Source: a virus
Length of the DNA: 34,953 nt
Direction: 5' to 3' (one strand)
IMG/VR virus record: IMGVR_UViG_3300010373_000097
Coordinates: 1 to 34,953 of that record
Shown here: in pieces, positions 1 through 34,953 of the stretch
How the letters are laid out: each line of letters opens with the position of its first letter
How positions within the stretch are numbered: position 1 is the stretch's first letter
Notes under the pieces: model-generated
Told to the model about the DNA's origin: nothing
Seen by the model: the letters and a program-made list of their open reading frames with translations, nothing else
Database searches by the model: none
Position numbers and translations under genes: made by a program

Positions 1-155
1 GGTCCGTAGTAGCCACGCGGGTTCGCCCGGTGCGTAAAGCCTTTGCTTGACACCGGGCGCACAGTTTCAATCCCGCGGTACGGCTCGACCGGTATCGTGC
101 CGGTGAGCAGCACCGCAAGGCCAGCCATCACACGCCATTTATCGAGTGCATTCAT
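1..155 (-). CDS. Hypothetical protein, N-terminal part (runs off the left edge)
   Basis: An open frame starts at the ATG at 155-153, which overlaps the TGA of the upstream gene (ATGA), and is still open at base 1, so about 51 residues are visible. The N-terminus (MNALDKWRVMAGLAVLLTG) has a short hydrophobic stretch at residues 10-20 that could be a membrane anchor or signal sequence. The rest is hydrophilic, with several Arg, Pro and Tyr residues. It is the fourth of a run of small overlapping genes downstream of the primase. I do not recognise the family. The overlap pattern supports it as real. Confidence 0.5.
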   Translation of the reverse strand, partial: MNALDKWRVMAGLAVLLTGTIPVEPYRGIETVRPVSSKGFTHRANPRGYYG

Positions 156-235
156 ATGCTGAGCACCGCCGCCAGGAGGAGACCGATCACAACGAAGATC
201 CAGAACGCGTGCTCTTGCTCGTCAGGGTCCAACAT
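152..235 (-). CDS. 27-residue membrane peptide
   Basis: A tiny frame starts at the ATG at 235, inside the end of the preceding gene, and stops at TGA 154-152, overlapping the next ATG. An acidic head (MLDPDEQEHAF) is followed by a hydrophobic helix (WIFVVIGLLLAAVLSI), which predicts a single-pass membrane peptide with almost no C-terminal tail. Its place in a chain of ATGA-type overlaps is the main argument that it is translated. Tiny membrane peptides in such positions are often lysis, exclusion or host-takeover factors, but nothing here shows which. Confidence 0.5.
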   Translation of the reverse strand: MLDPDEQEHAFWIFVVIGLLLAAVLSI

Positions 236-401
236 AGCGGCAAGCCTCCAGTACACCGTTGACGTTGATCGCCTCGCCCTTGCACTGCGGGCCGGGCTCA
301 AGCAGCGTGCAGCCGACGACCATCATGCAGATGAACACGCATCCGAAGAGGGCGAGTGCCAACAGTACGAACTTGAGCGCGTAGGTAAGTACGAGCTTCA
401 T
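222..401 (-). CDS. Small lipoprotein-like membrane protein (59 aa)
   Basis: It starts at the ATG at 401 in an ATGA overlap with the upstream gene and ends at TGA 224-222. Residues 1-10 carry two Lys. Residues 11-30 are strongly hydrophobic and end in VVGC, a plausible lipobox with Cys31 as the lipidated residue. The mature part would be only about 29 residues, with two more Cys (40 and 54). This fits a small lipoprotein (superinfection exclusion or o-spanin-like), or simply a membrane protein with a Cys-rich tail. The lipobox reading is inference; the hydrophobic segment and the overlap are directly visible. Confidence 0.6.
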   Translation of the reverse strand: MKLVLTYALKFVLLALALFGCVFICMMVVGCTLLEPGPQCKGEAINVNGVLEACRYVGP

Positions 402-622
402 GTTTTCACCTTCCGCTTCGGCTTGGATGTGTTCGCCCGGATCTGCCGCAAGATGCGCGGTATGTCGAGCGCGTTGTGGCAGTTGAGGAGACGGTTCAGC
501 GCTTGCAGCTCGTCGCGGATGTCCATCAGCACCGCGAGTTGCGCACCCTCAAACGATACGGTCTGACCGTTCGAGTGCAGCGTGATAGCCCAGTTGGCGT
601 TACGATGCCGCATGTCCTTCAT
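398..622 (-). CDS. Hypothetical phage protein, 74 aa
   Basis: I chose the ATG at 622 because AGGAGAG sits just upstream and the ATG overlaps the primase stop (ATGA). The protein starts MKDMRHRNANWAITLHSNGQ, has a mid helix reading LMDIRDELQALNRLLNC, and ends in a Lys/Arg-rich tail. I recall a similar pattern (hydrophilic start, iRdELQ-LN helix, basic tail) in small hypothetical proteins of proteobacterial phages, always unannotated. No function can be assigned. Its coupling to the primase suggests a role in replication or early takeover. Confidence 0.7.
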   Translation of the reverse strand: MKDMRHRNANWAITLHSNGQTVSFEGAQLAVLMDIRDELQALNRLLNCHNALDIPRILRQIRANTSKPKRKVKT

Positions 623-1332
623 CGAACTCTCCTGTACGGCAGGTCGAACTTCTCGATCGCCTGGCTGATGGTGAACGCGCGGTTGAACGCGCCGATGATC
701 CCGGGCTTGTCGCGCGGGTCGACCTTCTCGGCAGCTGCCGCATGCACGGCGTCGCCGTCGCGCCGGTGCGGCCACTGCTTCTGATCAGTCCAGTCCTCGT
801 ACTCGGCCAGCACGGCGTCGACATCGAGGACTACGCCGGAGTTAATACGCGCCTCGAAGCCGCCGCCGAGTGGCCGCGCTGGACAGAACATCATCTGAGC
901 CGGAACGAACGATTCACGCGCAATAAGCTCAACTCCAACATCCGCAGCCACTCGTCGAGAAACGGCTTGGAACTCATCGAAACTGGCAGGTCGAGATAGC
1001 GGCATAACCACTCGAAATCTGGGTCGGTCGGGCCGGTGGGAGAACGTCGTATAGATAGCAAACGCCGTGTCAGACCATACGTTGCAGACGTCGCCCCATG
1101 TGTCGATCGTGACGTGGTCGAAGTCATAGGTTATTGCGTACCTTGCAATAAAGTTGTCGGAGTGGCGGCGCGGCTCGTCGAACTCGGCGGGGATGTACCA
1201 GCCGAAGGCAGCCTTGTCGGTCGTCTCGGGCGGCGTGTCCGTCAGGAAGCGAGCGAACTCGAGCCACTCAAGCGACCGCACGCGCGTGATGACTGCCGGG
1301 TCCTTTTCGCCGAATGAAACTACGTACTTCAT
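619..1332 (-). CDS. AEP-type phage primase domain, short stand-alone form (237 aa)
   Basis: Motifs fit an archaeo-eukaryotic-primase-like replication protein. YAITYDFDHV supplies an hDhD-type metal-binding motif (about residues 66-75), SHRPDRPRFRVVMP fits the second conserved motif, and residues 130-165 (ESFVPAQMMFCPARP) match the usual following segment. The C-terminus, PGIIGAFNRAFTISQAIEKF, resembles the linker that normally leads into an SF3/D5-type helicase in phage primase-helicases of 600-800 residues. Here the frame stops about ten residues later and the next gene starts with a good ribosome site, so the helicase half is missing. The ATG overlaps the SleB-like stop (ATGA). It would make primers for phage DNA replication with a helicase encoded elsewhere. 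Confidence 0.7.
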   Translation of the reverse strand: MKYVVSFGEKDPAVITRVRSLEWLEFARFLTDTPPETTDKAAFGWYIPAEFDEPRRHSDNFIARYAITYDFDHVTIDTWGDVCNVWSDTAFAIYTTFSHRPDRPRFRVVMPLSRPASFDEFQAVSRRVAADVGVELIARESFVPAQMMFCPARPLGGGFEARINSGVVLDVDAVLAEYEDWTDQKQWPHRRDGDAVHAAAAEKVDPRDKPGIIGAFNRAFTISQAIEKFDLPYRRVR

Positions 1333-1724
1333 TTGAAGAACACGTGCTGACCTATGCGGGCCACGAAGGCCCGATGCCAGTCCGGATGAACATACGTTGC
1401 GTGGTAGTACATGACGTCCCGGCCTATTGCAGCCGACAGCGCTCCGTCGACGACCATCTCAGCAACCCATCGGCATCGCGCGTATAGACGTCGATCAATC
1501 GGGCCTGGCGCGCGGAAGGCACGCCCCAACGTCCAGCTGAACGCAGCAACCTTAGTTCCATCCGGTCGGACAATGCGGTAGTAGACTGCTTGACAGGGAT
1601 CGCGGCCGTAACCGGCTGCGACCCTGTTGAGCGTGACCTGTACGACCGCGACTTGGCCTGCGAGTGGCTCATGAGCTGCCTCGTAGTAAACGTTCTGAGC
1701 TAGACAGGTGAGGGCGTCGAACAT
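1329..1724 (-). CDS. SleB-type cell wall hydrolase (candidate endolysin)
   Basis: From the ATG at 1724 the protein is 131 residues, about the length of a bare SleB (Hydrolase_2) domain. Family hallmarks are CLAQNVYYEAAHEPLAGQ near the N-terminus, with the likely catalytic Glu15, then VAVVQVTLNRV, and the C-terminal pattern YYHATYVHPDW followed by RIGQHVFF. Known relatives cleave peptidoglycan glycan strands. No signal peptide or membrane segment is visible, so export would need a holin or another route. A TTG start at 1772 would add 16 residues and overlap the upstream gene more deeply. It lies in the leftward operon before the primase, far from the Rz genes, and is the only recognisable muralytic enzyme in the window. 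Confidence 0.85.
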   Translation of the reverse strand: MFDALTCLAQNVYYEAAHEPLAGQVAVVQVTLNRVAAGYGRDPCQAVYYRIVRPDGTKVAAFSWTLGRAFRAPGPIDRRLYARCRWVAEMVVDGALSAAIGRDVMYYHATYVHPDWHRAFVARIGQHVFFK

Positions 1725-1734
1725 GGGTGCAGGA

Positions 1735-2049
1735 TCATCTAGCCGGCTTGACCTTGATGCCCGCTTCGACAAGCAGCTTCTCCGCGTTACGGATATGCCA
1801 CTCCTGCTTCTTGCTCATCATCTCCGCGGGTTGCGCGTAGCAACGCAGCGTCACGGCGATCTTGAGAGCCATCACCGGTACCAAGTTCCGGTAGTCGATG
1901 ATCAGTTCACACAGCTCCGCAACTGCGTCGTTGTGCCCGTTCGGGTCAGGTTGAGTGATGCGCTTGGCATGCTCGAACCCGACAAAAGGAACGAGAGCTT
2001 TAGAGGGTCGCACTTTCGCGCCCTTCACAAAGGGAATAGGTTCAGCCAC
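1735..2049 (-). CDS. Hypothetical protein, 104 aa
   Basis: I chose the GTG at 2049 because GGAGAAG lies about 6 nt upstream; a longer frame from a TTG at 2073 lacks this. The protein starts MAEPIPFVKGAKVRPSKALV, is mixed alpha/beta with no membrane segment, and ends in a charged helix (EMMSKKQEWHIRNAEKLLVE). The start overlaps the preceding stop by a few bases, so the two genes are probably coupled. I do not recognise the family. Position suggests an early or replication accessory protein. Confidence 0.6.
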   Translation of the reverse strand: MAEPIPFVKGAKVRPSKALVPFVGFEHAKRITQPDPNGHNDAVAELCELIIDYRNLVPVMALKIAVTLRCYAQPAEMMSKKQEWHIRNAEKLLVEAGIKVKPAR

Positions 2050-2617
2050 GTGTCTTCTCCAATTTGGTTGCAAACTCTAGTACCTGTTTCAACTGTTCTT
2101 CAGATAACCGTGCTAACACATCATTTAGGCGAGCCCGCATAGCGAGTTGTGCCCCAGTGATAACTGGCTGGCGTTGCATCCGCAGCGCGTAAGTCCGCTC
2201 GTCCTCTTCTATGCGGTCGGGATCCTTCATCTGGGACCGAACTTCACGAGGCTCAGGCTCATAACCGCCAGTACTGGCGGATTTGCGGCCTAAGCTGCTG
2301 AAAGTTCTGCGGTTCGTGTTCTGCTGTGCGTGACTGTTAAGTTCCGCTTCGTATGCGTTTGGATCTTCATAGATGAGCAGGCAACGCTGCGCCGTGCGCT
2401 CTGCGATCTTGTATTGGCCAAGCCACCCCAGCCATTGACCGTGCTTCACTGAGCGCTTCGCCTGCGCGAGGTATGCGCCTGCAGCTTTGTACTGCTCCTC
2501 GGCCTTACCTTCGTGACGTTGCGCGGCGTCGATGTGCGCCTTGGCCTGCTGCCCGGCCTGGACCAGCTCTTTGCCGGTCAAAACAGTTAACGCTGTGCTC
2601 TTCATACCGGGGCTCAC
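2042..2617 (-). CDS. DUF3102-like phage/plasmid protein
   Basis: This 191-residue protein has the DUF3102-like core in its first half: a helical repeat (AGAYLAQAKRSVKHGQWLGWL) followed by IAERTAQRCLLIYEDPNA. This family is common on plasmids and phages and often sits near replication or partition genes; its biochemical role is not established. The second half is hydrophilic with a C-terminal helix rich in Leu, Glu and Lys (EEQLKQVLEFATKLEK). The GTG start at 2617 overlaps the upstream TGA (GTGA), while an ATG at 2605 is an alternative. Neither has a clear Shine-Dalgarno, which fits translational coupling. Confidence 0.75.
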   Translation of the reverse strand: MSPGMKSTALTVLTGKELVQAGQQAKAHIDAAQRHEGKAEEQYKAAGAYLAQAKRSVKHGQWLGWLGQYKIAERTAQRCLLIYEDPNAYEAELNSHAQQNTNRRTFSSLGRKSASTGGYEPEPREVRSQMKDPDRIEEDERTYALRMQRQPVITGAQLAMRARLNDVLARLSEEQLKQVLEFATKLEKTRG

Positions 2618-2877
2618 GACCGGGGGAACGCCTTGGCTCGGTACAACTCGGCAGCACCTGGCGGCACGCCCTTGAAGTCGCGCGCCTTAATGCCGTATCG
2701 CTTGTAGCGATTCGGCTTCCATGACCAGTCGCCGTTCAGATCCTCTTCGAGCATCGGCGCTGAACCGTAGCCCTCGAGTTCCATCCCCGGTTCGTCCTGA
2801 CGTTCCGCCTGGACCGACAGCCCGAACGGCGTGTTGTCGAAGACTGGTCGATCACAATCGAAGTACGGATGTTTCAT
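2614..2877 (-). CDS. Hypothetical protein, 87 aa
   Basis: I prefer the ATG at 2877 (MKHPYFDCDRPVFDNTPFGL) because GAGGGG precedes it at good spacing. An ATG at 2907 would add ten residues without a comparable site. The protein is acidic and then basic, rich in Pro, Tyr and Trp, and has no membrane segment. The C-terminus reads YGIKARDFKGVPPGAAELYR. The stop is shared with the GTG start of the DUF3102-like gene, so the two are probably translated together. The family is not recognised. Confidence 0.6.
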   Translation of the reverse strand: MKHPYFDCDRPVFDNTPFGLSVQAERQDEPGMELEGYGSAPMLEEDLNGDWSWKPNRYKRYGIKARDFKGVPPGAAELYRAKAFPRS

Positions 2878-2948
2878 TTGAAGCCCCTCGGGGACCGGAA
2901 TCCCCATAATCTATTTAAGATCCAAAATGGTAAGGTGTCAAGCGCGTG

Positions 2949-3110
2949 CTAGACACCAGTTGCACAGGCACGCCCACGCGTGACCCGTCGGGCGATGGCT
3001 CGAACCAGCCACCCAAGGCGTATGCGTCGGATCAGTGCTTTCTCCCCGTACCGGCGCCCCAAGCGGGTATAGATACGGATCTTGATCTGTCGTTCTATCT
3101 CGTCGTTCAT
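2949..3110 (-). CDS. Small basic protein, 53 aa
   Basis: The ATG at 3110 follows AGGGGC and gives a 53-residue protein starting MNDEIERQIKIRIYTRLGRR. It is very Arg-rich (about a quarter of residues), with no Cys pair or membrane segment, so a nucleic-acid-binding role is possible. A longer frame reaching back to 3221 would cross a probable leader and looks spurious. The stop region forms a short hairpin (GGTGTC paired with GACACC, about 2932-2957) that may separate it from the next gene. Confidence 0.5.
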   Translation of the reverse strand: MNDEIERQIKIRIYTRLGRRYGEKALIRRIRLGWLVRAIARRVTRGRACATGV

Positions 3111-3168
3111 CGTTGCCCCTAGCGGTCTAGCGACCGCTTGACTTATGTAACAAATAAAGGGAACTCGA

Positions 3169-3396
3169 CTAGTTCCCCTCCCTCGGAAGTAGGGCGTGTG
3201 CCTCGCGCACAAGGCGAGCACCGCACGCCGTCTGAGACTCTCCAGGCCGCGCTACGGCGGCCAGATACACCTCGTCCTGAGTTACGACCGCAATCATGTT
3301 GCAGAGGGCTGTGGCGAGCGTCCTATTGCGTTCCGTGAGGCTGTCGACATCATCGACCAGCCCAGTAAAAGCCTTCCTGACTCGTGAGGTATCCAT
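3169..3396 (-). CDS. First gene of the leftward operon, hypothetical (75 aa)
   Basis: The frame starts at the ATG at 3396 and is divergent from the regulator at 3646, with the operator-bearing gap between them. The protein (MDTSRVRKAFTGLVDDVDSL...) is mostly helical and hydrophilic, with a central segment LATALCNMIAVVTQDEVY too weak to call a membrane helix. Its position, first in a leftward early operon opposite a repressor-like gene, is where a Cro-like or anti-repressor function would be expected, but no helix-turn-helix is visible. The ribosome site is weak (GGAG is too far upstream), which lowers confidence in the start. Confidence 0.45.
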   Translation of the reverse strand: MDTSRVRKAFTGLVDDVDSLTERNRTLATALCNMIAVVTQDEVYLAAVARPGESQTACGARLVREAHALLPREGN

Positions 3397-3498
3397 ATTG
3401 TGTTCGCCAATTCTCCGACGCTAGTCCGGTGCTCAGGTCACCACCCGCACGCATCTTTACACACCTCATGGCGGGGCGCAAGTGGTCTATTGACGCCT

Positions 3499-3522
3499 GG
3501 TCATTAAGATTCGTTAATGACC
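3499..3522. promoter_or_regulatory. 24-bp inverted repeat, likely operator of the phage regulator
   Basis: GGTCATTAA and TTAATGACC form perfect 9-bp arms around a 6-nt spacer. The site lies in the gap between the divergent gene starting at 3396 and the regulator gene at 3646. Perfect symmetry and position fit a homodimeric repressor operator; binding by the neighbouring regulator is inference. Confidence 0.6.
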
Positions 3523-3590
3523 GTGTAAGATAATCCCTACAGACAACCAAAATCGCGCCGCGGTATAAACGCACCCGATTAGTCGATTAC

Positions 3591-3619
3591 TTGACAACTT
3601 GACCCGTGTCTGGCATAAA
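3591..3619 (+). promoter_or_regulatory. Candidate promoter of the regulator gene
   Basis: TTGACA (3591-3596) matches the sigma-70 -35 consensus and is followed after 17 nt by CATAAA, a moderate -10. Two CGATTA half-sites lie just upstream (about 3577-3588). The transcript would begin near 3626, shortly before the GTG start at 3646 and its GGGAG ribosome site. Confidence 0.4.
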
Positions 3620-3645
3620 GCGCCGTAACGATAAGGGAGCATATT

Positions 3646-3933
3646 GTGATTGAATCTCAACAGCAGCTTTTGGAGCGGGCTGCCCAGAGAAGTCGGCTCA
3701 ACTTCACCGAGCTGGCTAAACAGCTGGGCGTCAGCCGCCAAGCCATATCACAATTTCGTTATGGTGCACCGATGTCCACCGAGATCGCGTTGCGCCTCGC
3801 CAAGCTCGTCAAGGATGAGCCCGAGTATATCGTGGCCTGCATCGAACACAACAAGGCCGCGCGCCTCGGGCGCACGGATGAACTGTCGGTGTGGGAGAAG
3901 CTGGCGAGGCTCTCGAGGAAACCCAAAGAATAG
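3646..3933 (+). CDS. Cro/CI-like helix-turn-helix regulator
   Basis: The start is GTG at 3646 with AAGGGAG upstream. The 95-residue protein has an N-terminal helix-turn-helix at about residues 18-45: FTELAKQLGVSRQAISQFR, with the expected Ala/Gly turn and the SRQAIS recognition helix. The following segment (EIALRLAKLVKDEPEYIVAC, then EHNKAARLG) resembles small regulators of filamentous and temperate phages sometimes labelled DUF3693. There is no peptidase-type C-terminal domain, so it would not be a LexA-style self-cleaving repressor. It is divergent from the leftward operon with a perfect inverted repeat between, and likely controls that operon and itself. Confidence 0.8.
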   Translation: MIESQQQLLERAAQRSRLNFTELAKQLGVSRQAISQFRYGAPMSTEIALRLAKLVKDEPEYIVACIEHNKAARLGRTDELSVWEKLARLSRKPKE

Positions 3934-3951
3934 GGGCCGATGAACGGCCCC
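3933..3951. terminator. Hairpin between convergent genes
   Basis: GGGGCCG and CGGCCCC form a 7-bp GC-rich stem with a 5-nt loop right at the end of the regulator gene and before the convergent recombinase stop at 3976. No clear U-tract follows on either strand, so it may be a weak bidirectional terminator or only a transcript end structure. Confidence 0.45.
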
Positions 3952-3961
3952 GTGATTCGAA

Positions 3962-3975
3962 CGACCGGGTAAAGC
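3962..3975. repeat. Dispersed repeat GACCGGGTAAAG, copy next to recombinase stop
   Basis: A GACCGGGTAAAG copy abuts the recombinase stop codon. Related copies occur inside the recombinase gene (4522-4537) and as a tandem pair upstream of its operon (4738-4772). It is a candidate recombinase or regulator binding site. Confidence 0.35.
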
Positions 3976-4623
3976 TCAGCGCGACAGCAGCCGACAGAGG
4001 CTGCCCGGGTTCCAGAGCTTACCCGTAGATGTCCTAAAACCCGCCGCATTCAACCGATCTGCCTTAGTCCGCCAGGAGCCGTCCCCGACGTGTGGCCTGA
4101 TCGTCTGGGCATAGGCTGCCGCTTCGCTCCGGCGCCGCTCTGCTGCGATTCGAGCGCCTATCTGTGGGCTGCCTGAACCCAGCTTGACGCCCCGACGTTT
4201 CAACGCTTGCAGGGCGAATATCGTGCGCTTACTGATCATCTCGCGTTCCTGCTCTGCGAACGCTGCATAGATGTGAAGCATGAATGGATCCGCCTTGCGC
4301 CCAAGGTCACAACATATGAACGGGACCTTGTGCACCATCAAGCCGGAAATGTAATGAACATCCCGGCTCAGCCGATCGAGCTTCGCGACCACGATAGGCC
4401 CGCCGAGGGTCTTGGCTAGCTTCAACGCGGCCGTCAGTTGCGGGCGCCTGGCTTCCGTATCGGATACCCGCTTGCCCGTTTCTATTTCTGTGAACCATTC
4501 CACAACGGCGAGCTCGCCGTCTGACCGGGTAAAGTTCTCAATGGTCGCGCGCTGAGCCTCGAGTCCGAGTCCGGACTTACCCTGCTCGCGACTTGAGACA
4601 CGCAAGTACGCTACTGCTTCCAT
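3976..4623 (-). CDS. Small serine recombinase (resolvase/invertase family)
   Basis: The catalytic domain starts MEAVAYLRVSSREQ; Ser10 in the Y-x-R-V-S motif is the expected nucleophile. Other resolvase hallmarks follow: VAKLDRLSRD with the catalytic Arg, then FAEQEREMISKRT before the long helix. The C-terminus (KADRLNAAGFRTSTGKLWNP) is a short helix-turn-helix-like DNA-binding part. At 215 residues it is a small serine recombinase rather than a 450-600-residue large phage integrase. I chose the ATG at 4623 by family spacing; a GTG at 4635 is possible. The start lies inside the 3' end of the preceding 37-residue membrane peptide gene, so the two are coupled. It could be the integrase, a multimer resolver or a DNA inverter. 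Confidence 0.88.
   Translation of the reverse strand: MEAVAYLRVSSREQGKSGLGLEAQRATIENFTRSDGELAVVEWFTEIETGKRVSDTEARRPQLTAALKLAKTLGGPIVVAKLDRLSRDVHYISGLMVHKVPFICCDLGRKADPFMLHIYAAFAEQEREMISKRTIFALQALKRRGVKLGSGSPQIGARIAAERRRSEAAAYAQTIRPHVGDGSWRTKADRLNAAGFRTSTGKLWNPGSLCRLLSR
4522..4537. repeat. Dispersed repeat GACCGGGTAAAG, copy inside recombinase gene
   Basis: TGACCGGGTAAAGTTC lies within the recombinase coding sequence, encoding part of ENFTRSD. It matches the copies at 3962-3975 and 4738-4772 over about 12 bases. Confidence 0.35.
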
Positions 4624-4724
4624 ATCTGCCACCACTTGAAGCCCTTAGCCTCCTGCGATTGCACCAACGCAACCCAGAATACGCCCAGGAGAAACCCTAA
4701 GAGCACTAAGCCTAAGTAAATCAC
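4611..4724 (-). CDS. 37-residue membrane peptide coupled to the recombinase
   Basis: The GTG at 4724 follows a consensus AGGAGGT ribosome site, the best in the region, so this start is strongly favoured. The peptide begins VIYLGLVLLGFLLGVFWVAL, a clear membrane helix, and ends in a short Lys/Trp-rich cytoplasmic tail. Its last 13 nt overlap the recombinase start in another frame, so its translation probably drives that of the recombinase. It is the first gene of the fifth two-gene block of the region. The family is unknown. Confidence 0.6.
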   Translation of the reverse strand: MIYLGLVLLGFLLGVFWVALVQSQEAKGFKWWQIWKQ

Positions 4725-4737
4725 CTGGCACCTCCTA

Positions 4738-4772
4738 AACGGCCGGGTACAGTTGAACGGCCGGGTAAAGTT
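4738..4772. repeat. Tandem 17-bp direct repeats upstream of the recombinase operon
   Basis: AACGGCCGGGTACAGTT (4738-4754) and AACGGCCGGGTAAAGTT (4756-4772) differ at one base and are spaced by one base. They lie between a structured element and the ribosome site of the membrane-peptide/recombinase pair, where an operator or recombination site would be expected. The CGGCCG core is itself palindromic. Confidence 0.6.
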
Positions 4773-4779
4773 AGCACAA

Positions 4780-4826
4780 TTGACACTGACCAATGCCCGC
4801 ACAGTTGCAGGCATTGGGCGCTGTCA
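4780..4826 (-). repeat. Structured intergenic element, copy 1
   Basis: Read on the minus strand: TGACAGCGC, an 11-nt arm, a 6-nt loop, the complementary arm, then TCAGTGTCAA. The arms CCAATGCCTGC and GCGGGCATTGG pair over 11 positions with one G-U. The opening TGA is the stop codon of the gene at 4824-4985. Outer TGACA and TGTCA can also pair. It separates two coupled gene pairs. Confidence 0.75.
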
Positions 4827-4985
4827 GCCGCGACATTCGTCGGCGAATTCCAGCCAGTGCAGCAGTCGGCACTCCGTGCCATTCAACTGCAGCGCGCGCA
4901 TCAGCTGCTCGGCGTGATGGCGTTCGATGAACCATCGGCGGGACTCGCCGAAGACAACGACCCAATTCGGCATGTTGTTATTCAT
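4824..4985 (-). CDS. Hypothetical protein, 53 aa
   Basis: The ATG at 4985 overlaps the upstream TGA (ATGA). The protein begins MNNNMPNWVVVFGESRRWFI and ends HWLEFADECRG, with the TGA stop forming the first bases of structured element copy 1. It is compact, mixed alpha/beta and has no membrane segment. It is the second member of the block with the 133-residue gene. The family is not recognised; the coupling and the shared stop architecture support it as a real gene. Confidence 0.6.
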   Translation of the reverse strand: MNNNMPNWVVVFGESRRWFIERHHAEQLMRALQLNGTECRLLHWLEFADECRG

Positions 4986-5383
4986 GGCACAACCGCCGTG
5001 CCGATGGTGCTGTAGCAGCTGTCAATGGTGACGGTATCGCGCAGCGTATTCATGTTGGCCAACTTGGCGCGATCGTACAGCCACAGGCAGCAGCCACGCG
5101 GGTCGCCTTGATGGTATATCTCTAGCCCATGCTCATTGGCGATGCGCTTAGCACGTTTCAATGCGCCCGTTTCACGGTCCGACGTGCGCCCGATCTTGCG
5201 ACCCGTGTTAGTGTTATACCAATACGGGACATTGGTTAACTCGTCGCGTTGAATCGCGCCGTTGCACTCATGTTCGGCCCACGTGTGCAGTGTGGCTGAT
5301 GCCCGCACTAGCTGCGCTGCTTCGTCGTCGCTGAAGCCAAGCTTCGCGAGCCGCTCGAATGTTTCCCTACGCCATTTGTCCAT
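4982..5383 (-). CDS. Hypothetical phage protein, 133 aa
   Basis: The ATG at 5383 follows GGAG about 10 nt upstream, and structured element copy 2 lies just beyond. The protein reads RLAKLGFSDDEAAQLVRASATLHTW (split here: a helical segment, then LHTWAEHECNG), then RDRETGALKRAK-type and EIYHQGDPRGCCLWLY motifs. I recall this overall pattern (LGF helix, LHTWAE-EC, DREtGALkR, YHQtDPRGC) in conserved hypothetical proteins of proteobacterial phages and plasmids. No function is established for them. It is the first gene of a coupled pair. Confidence 0.75.
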   Translation of the reverse strand: MDKWRRETFERLAKLGFSDDEAAQLVRASATLHTWAEHECNGAIQRDELTNVPYWYNTNTGRKIGRTSDRETGALKRAKRIANEHGLEIYHQGDPRGCCLWLYDRAKLANMNTLRDTVTIDSCYSTIGTAVVP

Positions 5384-5401
5384 GATCGTTCACTCCGTTA
5401 G

Positions 5402-5450
5402 TTGACACTGACCGATGCCCGCACCGTTGGCAGACATCGGGCGCTGTCTA
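5402..5450 (-). repeat. Structured intergenic element, copy 2
   Basis: It has the same layout as copy 1: AGACAGCGC, arm CCGATGTCTGC, 7-nt loop, arm GCGGGCATCGG, then TCAGTGTCAA on the minus strand. Compared with copy 1 the arms differ at matching positions (AATG/CATT versus GATG/CATC), preserving pairing. Unlike the other copies it starts about 42 nt after the preceding gene's stop, and TAG rather than TGA stands at its border. Confidence 0.7.
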
Positions 5451-5491
5451 CTGTCGCGCGCTAAATGGAACGCTTGACACTGCAGACAAAG

Positions 5492-5905
5492 CTAGTCCTC
5501 TAGTGCTGCAGCGTCAGCCACCCTAGCCATGTGCAGCTCCTCCAATGCCAATTCCGCTTCGACGACACGGCGGTATGCGCGCCGCTCGCTGGCGTCATCG
5601 GACTCTGTGATACCGCCTAGGGATTGGCACGGAATCGGGTTATTACGCCATTGTGAATCGTCTAGCGGCGCATGCATGGCACACCCTACGGCTGGCAATT
5701 GCTCCCAAGTCCCGTCGTCCCGCTGGACTTCGGTGCAACCGTCGTCTTCCCACACATACGTATAACCATTCTCTCGCGCCCAGCGTTCCGCTTTGGCTAG
5801 TTCCATCGCGCCGTGCATGCGACCCTGCTCCGCTGTTTCGGTCTTAGGGTCGTAGCTGTATCCCGCGTTGGTGTAAAAGAAGTCTCTAGCGCCTTCGATA
5901 CTCAC
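5492..5905 (-). CDS. Hypothetical protein, 137 aa
   Basis: The GTG at 5905 has a perfect AGGAGGTG ribosome site and overlaps the upstream TGA (GTGA). The protein begins MSIEGARDFFYTNAGYSYDP and is acidic and hydrophilic, with motifs ETAEQGRMHGAMELAKAERWA and TYVWEDDGC. The C-terminal third is a charged helix. I recall similar FFY-AGYSYDP-ET-GR sequences among phage hypotheticals, without a known role. It is the second gene of its block. Its stop lies 42 nt before element copy 2, and a partial copy of the element's end (TGCAGTGTCAAGCG) lies in that gap. Confidence 0.75.
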   Translation of the reverse strand: MSIEGARDFFYTNAGYSYDPKTETAEQGRMHGAMELAKAERWARENGYTYVWEDDGCTEVQRDDGTWEQLPAVGCAMHAPLDDSQWRNNPIPCQSLGGITESDDASERRAYRRVVEAELALEELHMARVADAAALED

Positions 5906-6219
5906 GATTGCACCTCCTCTATCTGCTCGGCTGCTTCGTCAAAAGCATGCTGCGCAAGCGCTTTGCAGTTGCTGCGCCGGTACAGATAGGCGAGACCCCA
6001 ATAGGCGTGTCCGTACGCGCCGCCGGTAAAGCTGTTGTCGCCGGTCTGATACGACCATGTACCGTCTGGCGACAGTCCGAACGTCACAAGCATGCCGGGG
6101 GTTGTGTCCTCCGGATCATCGCTGCAGCGGTAGTCGTCCGCTATCTGCGTCTTAAGCTCACGCAGCAGCGCGGCCCATTGGTTCACAATCATTTGCTCTT
6201 TACGCTGTGTGATTGCCAT
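5902..6219 (-). CDS. Hypothetical phage protein, 105 aa
   Basis: The ATG at 6219 follows GGAGGAA at good spacing and lies 22 nt after element copy 3. The core reads GMLVTFGLSPDGTWSYQTGD, then NSFTGGAYGHAYWGLAYL and a RRSNCKALA helix. The WSYQTGDNSFTGGAYGHAHW signature is one I associate with a widespread hypothetical family in phages and prophages of Xanthomonas, Burkholderia and relatives. Its role is unknown. It is the first gene of a coupled pair. Confidence 0.8.
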   Translation of the reverse strand: MAITQRKEQMIVNQWAALLRELKTQIADDYRCSDDPEDTTPGMLVTFGLSPDGTWSYQTGDNSFTGGAYGHAYWGLAYLYRRSNCKALAQHAFDEAAEQIEEVQS

Positions 6220-6241
6220 TGTCCATTCCTCCAGTGATCGG

Positions 6242-6286
6242 TTGACACTGACTACCCGCCGATTGCTCAGCGGGTAGGCGCTGTCA
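6242..6286 (-). repeat. Structured intergenic element, copy 3
   Basis: On the minus strand: TGACAGCGC, CTACCCGC, 10-nt loop, GCGGGTAG, TCAGTGTCAA. The 8-bp stem sequence is unrelated to that of copies 1 and 2 in its outer part, while the flanks are identical. The first TGA is the stop codon of the gene at 6284-6568. Confidence 0.75.
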
Positions 6287-6568
6287 GCACTCCCAAATGA
6301 CCTTGTGGCAGTTGCAGCAGTGCTCTTCTATCTCACTGTCGCCACTGTGCGTGATACCGTCTAATGCCCAGCCATCGCGCGCACGGTCGCGCGTTGCTTT
6401 GAACACTTGCCGATAGTTCGCCCGCACACACGGAACACACATCAACTCGCCATCAGACATCACAGCAGCCCAAACGTACCCGCCGTGCGTCTGATAGCGA
6501 CACAATGCCCGCAGTGCTTCTAATACAACTGACACACTGCGGCTGATTACGCGCCGCGCAGCATTCAC
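6284..6568 (-). CDS. Putative zinc-binding hypothetical protein, 94 aa
   Basis: I chose the GTG at 6568, which overlaps the TGA of the 31-residue gene (GTGA); a GTG at 6595 would add nine residues. The protein carries two Cys clusters, ELMCVPCVRANYRQVF and EEHCCNCHKVIWEC, about 40 residues apart. Paired CxxC-type clusters suggest a small zinc ribbon. I recall similar LCVPC...CDHC layouts in phage hypotheticals. It is the second gene of its block, and its stop codon is the first triplet of element copy 3. Confidence 0.7.
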   Translation of the reverse strand: MNAARRVISRSVSVVLEALRALCRYQTHGGYVWAAVMSDGELMCVPCVRANYRQVFKATRDRARDGWALDGITHSGDSEIEEHCCNCHKVIWEC

Positions 6569-6660
6569 GACAACACCATGCCCAGCGTGCACCAAACAAC
6601 CATGCCGGACAGAATGAACGTCACGGCACCCTCTACACCATCAACGATTGCGCTTTGCAT
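6565..6660 (-). CDS. 31-residue membrane peptide
   Basis: The ATG at 6660 follows ACAGGAG at good spacing, shortly after element copy 4. The peptide (MQSAIVDGVEGAVTFILSGM, then VVWCTLGMVLS) is one hydrophobic helix, so a membrane peptide is likely. Its TGA overlaps the GTG of the zinc-cluster protein. It is the first gene of a coupled pair; the function is unknown. Confidence 0.6.
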   Translation of the reverse strand: MQSAIVDGVEGAVTFILSGMVVWCTLGMVLS

Positions 6661-6686
6661 TGTCTGTACTCCTGTTGCTAGATCGG

Positions 6687-6732
6687 TTGACACTGACTAC
6701 CCGCCGATGTGCTCAGCGGGTAGGCGCTGTCA
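6687..6732 (-). repeat. Structured intergenic element, copy 4
   Basis: It has the same stem as copy 3 (CTACCCGC / GCGGGTAG) with an 11-nt loop, flanked by TGACAGCGC and TCAGTGTCAACCGATC on the minus strand. Copies 3 and 4 share about 28 nt at the downstream end. The first TGA is the stop codon of the gene at 6730-6951. Confidence 0.75.
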
Positions 6733-6951
6733 GCTGCAGCTGCTGTTTAGCTGTGCTACGAATGCGTGCGGATCAGCTTGCGCAGCCGGATCGATGAACC
6801 GCGCCACGGTGTCGCCGTCGATCCGTACCGCATACATATCCGCATACGCTTTCTTGAGCACAACCGCGCTAGTGCTCTCGACGATGAATCGACCGCCTAG
6901 CGTGCGGTTGATGATCGCCACCTTGTCGCCACGTTTGAATGTGTTCGCCAT
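6730..6951 (-). CDS. Small beta-rich hypothetical protein, 73 aa
   Basis: The ATG at 6951 overlaps the upstream TAA (TAATG). The protein starts MANTFKRGDKVAIINRTLGG and continues RFIVESTSAVVLKKAYADMY, a pattern resembling small SH3-like or KOW-like barrels (RGDKVxI...). No catalytic motif is seen. It is the second gene of the first block of the five-block array, and its TGA forms the first bases of element copy 4. Confidence 0.7.
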   Translation of the reverse strand: MANTFKRGDKVAIINRTLGGRFIVESTSAVVLKKAYADMYAVRIDGDTVARFIDPAAQADPHAFVAQLNSSCS

Positions 6952-7103
6952 TAGCGCACCCGTTCCACAGCGGCAAACGAGTACCCACCGCGCCGCAGTG
7001 CTGCCCGCGCCATCGCGTCAGCATCAGCCAGCGAGTAGGCATAGATAAGGCGGGACGACTCGCGCCCGCCGTGGATGACTGTCAGTCGGTACGTATGGAT
7101 CAT
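6951..7103 (-). CDS. Hypothetical protein, 50 aa (first gene of the block array)
   Basis: The ATG at 7103 follows AGGAG 8-9 nt upstream. The protein (MIHTYRLTVIHGGRESSRLI, then YAYSLADADAMARAALRRGG) looks like a beta hairpin followed by an alpha helix and a final strand. No motif identifies its function. It is the most upstream gene of the leftward array, and the gene-free region with a candidate promoter lies directly upstream. Confidence 0.65.
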   Translation of the reverse strand: MIHTYRLTVIHGGRESSRLIYAYSLADADAMARAALRRGGYSFAAVERVR

Positions 7104-7145
7104 TTGTCTAGGCTCCTATCGGTCAGTTGACTGCTTGACGACGCT

Positions 7146-7174
7146 AGTATGCCCTAACCCGTTTGATGGTGCAA
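7146..7174 (-). promoter_or_regulatory. Candidate promoter of the leftward block array
   Basis: On the minus strand TTGCAC (7174-7169) is followed after 17 nt by CATACT (7151-7146), a weak -35 and moderate -10, about 43 nt before the first ATG of the array. Spacing is ideal, sequence matches only partial. Confidence 0.35.
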
Positions 7175-7414
7175 CAGGTAGCGCGTCACACTTCTATAAG
7201 GTCGGTCGATGCCTGCCGGAGGAGCGTTTGGGACGGTTTCAGCATGCCGTGGCGATGGTCCAACGCACACTCGCTTATGTAAGCTCGAGCGGTTTTAGGG
7301 GTCGGAGTTAACAGTATTCGGGCGCGTACGTGTGATGCTTTGATGCTCGTGAGGGTCATTGGGCGTGCATTACATTTGACGATATTAATAGGTTTGCGAC
7401 GTGTTGGGGTATGC

Positions 7415-7518
7415 ATGCTCCACGCTCCACGATGCTCCAGCATGCTCCAGCTGAAGCATCCCAAAGCATGCTCCATGCTCCAGCATGCTTCACCACCCTA
7501 TAGGGGTGAAGCTGGAGC
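7415..7518. repeat. Iteron-like ATGCTCCA array with a long hairpin
   Basis: ATGCTCCA occurs at 7415, 7432, 7442, 7468 and 7475, with a variant GCTCCAC at 7424, ATGCTTCA at 7485, and inverted forms TGAAGCAT (7452) and TGGAGCA (7513). The right end folds into an extended hairpin: GCTTCAC (7487-7493) pairs with GTGAAGC (7506-7512), and outer GCTCCA (7477-7482) with TGGAGC (7513-7518). It lies in non-coding DNA between divergent transcription units. Such arrays can be replication origins or multi-site operators; which applies is not shown. Confidence 0.65.
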
Positions 7519-7790
7519 AGAGCAGAGCGGTTAGTTACGACCACAGAGAGCCGGCGCGCCGCGCAACGTCCAAGTGTAAAGTCGCTGTCACGTGCGCAAT
7601 TGACACCGTTACACGTCCATACGTCCATTTGATGACGCAACAGTGCGGCAGCACGCTGCGACGGTGACCGGTCACCCTCCGAGTGCACGCATCGACCATC
7701 CAATAGGGAACGGCCCAAAGGCGCCCGCCAGAAAACGAGCTCCCCGAAATCGCCTGGTCGTGCGCGCTCTCAGTCAGAACGAGAGATAGG

Positions 7791-7903
7791 ATAAAAAATT
7801 TTAATGAATTCATATGGTTAACTTCACACCGTATCACGTTCTAGCCGAAACACCGCCCCAAGTCTAAAACGCGATACCACCTAAATTTTTAAAAAATTCA
7901 AAC
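7791..7903. other. AT-rich tracts in the divergent region
   Basis: Two tracts dominated by A and T (about 7791-7821 and 7881-7903, the latter containing AAATTTTTAAAAAATT) stand out in otherwise GC-rich DNA. They could be a DNA-unwinding element next to the repeat array or UP-elements for the promoter that follows. Confidence 0.45.
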
Positions 7904-7957
7904 GCTTGCAAGTGATCTACTTGTCAAGCGATCACTTTCCATGCCATTATGGACTAT
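7903..7957 (+). promoter_or_regulatory. Candidate rightward promoter with overlapping palindromic operator
   Basis: TTGTCA (7921-7926) and CATTAT (7945-7950), 18 nt apart, form a moderate sigma-70 promoter. AAGTGATC (7910-7917) and GATCACTT (7930-7937) are perfect 8-bp inverted arms bracketing the -35. The small palindrome CTTGCAAG (7904-7911) lies just upstream, and GCTTGCAAG recurs at 8084-8092. This arrangement suggests a repressed late or lysis promoter. Confidence 0.45.
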
Positions 7958-8342
7958 GGGGAATCTGTTTTCGCGATCCCCGTAGCCTCTGCCCCTCGTT
8001 GACTCGAGATCCTGGGCACGCCAGAACAACGTGCCGGCCGTCACGCTAATCCGGCCCATCGAACTCCCCCGGCCATGGCCTCTGCTTGCAAGCTTTCCGG
8101 GTGCGCACCCTCGGCGGGTGTTGCAAGGCTGACGACAAAACTGAGCAATCCGAGCGTCATGAACTCGAGAGGCTCAGACAAACGGTCGGCCACCTATTCG
8201 GATCGGGCACCCTGCCGTCTATCGCCGCGACCCCTTGGCGTTCTGCCCGCGGCGCGCTGCCTTCTCCCGGCGTGACCGCATGGTGCGGCCGGGGCGCGTT
8301 GAGAGGGCGGCGGGGTGCCCCTCGTCACCACGGAGAAGACGT
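7958..8342. other. Gene-free leader before the lysis genes
   Basis: I see no convincing gene here: the open frames lack ribosome sites and look like GC-driven shadows. Two short perfect palindromes are present, GGCCATGGCC (8071-8080) and GGGTGCGCACCC (8099-8110). It could be a long untranslated leader for the rightward transcript. The rest of the gap (7175-7414 and 7519-7790) shows no gene or structure I can support. Confidence 0.35.
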
Positions 8343-8534
8343 TTGAAGCCTTGCATGGACTGCGGCGACTGGATCGTCGTGGCGTTCCTCGTTGCCTTCA
8401 CCACGGTGGGAGCCGTGTATCTGTTCAAGCACGCAAGTGATCTGAACTACGCAGCGTTCCTGGGCCTGGCGACGATCGCCAACGGCACGTTCCACTGGCT
8501 GCGCGTGAAGGACCAGAAGGTCGCCGACGCATGA
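8343..8534 (+). CDS. Holin candidate, two membrane helices (63 aa)
   Basis: I chose the TTG at 8343 because GGAGAAG lies about 4 nt upstream; an ATG at 8355 lacks a site. The protein has two hydrophobic helices, IVVAFLVAFTTVGAVYLF and YAAFLGLATIANGTFHWL, separated by a short charged loop, and a charged C-terminus. Size and two-helix topology fit a class II-type holin. It is the first gene of the rightward unit, followed at once by another membrane peptide and the Rz/Rz1 pair, which supports a lysis role. The exact family is not identified. Confidence 0.6.
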   Translation: MKPCMDCGDWIVVAFLVAFTTVGAVYLFKHASDLNYAAFLGLATIANGTFHWLRVKDQKVADA

Positions 8535-8638
8535 CCGCGCTGCTCGAAGGGATCGGTGCGGGCATCGGCCTGTTCCTCGCGTGGCTGCTGTTCATGGCGC
8601 TGCTGATCTGGCTCGCCGTGCGGTGGTTGCAGAAGTGA
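8531..8638 (+). CDS. 35-residue membrane peptide of the lysis cassette
   Basis: The ATG at 8531 overlaps the previous TGA (ATGA), and its own TGA overlaps the GTG of Rz (GTGA). The peptide (MTALLEGIGAGIGLFLAWLL, then FMALLIWLAVRWLQK) is one long hydrophobic helix with a Lys/Arg end. It may be a holin partner or antiholin. The tight overlaps on both sides make it very likely to be translated. Confidence 0.6.
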   Translation: MTALLEGIGAGIGLFLAWLLFMALLIWLAVRWLQK

Positions 8639-9144
8639 GCATCCTCGCACTGTTGGGACTCGGCAAGGTGCCGACGTGGGCAGTTGAGCTCGTCGCAGTG
8701 CTTGCACTCGTCGGTAGCGGGATCCTGTACTTCGAGCACAAGGGCGCAACTCACGAGCTTGCGAAGCTGCAGGTCTCGAGCGCGAAGCTACTCGCGAGTG
8801 CCAACGCGACGATCAAGCAGGAGACGGACAAACATGCGCAGGACGTTGCAAACAACCAATCGATGCTGGCGACTGAGCTTGCTGCCAATGATGCTCTCCG
8901 CGGTCAGCTTGATCAGCGCCTGCGCGACTTCGACGCCTATCGCCGTGCGCACCCCAACGTACCACGTCCCGCCCCCGGACCTACAGCTCCGGTCGCAGGA
9001 GAATGCGGCGCTCGCTCATGCGGCGACGTCGTTGAAGAACTGGCAATGCGCGGTGACCAACTTGCCGCCGACGCCGCAGACGTCAGTGCGGCCCTGCGCT
9101 CCTGTCAGCGTGACCGCGACGCCCTGACCGGACTTCCGAAATGA
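8635..9144 (+). CDS. Rz: Rz-like i-spanin
   Basis: The GTG at 8635 overlaps the previous stop. An N-terminal membrane helix (VPTWAVELVAVLALVGSGIL, about residues 12-31) is followed by a long alanine-rich periplasmic helix predicted to form a coiled coil (about 38-105). The C-terminal part has several Cys (GECGARSCGD, then RSCQRDRDAL). This is the layout of an inner-membrane spanin, which joins inner and outer membranes in the last step of lysis, and it resembles the DUF2514-type lysis proteins of Burkholderia phages. An Rz1-like lipoprotein gene lies wholly inside it in the +1 frame, strong support for this assignment. Confidence 0.8.
   Translation: MSILALLGLGKVPTWAVELVAVLALVGSGILYFEHKGATHELAKLQVSSAKLLASANATIKQETDKHAQDVANNQSMLATELAANDALRGQLDQRLRDFDAYRRAHPNVPRPAPGPTAPVAGECGARSCGDVVEELAMRGDQLAADAADVSAALRSCQRDRDALTGLPK
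8834..9127 (+). CDS. Rz1: Rz1-like o-spanin embedded in Rz
   Basis: This frame lies entirely within Rz. The ATG at 8834 follows AGGAGA. The N-terminus has Arg residues at 2-3 and a hydrophobic stretch (LSLLPMMLSAVSLISAC) ending in the lipobox ISAC, with the Cys at about position 30 as lipidation site. The mature part is Pro-rich (PTYHVPPPDLQ, NLPPTPQ), as in known o-spanins. An ATG pair at 8888/8891 would give a shorter signal peptide and is an alternative start. Full nesting within Rz, as in phage lambda, is known for spanins. Confidence 0.75.
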   Translation: MRRTLQTTNRCWRLSLLPMMLSAVSLISACATSTPIAVRTPTYHVPPPDLQLRSQENAALAHAATSLKNWQCAVTNLPPTPQTSVRPCAPVSVTATP

Positions 9145-9151
9145 GAACCTC

Positions 9152-9436
9152 ATGAAAGCATTCGTTGCCGCGTTCCTGCTGACGTTTTCAACTCTCGCCC
9201 TGTCAGCAGATGCGCCGGCAGCGCCCGCTGTCCAGCCGACTTTCACCGGCGTGGTCATCGTGGCGCTCGATCACAAGCCCACCGTGTTGATGTTCATCTG
9301 GAGTAACGGTGCCGCGCCGCTGGCCCTCAGCGTCAAGGATTGCGCGGACAGCCCAGAGTGCAAAGCGACGTTCGATCACCTCGCGGAGCTCAAGCACGTG
9401 AAGCTGCTCGATCTGGCGACCAACACGAAAGTTTAG
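9152..9436 (+). CDS. Small exported hypothetical protein, 94 aa
   Basis: The ATG at 9152 starts MKAFVAAFLLTFSTLALSAD, a standard Sec signal peptide with likely cleavage after ALSA. The mature part is about 75 residues with two Cys (in KDCADSPECK) that could form a disulfide in the periplasm. The family is not recognised. Position after the spanins suggests an envelope role, perhaps in lysis or exclusion. Confidence 0.65.
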   Translation: MKAFVAAFLLTFSTLALSADAPAAPAVQPTFTGVVIVALDHKPTVLMFIWSNGAAPLALSVKDCADSPECKATFDHLAELKHVKLLDLATNTKV

Positions 9437-9454
9437 TTTTCCACAGGAGAAGAC

Positions 9455-9793
9455 ATGGCACTTGAAACCAACGCCCCGGCGCAGCCGCAGGGCGAGTTGA
9501 TCGATATCGGCACGATGGCGGCCCGCAACCTCGTTGCGGCGCTCGAGCTGAAAGGCGAGAACGTCGAGAAGACCGTCCGCGACTCGATCCGGATGGAGAT
9601 CGGTGCGATGAGCACCCACTTCGCCCTCGCGCACGCAGAGCTTGAGACCGCCTACGAGGCGAACGTCCTCAGGCTGCGCAACGAGTACAAGCTCGCCGTC
9701 GTGTGGCTCGAGCAGCGCAAGACATCGATAATCGCTGTCGTGTCGACCACGTTCCTGCTGGGCGTTCTGGCAGGGCACTTCGTCAAATTCTGA
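9455..9793 (+). CDS. Hypothetical protein with a C-terminal membrane anchor, 112 aa
   Basis: The ATG at 9455 follows AGGAGAAG. Residues 1-85 are hydrophilic and helical (AARNLVAALELKGENVEKTV, then a heptad-like stretch). Residues about 90-110 (SIIAVVSTTFLLGVLAGHF) form a membrane helix at the extreme C-terminus. The cytoplasmic helix plus tail anchor could be an antiholin or another membrane-associated factor. Its stop overlaps the next ATG (TGATG). Confidence 0.65.
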   Translation: MALETNAPAQPQGELIDIGTMAARNLVAALELKGENVEKTVRDSIRMEIGAMSTHFALAHAELETAYEANVLRLRNEYKLAVVWLEQRKTSIIAVVSTTFLLGVLAGHFVKF

Positions 9794-10473
9794 TGTCGGG
9801 CGATTGGCTCGACATACCCTCGAAGGCTGCGGCGGAGGCTGACGCACTCGAGGACTGGCTGAAGATTGAGGACGCGAACGGCGGGCGACTGCGCCCTTCG
9901 TTCATGGCCCTCGTCGACTCGTGCATGCGCGGCACGGACCGCGTGATGGCTTGCGACGGGCAGCACTTGGCGTACCGTCCCTTCAACCGCGAGTTCGACA
10001 AAGAGACCAACCCGCGCACGAAGGAACGGATGAACATGTTCCTCGCCGCCGGGCACTACAAGCACGTCGGCACGTGGGACGAGGTGCAGGTCTACGAGCT
10101 GATGCCGGGCAATCCGTACCGGCACGAGAAGAAGCAGTACATCATCGGCCAGGACTACTGGAAGGACATTCGGCAGGCCGCGAAGGCTGCGATCGACCGG
10201 AACTGGTCGGACTACCACGACATCCTCGGCGCGATGGCGACCGCCCTCAAGAGCGGACGCGATCCGAACTTCGCTCGCACGATGTGGAGCGACACGATCA
10301 ATCAGGTTGCCATCGCCATCCGGCAGATGGGCGGCAAGGAAGCGCCGACCGAGAAGGAGATCAACGAGGGCTTCGTCGATATCCGGCGAGCTCGCGGCAT
10401 CAACGGTCGCAGCGACTTGGTCGTGCTGAACTCGGATGCGTTGCAGAAAGTTGGCTTCTCGAAAGGCAAATGA
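9793..10473 (+). CDS. Hypothetical protein of the packaging module, 226 aa
   Basis: The ATG at 9793 overlaps the previous TGA; a longer frame from 9703 would lie inside the previous gene. The protein begins MSGDWLDIPSKAA and shares the DWLD start with the small terminase next to it and the protein at 16139. It is alpha/beta, hydrophilic, with a segment HYKHVGTWDEVQVYELMPG and a C-terminal REINEGF-type helix (actual: EKEINEGFVDIRRARG). I do not recognise the family. Position just before the terminase suggests a packaging or maturation accessory. Confidence 0.65.
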   Translation: MSGDWLDIPSKAAAEADALEDWLKIEDANGGRLRPSFMALVDSCMRGTDRVMACDGQHLAYRPFNREFDKETNPRTKERMNMFLAAGHYKHVGTWDEVQVYELMPGNPYRHEKKQYIIGQDYWKDIRQAAKAAIDRNWSDYHDILGAMATALKSGRDPNFARTMWSDTINQVAIAIRQMGGKEAPTEKEINEGFVDIRRARGINGRSDLVVLNSDALQKVGFSKGK

Positions 10474-11066
10474 GCGACGATTGGCTGGACACTGCGCCGC
10501 GTCAGGACCTACTACCGACGTCGGCGCCTTCGGCGCCTCCTATTGAGCTTCCGACCACTTACCCGGAGCGCGTTGCGCTTGTCGAGGATTGCTGGTCCCG
10601 GTTGAGCCTGCCACAGAAGACGTTCCTCACGGCCTTACGTGAGCACCGCTTCAACGCTCGCGCGGCCAATCGAGCGGTCAATGGCGTCAACAGCACGAAC
10701 GGCTCCCACACGAAGTGGATGCACGAGAAGGATTACTCGACGATCGTGAAGGTCTGGCGCGCGGGCTATGCCGAGGACGCGCTGAATCGCGATCGGTTGT
10801 TGGCCCGGCAGGACGACATCGTCGAAACGGCGCTGACGCCCAAGCCGGTGTTCTGGCAGGGTGTCCCGATCGGAGAGGATATCGATCTCAGCGTCGCGGC
10901 TCGCGCCAACGAAGTGCTGATGCGTAGTGCCGGCATGTTCCCGAAAGAGGGCGCTGACGTTGGTGTGAGCGTGCAGCTGCCGACGATCAATGTCGAGCTG
11001 ACCACGCGCAAGAAAGAAACGATTGAGGCGACGGCAGTCGAGGTAGATCCGACGGTGCCGTCGTGA
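10470..11066 (+). CDS. terS: Terminase small subunit (DNA recognition)
   Basis: The ATG at 10470 overlaps the previous TGA (ATGA); its TGA overlaps the GTG of the large subunit. The protein has a Pro/Ser-rich start (residues 8-32), then a helical DNA-binding region (SLPQKTFLTALREHRFNARA through KWMHEKDYSTIVKVW) like small terminases that count helix-turn-helix repeats, and a C-terminal tail for binding the large subunit. The recognition domain is called from context as well as pattern, so the family is not certain. The first residues (MSDDWLD) match two other proteins of the module. Confidence 0.7.
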   Translation: MSDDWLDTAPRQDLLPTSAPSAPPIELPTTYPERVALVEDCWSRLSLPQKTFLTALREHRFNARAANRAVNGVNSTNGSHTKWMHEKDYSTIVKVWRAGYAEDALNRDRLLARQDDIVETALTPKPVFWQGVPIGEDIDLSVAARANEVLMRSAGMFPKEGADVGVSVQLPTINVELTTRKKETIEATAVEVDPTVPS

Positions 11067-12562
11067 AACTGGCGCCGGTCGCAAGCGCCTTCTACCTGGA
11101 CGATAGTCCCGTCTCCTGCATCATGGGGCCGATCGGCTCCGGCAAGACGACAGCGGCAGCGTTGAAGCTCCGGCGTCTTGCGCTGACACAGACTCCTGGA
11201 CCGGACGGCGTACGTCGCTCCCGGTGGGTCATCGTACGGCGTACCGGGCCCCAGCTTCATCAGACAACGATGAAGACTTGGTTCTCGCTCTTCCCGCAGA
11301 CGCTCAAGGGCGCGCACCAGTGGGTGTCGACCCGGCAGACGCAGATCTGGCGGTACAAGCTGTCTGACGGCACGTCCGTTGAAGCGGAGTTTCTGTTCCG
11401 AGCGCTGGACGATGAGAAGGACATCGCGAACCTGCTGTCACTGGAAGTGACTGGGTTCTGGTTCAACGAGCTCGCGCAGATCGACTCGAATATCGTGGCC
11501 CACGCATCAACTCGCGCGGGACGCTATCCGAGTGCTGCGATGGGCGGCTGTCGGTGGAACGGCTGGATCGCGGACACGAACCCGTGGACGGCGACCAGCG
11601 ACTACCACGGGATGTTCGTGATGGATCCCCGCATGGGCTATGCGTTCTTCAAGCAGCCCGGCGGCATGGATCCGGACGCCGAGAACCTTGAGAACCTGCC
11701 AGGCGGCCGCGACTACTACGTGCGAGCGCTGCAGGGCTACAAGCCCTACGACGCTGACATGTACGTGCATTGTAAGTACGGCGTGTCGCGAGACGGGAAG
11801 CCTGTCTACGAGTCGTATGACGACAACTTCCACTGCGGGCCGTTTGAGTTGGTCCGAGATGGGAAAGGCGCCGTACCGATCCGGATCGGCTACGACAACA
11901 CCGGTCGCAACCCTTGCGCGCTGATCGCGCAGCGGATGGTCGACGGGCAGTGGCGGATCCGACACGAGTTCTGCGGTCAGGGCATCGGGCTCAAGGCTCA
12001 TGCGATCGCGCTACGCGCGTTCCTGGCCGAGAAGGTTCCCGGCTACCGGATCGAGAGTATTACGTGCGACCCGGCGGGCCGCGCGAAGGGTGCCGACGAT
12101 CTGGACATGCGCATGGTCATCCAGCGCGAGTTCCCCGGCGTCTCAGTACTGAACGCCAGGACCAACGAGATCGCAACGCGCATCGAAGCGGTTGAAGGGC
12201 CGCTGCGTCGTGCGGTAAATGGGAAGGCGGGGATTCTGATCCACCCCGATTGCAAGGTACTGCGCGATGCGTGCATCTCGAAGTACCACTACCGGCGCGT
12301 GAAGATCGCCGGCGACGAGCGGTACACCGACCAGCCCGAGAAGATCACGCCGTTCGCGGACGCCGCAGATGCGCTCCAGTATCTGATGCTCGGCGGCGGG
12401 GAAGGGCGCGTGTTGGATCCTGACCAACAGGGCGCGAATTTCAAATGGCCGAAAGGCGGCCAATCGGCAATTACACCGAAGCAGACTGAGGAGCAGAAGC
12501 GGCGTCGTAACGACGGCCCAGTCTTCGATCCTCGCAACGGTTCTGTGTTCAATGAGCGATAG
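11063..12562 (+). CDS. terL: Terminase large subunit (ATPase and nuclease)
   Basis: The GTG at 11063 overlaps the small subunit stop (GTGA). The ATPase domain has Walker A GPIGSGKT (residues 22-29) and a Walker B-like strand VTGFWFNE ending in the catalytic Glu (about 136). The C-terminal RNase H-like nuclease carries acidic residues at IGYDNTGRN (D278), ITCDPAG (D336) and FADAADALQY (D433/D436). The length, 499 residues, is normal for a phage terminase. It powers DNA packaging into the prohead through the portal and cuts the concatemer. Confidence 0.92.
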   Translation: MKLAPVASAFYLDDSPVSCIMGPIGSGKTTAAALKLRRLALTQTPGPDGVRRSRWVIVRRTGPQLHQTTMKTWFSLFPQTLKGAHQWVSTRQTQIWRYKLSDGTSVEAEFLFRALDDEKDIANLLSLEVTGFWFNELAQIDSNIVAHASTRAGRYPSAAMGGCRWNGWIADTNPWTATSDYHGMFVMDPRMGYAFFKQPGGMDPDAENLENLPGGRDYYVRALQGYKPYDADMYVHCKYGVSRDGKPVYESYDDNFHCGPFELVRDGKGAVPIRIGYDNTGRNPCALIAQRMVDGQWRIRHEFCGQGIGLKAHAIALRAFLAEKVPGYRIESITCDPAGRAKGADDLDMRMVIQREFPGVSVLNARTNEIATRIEAVEGPLRRAVNGKAGILIHPDCKVLRDACISKYHYRRVKIAGDERYTDQPEKITPFADAADALQYLMLGGGEGRVLDPDQQGANFKWPKGGQSAITPKQTEEQKRRRNDGPVFDPRNGSVFNER

Positions 12563-12941
12563 CCCAAGAGAGCGCAGCAAACGTTATTACGCCCAGAATC
12601 GCGAAAAGATACGGGCGCGCACTCGGGCTTGGTACGCGGCTAACCGACCGCGAGCGCTAGAAATTAGGCGAGAGTGGCGCCGGAAAAACGCCGAGCGTAA
12701 GCGGGTCACTGACCGTCGTGCGAAGGGTTTGCCGGACGCCCCTTACCCGCCAACGGAAGCGTGCGAGTGCTGTGGGCGTCCTGCGCGATTAGAGAAAACT
12801 GCGTTGTGCTTTGATCATGACCATGCGACCGGCTCATTTCGCGGTTGGATATGTGCGGCGTGTAATTTGGGTCTCGGCAAGTTAGGAGACACTGTAGCGG
12901 GACTGGAAAAAGCTCTCGCGTATTTACGGAGAGTTGTGTGA
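12552..12941 (+). CDS. Endonuclease VII-like HNH nuclease, copy 1
   Basis: The ATG at 12552 overlaps the end of the terminase gene by 11 nt. The C-terminal domain has the recombination endonuclease VII pattern: CECCGRPARLEK (zinc ligands), CFDHDHATGSFRGWICAACN with the catalytic DHDH at about residues 88-91, then LGLGKLGD. The N-terminal 55 residues are a very basic helix rich in Arg. Endonuclease VII resolves branched DNA before packaging; free-standing copies are often mobile. A second gene of the same size and motif lies at 22640-23035. Confidence 0.85.
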   Translation: MSDSPRERSKRYYAQNREKIRARTRAWYAANRPRALEIRREWRRKNAERKRVTDRRAKGLPDAPYPPTEACECCGRPARLEKTALCFDHDHATGSFRGWICAACNLGLGKLGDTVAGLEKALAYLRRVV

Positions 12942-13633
12942 CCGGTAAGTCGCTCGTCCCATACAAGGCGCCGTCGCTTCTCGATGATGAGGGCGCAGGC
13001 AGCATTCTCGACCGAGTCACGACCGGCGCGAGAATCTACCTTATGCGTCACGGGCGCACGGCGCTCGACATGGAGAAGCGTTCCGACGGTTGGCTCGATC
13101 TGCCGCTGTCGGACGAAGGCCAACGGCAGTTGATCGACTCGCAGCAGATGCTCAAGCAGGTTCCGCTGTCGACGATATACACGCCGGACTTGAAGCGCAC
13201 GCGCGAGACGGCGGATCTTGTGAAGTCCGGCACGTTGTCGGATCCGAAGATCGTCGTCGACGACGACCTGAAGACATGGAACCTCGGTATCTACGCCGGC
13301 ACACTGAAGAAGTACAGTCGGCCGGAAGTGAAGCAGTTGATGGACAACCCGAAGGCATCGCCTCCGGGCGGTGAGCCTTACGCGACGTTTCTCGCGCGCT
13401 TCCTGCCGAAGTTTCAGAAAATCGCGATCAAAGCGCAGCGCGCTGGCGATCCGGTTCTGATCATCTGCTCCGGCTCGCTTTTGCGATGCCTCGGCAACAT
13501 GTACCTCGGCGGGGGTGACACGATCGATCTCGACGAGGGTGGTCTCGCGTGCATGCGCCAGACCAGCTATGGATTTACTGGTGAGGTAATTCTGGGTGGA
13601 GAGCCCAGCGACGACGCGTACGAGTCAGCTTAG
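12938..13633 (+). CDS. Histidine phosphatase superfamily protein with altered active site
   Basis: The GTG at 12938 follows GGAGAG and overlaps the previous TGA. The fold signature is clear: YLMRHGRTALD with the phospho-accepting His38, PLSDEGQRQL, and YTPDLKRTRETADLV. The canonical second His (in VSHGGVLR) is replaced by Ser178 in ICSGSLLRCLG, and the usual Glu of the acid loop is missing in LKTWNLGIYAG. Known relatives remove phosphate from sugars, nucleotides or proteins. The losses suggest altered or lost catalysis. Similar genes occur in some podophages near the terminase; the role there is unknown to me. Confidence 0.8.
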   Translation: MTGKSLVPYKAPSLLDDEGAGSILDRVTTGARIYLMRHGRTALDMEKRSDGWLDLPLSDEGQRQLIDSQQMLKQVPLSTIYTPDLKRTRETADLVKSGTLSDPKIVVDDDLKTWNLGIYAGTLKKYSRPEVKQLMDNPKASPPGGEPYATFLARFLPKFQKIAIKAQRAGDPVLIICSGSLLRCLGNMYLGGGDTIDLDEGGLACMRQTSYGFTGEVILGGEPSDDAYESA

Positions 13634-13655
13634 TCTCCTCGATACCGATGGGCAG

Positions 13656-14060
13656 ATGGTTTGCGAGTGGTACGTCGTGTTCCACCGCCGGTACTGGACC
13701 CGCTGGTTCTTTCGGGGGCTGAAGAAGGGATTTCAACACGTCGAGCTCGCGCGGCCGATACGCATCGGCCCGGAGATCGGCGATGTCGTTTGGCTCCACA
13801 TGCTCCCGGCGTTCGAGATGCTCGACGCGGAGCTTGCATTCGACTCGCGCCCTCCGTGGGTGCGCTGCCCCGAGTCTACGGTGCAGAAGGTCACAGCGAT
13901 GCGCCCGAAAGGGAAGGTGCGCAGCTGGTTTCACATTGGGCCGATCACGTGTGTCGAAGCCGTCAAGTGGGCGCTCGGCATCAGATCGTTTTGGCTGCGA
14001 ACCCCTTGGCAGCTCTATCGGTACATCCAGAGGCGTGGCGGCGTTGTTATCTCCGAATGA
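13656..14060 (+). CDS. Hypothetical protein, possibly permuted papain-like fold, 134 aa
   Basis: I chose the ATG at 13656; a GTG at 13596 would overlap the phosphatase by 38 nt and lacks a better site. The protein reads MVCEWYVVFHRRYWTRWFF, then FQHVELARPIRIG and, near the end, HIGPITCVEAVKWALGI followed by TPWQLYRYIQRR. The order His (FQHVEL) then Cys (TCVEAVK) resembles circularly permuted NlpC/P60 or LRAT-like proteins, and I recall C-elVK-LGI-TPyqLYryL endings in phage hypotheticals. The catalytic reading is inference. It lies between terminase-linked genes and the portal. Confidence 0.6.
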   Translation: MVCEWYVVFHRRYWTRWFFRGLKKGFQHVELARPIRIGPEIGDVVWLHMLPAFEMLDAELAFDSRPPWVRCPESTVQKVTAMRPKGKVRSWFHIGPITCVEAVKWALGIRSFWLRTPWQLYRYIQRRGGVVISE

Positions 14061-14493
14061 TTGGATACAAATCGCACTCGGTCTCCGCGCCCCAGTAGTT
14101 TACTTCGGTGGCGGCGGTGGCAGTGGCGGCCCGACGCTGCAGCAGCAGCAGTTGGAAAAGAACCAGGCGATGACCACTGCGGAGCAGAACCTTGAGGAGA
14201 ACGAGCAGCGCAAAGGAATTCTGAGCGCGGCGTTCGGCACCCGCGTGTTTCGCGGCTCGGCTCTGTCGCGTGCACTCCGGGGCAACACCTCCGGCAATGA
14301 AGCCACGGGCGCCCCGAGCGCCACGCAGAGACGGAATTCGAACGCCCCGATTGTAGCGCCGCAGAGCAGCCTGCTGGATGCGCGTGAATCGCGTGCCAGT
14401 GGTGCAACGCCTGCAGGCGGCGCAGGCGCTTCGGCGTCGGTCTCGGCAGCGTCGTATGGCGGCCGCACCGGCGGCGGCATCGGTAATCGGTAA
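14044..14493 (+). CDS. Gly/Ser/Ala-rich hypothetical protein before the portal, about 149 aa
   Basis: The frame is open far upstream, but the only plausible start after the previous gene's body is TTG at 14044, in a 17-nt overlap. A short hydrophobic start (DWIQIALGLRAPVVYF) is followed by GGGGGSGG, a Gln/Glu-rich helix (LQQQQLEKNQAMTTAEQNLE), and a low-complexity Ala/Ser/Gly tail. The stop overlaps the portal ATG (TAATG). Small Gly-rich proteins are often seen just before the portal in podophages. The function is unknown and the start uncertain. Confidence 0.55.
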   Translation: MLSPNDWIQIALGLRAPVVYFGGGGGSGGPTLQQQQLEKNQAMTTAEQNLEENEQRKGILSAAFGTRVFRGSALSRALRGNTSGNEATGAPSATQRRNSNAPIVAPQSSLLDARESRASGATPAGGAGASASVSAASYGGRTGGGIGNR

Positions 14494-16127
14494 TGCTGCT
14501 CTCGCGGTTGCCGTCAGGTCTTGAGGACGTCGATGCGCTGCTGAAGCGGCGTGCGAACGCGTCCGTCAAGCGTGAACTATGGCGCGCTCTGTACCGCGAC
14601 GCGTATCTCTACGCTATGCCGGCCCGCGAGACCTTCACGTACCACACCGAAGGTCAGTACCGTAACAACCGGTTGTTCGACTCGACGCTGCAGGAAGCAA
14701 CCTACACAGCGGCGAACACATTGTGCGCGCTCCTCTTCCCTTCGTGGGTGGAGTGGGTGCAGCTGTCTCCGGGCGGTGACCTGACGCAGGACCTGCTCGA
14801 GAAGCACCCTGAGATTCTCGACGGACTACAGAAGGCGACGAAGACGTTCTTCCGGTATCTGAACGCGTCGAACTTCAACAGCGTCATCAGCGAGGCGGCG
14901 CAGGACCTGCAGGTCGGCACGGCCGCGCTGTCGTTCGACGAAGGCGACATGGACAACCCGTTCGTCTTCGAGTCGATCCCGACGTCGATCCTCGAACTCG
15001 AGGAAGGCCCGAACGGCACGATTGAGACGAAGTTCATGGAGCGCGAGATTCTCGCGCGCAATCTGCTGCGAACGTACCCCGGGCTCGAAGTGTTCGACCT
15101 GCCGGATGCGACGCAGAAGATGTTGAAGGATTCACCTGACCAGAAGGTCAAGATCATCCAGTGCGAGATCTATGATGCGGATACGAAGCAGTACTTCGGC
15201 GTCGTAGTCGACGGCAATACAATCATCTGGCGTTACCGCTACGGCCAGAGCTGCCCGTTGATTGTGGCTCGTGCTTCGAAGACGGCGGGCGAAACGTACG
15301 GCCGTGGCCGTGTGCTCCTGGCGCTGGCCGATGCGCGCACGCTGGACCGTATGCAAGAGTTCACACTCGCGCAGGCGGCCCTGCAGCTCGCCCCTCCAAT
15401 GACGGGCGTCAGCGACGGCGTGCTGAACCCGTACACGGCGAGCCTGACGCCGAACACGATTATCCCGGTCGCCAGCAACGCGGACAACAGCCCGTCGCTG
15501 CGGCCGATTGAGACCGGCGCGAACTTCAACATCACCGAGCAGATGATGAAGAACCTGCGCGAGCGCGTGCGCCGGACGATGCTCGGTCCGGAGCCCAGCG
15601 AAGGCCCGGTCAAGAGCGCGACTGAGATCAGCGTGGCCGACCGCAATCGCCTCTGGGCGATGAACGGCGAGTACATGCGCGTCCAGGCGGAGCTGCAGGC
15701 CAAGATCGTCGCCCGTGGCGTCTACATCCTTCAGAAGAAGGGGTTGATGCCGAAGTTCAAGATCGACGGGCGCTCGGTGGTTATCAAGTACACCTCGCCG
15801 TTCGCGACCACGCAGAACGCGGACGACTTGATCAACCTGCAAAAGACAATTCAGACGGTTTTGTCGATGGGTCCGCAAGCAGGCCCCACTGCGCTTGCGA
15901 TGGGCCTGAAGACGAAGGACATGCCGGCGTACATCGCGCGCCTCAACGGCGTACCCGAGAAGCTGATCATGACCGAGGACGATCGGCAGCAGCTGGTGAA
16001 GGACGGCATGACAGCCAACACGGCGATGCAGGCTAACCAGCAGGATCACGCGCAGGGGATGGCTGCGGCAACCGCATCAGGAGAGCAGGCCGGAGCGGCA
16101 CCACCCGAAGGCATGCCTCCGCAATAG
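14493..16127 (+). CDS. Podovirus portal (head-to-tail connector)
   Basis: The ATG at 14493 overlaps the previous stop. The 544-residue protein has the podophage portal pattern: N-terminal helical region (VKRELWRALYRDAYLYAMPA), LFDSTLQEATYTAANTLCALL and SWVEWVQLSPG, then a central wing and stem domain with TYGRGRVLLALADARTLDRM and the C-terminal LRERVRRTML and SATEISVADRNRLW motifs. Twelve copies form the ring through which DNA is packaged and ejected. It lies directly before the scaffold and capsid genes. The C-terminus ends in a low-complexity Ala/Gln/Pro tail. Confidence 0.92.
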   Translation: MLLSRLPSGLEDVDALLKRRANASVKRELWRALYRDAYLYAMPARETFTYHTEGQYRNNRLFDSTLQEATYTAANTLCALLFPSWVEWVQLSPGGDLTQDLLEKHPEILDGLQKATKTFFRYLNASNFNSVISEAAQDLQVGTAALSFDEGDMDNPFVFESIPTSILELEEGPNGTIETKFMEREILARNLLRTYPGLEVFDLPDATQKMLKDSPDQKVKIIQCEIYDADTKQYFGVVVDGNTIIWRYRYGQSCPLIVARASKTAGETYGRGRVLLALADARTLDRMQEFTLAQAALQLAPPMTGVSDGVLNPYTASLTPNTIIPVASNADNSPSLRPIETGANFNITEQMMKNLRERVRRTMLGPEPSEGPVKSATEISVADRNRLWAMNGEYMRVQAELQAKIVARGVYILQKKGLMPKFKIDGRSVVIKYTSPFATTQNADDLINLQKTIQTVLSMGPQAGPTALAMGLKTKDMPAYIARLNGVPEKLIMTEDDRQQLVKDGMTANTAMQANQQDHAQGMAAATASGEQAGAAPPEGMPPQ

Positions 16128-16138
16128 GAGAAGTTTGA

Positions 16139-16459
16139 GTGGCCGAGGAGAAGGGCGGCGATTGGTTAGATGAACTCTTTCCGAACGCTGCGAAACAGCG
16201 GGCGGAAATGCACGAGAAAGGTCTCGTGTTTGCCCAGAAGTATTTGGTGTTCGCGGGACCGACAGCGGATCCGCGGGCACGCGAGTTGTTTGATCACTGG
16301 ACCAGCACGGTGCGCATGGCGCGCCTCGGTCGATCGGCAACTGTGCAGGAGTTAGCGGCGCACAACGCGCTGCGAGAGTTCGTGGAGGGCATTCGCGCCC
16401 AAATCGAATTCGCAATGGCGAACGTGCAAACGATCGCGCCAAGGAAGAACGATGTCTGA
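16139..16459 (+). CDS. Small helical hypothetical protein with DWLD start, 106 aa
   Basis: The GTG at 16139 follows AGGAGAAG. It begins MAEEKGGDWLDELFPNAAKQ, sharing the GDWLD motif with the starts of the proteins at 9793 and 10470. The rest is helical (AKQRAEMHEKGLVFAQKYLV, then a central helix and a long C-terminal helix). No catalytic motif is visible. Position between portal and scaffold, in an overlap with the scaffold gene, suggests a head-assembly role. Confidence 0.65.
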   Translation: MAEEKGGDWLDELFPNAAKQRAEMHEKGLVFAQKYLVFAGPTADPRARELFDHWTSTVRMARLGRSATVQELAAHNALREFVEGIRAQIEFAMANVQTIAPRKNDV

Positions 16460-17432
16460 CCCCACACCCGCCGCGGCAGTTCCTGCCACACCGGCGGCGG
16501 CGCCAGCACCGGCAGCGGCCCCACCGGCCGCCGCTTCTGCTCCAGCTCCTGCCGCTACTCCGCCGGCTCCTGCGCCGGCACCCGCCCCAGCTCCTGCTCC
16601 GGCAGCCGCTGAAGGCGAATCACTGCTTCCCGCGGAACCGGCAGCGCCGGCGCCCGCCCCGCAAACCGAAGCGGAGAAGATCGAGGCAGCCCGCAAGCTC
16701 GTCAAGGAAGCCGACGCTGCTGCTGACCCGAACAGCGGCAAAGCATGGCTCCTGAATGACGGCGTGATGGGCCAAGGCGAGAAGCCCGGCTGGTTCAAGC
16801 AGGACAAGTACAAGACGGTCGCTGCGCAGGCGGAAGCCTACGTGGCGCTCGAGGGCCGCTTCGGTGCCTTCACCGGCGCGCCGAAGAATGCCGAAGGGAA
16901 GATCGAGTACACGTACACACCGCCCGAGGGTGTCACGTTCACATCCGATCATCCGATCGCGCAGGGATTCTTCGAGTGGGCGGGCAAGAACCAGCTGAGT
17001 CAGCAAGGGGCGACTGAGCTCCTGAATCAGCTGGTGGCGTACGAGGCGGCACAGGTCGTTCCGATGTCGGACGTCAAAGCGGCCATCGGTGCGGATGCTG
17101 ATACGCGCATCGCCAACGTCGCCGCATGGGGTAAGGCGAATCTGGGTGCAGAGGGCTATGCCTCGCTGCGCGCCGCGCTGACGCCCAGCAAGCAGACGGC
17201 GGCTGTGTTTCAAGTCATCGAGCAGATGATCGGCAAGAGCGCGCAGGCCCGGATCCCGACTCCGTCGCGTGAAGGTTCTGTGCCCGCTGGCGGCGCTGCT
17301 GGCTTGGATGCGATCCGCGCAGCGCACGGCGAGAAGACCCCGGACGGGAAGCTGAAGGTCGACGTCGACCCGAAGTACCGCGCCGATATCGAGAAGCGAT
17401 ACAGAGACTACTACGCAGGTCAAGCAGCGTAG
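16452..17432 (+). CDS. Scaffolding protein
   Basis: The ATG at 16452 overlaps the previous gene by 8 nt. Residues 5-70 are an extreme Ala/Pro low-complexity tract. The remaining 250 residues are helical and charged, with GWFKQDKYKTVAAQAEAYVAL followed by YTPPEGVTF-type and WGKANLGAEGYASLRAAL segments and a Lys/Asp/Tyr-rich C-terminus (KYRADIEKRYRDYYAG). Length, composition and position between the portal and capsid genes are typical of podophage scaffolds, which guide prohead assembly and are then lost. The basic tail would bind the capsid protein. Confidence 0.8.
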   Translation: MSDPTPAAAVPATPAAAPAPAAAPPAAASAPAPAATPPAPAPAPAPAPAPAAAEGESLLPAEPAAPAPAPQTEAEKIEAARKLVKEADAAADPNSGKAWLLNDGVMGQGEKPGWFKQDKYKTVAAQAEAYVALEGRFGAFTGAPKNAEGKIEYTYTPPEGVTFTSDHPIAQGFFEWAGKNQLSQQGATELLNQLVAYEAAQVVPMSDVKAAIGADADTRIANVAAWGKANLGAEGYASLRAALTPSKQTAAVFQVIEQMIGKSAQARIPTPSREGSVPAGGAAGLDAIRAAHGEKTPDGKLKVDVDPKYRADIEKRYRDYYAGQAA

Positions 17433-17445
17433 TTTGATTCGCACT

Positions 17446-17474
17446 GGGGAATCGTAGTGACCCTACGATTCTCC
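17446..17474 (+). promoter_or_regulatory. Strong hairpin in the leader of the capsid gene
   Basis: GGGGAATCGTAG and CTACGATTCTCC form a 12-bp stem (one G-U) with a TGACC loop in the 209-nt gap between scaffold and capsid genes. No U-tract follows, so it is more likely a processing or stability structure than a terminator. A 62-codon frame overlaps it, but I do not think that is a gene. Confidence 0.5.
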
Positions 17475-17641
17475 AGACAGAATCAAAAGATTCCGGACGA
17501 TCGCGGGGACCTTCGCAAGAAGCCCGCAACCCAATCGTTCAAGGCGAGAGAGGGCCGGGAGACCGGGACCCCGATTGAGCTGATTCGCCGTGGAAGCCGG
17601 CGCGTTGACAAGACTCTCCCTCAACCAATCAGGAAACACCA

Positions 17642-18517
17642 ATGAGCATTCATCTGGGTGGCACGTATACCGCCACCACGAACGCTGCGATTGCCGCGTT
17701 CGACACAGAGGTGAAGCTGGCCTACCAGGGCGAAGGCGTACTTCGTCCCACGGTGCGCGTCAAGTCAGGTGTGGTCGGCCAACAGTTCGCGTTCCGTAAG
17801 ATCGGCGCGAGCGTGGCCTATCAGCAGACTGCGTCTGCCGAAGAGATCACCCCGAACGACACCAGCCACACCAAGATCTTCGCCACGCTGACCAGCTGGC
17901 GCGTAGGCGACTACACCGACCTGTTCGATCAGGCGGAGACCAACATCGACGAGCGTACGTACCTGGCAAAGGACAACGCGAAGGCGATCGGTCGTACCGA
18001 GGACCAGCTGATCATCAACGCCCTCGCGGCGGTGAGCAATGCTGCCGGCACAGTAGCTTCCGGCTACGGCGGCACGAACACCGGCTTGACTGCGGACAAG
18101 ATCCGTCACTCCAAGCGCTACCTCGTGCAGCAGCAGGCTTCCGGCGGCGATCACTACATGGCGATCAATGCGATTGCTCTCGAGACGGCTCTGGCCGAGA
18201 TCGAAGTGACGAGCGCCGACTACCAGACCATGCGGCTTCTGACCGATGCCGACATGAACAACAAGAAGGCTTTCGGCTTCACCTTCAAGGTGATCGAAAA
18301 CCGCGTGGAAGGTGGTCTGCCTGCAGGTTCCAGCAACGTGACCGAGTGCTTCGCGTATGACCGCGCGGCCGTAGGTCTCGCAACGGCGATCGAGCCGCAG
18401 TCCCGGGTCGACTACATCCCGCAGAACAATGCGTGGCTGTCTCAGTCGATCTACATGGGCGGCAGCGCGATCATCGATTCGCTGGGTGTCGTGGTCGTCA
18501 ACGTGTACGGCGTCTAA
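17642..18517 (+). CDS. Major capsid protein
   Basis: The ATG at 17642 follows AGGAAA. The 291-residue protein starts MSIHLGGTYTATTNAAIAAF and has the podophage capsid pattern: an N-arm, then VKLAYQGEGVLRPTVRVKSG and VVGQQFAFRKIG, ITPNDTSHTKIFATLTSWRV, RTEDQLIINALAA, and late DYIPQNNAWLSQSIYMGGSA ending VVVVNVYGV. The fold is expected to be HK97-like. It lies after the scaffold and its long leader, and before a small gene and a strong terminator, consistent with high expression. Confidence 0.92.
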   Translation: MSIHLGGTYTATTNAAIAAFDTEVKLAYQGEGVLRPTVRVKSGVVGQQFAFRKIGASVAYQQTASAEEITPNDTSHTKIFATLTSWRVGDYTDLFDQAETNIDERTYLAKDNAKAIGRTEDQLIINALAAVSNAAGTVASGYGGTNTGLTADKIRHSKRYLVQQQASGGDHYMAINAIALETALAEIEVTSADYQTMRLLTDADMNNKKAFGFTFKVIENRVEGGLPAGSSNVTECFAYDRAAVGLATAIEPQSRVDYIPQNNAWLSQSIYMGGSAIIDSLGVVVVNVYGV

Positions 18518-18547
18518 GCGCTGCGCACCTAACACAGGAACACGACA

Positions 18548-18847
18548 ATGGCTTACAGCTCATTCAACACGCAGTTCACTCGGGTCGGTCCTCCGAATGA
18601 TCTCTGCCCGACCATTTGGACCTATGTCACGACCGACACTCTGTCGGCGATCGACCAGCCGGGGTACTTCAATGCCCTGGCCCCGAAGCTCAAAGCAGGC
18701 GACCTGATCTATGTCAGCTCGGCCAGCTCGCCTTGGGTCAATGCGTTGATCCCGGTCAAGTCGAACTCGCGGAACATCTCGGCGAACCCCCCGGTTGCGG
18801 GCGTCGTTGTGATCTTCAGCGGCTTCACGCTGACCACCTCGGCCTGA
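18548..18847 (+). CDS. Hypothetical virion protein after the capsid gene, 99 aa
   Basis: The ATG at 18548 follows AGGAA. The protein starts MAYSSFNTQFTRVGPPNDLC and is beta-rich, with the central GDLIYVSSASSPWVNALIPV and a hydrophobic end (VVVIFSGFTLTTS). It is co-transcribed with the capsid gene and closed by a terminator, which is typical for capsid decoration or cement proteins or for head fibres. That role is inference. I do not recognise the sequence family. Confidence 0.6.
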   Translation: MAYSSFNTQFTRVGPPNDLCPTIWTYVTTDTLSAIDQPGYFNALAPKLKAGDLIYVSSASSPWVNALIPVKSNSRNISANPPVAGVVVIFSGFTLTTSA

Positions 18848-18853
18848 TCCATC

Positions 18854-18887
18854 TGGGGCGGGGACTTCCACCCGCCCCATCTTTTCT
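18854..18887 (+). terminator. Rho-independent terminator after the capsid unit
   Basis: TGGGGCGGG and CCCGCCCCA form a perfect 9-bp stem around an 8-nt loop, followed by TCTTTTCT. It stands 7 nt after the stop of the small virion gene and should end or attenuate transcription downstream of the capsid gene. Confidence 0.8.
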
Positions 18888-18898
18888 GGGAGTACGAC

Positions 18899-19159
18899 GT
18901 GACACAGCACTTGGTGAAGTGGACACCGTTCGACTTTGCATGTCGACTGCGCTCACTTCAGCAAGGGTCGTTGAACGTCGGTAATACACAGCAGAACCGG
19001 CTCAACTTACTCGCCCTAGCGACCGCGGAAGCGAATGCAGGTGCCCGTTGGGCGAAGTGGAATGTGACTCGCGCGGCCAATACGGCTCCGCGTTCACTGT
19101 TGATGATCTTCGTGCAGAACGTTCCAGGGTATGTACCGCCCGTAGGCACGAACGACTGA
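18899..19159 (+). CDS. Hypothetical protein, 86 aa
   Basis: The GTG at 18899 follows GGGAG, just after the capsid terminator. The protein (MTQHLVKWTPFDFACRLRSL...) has a helical, Asn/Ala-rich middle and a Pro-rich end (NVPGYVPPVG). No membrane segment or catalytic motif is seen, and the family is unknown. It precedes the carbohydrate module. Confidence 0.5.
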   Translation: MTQHLVKWTPFDFACRLRSLQQGSLNVGNTQQNRLNLLALATAEANAGARWAKWNVTRAANTAPRSLLMIFVQNVPGYVPPVGTND

Positions 19160-19163
19160 CGCC

Positions 19164-19769
19164 ATGCGAACGATGCTGGTCGTGGGAAGCGCACCATGCT
19201 TGTTCGAGGACGTAGAGCGCGCACTGAAGCTCCGTCCGCTCGCGAGTCTGATGTTGGTCAACGGCGCGTGTACCGCGATCGAAAACGCGGAGCACGTCCT
19301 GGCGGGCCACGAAGAGAAGGCCGAGATGTTCGCCGCGGAGCGGCGGCGGCGCTTCCCGAACGCACCGCCTTGGCAGTTGCACGCTTGCTGCAACCTCAAG
19401 CGACTCGACCTGTACCGGTCAATGTTCCCCTCGGTCACCCGCTGGTGGCCGCACGAGAAGGGGACGGGCGCAACGTCCGCCAGCAAGGCCGTGAGGCTCT
19501 GCTTCGACATGGGCGCCGACGAAGTGATTTTGTGTGGTTGCCCGCTGGACCAGCCTGGCTACTTTCCCGGCGAGGCGAAGGTCCATCAGCAAGTTAGTTG
19601 TGAGCGCATCGGCGACCACGGCATGTCTCGCATCGGTATCCCGGTGCAGGAGACGCGAATCATCAAAGCGTATCGGACGCGCTTCAAACAATTGGCCGAA
19701 GGCGAGTTTAAGGGGAAGGTGTTTTCAATGAGCGGGTTTACCCGCGAATGTCTTGGCGAACCACAGTAG
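19164..19769 (+). CDS. Rossmann-like protein of the sugar module (DUF115-like), 201 aa
   Basis: The ATG at 19164 lies 4 nt after the previous stop. The N-terminus MLVVGSAPCLFEDVERALKL resembles the VVGSGPSL start of DUF115/MAF-like glycosyltransferase-related Rossmann folds. VILCGCPLDQPGYFPG lies further on, and the C-terminus has helices (RTRFKQLAEGEFKGKVFSMS). Such proteins handle nucleotide sugars or transfer sugars. The exact activity is not established here. Its neighbours (two glycosyltransferases, an epimerase, a GT2 enzyme) support a carbohydrate role. Confidence 0.55.
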   Translation: MRTMLVVGSAPCLFEDVERALKLRPLASLMLVNGACTAIENAEHVLAGHEEKAEMFAAERRRRFPNAPPWQLHACCNLKRLDLYRSMFPSVTRWWPHEKGTGATSASKAVRLCFDMGADEVILCGCPLDQPGYFPGEAKVHQQVSCERIGDHGMSRIGIPVQETRIIKAYRTRFKQLAEGEFKGKVFSMSGFTRECLGEPQ

Positions 19770-19781
19770 AGGAAATTTGAC

Positions 19782-19991
19782 GTGGCAGTAAAGCCCCTTA
19801 ACAAGGACAAAGACGGTTCAGTGCTGGACACGAACGTGACCACACTGACCACAACGGTTGCGAATCTCGGCAACAGCCCGGCGAAGTTTGCTGCACAGGC
19901 AGCGCTTGATCAGGCCCAGCGTGAGCTCGTCCTGCACTATCTGAACAACGGTCGCATCACCGCGGCTTCTGTTCTTTCGACACTCTCCTAA
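19782..19991 (+). CDS. Hypothetical protein, 69 aa
   Basis: The GTG at 19782 follows AGAGGAAA. The protein (MAVKPLNKDKDGSVLDTNVT, then TTVANLGNSPAKFAAQ) is small, Thr/Asn-rich and helical towards its end. No motif identifies it. It lies among small genes between the capsid unit and the sugar genes. Confidence 0.5.
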   Translation: MAVKPLNKDKDGSVLDTNVTTLTTTVANLGNSPAKFAAQAALDQAQRELVLHYLNNGRITAASVLSTLS

Positions 19992-20000
19992 GAGGTATCT

Positions 20001-20339
20001 ATGGCACTTTGGGTAAAAGTCAAAGAAGCCGCCACCTACCCCGAGGTGAGGAAGGTCTATAAGCGCGCCGGCGGCGGTCAGGGCACCGGCCAGGTCATCG
20101 GGCAGGGCCAGTCGCAGACGACCGGCAACCCGACGAGCGCCGCGAAGGGCTTCCTTAACACCGTGAAGAAGTACGTGCAGGACGCCGCCAACGGGCTGAG
20201 TCCGACGCTTCCGTCGTGGATCCGCCTCGCTCCTGGCAGTGCACCCGGGCAGTGGCAGAACGCGATTGTCGATGTCACGGCGATTCCGGGTGTCCGGAAG
20301 CTCCGCGACAACGGCAAGTGGACCGGCTTCCCGAACTAA
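20001..20339 (+). CDS. Hypothetical protein, 112 aa
   Basis: The ATG at 20001 follows AGAGG. The protein begins MALWVKVKEAATYPEVRKVY, has a Gly/Gln-rich linker (GGGQGTGQVIGQGQSQTTG), a helix (NTVKKYVQDAANGL) and a final IPGVRKLRDNGKWTGFPN. I do not recognise the family. It sits immediately before the glycosyltransferase genes. Confidence 0.5.
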   Translation: MALWVKVKEAATYPEVRKVYKRAGGGQGTGQVIGQGQSQTTGNPTSAAKGFLNTVKKYVQDAANGLSPTLPSWIRLAPGSAPGQWQNAIVDVTAIPGVRKLRDNGKWTGFPN

Positions 20340-20351
20340 GGTAGGTGACGC

Positions 20352-21050
20352 GTGGAGAAGCGCGTCGTTACCGTTCTTCGGAGCGGCGGCGAGTATGAGC
20401 CCAAGCACGTCCTGGCGATGCAACGCCAAGTCGCGCAATGGGCGCCTGATGCAATGTACGAATGTTTGTCAGATATCGACATACCGGGCGTCAAGTGTAC
20501 ACCGCTTCGACATAGTTGGCCCGGTTGGTGGGCGAAGCTCGAGTTGTTTCGGCCTGACATCGAGGGCGGTTACCTCTACACCGATCTCGACAATGTGATC
20601 GTCGGGCCAATTGACGACATGTTCCGTACTCGGTACACGACGCAGGCCACCGGTTGGAATGCGCTGATGTATGTGCCGCGCGACGACCACGAGTTCGCGC
20701 TCAACGCCAGGAGGGCGTACCGCGAATTCAAGCTTGACCAAGACCGCGGGGCGCTTGAGACCTTCCGGCAGAAATTCAAGTCCGCCGAGCCGTTCGTCCC
20801 GTTCGGCGATGCGGGCTTCATGAATCAGTACGTGAGTGGCGAAGCGTGGGAGGAAGTCCTCCCGGGCCAAGTGGTCAACATCGTTCAGTTGATCACCCGA
20901 TGGCCGTTCACGCATCAGCAAGCGGATCCGCTGACGTATCCGTATAAGCGCCCGCCGCCGGGCACCCGCGTGGTGCTCTGTGCGAACAAGATCCGGCGCC
21001 CCTGGAAGTTGAAGCTGTTTCAGCATTTGTACGACGAGGGAGAAGTATGA
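20352..21050 (+). CDS. GT-A glycosyltransferase with DxD motif, paralogue 1
   Basis: The GTG at 20352 starts MEKRVVTVLRSGGEYEPKHV. The protein has the PGWWAKLELF motif and GGYLYTDLDNVIVGPIDD with the metal-binding DxD at D78/D80, like GT8-type or capsular glycosyltransferases. The later PFGDAGFMNQYV is typical of the acceptor-side loop. It would use a nucleotide sugar in the cytoplasm. It is homologous to the gene at 23023 (same EPKHV/HPSHV and PGWWAK motifs). The stop overlaps the epimerase ATG. Confidence 0.75.
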   Translation: MEKRVVTVLRSGGEYEPKHVLAMQRQVAQWAPDAMYECLSDIDIPGVKCTPLRHSWPGWWAKLELFRPDIEGGYLYTDLDNVIVGPIDDMFRTRYTTQATGWNALMYVPRDDHEFALNARRAYREFKLDQDRGALETFRQKFKSAEPFVPFGDAGFMNQYVSGEAWEEVLPGQVVNIVQLITRWPFTHQQADPLTYPYKRPPPGTRVVLCANKIRRPWKLKLFQHLYDEGEV

Positions 21051-21949
21051 AGATTGCAGTTACCGGCCACCTCGGCACGATCGGTCGTCCTCTGGTCAGC
21101 GCGCTGCGCGCGGCCGGTCACGAGGTGGTTGGGATCGATCTGCGGCATGACGCCGACGGCGTGCGCGCCGACATCGCGAATTTTCAACAGCTCGCACGCG
21201 CCGTGCCGCGCGGCATCGATCTGATGTATCACCTGGCTGCGGAGTTTGGCCGTCACAACGGCGAGGACTACAACCAGCAGCTGTGGCAGACCAATGCGAT
21301 CGGCACGAAGAACGTGCTGCGTCTGCAAGAGGTGAGGGGATTTAAGCTCATATTCGCCTCAAGTTCTGAGGTGTATGGCGAGCGCAAGGACACGCTGCTG
21401 ACCGAAGATCTGCCGCTGTCCCCGTTCTACCTTTCGAACGACTATGCGATCAGCAAGCTCGTCAACGAGGGGCAGATCCACAATGCGCGGCAGCAGTGGG
21501 GCAATCAGGTGATGACGCTGCGCTTCTTCAACGCCTACGGCCCCGGCGAGCATTACCACGCGTACCGCAGCGTCGTGTGCCTGTTCGCTTACCGGGCGCT
21601 CAAGGGGATCCCGTACGACGTGTACGAGGGATACCACCGGGTGTTCCAGTACGTCGATGACTTGGTCGCGACGCTGGTGCGTGCGGCCGACCGATTCCAC
21701 GACGGTCTGACGATCAACGTCGGCGGCGAGGAATACTGCTCGGTCCGCCAGCTGCACGAAGAGATTTGCAAGTACGTGCCGCAGGCGGCGTCGCTCGCAC
21801 GCTTCCTCCCCGAGGAAAAGCACAACGTCGTCAACAAGCGACCGTGCATCGCGCGGGCGTTGACGATCCTCGGGCACGACCCAACCACTCGCCTCAAGGT
21901 AGGCGTACCGAAGACGATCGACTGGTTGCGACAGACGTACGGTCTGTAA
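21047..21949 (+). CDS. NAD-dependent nucleotide-sugar epimerase/dehydratase
   Basis: The ATG at 21047 overlaps the previous TGA (ATGA). The 300-residue protein is an extended short-chain dehydrogenase: nucleotide-binding TGHLGTIG at residues 6-13, LIFASSSEVYGER with the catalytic-loop Ser, and YAISK with Tyr133 and Lys137. It fits a UDP-sugar 4-epimerase or 4,6-dehydratase, and substrate cannot be told from motifs alone. With the flanking glycosyltransferases it would make or change a sugar donor. Confidence 0.85.
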   Translation: MKIAVTGHLGTIGRPLVSALRAAGHEVVGIDLRHDADGVRADIANFQQLARAVPRGIDLMYHLAAEFGRHNGEDYNQQLWQTNAIGTKNVLRLQEVRGFKLIFASSSEVYGERKDTLLTEDLPLSPFYLSNDYAISKLVNEGQIHNARQQWGNQVMTLRFFNAYGPGEHYHAYRSVVCLFAYRALKGIPYDVYEGYHRVFQYVDDLVATLVRAADRFHDGLTINVGGEEYCSVRQLHEEICKYVPQAASLARFLPEEKHNVVNKRPCIARALTILGHDPTTRLKVGVPKTIDWLRQTYGL

Positions 21950-22659
21950 TGCGCCCGCTGTCGGTTTGCATGCCGTACTTCATGCGGCCGCGCGAACTCG
22001 CGCGTTCGCTGGCGGCATACGACAAGGTCTACCCGGACTTCGATTTCGAGTTCTCGATCTGCGATGACGGCTCGGAGATTCCGCTGCCGGAGTACGACGA
22101 CCAACGGATCAAGATCACGCGCTTGCCGATCAAGCGGCGTGCGATGAATCCGGTGGTGCCGATCAACCGCGCGGTGCGCGCATCGACCCGGGACGTCATC
22201 GTTCTGACCAACCCCGAGATAGAGCACCGCGATCGTGTGCTCGACAAGATGCTGGACGCGCTCACCGGGCCGAACGACTACGTGATGACCGGCTGCCGCG
22301 ACACCACGCGCGGCGACTGGTTCGCCGGCCCCGAGGCGCCTCGTTGCCCCGTCGGCGGTCGTAAGCCGATACCGCCCGGTACTGAATTGCATTTCGCGGT
22401 CATGTTTCATCGATCGTTGTTTGAGCGAGCCGGGGGCTTTGATGAAGAGTTCAGAGAGCTTCCAGGCTGCGACGATAACGACTGGCTGTGGAAGCTCTGG
22501 TCACTCGGTGATGTGAATTTCAAATACGTACCTGGCGTTGTATGGCATCACAAGAGCCCGCGCGGCGCCTGGACCGGATCATTGGAAAAGTCGTTCGCAC
22601 GATTGGATGCGAAGTGGGGCCATTTACCGGAGTACCAACGTGCCGCGCAGGGACGTTGA
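21949..22659 (+). CDS. GT2-type glycosyltransferase
   Basis: The ATG at 21949 overlaps the epimerase stop (TAATG); the longer frame upstream is a shadow. The GT2 pattern is clear: MRPLSVCMPYFMRPRELARS, SICDDGSEIP with the DDGS at residues 39-42, a conserved NPEIEHRD where a DxD-type site sits, and the C-terminal GFDEEFRELPG followed by CDDNDWLWKLW. It would add a sugar to a polysaccharide or protein. It sits in the sugar module between the two GT-A paralogues. Confidence 0.82.
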   Translation: MRPLSVCMPYFMRPRELARSLAAYDKVYPDFDFEFSICDDGSEIPLPEYDDQRIKITRLPIKRRAMNPVVPINRAVRASTRDVIVLTNPEIEHRDRVLDKMLDALTGPNDYVMTGCRDTTRGDWFAGPEAPRCPVGGRKPIPPGTELHFAVMFHRSLFERAGGFDEEFRELPGCDDNDWLWKLWSLGDVNFKYVPGVVWHHKSPRGAWTGSLEKSFARLDAKWGHLPEYQRAAQGR

Positions 22660-23035
22660 GAAAAAGCGGGCGTACGACAAAGCCCGCTATGCCGCTCAAG
22701 GCGAACAAGTGCGTGCGCGTAGACGGGCGGAGCACGCCGTGCGGAAGCAAGACCCGACGTACCGAATGAAGCAGCGCAACTGGACTCGCGCAGCGATGTG
22801 GCGTCGCAAGGGTATGCCCACACCCACACGGCCGGAGCCGAGTTGCTGTGAGATTTGCAAGCGGCCACCCGGTAAGCATCGACTCGCATTGGATCACGGG
22901 CATGAGTCTGGAAAATTTCGTGGGTGGCTGTGCCACAACTGCAATGTAAGTCTCGGGTTGTTCGCAGACAACCCAGCGTGGCTTGAGCGAGCCGCGCAAT
23001 ACGTACGGAGCGAAGGAGAAGCGTGCGCATCGTAA
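22640..23035 (+). CDS. Endonuclease VII-like HNH nuclease, copy 2
   Basis: The GTG at 22640 follows CGGAG and starts inside the last 20 nt of the GT2 gene; a longer upstream frame lacks support. The 131-residue protein begins MPRRDVEKKRAYDKARYAAQ (basic helix) and has CCEICKRPPGKHR zinc ligands, then LDHGHESGKFRGWLCHNCN with catalytic residues at D85-H88. It is closely similar in layout to the gene at 12552. The terminal part overlaps the glycosyltransferase start by 13 nt. Its insertion within the sugar module suggests a mobile or homing-type gene. Confidence 0.82.
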   Translation: MPRRDVEKKRAYDKARYAAQGEQVRARRRAEHAVRKQDPTYRMKQRNWTRAAMWRRKGMPTPTRPEPSCCEICKRPPGKHRLALDHGHESGKFRGWLCHNCNVSLGLFADNPAWLERAAQYVRSEGEACAS

Positions 23036-23658
23036 CAGTGTTCAACTCGCGGCCGCTCCACGGCACTCAAGAGTATCACCCGTCGCACGTGGTCGCTTTA
23101 CAAGAGCAAGTAGCGAAGTGGGCTCCCGGTGCGCAGTTCGAGTGCCTAACCGATGTCCCTATTTCAGGCGTGCCGACTCTTCCGCTCCGGCATCGGTTCC
23201 CCGGTTGGTGGGCGAAAATGGAATTGCTTTCGCCGGAAGTACCGGGCGATTTCCTATTTATGGATCTCGATACGGTTCTCACCGGACCGTTGGATGACAT
23301 TCTCGCCCAGCGCGAGCTGACGTTGCTCCGTGATTTCTATCGAGACGGAAAGAAATACAAGGAAGGTCTCGGCGGCGGGTTGATGTATCTGCCGGAGGAG
23401 TCTCGCGCCCCCGTCTGGAAATATTGGATGACGAATCCTGCGTACAACATGAGGTTGTACAGCCGAGGCGATCAGTTCTTATTCGAACGTTTCTGGCTGC
23501 AAAGCGCTAAGCGTTGGCAGGACGTAGTCCCCGGTCAAGTTGTTAGTTGGAAGGTTCATTGCGTGGGGGACATCGTTCCTCCGAACGCGCGTCTCGTGGC
23601 GTTTCATGGAAAGCCCCGGCCCTGGGGAGTGGGCAAATTTCGCGAGCTGTATAAATGA
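23023..23658 (+). CDS. GT-A glycosyltransferase with DxD motif, paralogue 2
   Basis: The GTG at 23023 starts MRIVTVFNSRPLHGTQEYHP. It has PGWWAKMELL and DFLFMDLDTVLTGPLDD with DxD at D81/D83, and ends GKPRPWGVGKFRELYK. It is a diverged copy of the gene at 20352 over the catalytic core; the first copy is about 20 residues longer. It is the last gene of the sugar module and overlaps the tail-tube gene start (ATGA). Confidence 0.75.
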   Translation: MRIVTVFNSRPLHGTQEYHPSHVVALQEQVAKWAPGAQFECLTDVPISGVPTLPLRHRFPGWWAKMELLSPEVPGDFLFMDLDTVLTGPLDDILAQRELTLLRDFYRDGKKYKEGLGGGLMYLPEESRAPVWKYWMTNPAYNMRLYSRGDQFLFERFWLQSAKRWQDVVPGQVVSWKVHCVGDIVPPNARLVAFHGKPRPWGVGKFRELYK

Positions 23659-24269
23659 CCGCACCCGCCCCGATCGTAAACCAGACGAAGCTGAGCATGT
23701 GCTCGGCGGCGCTCGTCCTGTGCGGCGAGAAGCCGATGAACTCGCTCACCGACAACCGCTATGGCGCGGCAGTCTGCGCAGCGCTCTTCGATATGGTGTA
23801 CGAGAACGAGTTGCAGAGCAATCGCTGGCGCTTCTCGTGCAAGAAGGGGCAGCTCTCACAACTGAACGTCACGCCGCCGAACGAGTGGCAGTACGTCTAT
23901 CAGCTGCCCACAGACATGCTCATCGGCACGGGCTTTTGGGGCATCGGCCCCGATCGGGCGTATGAGATCTACGGCAACGTCATGTACACCAACATGACGT
24001 CCAACCCCGGGCCGATCAATCAATCAACACCTGTACTCACGCTGGACTACCAGTTCAAGCCCGACCCTTCGACGGTTCCGTCGTACTTCTCCCTGCTCGT
24101 TACCTACGCGCTCGCGCGCGATGCGATCAAGCCGATCACCGAGTCCGACACTGCAATGACGGCGATGACGGTCAAGTACAACCGCCAGCGCTCGATTGCG
24201 ATGTTCGCCGATGCGCAGCAGCGCCCGAACCGCCAGCTGCAGCACAACCCCTTCGTTCAGGTTAGATAG
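23655..24269 (+). CDS. Tail tubular protein A (podovirus tail tube gatekeeper)
   Basis: The ATG at 23655 overlaps the glycosyltransferase stop. The 204-residue protein has the T7 gp11-like pattern: an N-terminal helical part (NQTKLSMCSAALVLCGEKPM), then NSLTDNRYGAAVCAALFDMV and LQSNRWRFSCKKGQLSQL, and a beta-rich central region with a tail. Rings of it form the top of the short tail under the portal. The stop TAG overlaps the GTG of tail tube B (TAGTG). Confidence 0.85.
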   Translation: MTAPAPIVNQTKLSMCSAALVLCGEKPMNSLTDNRYGAAVCAALFDMVYENELQSNRWRFSCKKGQLSQLNVTPPNEWQYVYQLPTDMLIGTGFWGIGPDRAYEIYGNVMYTNMTSNPGPINQSTPVLTLDYQFKPDPSTVPSYFSLLVTYALARDAIKPITESDTAMTAMTVKYNRQRSIAMFADAQQRPNRQLQHNPFVQVR

Positions 24270-26926
24270 TGGGTCAGGAGATCCAAACCCACAGCGTCCA
24301 GAACAACTTCCTCTCGGGGGTTCTGGACTCGAGGGCGCAGGGGCGTGTCGATACGAGCGCCTACATCTCGAGCATGCTCAACGGCACGAACGTCGAGATG
24401 GTGCATCTCGGCGGCGTGCAGCGTCGGCGTGGGCTCGTGCAGAAGTTCGTCGCCCCGAACCAGCTGACCGCGCTGTCCGGCACGTACACGATGCCGAACG
24501 GCGGCACGGCTTCTACGCTCAAGCAGACCTGGTGGGGCTCACTCGCAGCGGCCCCCAGCAGCACAACTACGACGACACCGCCGAATACCACAGACCCTTG
24601 GGTGGTTGTTCACGTTGATCTGGGCAGCGCGAAGAACGTGCTGTTCGCCGACGTCATCGGCTTGACGCTCGCCAGCGGCTCGAGCACTCAGTTCTGCATC
24701 CAGTACAGCACGGACGATACGAACTGGACGACGCTTGGCACAGCGCTGCCGCAGCTGGATAGCACAGCAAACTACACATACCGTCGCACGGCGGGCGTGA
24801 CGTACCCGGCCAGCTACACGACCGCGCGCTACTGGCGCCTAGCGAAGATTGGCGGCACGAATCTGACCGCCGAGAGCACGCTGACAGCCTTCACGCTGTG
24901 GGGTGATTCGGGCACGGTGTCAAGCGGACGCCTGATCCCTTTCGAAGTATCGACCGGCGAGCAGTACATGGCGGTGCTTTCCGACCGCTCAGCGATCATC
25001 ACGAACAATAGCGGCGCCATCGTCGACTATGTGGCGATGCCGTATCTGAGCTCGGATCTGGCAGCAGTAGACGCCCAGTCGAGCGCCGAGTCGATGATGG
25101 TCGTGCACCAGAACTACTACCCGCAGTTCCTGATTCGGCTGTCCTCACCGCTCGCCACGGGCGTAGCGAACGCGAACTTTTACAACTTCCAGACGTTCCT
25201 GGCGACCTTCTCGGCGATTCCGCAGATCGACTACGCGGATAGCCTGAGCCCGACGCCGACGTCGGACCTGCAGACTCTGACGTTCACCAGCGGCTGGAAC
25301 GTGGGCGACACCTTCACAGTGACGATCCAGACGGACACCACCGGTCCGATCACGTATCTGGGTGACAACCAGAACACCGCAAACGCCATCGCCACGGCCG
25401 TGCAGGCGCTCTGGGTGGTGAACGGATTCACCGGCGTGAGCTGCACGAGCACCGGCAGCTTCGGCTACACGCTGACGTTCGCTAACGATGCGGCCGCTCC
25501 GATAGGTGCGATCGCGATCACCTCGCTCAGCTCCAGCGCGACCGCAACGACGAGCGAGTCGCAGGTCGGTGTTTCCCGCCAGGAGAATGCCTGGAGTTAC
25601 ACGCGCGGCTTCCCGTCGACCGTGACGTTCTACCAAGGGCGCATGTGGTTCGGCGGGCTGCGGTCACAGCAGGAGTCGCTGCTCGGCAGCTGGGTCAACA
25701 ACATCCTGAACTTCTCGACGCAGCAGGGCCTGGACGACCAGGCAGTGTTCGTGACGATGAGCGGCGTCAATTTGAACGCCGTCGTTGGTCTCTTCCCCGC
25801 GCGCTCGTTGTGCGTGTTCACGACCGGCGGTGAGTTCCGCTTCGTCAACGACAACGGCGCTGCGATCACGCCGAGCAGCTTCCCGACGAACCAGACGCAG
25901 TACGGCACCGCGAAGCTCAAGCCCGTCATGATCGACGGGAACATCATTTTCGTTCAGCGGAACCTGAACTCGATCCGCGACTTCCAGTTCGATTACACGC
26001 AGGACCAGTTCAACTCCCTCGGCCTGTCGTCATTCGCGAGTAACCTCGTCTACAACGTACAGGACCTGGCGTCGTGGAACGGCTCGAATGACGAAGAGAT
26101 CAACCTCACCTTCGTTGTGAACGGGGTCAACTCCCGGCGTAACGCGCGGGTGAATCCGAACCCGCTGCCCGACGGCACGTGCGGTGTGTTCAACACCCGC
26201 AAGGAAGCGAGCGTTCAGGGTTGGACGTTGTGGTACAGCCCGGGTGCGAGCGGTACGGACGAGTTCGCGAACGTCGGCACTGTGGTGCAGAGCGTGTTCT
26301 TCCTGATGAACCGGACCCTGAACGGCACCGCCGCGCTCGTCTTCGAGCAGGCGACCGAGGGCACGTTCATGGACTGCAGTACGGGCTCTGTAACGCAAGC
26401 CCCGTCCAGCACGGTGAACAACCTCAACTGGCTGAACGGCATGTCGTGCCGGGTGATCGCGGATGGCTTCGTGCTCGACAACGTGACTCCAGTGAACGGC
26501 TCGGTCACGCTGACGCGGGACGGGCGTCCGTACGTTGCGACGACCTACGAGATCGGGATGAACTTCAACCCGCTCGTGACCCCGATGCCGCTGCAGACGA
26601 CGCACTGGGCCGGGGCGTACGTATCGAACCTCGCGCATAAGAAGCGCATCGTGCGCGTGTACGTGAAAGTCGCGAATACGTTGGGCCTGCAGTATTACGC
26701 GAACCCGCCGACTCCGGGCGGTGCGATTACGCCGTACACGTTCCCGACCACGCAGTTCGACACGATCAACTTCGACAGCTCTCCCGTGCCGTACAGCGGC
26801 ATCCTCGAGGTGGAAGACTCCTCGGTGTGGGATCGCGAGCAGGACAAGATCGTGAACTTCACACAGTCCGATCCGCTGCCGTTCTACCTCATGTACCTCG
26901 ACGTGCAAATCGCAGGCGACCAGTAA
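24269..26926 (+). CDS. Tail tubular protein B with inserted beta domains
   Basis: The GTG at 24269 overlaps the previous stop. The 885-residue protein begins GQEIQTHSVQNNFLSGVLDS, typical of T7 gp12-like nozzle proteins. Residues about 85-212 resemble an F5/8 type C (discoidin) domain (VVVHVDLGSAKNVLFADV, IQYSTDDTNWTTLG, ARYWRLAKIG), a carbohydrate-binding fold. Residues about 332-430 look like a second inserted beta domain (LTFTSGWNVGDTFTVTI). Relatives are about 800 residues, so the inserts fit the size. It forms the tail nozzle. Confidence 0.85.
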   Translation: MGQEIQTHSVQNNFLSGVLDSRAQGRVDTSAYISSMLNGTNVEMVHLGGVQRRRGLVQKFVAPNQLTALSGTYTMPNGGTASTLKQTWWGSLAAAPSSTTTTTPPNTTDPWVVVHVDLGSAKNVLFADVIGLTLASGSSTQFCIQYSTDDTNWTTLGTALPQLDSTANYTYRRTAGVTYPASYTTARYWRLAKIGGTNLTAESTLTAFTLWGDSGTVSSGRLIPFEVSTGEQYMAVLSDRSAIITNNSGAIVDYVAMPYLSSDLAAVDAQSSAESMMVVHQNYYPQFLIRLSSPLATGVANANFYNFQTFLATFSAIPQIDYADSLSPTPTSDLQTLTFTSGWNVGDTFTVTIQTDTTGPITYLGDNQNTANAIATAVQALWVVNGFTGVSCTSTGSFGYTLTFANDAAAPIGAIAITSLSSSATATTSESQVGVSRQENAWSYTRGFPSTVTFYQGRMWFGGLRSQQESLLGSWVNNILNFSTQQGLDDQAVFVTMSGVNLNAVVGLFPARSLCVFTTGGEFRFVNDNGAAITPSSFPTNQTQYGTAKLKPVMIDGNIIFVQRNLNSIRDFQFDYTQDQFNSLGLSSFASNLVYNVQDLASWNGSNDEEINLTFVVNGVNSRRNARVNPNPLPDGTCGVFNTRKEASVQGWTLWYSPGASGTDEFANVGTVVQSVFFLMNRTLNGTAALVFEQATEGTFMDCSTGSVTQAPSSTVNNLNWLNGMSCRVIADGFVLDNVTPVNGSVTLTRDGRPYVATTYEIGMNFNPLVTPMPLQTTHWAGAYVSNLAHKKRIVRVYVKVANTLGLQYYANPPTPGGAITPYTFPTTQFDTINFDSSPVPYSGILEVEDSSVWDREQDKIVNFTQSDPLPFYLMYLDVQIAGDQ

Positions 26927-27438
26927 TGGCATCAATTTCACTACCGACAGCGGCGATCATCGCAGCAAGCGTCAGTGCCGCCGCGGCCGGTGTTTCGGCT
27001 TACGAGTCGCGCGAGCAGGGCATCGCCACGCAGCGCATGGACCGCCAGAAGGCGACCGTCGCCAAAGAACAGGCGACGCAGCAGCAGATCAACATGCGCC
27101 AGAAGATGCTGGCGGCATTGGCTACGCAGAACGCACAGGCGGGCGTCGGAGGCATCGGCACCGGTCGCGGCACCAGCTTCGGTGCGAACGCGCTACGGCA
27201 GATCAAGCAGGCGCAGAACGATCTCCTCGTGAACAACGCCAATGAGGCGGCTCAGACTTCGCTGCTCGATGCTGCCGGAGCCAACGCGGCGGCTGCGGGC
27301 ACTGCGGGCGCGGTGGGCGATGTGCTCCAGGGAACCAGCAGCCTGTTCAAGTCAGGCGTGTTCTCGGGCAGCGGTGCTCCGTCCGCGGGCTATACGGCGG
27401 CCCAGAACACTATCGCGGCAGCAGGCGGTACGGCCTAA
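26926..27438 (+). CDS. Internal virion protein (gp14-like position), 170 aa
   Basis: The ATG at 26926 overlaps the tail tube B stop (TAATG). A short hydrophobic N-terminus (SLPTAAIIAASVSAAAAGVS) is followed by a long Gln/Ala-rich helix (ATVAKEQATQQQINMRQKML) and a Gly/Ala/Ser-rich tail. Length, composition and position after the tail tube match T7 gp14-like ejected internal proteins, which insert into the outer membrane. The assignment is positional. Confidence 0.7.
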   Translation: MASISLPTAAIIAASVSAAAAGVSAYESREQGIATQRMDRQKATVAKEQATQQQINMRQKMLAALATQNAQAGVGGIGTGRGTSFGANALRQIKQAQNDLLVNNANEAAQTSLLDAAGANAAAAGTAGAVGDVLQGTSSLFKSGVFSGSGAPSAGYTAAQNTIAAAGGTA

Positions 27439-29132
27439 TGGCTAATGAGCTGATCCCGGCACAAATCGCGAATGGCGGCACCGGCTCCGTCGGAGTGTCC
27501 GGCGTTCGCGCGCCCGACTACCGAGACGTGCAGGCCCCGGAGGGCGTGCGTACGGACTTACCAGACAACGGGGCTGCCATGCGTGCGGCTGCGCTGTCTG
27601 GGCTGTTCAAAGAATTCGAGGGAGTGAGCTCTGATGTCCTCAGTAAGACTGAACTCCAGGCGGGTACGCTCGCTGGTGCAGCCTCGGGTGCGACTGGAAG
27701 CCCGCAGTACAAAGCGGGACTCGCACGACTCACAACCTACGGGCAAGCCTTCAACAACGCCGCCACCGGCGCCTATGCGGTCGAAGCAGAGGCGCACATT
27801 GATGATACTGCGGCACGGCTTCGGGTTGAGGCAAACAATAACCCCCAGACCTTCTACGCCACCCTCACTGCCGCCCGAGACGCCGACATAAAGAACGCGC
27901 CGGCTATGGCCGTGCCGATGCTCACTGAGAAGTGGAACACGGTGCTGGCGAACGGCATGGCGGCGATCTCCGGCGATCAGGCGACCGAGCAGCGGAACCT
28001 CCAGCGCCAGACCTACAGCGTCGGCATCGATAGGCAGACGAGTCGCGTGGCGATCCTGCAAGGCTCGGCCAACCCCGAGGATCAGCTGAAGGCGCAGGAC
28101 GAGCAGGTCAAGCTCTCGCTTCTGATCGATGGCGGTAAGAACGCGGGCCTGTACAGCGAAGCCGAAGCGACGGCGATGCATAGCATTGCCGCGCGTACGA
28201 TCACGGCTCAGGTCTTCTCGACGCAGGTCGATCGTGAGCTTGCCAACCCGGATGGCGATCCGATGGCACTGGTCGATCGCTTCCGTAAGATGCATATCGA
28301 TAACCTCGCGGACCCGAATGCGCATCCGATCCTGGGTGAGGATGAGTTCAAAAAGCTCATGCAGGATGCGACGACCAAGATCCGTGAGTACCGCCTGACC
28401 GAGGAGATGGAGAGTGCGCGCGGCAAGGCGGCCGAGGCGGCGCGTCTCCAAGCGGGCGATGACAAGTACACGGAGCTTGCGCTTCGCGGTCAGCTGACCA
28501 ACAGCATGCTCGCCGATGCCGTGGCTTCACACAACCTCAAGAGTGAACGGGCGACTGCCTTGTCAGCTTGGCAGGTCAATCAGGTCAACAAGGAGCCGAA
28601 GAGTAATCCCGGCAACTATCTCAAAGCGCTGCACGATCCGGACATGCTTGATGTTGATGCGCTCGAACTGTCGTCGCGCTACAACCTCAACCAAGAAGAT
28701 ACGCTGAAGCTTTACAAAGAGCAGCAGAAGCAGATCACCGGCCTGGAGGGGACGCCCGAGTACAAGGATGCGTTCACTCAGATGAACGCGGCGCTCAAGA
28801 TCGCGCCAGGCACTCCGTCGGCGATGCTGACGGACGAGCAGAAGCTCGCGATCGTCAAAGCCAAGGCTGATTTCACCACGCGCATCAACACGGTCGATCC
28901 GGCGCACCGGCGGCAGCAGGCAGGCCCTGTCATGCAGCAGGTCATCGACGGCATCCACAAGACCGAGATGCAGAATCAGATCACTCAGCTCCAGAGCGAT
29001 AAGGACACCACGATGCGCCTCCACGGCCCCGGCGGTTCGGATAAGCAGTGGGATGCTAAGAAACTGAAGGCGTACATGGACGATAACGCTGCGCAGATCA
29101 AGGCGCTGCAGTCGCAGCTCTCGGGGAAGTAA
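27438..29132 (+). CDS. Internal virion protein (gp15-like position), 564 aa
   Basis: The ATG at 27438 overlaps the previous stop. It is almost entirely helical and charged with no membrane segment: MANELIPAQIANGGTGSVGV, a helical core (AEATAMHSIAARTITAQVFS), and a C-terminal charged end (KLKAYMDDNAAQIKALQSQ). Length and place between a gp14-like and two larger proteins fit T7 gp15, part of the ejected internal core that crosses the periplasm. The sequence itself is not recognisable as gp15, so this is by position. Confidence 0.65.
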   Translation: MANELIPAQIANGGTGSVGVSGVRAPDYRDVQAPEGVRTDLPDNGAAMRAAALSGLFKEFEGVSSDVLSKTELQAGTLAGAASGATGSPQYKAGLARLTTYGQAFNNAATGAYAVEAEAHIDDTAARLRVEANNNPQTFYATLTAARDADIKNAPAMAVPMLTEKWNTVLANGMAAISGDQATEQRNLQRQTYSVGIDRQTSRVAILQGSANPEDQLKAQDEQVKLSLLIDGGKNAGLYSEAEATAMHSIAARTITAQVFSTQVDRELANPDGDPMALVDRFRKMHIDNLADPNAHPILGEDEFKKLMQDATTKIREYRLTEEMESARGKAAEAARLQAGDDKYTELALRGQLTNSMLADAVASHNLKSERATALSAWQVNQVNKEPKSNPGNYLKALHDPDMLDVDALELSSRYNLNQEDTLKLYKEQQKQITGLEGTPEYKDAFTQMNAALKIAPGTPSAMLTDEQKLAIVKAKADFTTRINTVDPAHRRQQAGPVMQQVIDGIHKTEMQNQITQLQSDKDTTMRLHGPGGSDKQWDAKKLKAYMDDNAAQIKALQSQLSGK

Positions 29133-30842
29133 ATGGCCGTTCCTTCTGATTACGCAGCGCGAACGGCTGCCTGGAACCAGCAGTACGACCAGCAGCAGGC
29201 TGATGAAACGGCGAAAGCCCAGCAGGAACAACAGAAGGGCCAGGAGCCTTCGCTGTTGCAGCGGTTTGCATCTATCGGGCGGGTGTCCTTTCCTATGCTC
29301 GATACGGCGATTTCCGCCGCTGAGCACTTCGGCGACACGGCGTTCGGTAAATCGAAACTGGGGCGTGCCGACCGCGACGTTGCTAGTGGGTTGACCTCCG
29401 GAGCGGTAAACACGGCGGACTTTGTTCACTCTGTAGCCGACCATGTCGTGAACGTAGCGAAGGGGAGCACTACACCTAACGATGAGCTGGTGGAGGAGCA
29501 GATCTCGGGCGATAGCCGTGCCGCGGAAGATCGGATGCGTTCGCTCGAGGACCAGCCTGCCAGCAGCCCCATATGGGACCACGCCAAAGCTGCGGTTCTG
29601 GATTTCCGTGACGCGGTGGCGGTGAAGGACCCGACGCTCTCAGACAACCTGCTGCAAAGCGTTGCCCAGCTGGCGGGCCCGTTTGCTGCCTACAGTCGGG
29701 CCTTTGCAGGGTACCAAGGCATAGCCAACACGGTTGCCGCAGGCGCGGTCACCGATGCTACTGCGTTGGCGCCGAACGCGCCGCGCACGGCCGACCTGAT
29801 CGCCCTCGGGCAGCATACCGAAGGTCTGTTCGGCAAAGCGCTGCGCGCTATGGGTCCGTACGGGTTGAACGCATACATCAACTTCCTTGCGGCTGATCCG
29901 AACGACAGCGAAGCCGAAGCGCGCTTCAAGAACGTCCTAGACGGGATGAGCGCGAATCTGATCGCCGTGCCGCTAATGCACGCTGTCGGGACGACACTGA
30001 AGTACACGGCCCTCGGCACGCGCTACATGGTTGAGAACGGCGTCGGCAGCGCGGGCGATCTCGGGCCGAAGCCGCTCAGCATGCAGGAAGGGAAGGTCGG
30101 TTTTCACGGCACTCCGAACGCGCCTTTCAGTGAGTTCAATAACTCTCGAATCGGAAGCGGGCAGGGCGCGCAGTCGTTCGGGTACGGACATTACATCGCG
30201 GAAGCCGAGGGCACCGGGGAGACGTACCAAAAGTCGCTCTCTGGTCGTATGAACAACTCAGCCGCGCTTTCGGACGCGCAGTCAGCAGTAAAGCAGTTTG
30301 GCGGCGACAAGGTGCGAGCCTACCAAGAATTGACGGAGATGGCGGCCAAGGAAAAGGACGCCGGATTGCGCATGCGGATGCAGAACTCCGCTCGGATCAT
30401 CAAGAGCGGGAACGTCGACAACGGCAAGGGCAGTTTGCTGCGGGTTGAGATCGACGACAAGCACATCGCCAATATGGTCGATCTGGATAAGCCGCTCGCG
30501 AAACAGCCCGAGGTCCTCAGCAAGATCCCGATGAAGGATCAGAAGATCCTGCAGCAAGTGTTGGACGATCACGGCCAGGATCTTCAGCTCGGCGAGTTAA
30601 CGGGCAACGAATTCCGGCAGCTGATCGAGCGCGCCCACAACGAGAACTACCTACCAACGCCCGAAGGCAAGTTGTACGGCTCGGCTACGGGGAATGCAGC
30701 GGCGGATGCTTCCGAGTACCTGAGCAGCCGCGGCATTCCCGGGCACAAGTATCTCGATCGCGTTTCGCGTGTCACCGGCGAGGGCACACGCAACTACGTC
30801 GTGTTCGACGGCAAGCACATCAAGGTTCTGGGGAAGAAGTAA
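29133..30842 (+). CDS. Internal virion protein with C-terminal ADP-ribosyltransferase-like domain
   Basis: The ATG at 29133 follows GGGGAAG and abuts the previous stop. Residues 1-310 are helical virion-type sequence with a hydrophobic stretch (NLIAVPLMHAVGTTLKYTAL). From about residue 320 the protein reads VGFHGTPNAPFSEFNNSRIG, SFGYGHYIAEAEGTGETYQK and, at the end, GIPGHKYLDRVSR plus GTRNYVVFDGKHIKVLG. This is the pattern of the ART-PolyVal domain of phage polyvalent proteins, with His325 and Tyr354 as candidate NAD-site residues. Being in the ejected-protein block, it may enter the host with the DNA and ADP-ribosylate targets. Confidence 0.75.
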   Translation: MAVPSDYAARTAAWNQQYDQQQADETAKAQQEQQKGQEPSLLQRFASIGRVSFPMLDTAISAAEHFGDTAFGKSKLGRADRDVASGLTSGAVNTADFVHSVADHVVNVAKGSTTPNDELVEEQISGDSRAAEDRMRSLEDQPASSPIWDHAKAAVLDFRDAVAVKDPTLSDNLLQSVAQLAGPFAAYSRAFAGYQGIANTVAAGAVTDATALAPNAPRTADLIALGQHTEGLFGKALRAMGPYGLNAYINFLAADPNDSEAEARFKNVLDGMSANLIAVPLMHAVGTTLKYTALGTRYMVENGVGSAGDLGPKPLSMQEGKVGFHGTPNAPFSEFNNSRIGSGQGAQSFGYGHYIAEAEGTGETYQKSLSGRMNNSAALSDAQSAVKQFGGDKVRAYQELTEMAAKEKDAGLRMRMQNSARIIKSGNVDNGKGSLLRVEIDDKHIANMVDLDKPLAKQPEVLSKIPMKDQKILQQVLDDHGQDLQLGELTGNEFRQLIERAHNENYLPTPEGKLYGSATGNAAADASEYLSSRGIPGHKYLDRVSRVTGEGTRNYVVFDGKHIKVLGKK

Positions 30843-30845
30843 GCC

Positions 30846-33800
30846 ATGCCAGATTTCGGTTTAACAGAAGCGTTGGCGGCGGCCCTCAAAGCGACCGGCC
30901 GCGGGGCCGACGAAGCCGGCTCTGTGATGCGTCCTGGTGAACGTGCGCTCGCCGCGCAGGCTGCCAAGACGGGTCCGGCTGCTCCGGCCGTGCCCATCGC
31001 CTCGGCGCCCCTGGAGGCTGTAAAGCCGCCCGGTAGCATCCAGGCGCCGCAGATCAACCCGTCGGTGCCCGCGGGCGACGTGCCCGCTGCGCAGTCTCCA
31101 CAGGTCGCTGCGGCAGCCGATAACAGCGTCCCGGCGCCTGAGCCGGTTGCCCAGCAGACGGCTGATGGGATGCCGCCCTCGGGCGCTCCCGCGGCCCCAG
31201 AGACGCCTGTAGCCCCGCAGACGCCGGCTCCGACGCTGGACACGGCTGACCCGCGCAAGGCTGCCATGCCGCCGACGGAGGCCCCGGCACCGGTGGACGA
31301 CGTCAAGGCTGCGGCCACTCGCTTCGTGCAAGCGAATTTGACAGAAGTCAAGGGGTCAATCGACATGACCCACATGCCGAACGTCGACGTGATGCAGTCG
31401 CCGGACGGTATGAAGGCTGCGATTTTGCAGGTCGCGAACGACAACCGGGAGGCGATTGAAGCCTCGCGCGGTACAGCGGCGACGCACGATCAGTTGATCG
31501 GTCTGGCACAAGACCTGTCGATGGATCCGAAGCTGCTCCAGCAACGCTTCGATCAGGAGTTCGGTCCGGTCGCGGATGTCGCTTCCGGCGATCAACGACG
31601 CGCCACGATCCTTTCCGCTCGAATCATCGAGCAGAACATCACGGGCAATCTTTTAGCGCTGTCCGACAAGGTCATCAACGGCACGGCAACGCCCGACGAG
31701 ATCATCCAGTGGACGCAGCATGAGCAAGCGCTCACCGGTTGGATCACTCGCCTGGCAGGCGGCGGTGCTGAGTCCGGTCGCGATCTGAACACTTTCGGCA
31801 TTCATGTGGACGGCACGCTGGATCCCGCGGTCCGCAAGCACATCGCTGACATCATCGCGAATCAGGATCTGACGATGCAGCAGCGCGCGGCGGCGATCCG
31901 GATGGCCGGCAGCCCGAGCGGCATTGCGCAGATTACTCAAGGCTCGGCGTGGCTGCGTGGAAGTAAGTACGCCTACAACCTGCTGTCGCGAGTATTCATC
32001 AACGGAATCCTCTCGGGCACCACCGCCTTCAAGGTGCTCTGGAACAATACGATCAACCTCGGCATCAACGCGGGCGACATCGGCGTGGGCGCGACCTACG
32101 GGCACCTCGCCGCGTACCTCGGTCGCTATCCGACGGCAGAAGAGGGTGCAGCGTACGAGGATGCCATCGCGAATCTGCACGGCATGATATCGGGCGTAGC
32201 CGATGGCTTCCGGGTCGCGGGTCGGGTGCTCAAGACCGGCATCTCGCTGGACAAGGTGACGCGCGCGGCTGAGACCGGCGCGGGCGGCCTTGAAGCGAAT
32301 GCGGGCAAACCGACCACATTCGCACAGTTCTTCCCGGGGCAAGCTGATACGTTCTTCGGGCGCATCGCCAAGCGGCTCGACACGGTGGTCGATTTCCCCG
32401 GTCGCGTCGTGGCAGCCGTGGACGATCTGGATAAGACGATCGGCTACCGCGGCTATCTCACCATGATGACTATGAAGGAGATCCGCGCGCAGATGGCCGC
32501 AGGCACGCTGCTGCCAGGCGATGCCGAACAGGCTGTGCGCGAGATGATGCAGCACCCGACTCCCGAGATGGAGCAGGCGGCTGAGGACTGGGCGCACCGA
32601 CAGACCTTTCAGACGCCCTGGACTCCGGGCGGCGCCGGCGAAGCCTTCCAGACGTTCCTGAACAAGGCACCGCCGCTTCGCTTCATCTTCCCGTTCATGC
32701 GCACGGCGACGAACATTTTCAAGCAGAGCTTCGTTGAGCGCACGCCGCTGGCAGTCCTCTCGGCACGACTGCGCCAGCAGATCGCCGCGGGCGGCATGGA
32801 AGCCGACATCGCCAAGGGACGCATCGCGACCGGCACTGCCTTCACTTCCATGATGGCCTGGATGGCGATCAACGATCGCATCACCGGCGGGGCACCGAAG
32901 GACGCCAAAGAGCGAATGATGTGGGAAGCGGATGGCCGCCAGCCCTACTCGATCCGCGTGACCAATCCGATCACCGGCAAGGACGAGTGGATGTCCTACC
33001 AGTGGTTCGAGCCGATCGCATCGCTTGCCGGGGCGACGGCCGACGCGGTGAAGGTGCTTTCGTACATTCACGGCGATAGCGAGTACGACTCGCTGCAACC
33101 GCACGATGCATGGGCGAACCTTGCGATTGCACACATCGTTGGGGCCGTGATCGAGAACGTCGGCAACAAGACCTTCATGCAGGGTGCGGCCGCGTTCTCG
33201 GAGATGTACAACGATCCCAAGCGGGCGTTTGGCATGTGGGCCGATCAGATGGGCGCGAACATGATGCCCTATAGCGGACTCACCAAAGAGATCCGCAACT
33301 TCCAAGATCCGTATCTGCGTCAGGCGTACACGCTGATGGATAAGATCACGGACGACCTGCCGACCATCTACGGCAAGCTCGGCAGCAAGACGCTGAATGC
33401 CCGACTCGACTTCTTCGGTCAGCCGCGCGTTCGTCAGGGCAACAACTCGCTCCTCGGCCCGCTCACCCCGATACCGGCCTCGGATGCGAAGAACGATGCG
33501 GTGATCAAAGAGCTCGGCGATCTGATGGACAAGACGCAGAGCGTATCGATCACGATGCCGACGAAGCAGCTCGCCCTCGGTGGCAGCGGCACAGGGATCG
33601 AAGGTGGGCAGGGCATGCGCCTGAACCCCGATGAGTACAACGACTATGTGCACCTCTCGAGGAGCGAGCCGGTGTTCAAGAACGGCACGCAGACGCTGCA
33701 CGATCGTCTAGCCGAGACCTTCAAGTCGCCCACCTATCAGAGTTTGAGCCCTGCCGAGCGGCACGATGTCGTCAAGCAGATTATCAGCAGCGCCGACAAG

Positions 33801-33896
33801 ATCGGTGCGCAGCGTTTGTGGCAGATGAACGATGGTTTCCGCGAGCGCATGCAGGCATGGACCGCGGAAAAGAACCGCATCAAATACGGACAGTGA
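30846..33896 (+). CDS. Large internal virion/ejection protein (gp16-like position), 1016 aa
   Basis: The ATG at 30846 follows GGGGAAGAAG. Residues 40-150 are a Pro/Ala-rich linker. Then come a helical region, a middle part with hydrophobic segments (NLLSRVFINGILSGTTAF and NTINLGINAGDIGVGATYG), and motif PLRFIFPFMRTATNIFKQSF. The C-terminal third contains DEWMSYQWFEPIASLAG and ends in a charged helix. Length, position and the PF-RTatNIfKqs motif fit large ejected core proteins of podophages that form the transenvelope channel. No transglycosylase motif is evident. Confidence 0.7.
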   Translation: MPDFGLTEALAAALKATGRGADEAGSVMRPGERALAAQAAKTGPAAPAVPIASAPLEAVKPPGSIQAPQINPSVPAGDVPAAQSPQVAAAADNSVPAPEPVAQQTADGMPPSGAPAAPETPVAPQTPAPTLDTADPRKAAMPPTEAPAPVDDVKAAATRFVQANLTEVKGSIDMTHMPNVDVMQSPDGMKAAILQVANDNREAIEASRGTAATHDQLIGLAQDLSMDPKLLQQRFDQEFGPVADVASGDQRRATILSARIIEQNITGNLLALSDKVINGTATPDEIIQWTQHEQALTGWITRLAGGGAESGRDLNTFGIHVDGTLDPAVRKHIADIIANQDLTMQQRAAAIRMAGSPSGIAQITQGSAWLRGSKYAYNLLSRVFINGILSGTTAFKVLWNNTINLGINAGDIGVGATYGHLAAYLGRYPTAEEGAAYEDAIANLHGMISGVADGFRVAGRVLKTGISLDKVTRAAETGAGGLEANAGKPTTFAQFFPGQADTFFGRIAKRLDTVVDFPGRVVAAVDDLDKTIGYRGYLTMMTMKEIRAQMAAGTLLPGDAEQAVREMMQHPTPEMEQAAEDWAHRQTFQTPWTPGGAGEAFQTFLNKAPPLRFIFPFMRTATNIFKQSFVERTPLAVLSARLRQQIAAGGMEADIAKGRIATGTAFTSMMAWMAINDRITGGAPKDAKERMMWEADGRQPYSIRVTNPITGKDEWMSYQWFEPIASLAGATADAVKVLSYIHGDSEYDSLQPHDAWANLAIAHIVGAVIENVGNKTFMQGAAAFSEMYNDPKRAFGMWADQMGANMMPYSGLTKEIRNFQDPYLRQAYTLMDKITDDLPTIYGKLGSKTLNARLDFFGQPRVRQGNNSLLGPLTPIPASDAKNDAVIKELGDLMDKTQSVSITMPTKQLALGGSGTGIEGGQGMRLNPDEYNDYVHLSRSEPVFKNGTQTLHDRLAETFKSPTYQSLSPAERHDVVKQIISSADKIGAQRLWQMNDGFRERMQAWTAEKNRIKYGQ

Positions 33897-33907
33897 GTAT
33901 CTAATCA

Positions 33908-34953
33908 ATGGGCATCCCCGCAATCCTCAGTGACGTTCCGGCGCAGACCCCGTACGTTCAGTACATAGCGACCAGCAACCAGACGGTCTTCTCGTATCCG
34001 TTTGCGATCACGCAGGACTCAGACCTGATTGTCGTTGTCAACGGTGTTACGTTGTCAACTGACAACGGTTACACGCTGAGCGGGGTCGGCAACGATACCG
34101 GCGGGAACGTTACTTTCACTACCGGTCAGACGGCCGGCGCGATCGTCACGGTTTACCGCGACATCCCGATAGAACGTCTGACTCAGATCGCGCAGAACTC
34201 GGGCTTCTCGAGCACGGTGTTCAACGCCGAGTTCAACAACATCTACCTGCTTCTGCAGCAGCTGGAGAATCAATTTGACTTCGTGCTGACGATCCCGAAC
34301 ACGAACAATCCGGCGCCGACCGTAGTACTCACCCCCGGGTCATACGCCAACAAATACCTGGCATTCGACGGTAATGGCAACCCGACGCCTGCACAGCTCA
34401 CCTCCAGCGGTTCGATAACCGCAGCGATTTTGGGCGGACTTCTCTATCCCCAGACGGCCGCAGAAATCTCCGCGGGCGTCACCCCCTCCAACTACGCGTA
34501 CCCATCAGGTGACCCGCGCCGCTACGGTGCCGCGCTCGACGGTGTTTCCGATGACACGGGTGCGCTGACTAACTGGGCGAAGGTGGGAGGGAACCTGACA
34601 TTCCCGATCGTGGCGACTGCCTTGATCTCCGCGGCAATCCCGCTCGTCAGCAACACGACTATTACGGCTGTTAAGGGTGCGGTGATTCAGACCGCTACGC
34701 ACGACATTTCGATGTTCCAGGCGACATCGCAGAACGACATCACAATTAAAGGTCTGCACTTTAAGCAGACATCCGCAGGAACAGGAGCAAACATCGGCGG
34801 CATTGACTTGATCACATGCACCGATTGCGTGATTGAGAATTGCGAGTTCGAGGGCATGCAGTGGGCCGGCATACGGGCGAGCGGCACGGTGCGCTGCACA
34901 TTCCGCGGCAACAACATCCACGACGTGCTCGGATCGGGGCAGGACTCGGGGGA
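33908..34953 (+). CDS. Tail fibre/spike, N-terminal part (runs off the right edge)
   Basis: The frame opens at the ATG at 33908 and has no stop before the window ends, so about 348 residues are visible. The N-terminal part (residues 1-130) has IATSNQTVFSYPFAITQDSD, DNGYTLSGVGNDTGGNVTFT and VFNAEFNNIYLLLQQLENQF, the pattern of tail-fibre head-binding domains of podophages. From about residue 200, DPRRYGAALDGVSDDTGAL begins a pectate-lyase-like beta-helix (repeated short Asn/Cys/Ile turns such as CTDCVIENCEFEG). Such spikes bind or degrade host polysaccharide. Confidence 0.8.
   Translation, partial: MGIPAILSDVPAQTPYVQYIATSNQTVFSYPFAITQDSDLIVVVNGVTLSTDNGYTLSGVGNDTGGNVTFTTGQTAGAIVTVYRDIPIERLTQIAQNSGFSSTVFNAEFNNIYLLLQQLENQFDFVLTIPNTNNPAPTVVLTPGSYANKYLAFDGNGNPTPAQLTSSGSITAAILGGLLYPQTAAEISAGVTPSNYAYPSGDPRRYGAALDGVSDDTGALTNWAKVGGNLTFPIVATALISAAIPLVSNTTITAVKGAVIQTATHDISMFQATSQNDITIKGLHFKQTSAGTGANIGGIDLITCTDCVIENCEFEGMQWAGIRASGTVRCTFRGNNIHDVLGSGQDSG

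What the first reader, a model, noticed from the sequence alone, without database searches (positions are those of the whole stretch)
30100..30842. ADP-ribosyltransferase-like domain on an ejected virion protein
The C-terminal part of the third internal protein has the HGTP...GYGHYIAEA...GIPGHKYLD...GTRNYVVFD pattern of ART-PolyVal domains. Located among proteins normally ejected with the DNA, it could modify host targets at the very start of infection, before any phage gene is expressed.
Basis: partly seen in the sequence, partly recalled or inferred. Interest (0 to 1): 0.7.

Follow-up and report, generated by a model that had tools for sequence, protein, structure and literature searches.

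The report
ART-fold domain on phage ejection protein
A short-tailed phage carries, on one of the proteins it most likely injects along with its DNA, a domain built like the enzymes that attach ADP-ribose to other molecules; the domain belongs to a large, little-described branch in which the usual acidic catalytic residue is always replaced by asparagine, so its activity needs testing.

Summary
The 569-aa protein (29133-30842) has a C-terminal domain (aa ~318-569) that scores 183 bits against a profile built only from relatives; the best of 500 shuffles scores 3.9. H325 and Y354 lie on strands 1 and 2 of a confident AlphaFold model (pLDDT 90.9). 59 of 78 family members match Pfam ART-PolyVal, and the syntenic sister-phage protein passes Pfam's cut-off. 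The gene sits between the T7 gp15-like and gp16-like ejection-protein genes. Relatives carry the domain in the same slot or fused to gp16-like proteins. The closest solved structure to a compact relative is an ejection protein inside a virion, cyanophage A-4L gp27 (PDB 9K3A). Delivery with the DNA is therefore likely, though not shown here. Catalysis is less certain. The third catalytic position, E/D/Q in known H-Y-[EDQ] enzymes, is Asn in 173 of 173 members that cover it, and the Asp conserved in canonical ART-PolyVal is missing. I read it as an injected, NAD-binding ART of a distinct H-Y-(Y)-N branch, probably modifying a host macromolecule early in infection. Injected ARTs have precedents (T4 Alt, polyvalent proteins), so this is a new variant of a known kind.

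The parts
23655..24269 (+). tail tubular protein A-like (T7 gp11-like)
   Evidence: 72.5% identical to the same-position ORF of sister phage L073; upstream of phrog_376
24269..26926 (+). tail tubular protein B-like (T7 gp12-like), with N-terminal F5/8-type-C-like region
   Evidence: phrog_376 E 6e-77; F5_F8_type_C E 1e-5, below cut-off
26827..27438 (+). putative internal virion protein 1 (T7 gp14-like, 203 aa; true start probably further in, as the ORF overlaps the preceding gene)
   Evidence: phrog_418 only weak (E 0.77); 57% identical to the L073 ORF in the same slot; vir555 and L034 have phrog_418 in this slot
27438..29132 (+). putative internal virion protein 2 (T7 gp15-like slot, 564 aa)
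   Evidence: 43.5% identical to L073 ORF in the same slot; no family hit; assignment by position
29133..30842 (+). putative internal virion protein 3, 569 aa: N-terminal region (aa 1-~315) plus C-terminal ART-fold domain; ATG directly after the upstream stop, GGGGAAG before it
29133..30077 (+). N-terminal region of the 569-aa protein, found only in the sister phage (41% identity), no known domain
   Evidence: hydropathy maximum 1.28 at aa 268
30078..30839 (+). ART-fold domain (aa 316-569), H-Y-Y-N branch related to ART-PolyVal
   Evidence: AlphaFold pLDDT 90.9, pTM 0.82; BFVD hits to ART-PolyVal-like proteins; Pfam on family
30105..30107 (+). codon of His325 (strand 1, HGT)
   Evidence: H in 178 of 185 members; strand 1 in model
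30192..30194 (+). codon of Tyr354 (strand 2, GxGxY)
   Evidence: Y in 187/187; strand 2 in model
30225..30227 (+). codon of Tyr365, aligned with the second active-site tyrosine of PARPs
   Evidence: Y in 186/186; tankyrase alignments
30756..30770 (+). D542-x-x-S545-R546 motif in the turn between strands 4 and 5 (ARTT-loop position)
   Evidence: D 166/177, S 169/176, R 167/176; between strands 537-541 and 553-557 in the model
30792..30794 (+). codon of Asn554 at the start of strand 5, the position of the catalytic E/D/Q in other ARTs
   Evidence: N in 173/173; hhalign against canonical ART-PolyVal
30846..33896 (+). internal virion protein 4, 1016 aa, T7 gp16 / 'internal virion protein D'-like
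   Evidence: phrog_6651 internal virion protein E 5e-34; Desulfovibrio phage ProddE internal virion protein D E 2e-36
33908..34951 (+). start of tail fibre/spike gene (runs off the window)
   Evidence: phrog_1640 tail protein E 3e-23; Beta_helix

Best explanation
The gene encodes an extra ejection (internal virion) protein of a T7-like short-tailed phage, with an effector domain at its C-terminus. The protein is made late, packed in the head with the gp14/15/16-like proteins and expelled through the portal and tail with the DNA. Its C-terminal ART-fold domain reaches the host interior, binds NAD+ through H325, Y354 and Y365, and transfers ADP-ribose to a host macromolecule at the very start of infection, in the manner of T4 Alt but with a PARP/ART-PolyVal-type active site. 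The invariant Asn554 and the D542-x-x-S-R546 turn before strand 5, the position of the target-recognition (ARTT) loop in ARTs, replace the usual acidic residue; this would fit a mono-transferase with its own target choice. Shown here: homology, fold, conservation pattern, gene order and fusions. Inferred with good support: packaging and ejection. Inferred with moderate support: NAD+ binding. Not shown: catalysis, target, timing.
For: Homology and fold: relatives at 1e-12 to 1e-13; leave-one-out profile 183 bits against 3.9 for the best shuffle; 59/78 members hit PF18760 and the syntenic sister protein passes its cut-off, 35.6 against 31.2 bits; hhalign to canonical ART-PolyVal, probability 96-97%, E 4e-9 local; AlphaFold pLDDT 90.9; 31 BFVD matches at E<=1e-3, many named ART-PolyVal-like; a profile of the H-to-Y segment hits only PARP/tankyrase catalytic domains in the PDB, 28 of 28 hits, best E 0.36; below the top hit, the ranked PDB folds for a compact member are tankyrase/PARP, cholix, exotoxin A and other ARTs. 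Active-site constraint: H 178/185, Y 187/187, Y 186/186, N 173/173 at about 30% identity. Ejection context: gp14-like, gp15-like, ART, gp16-like, spike order with ribosome-binding sites; same order in sister L073; ART fused ahead of a gp16-like region in one polypeptide in Verrucomicrobium L149 (ART aa 2004-2248, gp16-like 2733-3228); in methanogen virus vir555 the domain lies in the large protein of the same slot; neighbours of environmental relatives are mostly terminase, portal and virion genes. The top PDB match of the compact member is 9k3a_B (Foldseek E 3.5e-6), the pre-ejectosome protein gp27 of Anabaena phage A-4L, identical to A4L_27, which has an HGT...GSGTYF motif. Iyer 2017 (PMC5512222) and its 2022 sequel (PMC9503650) argue that such ARTs are injected.
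Against: The third catalytic residue is Asn, not E/D/Q, in every member covering it, and the Asp conserved in canonical ART-PolyVal is absent. The window protein itself stays below Pfam's cut-off. The window domain's own fold search in the PDB has no significant hit, probably because of two large helical insertions. Five of 80 environmental relatives have Gln for His. No NAD+ binding, activity or virion proteomics is available. Of T7 gp16, the N-terminal part stays in the periplasm (PMC8954989), where NAD+ would not be expected, so cytoplasmic entry is an added assumption.
Confidence: 0.55

Rival explanations
1. The domain keeps the ART fold and binds NAD+ or an ADP-ribose-containing molecule but does not transfer ADP-ribose: it is a reader, a nucleotide-gated binding module or a structural part of the ejectosome.
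For: Asn instead of E/D/Q in 173/173. The related A-4L gp27 ejectosome protein has no obvious acid before its last strand (TTLVIN) and no Pfam hit, so such domains may be maintained inside virions for structure. Asn-branch and canonical ART domains often occur in one polypeptide, which would suit a division of labour.
Against: The H, Y, Y and N positions that would line the NAD pocket are nearly invariant across very diverged proteins, more than a scaffold would need. Human PARPs with I, L or Y in place of the Glu are listed as mono-ADP-ribosyltransferases (PMC7955679 table), so losing the acid need not abolish activity.
Confidence: 0.27
2. An active ART or NAD+ hydrolase whose role is counter-defence or self-modification: it modifies phage or ejectosome components, or blocks a NAD+-linked host defence, rather than taking over a host target.
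For: Iyer et al. 2022 propose that packaged ARTs may counter immune processes aimed at the packaging apparatus (PMC9503650). Many relatives lie directly beside terminase and portal genes.
Against: Nothing found singles out a phage target. No macrodomain, ADP-ribose hydrolase or other NAD+-handling partner was identified among the window proteins scanned (not every ORF was scanned).
Confidence: 0.12
3. The protein is a late-expressed cytoplasmic effector or assembly factor that is not packaged; its place among ejection genes only reflects late transcription.
For: No mass spectrometry of this virion exists. In most environmental relatives the domain is on a ~400-aa protein beside terminase or portal genes rather than among ejection genes.
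Against: Fusion to gp16-like ejection proteins in L149, and placement in the corresponding large proteins of vir555 and L047; an ART-like ejectosome protein is seen inside the A-4L virion.
Confidence: 0.06

Closest known systems
ART-PolyVal domain (Pfam PF18760), prototype in Roseovarius Plymouth podovirus 1 vRNAP (Iyer et al. 2017, PMC5512222)
   Same: Homologous; His on strand 1, Tyr on strand 2, a [NK]P motif after strand 3, strand-5 hVVF pattern; virion-linked, probably injected proteins.
   Different: About 250 aa instead of 140, with helical insertions; Asn554 instead of variable E/Q/S/T/A before strand 5; G-I-[PKR]-G instead of GYDG; an extra D-x-x-S-R turn. The window protein scores below the Pfam cut-off.
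Phage T4 Alt (head-packaged, injected ART acting on host RNA polymerase)
   Same: An ART carried in the head and injected with DNA is the model for the proposed function (PMC5512222).
   Different: Alt belongs to the R-S-E clade (same source), carries no ejectosome-slot N-terminal region and is from a contractile-tailed phage.
Anabaena phage A-4L gp27 (PDB 9K3A chain B, pre-ejectosome)
   Same: Ejection-type protein of a short-tailed phage with an HGT...GSGTYF ART-like motif near its C-terminus, encoded after two internal-protein genes and before one more; top structural match of a compact family member.
   Different: Much longer (1717 aa), no detectable sequence similarity to the window protein, and an active site more like canonical ART-PolyVal. 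I could not read its paper, so I do not know whether its authors named an ART domain.
PARP / tankyrase catalytic domains
   Same: The motif I-II segment HG[ST]...[YF]GxGlYFAE...Y matches only PARPs in the PDB, both tyrosines included.
   Different: No catalytic Glu; overall sequence and strand-2-to-3 region unrelated; matches individually not significant (best E 0.36).
T7 gp14/gp15/gp16 ejection proteins
   Same: Gene order and gp16-like downstream protein (PMC8954989).
   Different: One additional gene carrying an ART-like domain stands between the gp15-like and gp16-like genes; the gp16-like protein has a shorter N-terminal part than ProddE protein D (its aa 108 aligns with about aa 366).

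Membership tests
ART-PolyVal (PF18760) | Score above Pfam's curated cut-off (31.2 bits) | tested here: not met
   Window domain 18.1 bits, E 0.0047; sister L073 domain 35.6 bits, above cut-off
ART-PolyVal (PF18760) | Homology to the family | tested here: met
   59/78 members hit it at E<=0.01; hhalign probability 96-97% to 17 canonical members
ART-PolyVal (PF18760) | His on strand 1 and Tyr on strand 2 | tested here: met
   H325 and Y354 on the first two strands, 178/185 and 187/187 conserved
ART-PolyVal (PF18760) | Asp in strand 5 (as given by Iyer et al. 2017) | tested here: not met
   Start of strand 5 is N554, 173/173 Asn; the GYDG Asp of canonical members is P536 (P/K/R/L). D542, in the turn before strand 5, could be a shifted acid; undecided
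H-Y-[EDQ] clade of ARTs (PARP, diphtheria/cholix type) | Third catalytic residue E, D or Q | tested here: not met
   Asn in every member covering the position
H-Y-[EDQ] clade of ARTs (PARP, diphtheria/cholix type) | ART fold | tested here: met
   BFVD ART-PolyVal-like models, 31 matches at E<=1e-3; for the compact member, tankyrase, PARP, cholix, ExoA and ParT among PDB ranks 2-50, prob up to 0.97; window model alone not significant in PDB
ADP-ribosyltransferase (by activity) | NAD+-dependent transfer to a target | not testable with these tools
   No biochemistry available
Polyvalent protein (Iyer et al. 2017) | Several disparate effector domains in one polypeptide | tested here: not met
   Only the ART-like domain is recognised in the 569-aa protein; relatives in genomes are often genuine polyvalent proteins
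T7-type ejection protein | Encoded in the gp14-gp15-gp16 cluster | tested here: met
T7-type ejection protein | Present in the virion and expelled at infection | not testable with these tools
   Precedent only: A-4L gp27 in PDB 9K3A

The most novel reading that the evidence does not exclude
It would be a separate class of injected effector with its own chemistry or target, acting in the first minutes of infection across bacterial and archaeal viruses.
Probability: 0.3. Interest if true: 0.72.

Novelty: new variant of a known kind. Interest (0 to 1): 0.5.

Why it matters
T4 Alt is the main experimentally known head-packaged ART, and the wider claim that ART-type domains are injected by many phages rests largely on computation. 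This case gives a compact unit (one gene, one effector domain, a T7-like ejection cluster) in which that claim can be tested. The conserved Asn raises a sharp question: is an ART fold without its catalytic acid, but with the rest of the NAD pocket kept almost without exception, still an enzyme? The answer would apply to hundreds of environmental phages, to many prophage proteins and to a methanogen virus.

Tried and rejected
Direct Pfam, NCBIfam and PHROG scans of the full window protein gave nothing usable apart from a weak PHROG 'endolysin' profile, E 6e-4, which is itself a large protein sharing the ART-like segment. The search for related loci with the single sequence, and with the 1016-aa protein, found no relatives; the aligned family was needed. 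megablast against known phages found nothing. A 'wrong family' reading, with GP41 or ribosomal L3 as PDB matches, was rejected: those are helical low-complexity matches in the insertion region. A plasmid/conjugation origin was rejected, with no plasmid match. A transglycosylase in the missing gp16 N-terminus was looked for in ProddE and CRP-361 and not found by Pfam, so the idea that ART simply replaced a lytic domain stays untested. The main text of the phiGT1 paper does not say whether the homologous gene-5 product was seen in virions. The invariance of Y354 and D542 among IMG/VR relatives is partly built in by the search patterns; that of H325 and N554 is not.

Full report
WHAT IS THERE. 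The finding lies in the C-terminal half of a 569-aa ORF, window 29133-30842 (+). The ATG follows directly on the stop of the preceding 564-aa gene, and the next gene (1016 aa) starts three bases after the ORF ends; both starts have GGGGAAG-type ribosome-binding sites.

IS IT MORE THAN CHANCE. The full protein has no Pfam hit. tblastn against phage records gives E 1e-13 to 2e-12 for aa 324-568 in Tunturiibacter phage Tunturi_5, methanogen virus vir555 and Sulfitobacter phage phiGT1, confirmed by blastp. A profile made from the IMG/VR relatives without the window scores the window protein at 183 bits; the best of 500 shuffles scores 3.9 bits, and no other ORF of the window scores.

WHAT THE DOMAIN IS. 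59 of 78 aligned members hit ART-PolyVal (PF18760), 25 hit DUF3990, two hit PARP and one the exotoxin A catalytic domain. The window's own domain is weak at 18.1 bits against a cut-off of 31.2, but the orthologue in a sister phage passes at 35.6 bits. Profile-profile comparison with 17 canonical ART-PolyVal domains gives 96-97% probability and aligns all strands in order. AlphaFold on the 78-sequence alignment gives pLDDT 90.9, pTM 0.82. H325 lies on strand 1 and Y354 on strand 2; a long helical insertion separates strands 2 and 3 and another strands 3 and 4; strand 4 ends just before D542 and strand 5 covers aa 553-557. Foldseek finds 31 viral models at E<=1e-3, many labelled ART-PolyVal-like. 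Against solved structures the window model has no significant match. A compact member without the largest insertion (L031, pLDDT 86.4) matches first the A-4L pre-ejectosome (E 3.5e-6) and then tankyrases, cholix, exotoxin A-like toxins, PARPs and ParT. A profile of only the H-to-second-Y segment hits 28 PDB sequences at E<=10, all of them PARP or tankyrase catalytic domains; each is weak, but their uniformity is telling.

THE ACTIVE SITE. Across 216 domain hits (fragments included; 173-187 cover a given position) the residues are: H325 178/185 (6 Gln, 1 Thr), Y354 187/187, Y365 186/186, D542 166/177, S545 169/176, R546 167/176, N554 173/173. The search patterns contained Y354 and D542 for IMG/VR but not H325 or N554, so the constancy of His and Asn is not built in. 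N554 stands where H-Y-[EDQ] ARTs have their catalytic acid; the PARP1 and diphtheria-toxin positions are from general knowledge, the canonical ART-PolyVal alignment is tested. Canonical ART-PolyVal members have E, Q, S, T, A or others there and a strictly kept GYDG Asp; here that Asp is Pro, Lys, Arg or Leu. Iyer et al. 2017 define the polyvalent ARTs as H-Y-D (PMC5512222). By that definition the domain is a related but separate branch, which I call H-Y-(Y)-N. Human PARPs with I, L or Y at the third position are listed as mono-transferases and PARP13 as inactive (PMC7955679), so Asn neither proves nor excludes activity.

WHERE IT SITS. Upstream are TerL, portal, scaffold-like, capsid, tail tubular A and B; then 203, 564, 569 and 1016 aa; then a tail spike. 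The 1016-aa protein matches internal virion protein D of Desulfovibrio phage ProddE (E 2e-36) and phrog_6651. This is the T7 gp11-gp12-gp14-gp15-gp16-gp17 order with one extra gene between gp15-like and gp16-like. Ejection genes are known to be clustered this way (PMC8954989). One environmental contig, L073, keeps the entire order with 72, 68, 57, 43, 41 and 41% identity (tubular A, tubular B, 203, 564, N-part of 569, 1016) and keeps the active-site motifs. In Verrucomicrobium sp. BvORR106 (L149) an Asn-branch ART (aa 2004-2248) and a gp16-like region (2733-3228) are in one polypeptide; in L047 a gp16-like segment precedes the ART. In vir555 the ART lies in the 1974-aa protein of the same slot. 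Most other environmental relatives are ~320-480-aa proteins with the ART at the C-terminus, beside terminase, portal or head genes.

A SOLVED PRECEDENT. The top structural match, 9k3a_B, is identical to A4L_27 of Anabaena phage A-4L, described as a pre-ejectosome chain. Its C-terminal part contains SLYHGT...GEWGSGTYFSKSS, and its gene follows two internal-protein genes and precedes one more. Foldseek does not report which residues of 9k3a_B are aligned, so the link to this segment is an inference. There is no sequence similarity between A-4L and the window's ejection proteins. The paper (PNAS 2025, cited in PMC12810830) is not held here, so I cannot say whether its authors recognised an ART.

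HOW IT PROBABLY WORKS. Shown: ART fold, homology, near-invariant NAD-pocket positions, an ejection-gene context conserved in a sister phage, and fusions to a gp16-like protein. Inferred: the protein is packed with the core proteins, ejected with the DNA, and delivers the domain to the cytoplasm, where NAD+ is available; the domain then modifies a host macromolecule before or as transcription begins, as T4 Alt does. The D-x-x-S-R turn before strand 5 is where ARTs keep their target-recognition loop, so it may set the target. I give 0.95 to ART fold, 0.85 to virion protein, about 0.65 to active NAD+ chemistry and 0.55 to the whole chain.

NOVELTY. Injected ARTs are known (T4 Alt) or predicted (polyvalent proteins), and an ejectosome protein with an ART-like motif is in the PDB. 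New here are the Asn branch as a coherent, widespread group without its own model in the libraries searched, its clean placement as a dedicated gene in a T7-type ejection cluster, and the resulting question whether it is catalytic. Hence 'new variant of a known kind', interest 0.5.

Noticed in passing
window 19164-23658 (+): A block between the capsid and tail-tubular genes holds an NAD-dependent epimerase/dehydratase (21047-21949, Epimerase E 2e-40), a family-2 glycosyltransferase (21766-22659) and further uncharacterised ORFs (20352-21050, 23023-23658) that resemble each other; unusual sugar-modification cargo in a ~35 kb podovirus structural module.
   Followed up: partly
window 12552-12941 and 22538-23035 (+): Two separate recombination-endonuclease-VII (HNH type) genes flank structural genes, as mobile free-standing endonucleases often do.
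   Followed up: partly
window 3976-4635 (-): Serine recombinase (Resolvase N-terminal domain, E 1e-21), possibly a lysogeny or plasmid-like maintenance gene in an otherwise lytic-looking phage.
   Followed up: no
window 24500-24850 (+): The tail tubular protein B carries an F5/8 type C (discoidin-like) carbohydrate-binding region near its N-terminus, just below the Pfam cut-off.
   Followed up: no
L213:20116-25269 (-), C-terminal part (aa ~1420-1610 of A4L_27): Anabaena phage A-4L gp27 (PDB 9K3A chain B), titled 'Tail protein', has an ART-like HGT/GSGTYF segment; no Pfam model detects it.
   Followed up: partly
L172, L151, L138, L178, L080: Giant prophage-type ORFs carry several ART domains in tandem, mixing canonical ART-PolyVal and Asn-branch copies in one polypeptide (e.g. 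L138: three canonical plus two Asn-branch hits).
   Followed up: partly
L004:3537-9461: The vir555 protein (virus of Methanomicrobiales) has the ART domain followed by an HEIGH zinc-peptidase-like motif, a polyvalent architecture in an archaeal virus at the gp16 slot.
   Followed up: no
window 27438-30842 against L073: Between sister phages the tail tubes stay ~70% identical while the gp15-like, ART and gp16-like proteins are only ~41-43% identical, so the ejection proteins evolve much faster.
   Followed up: no
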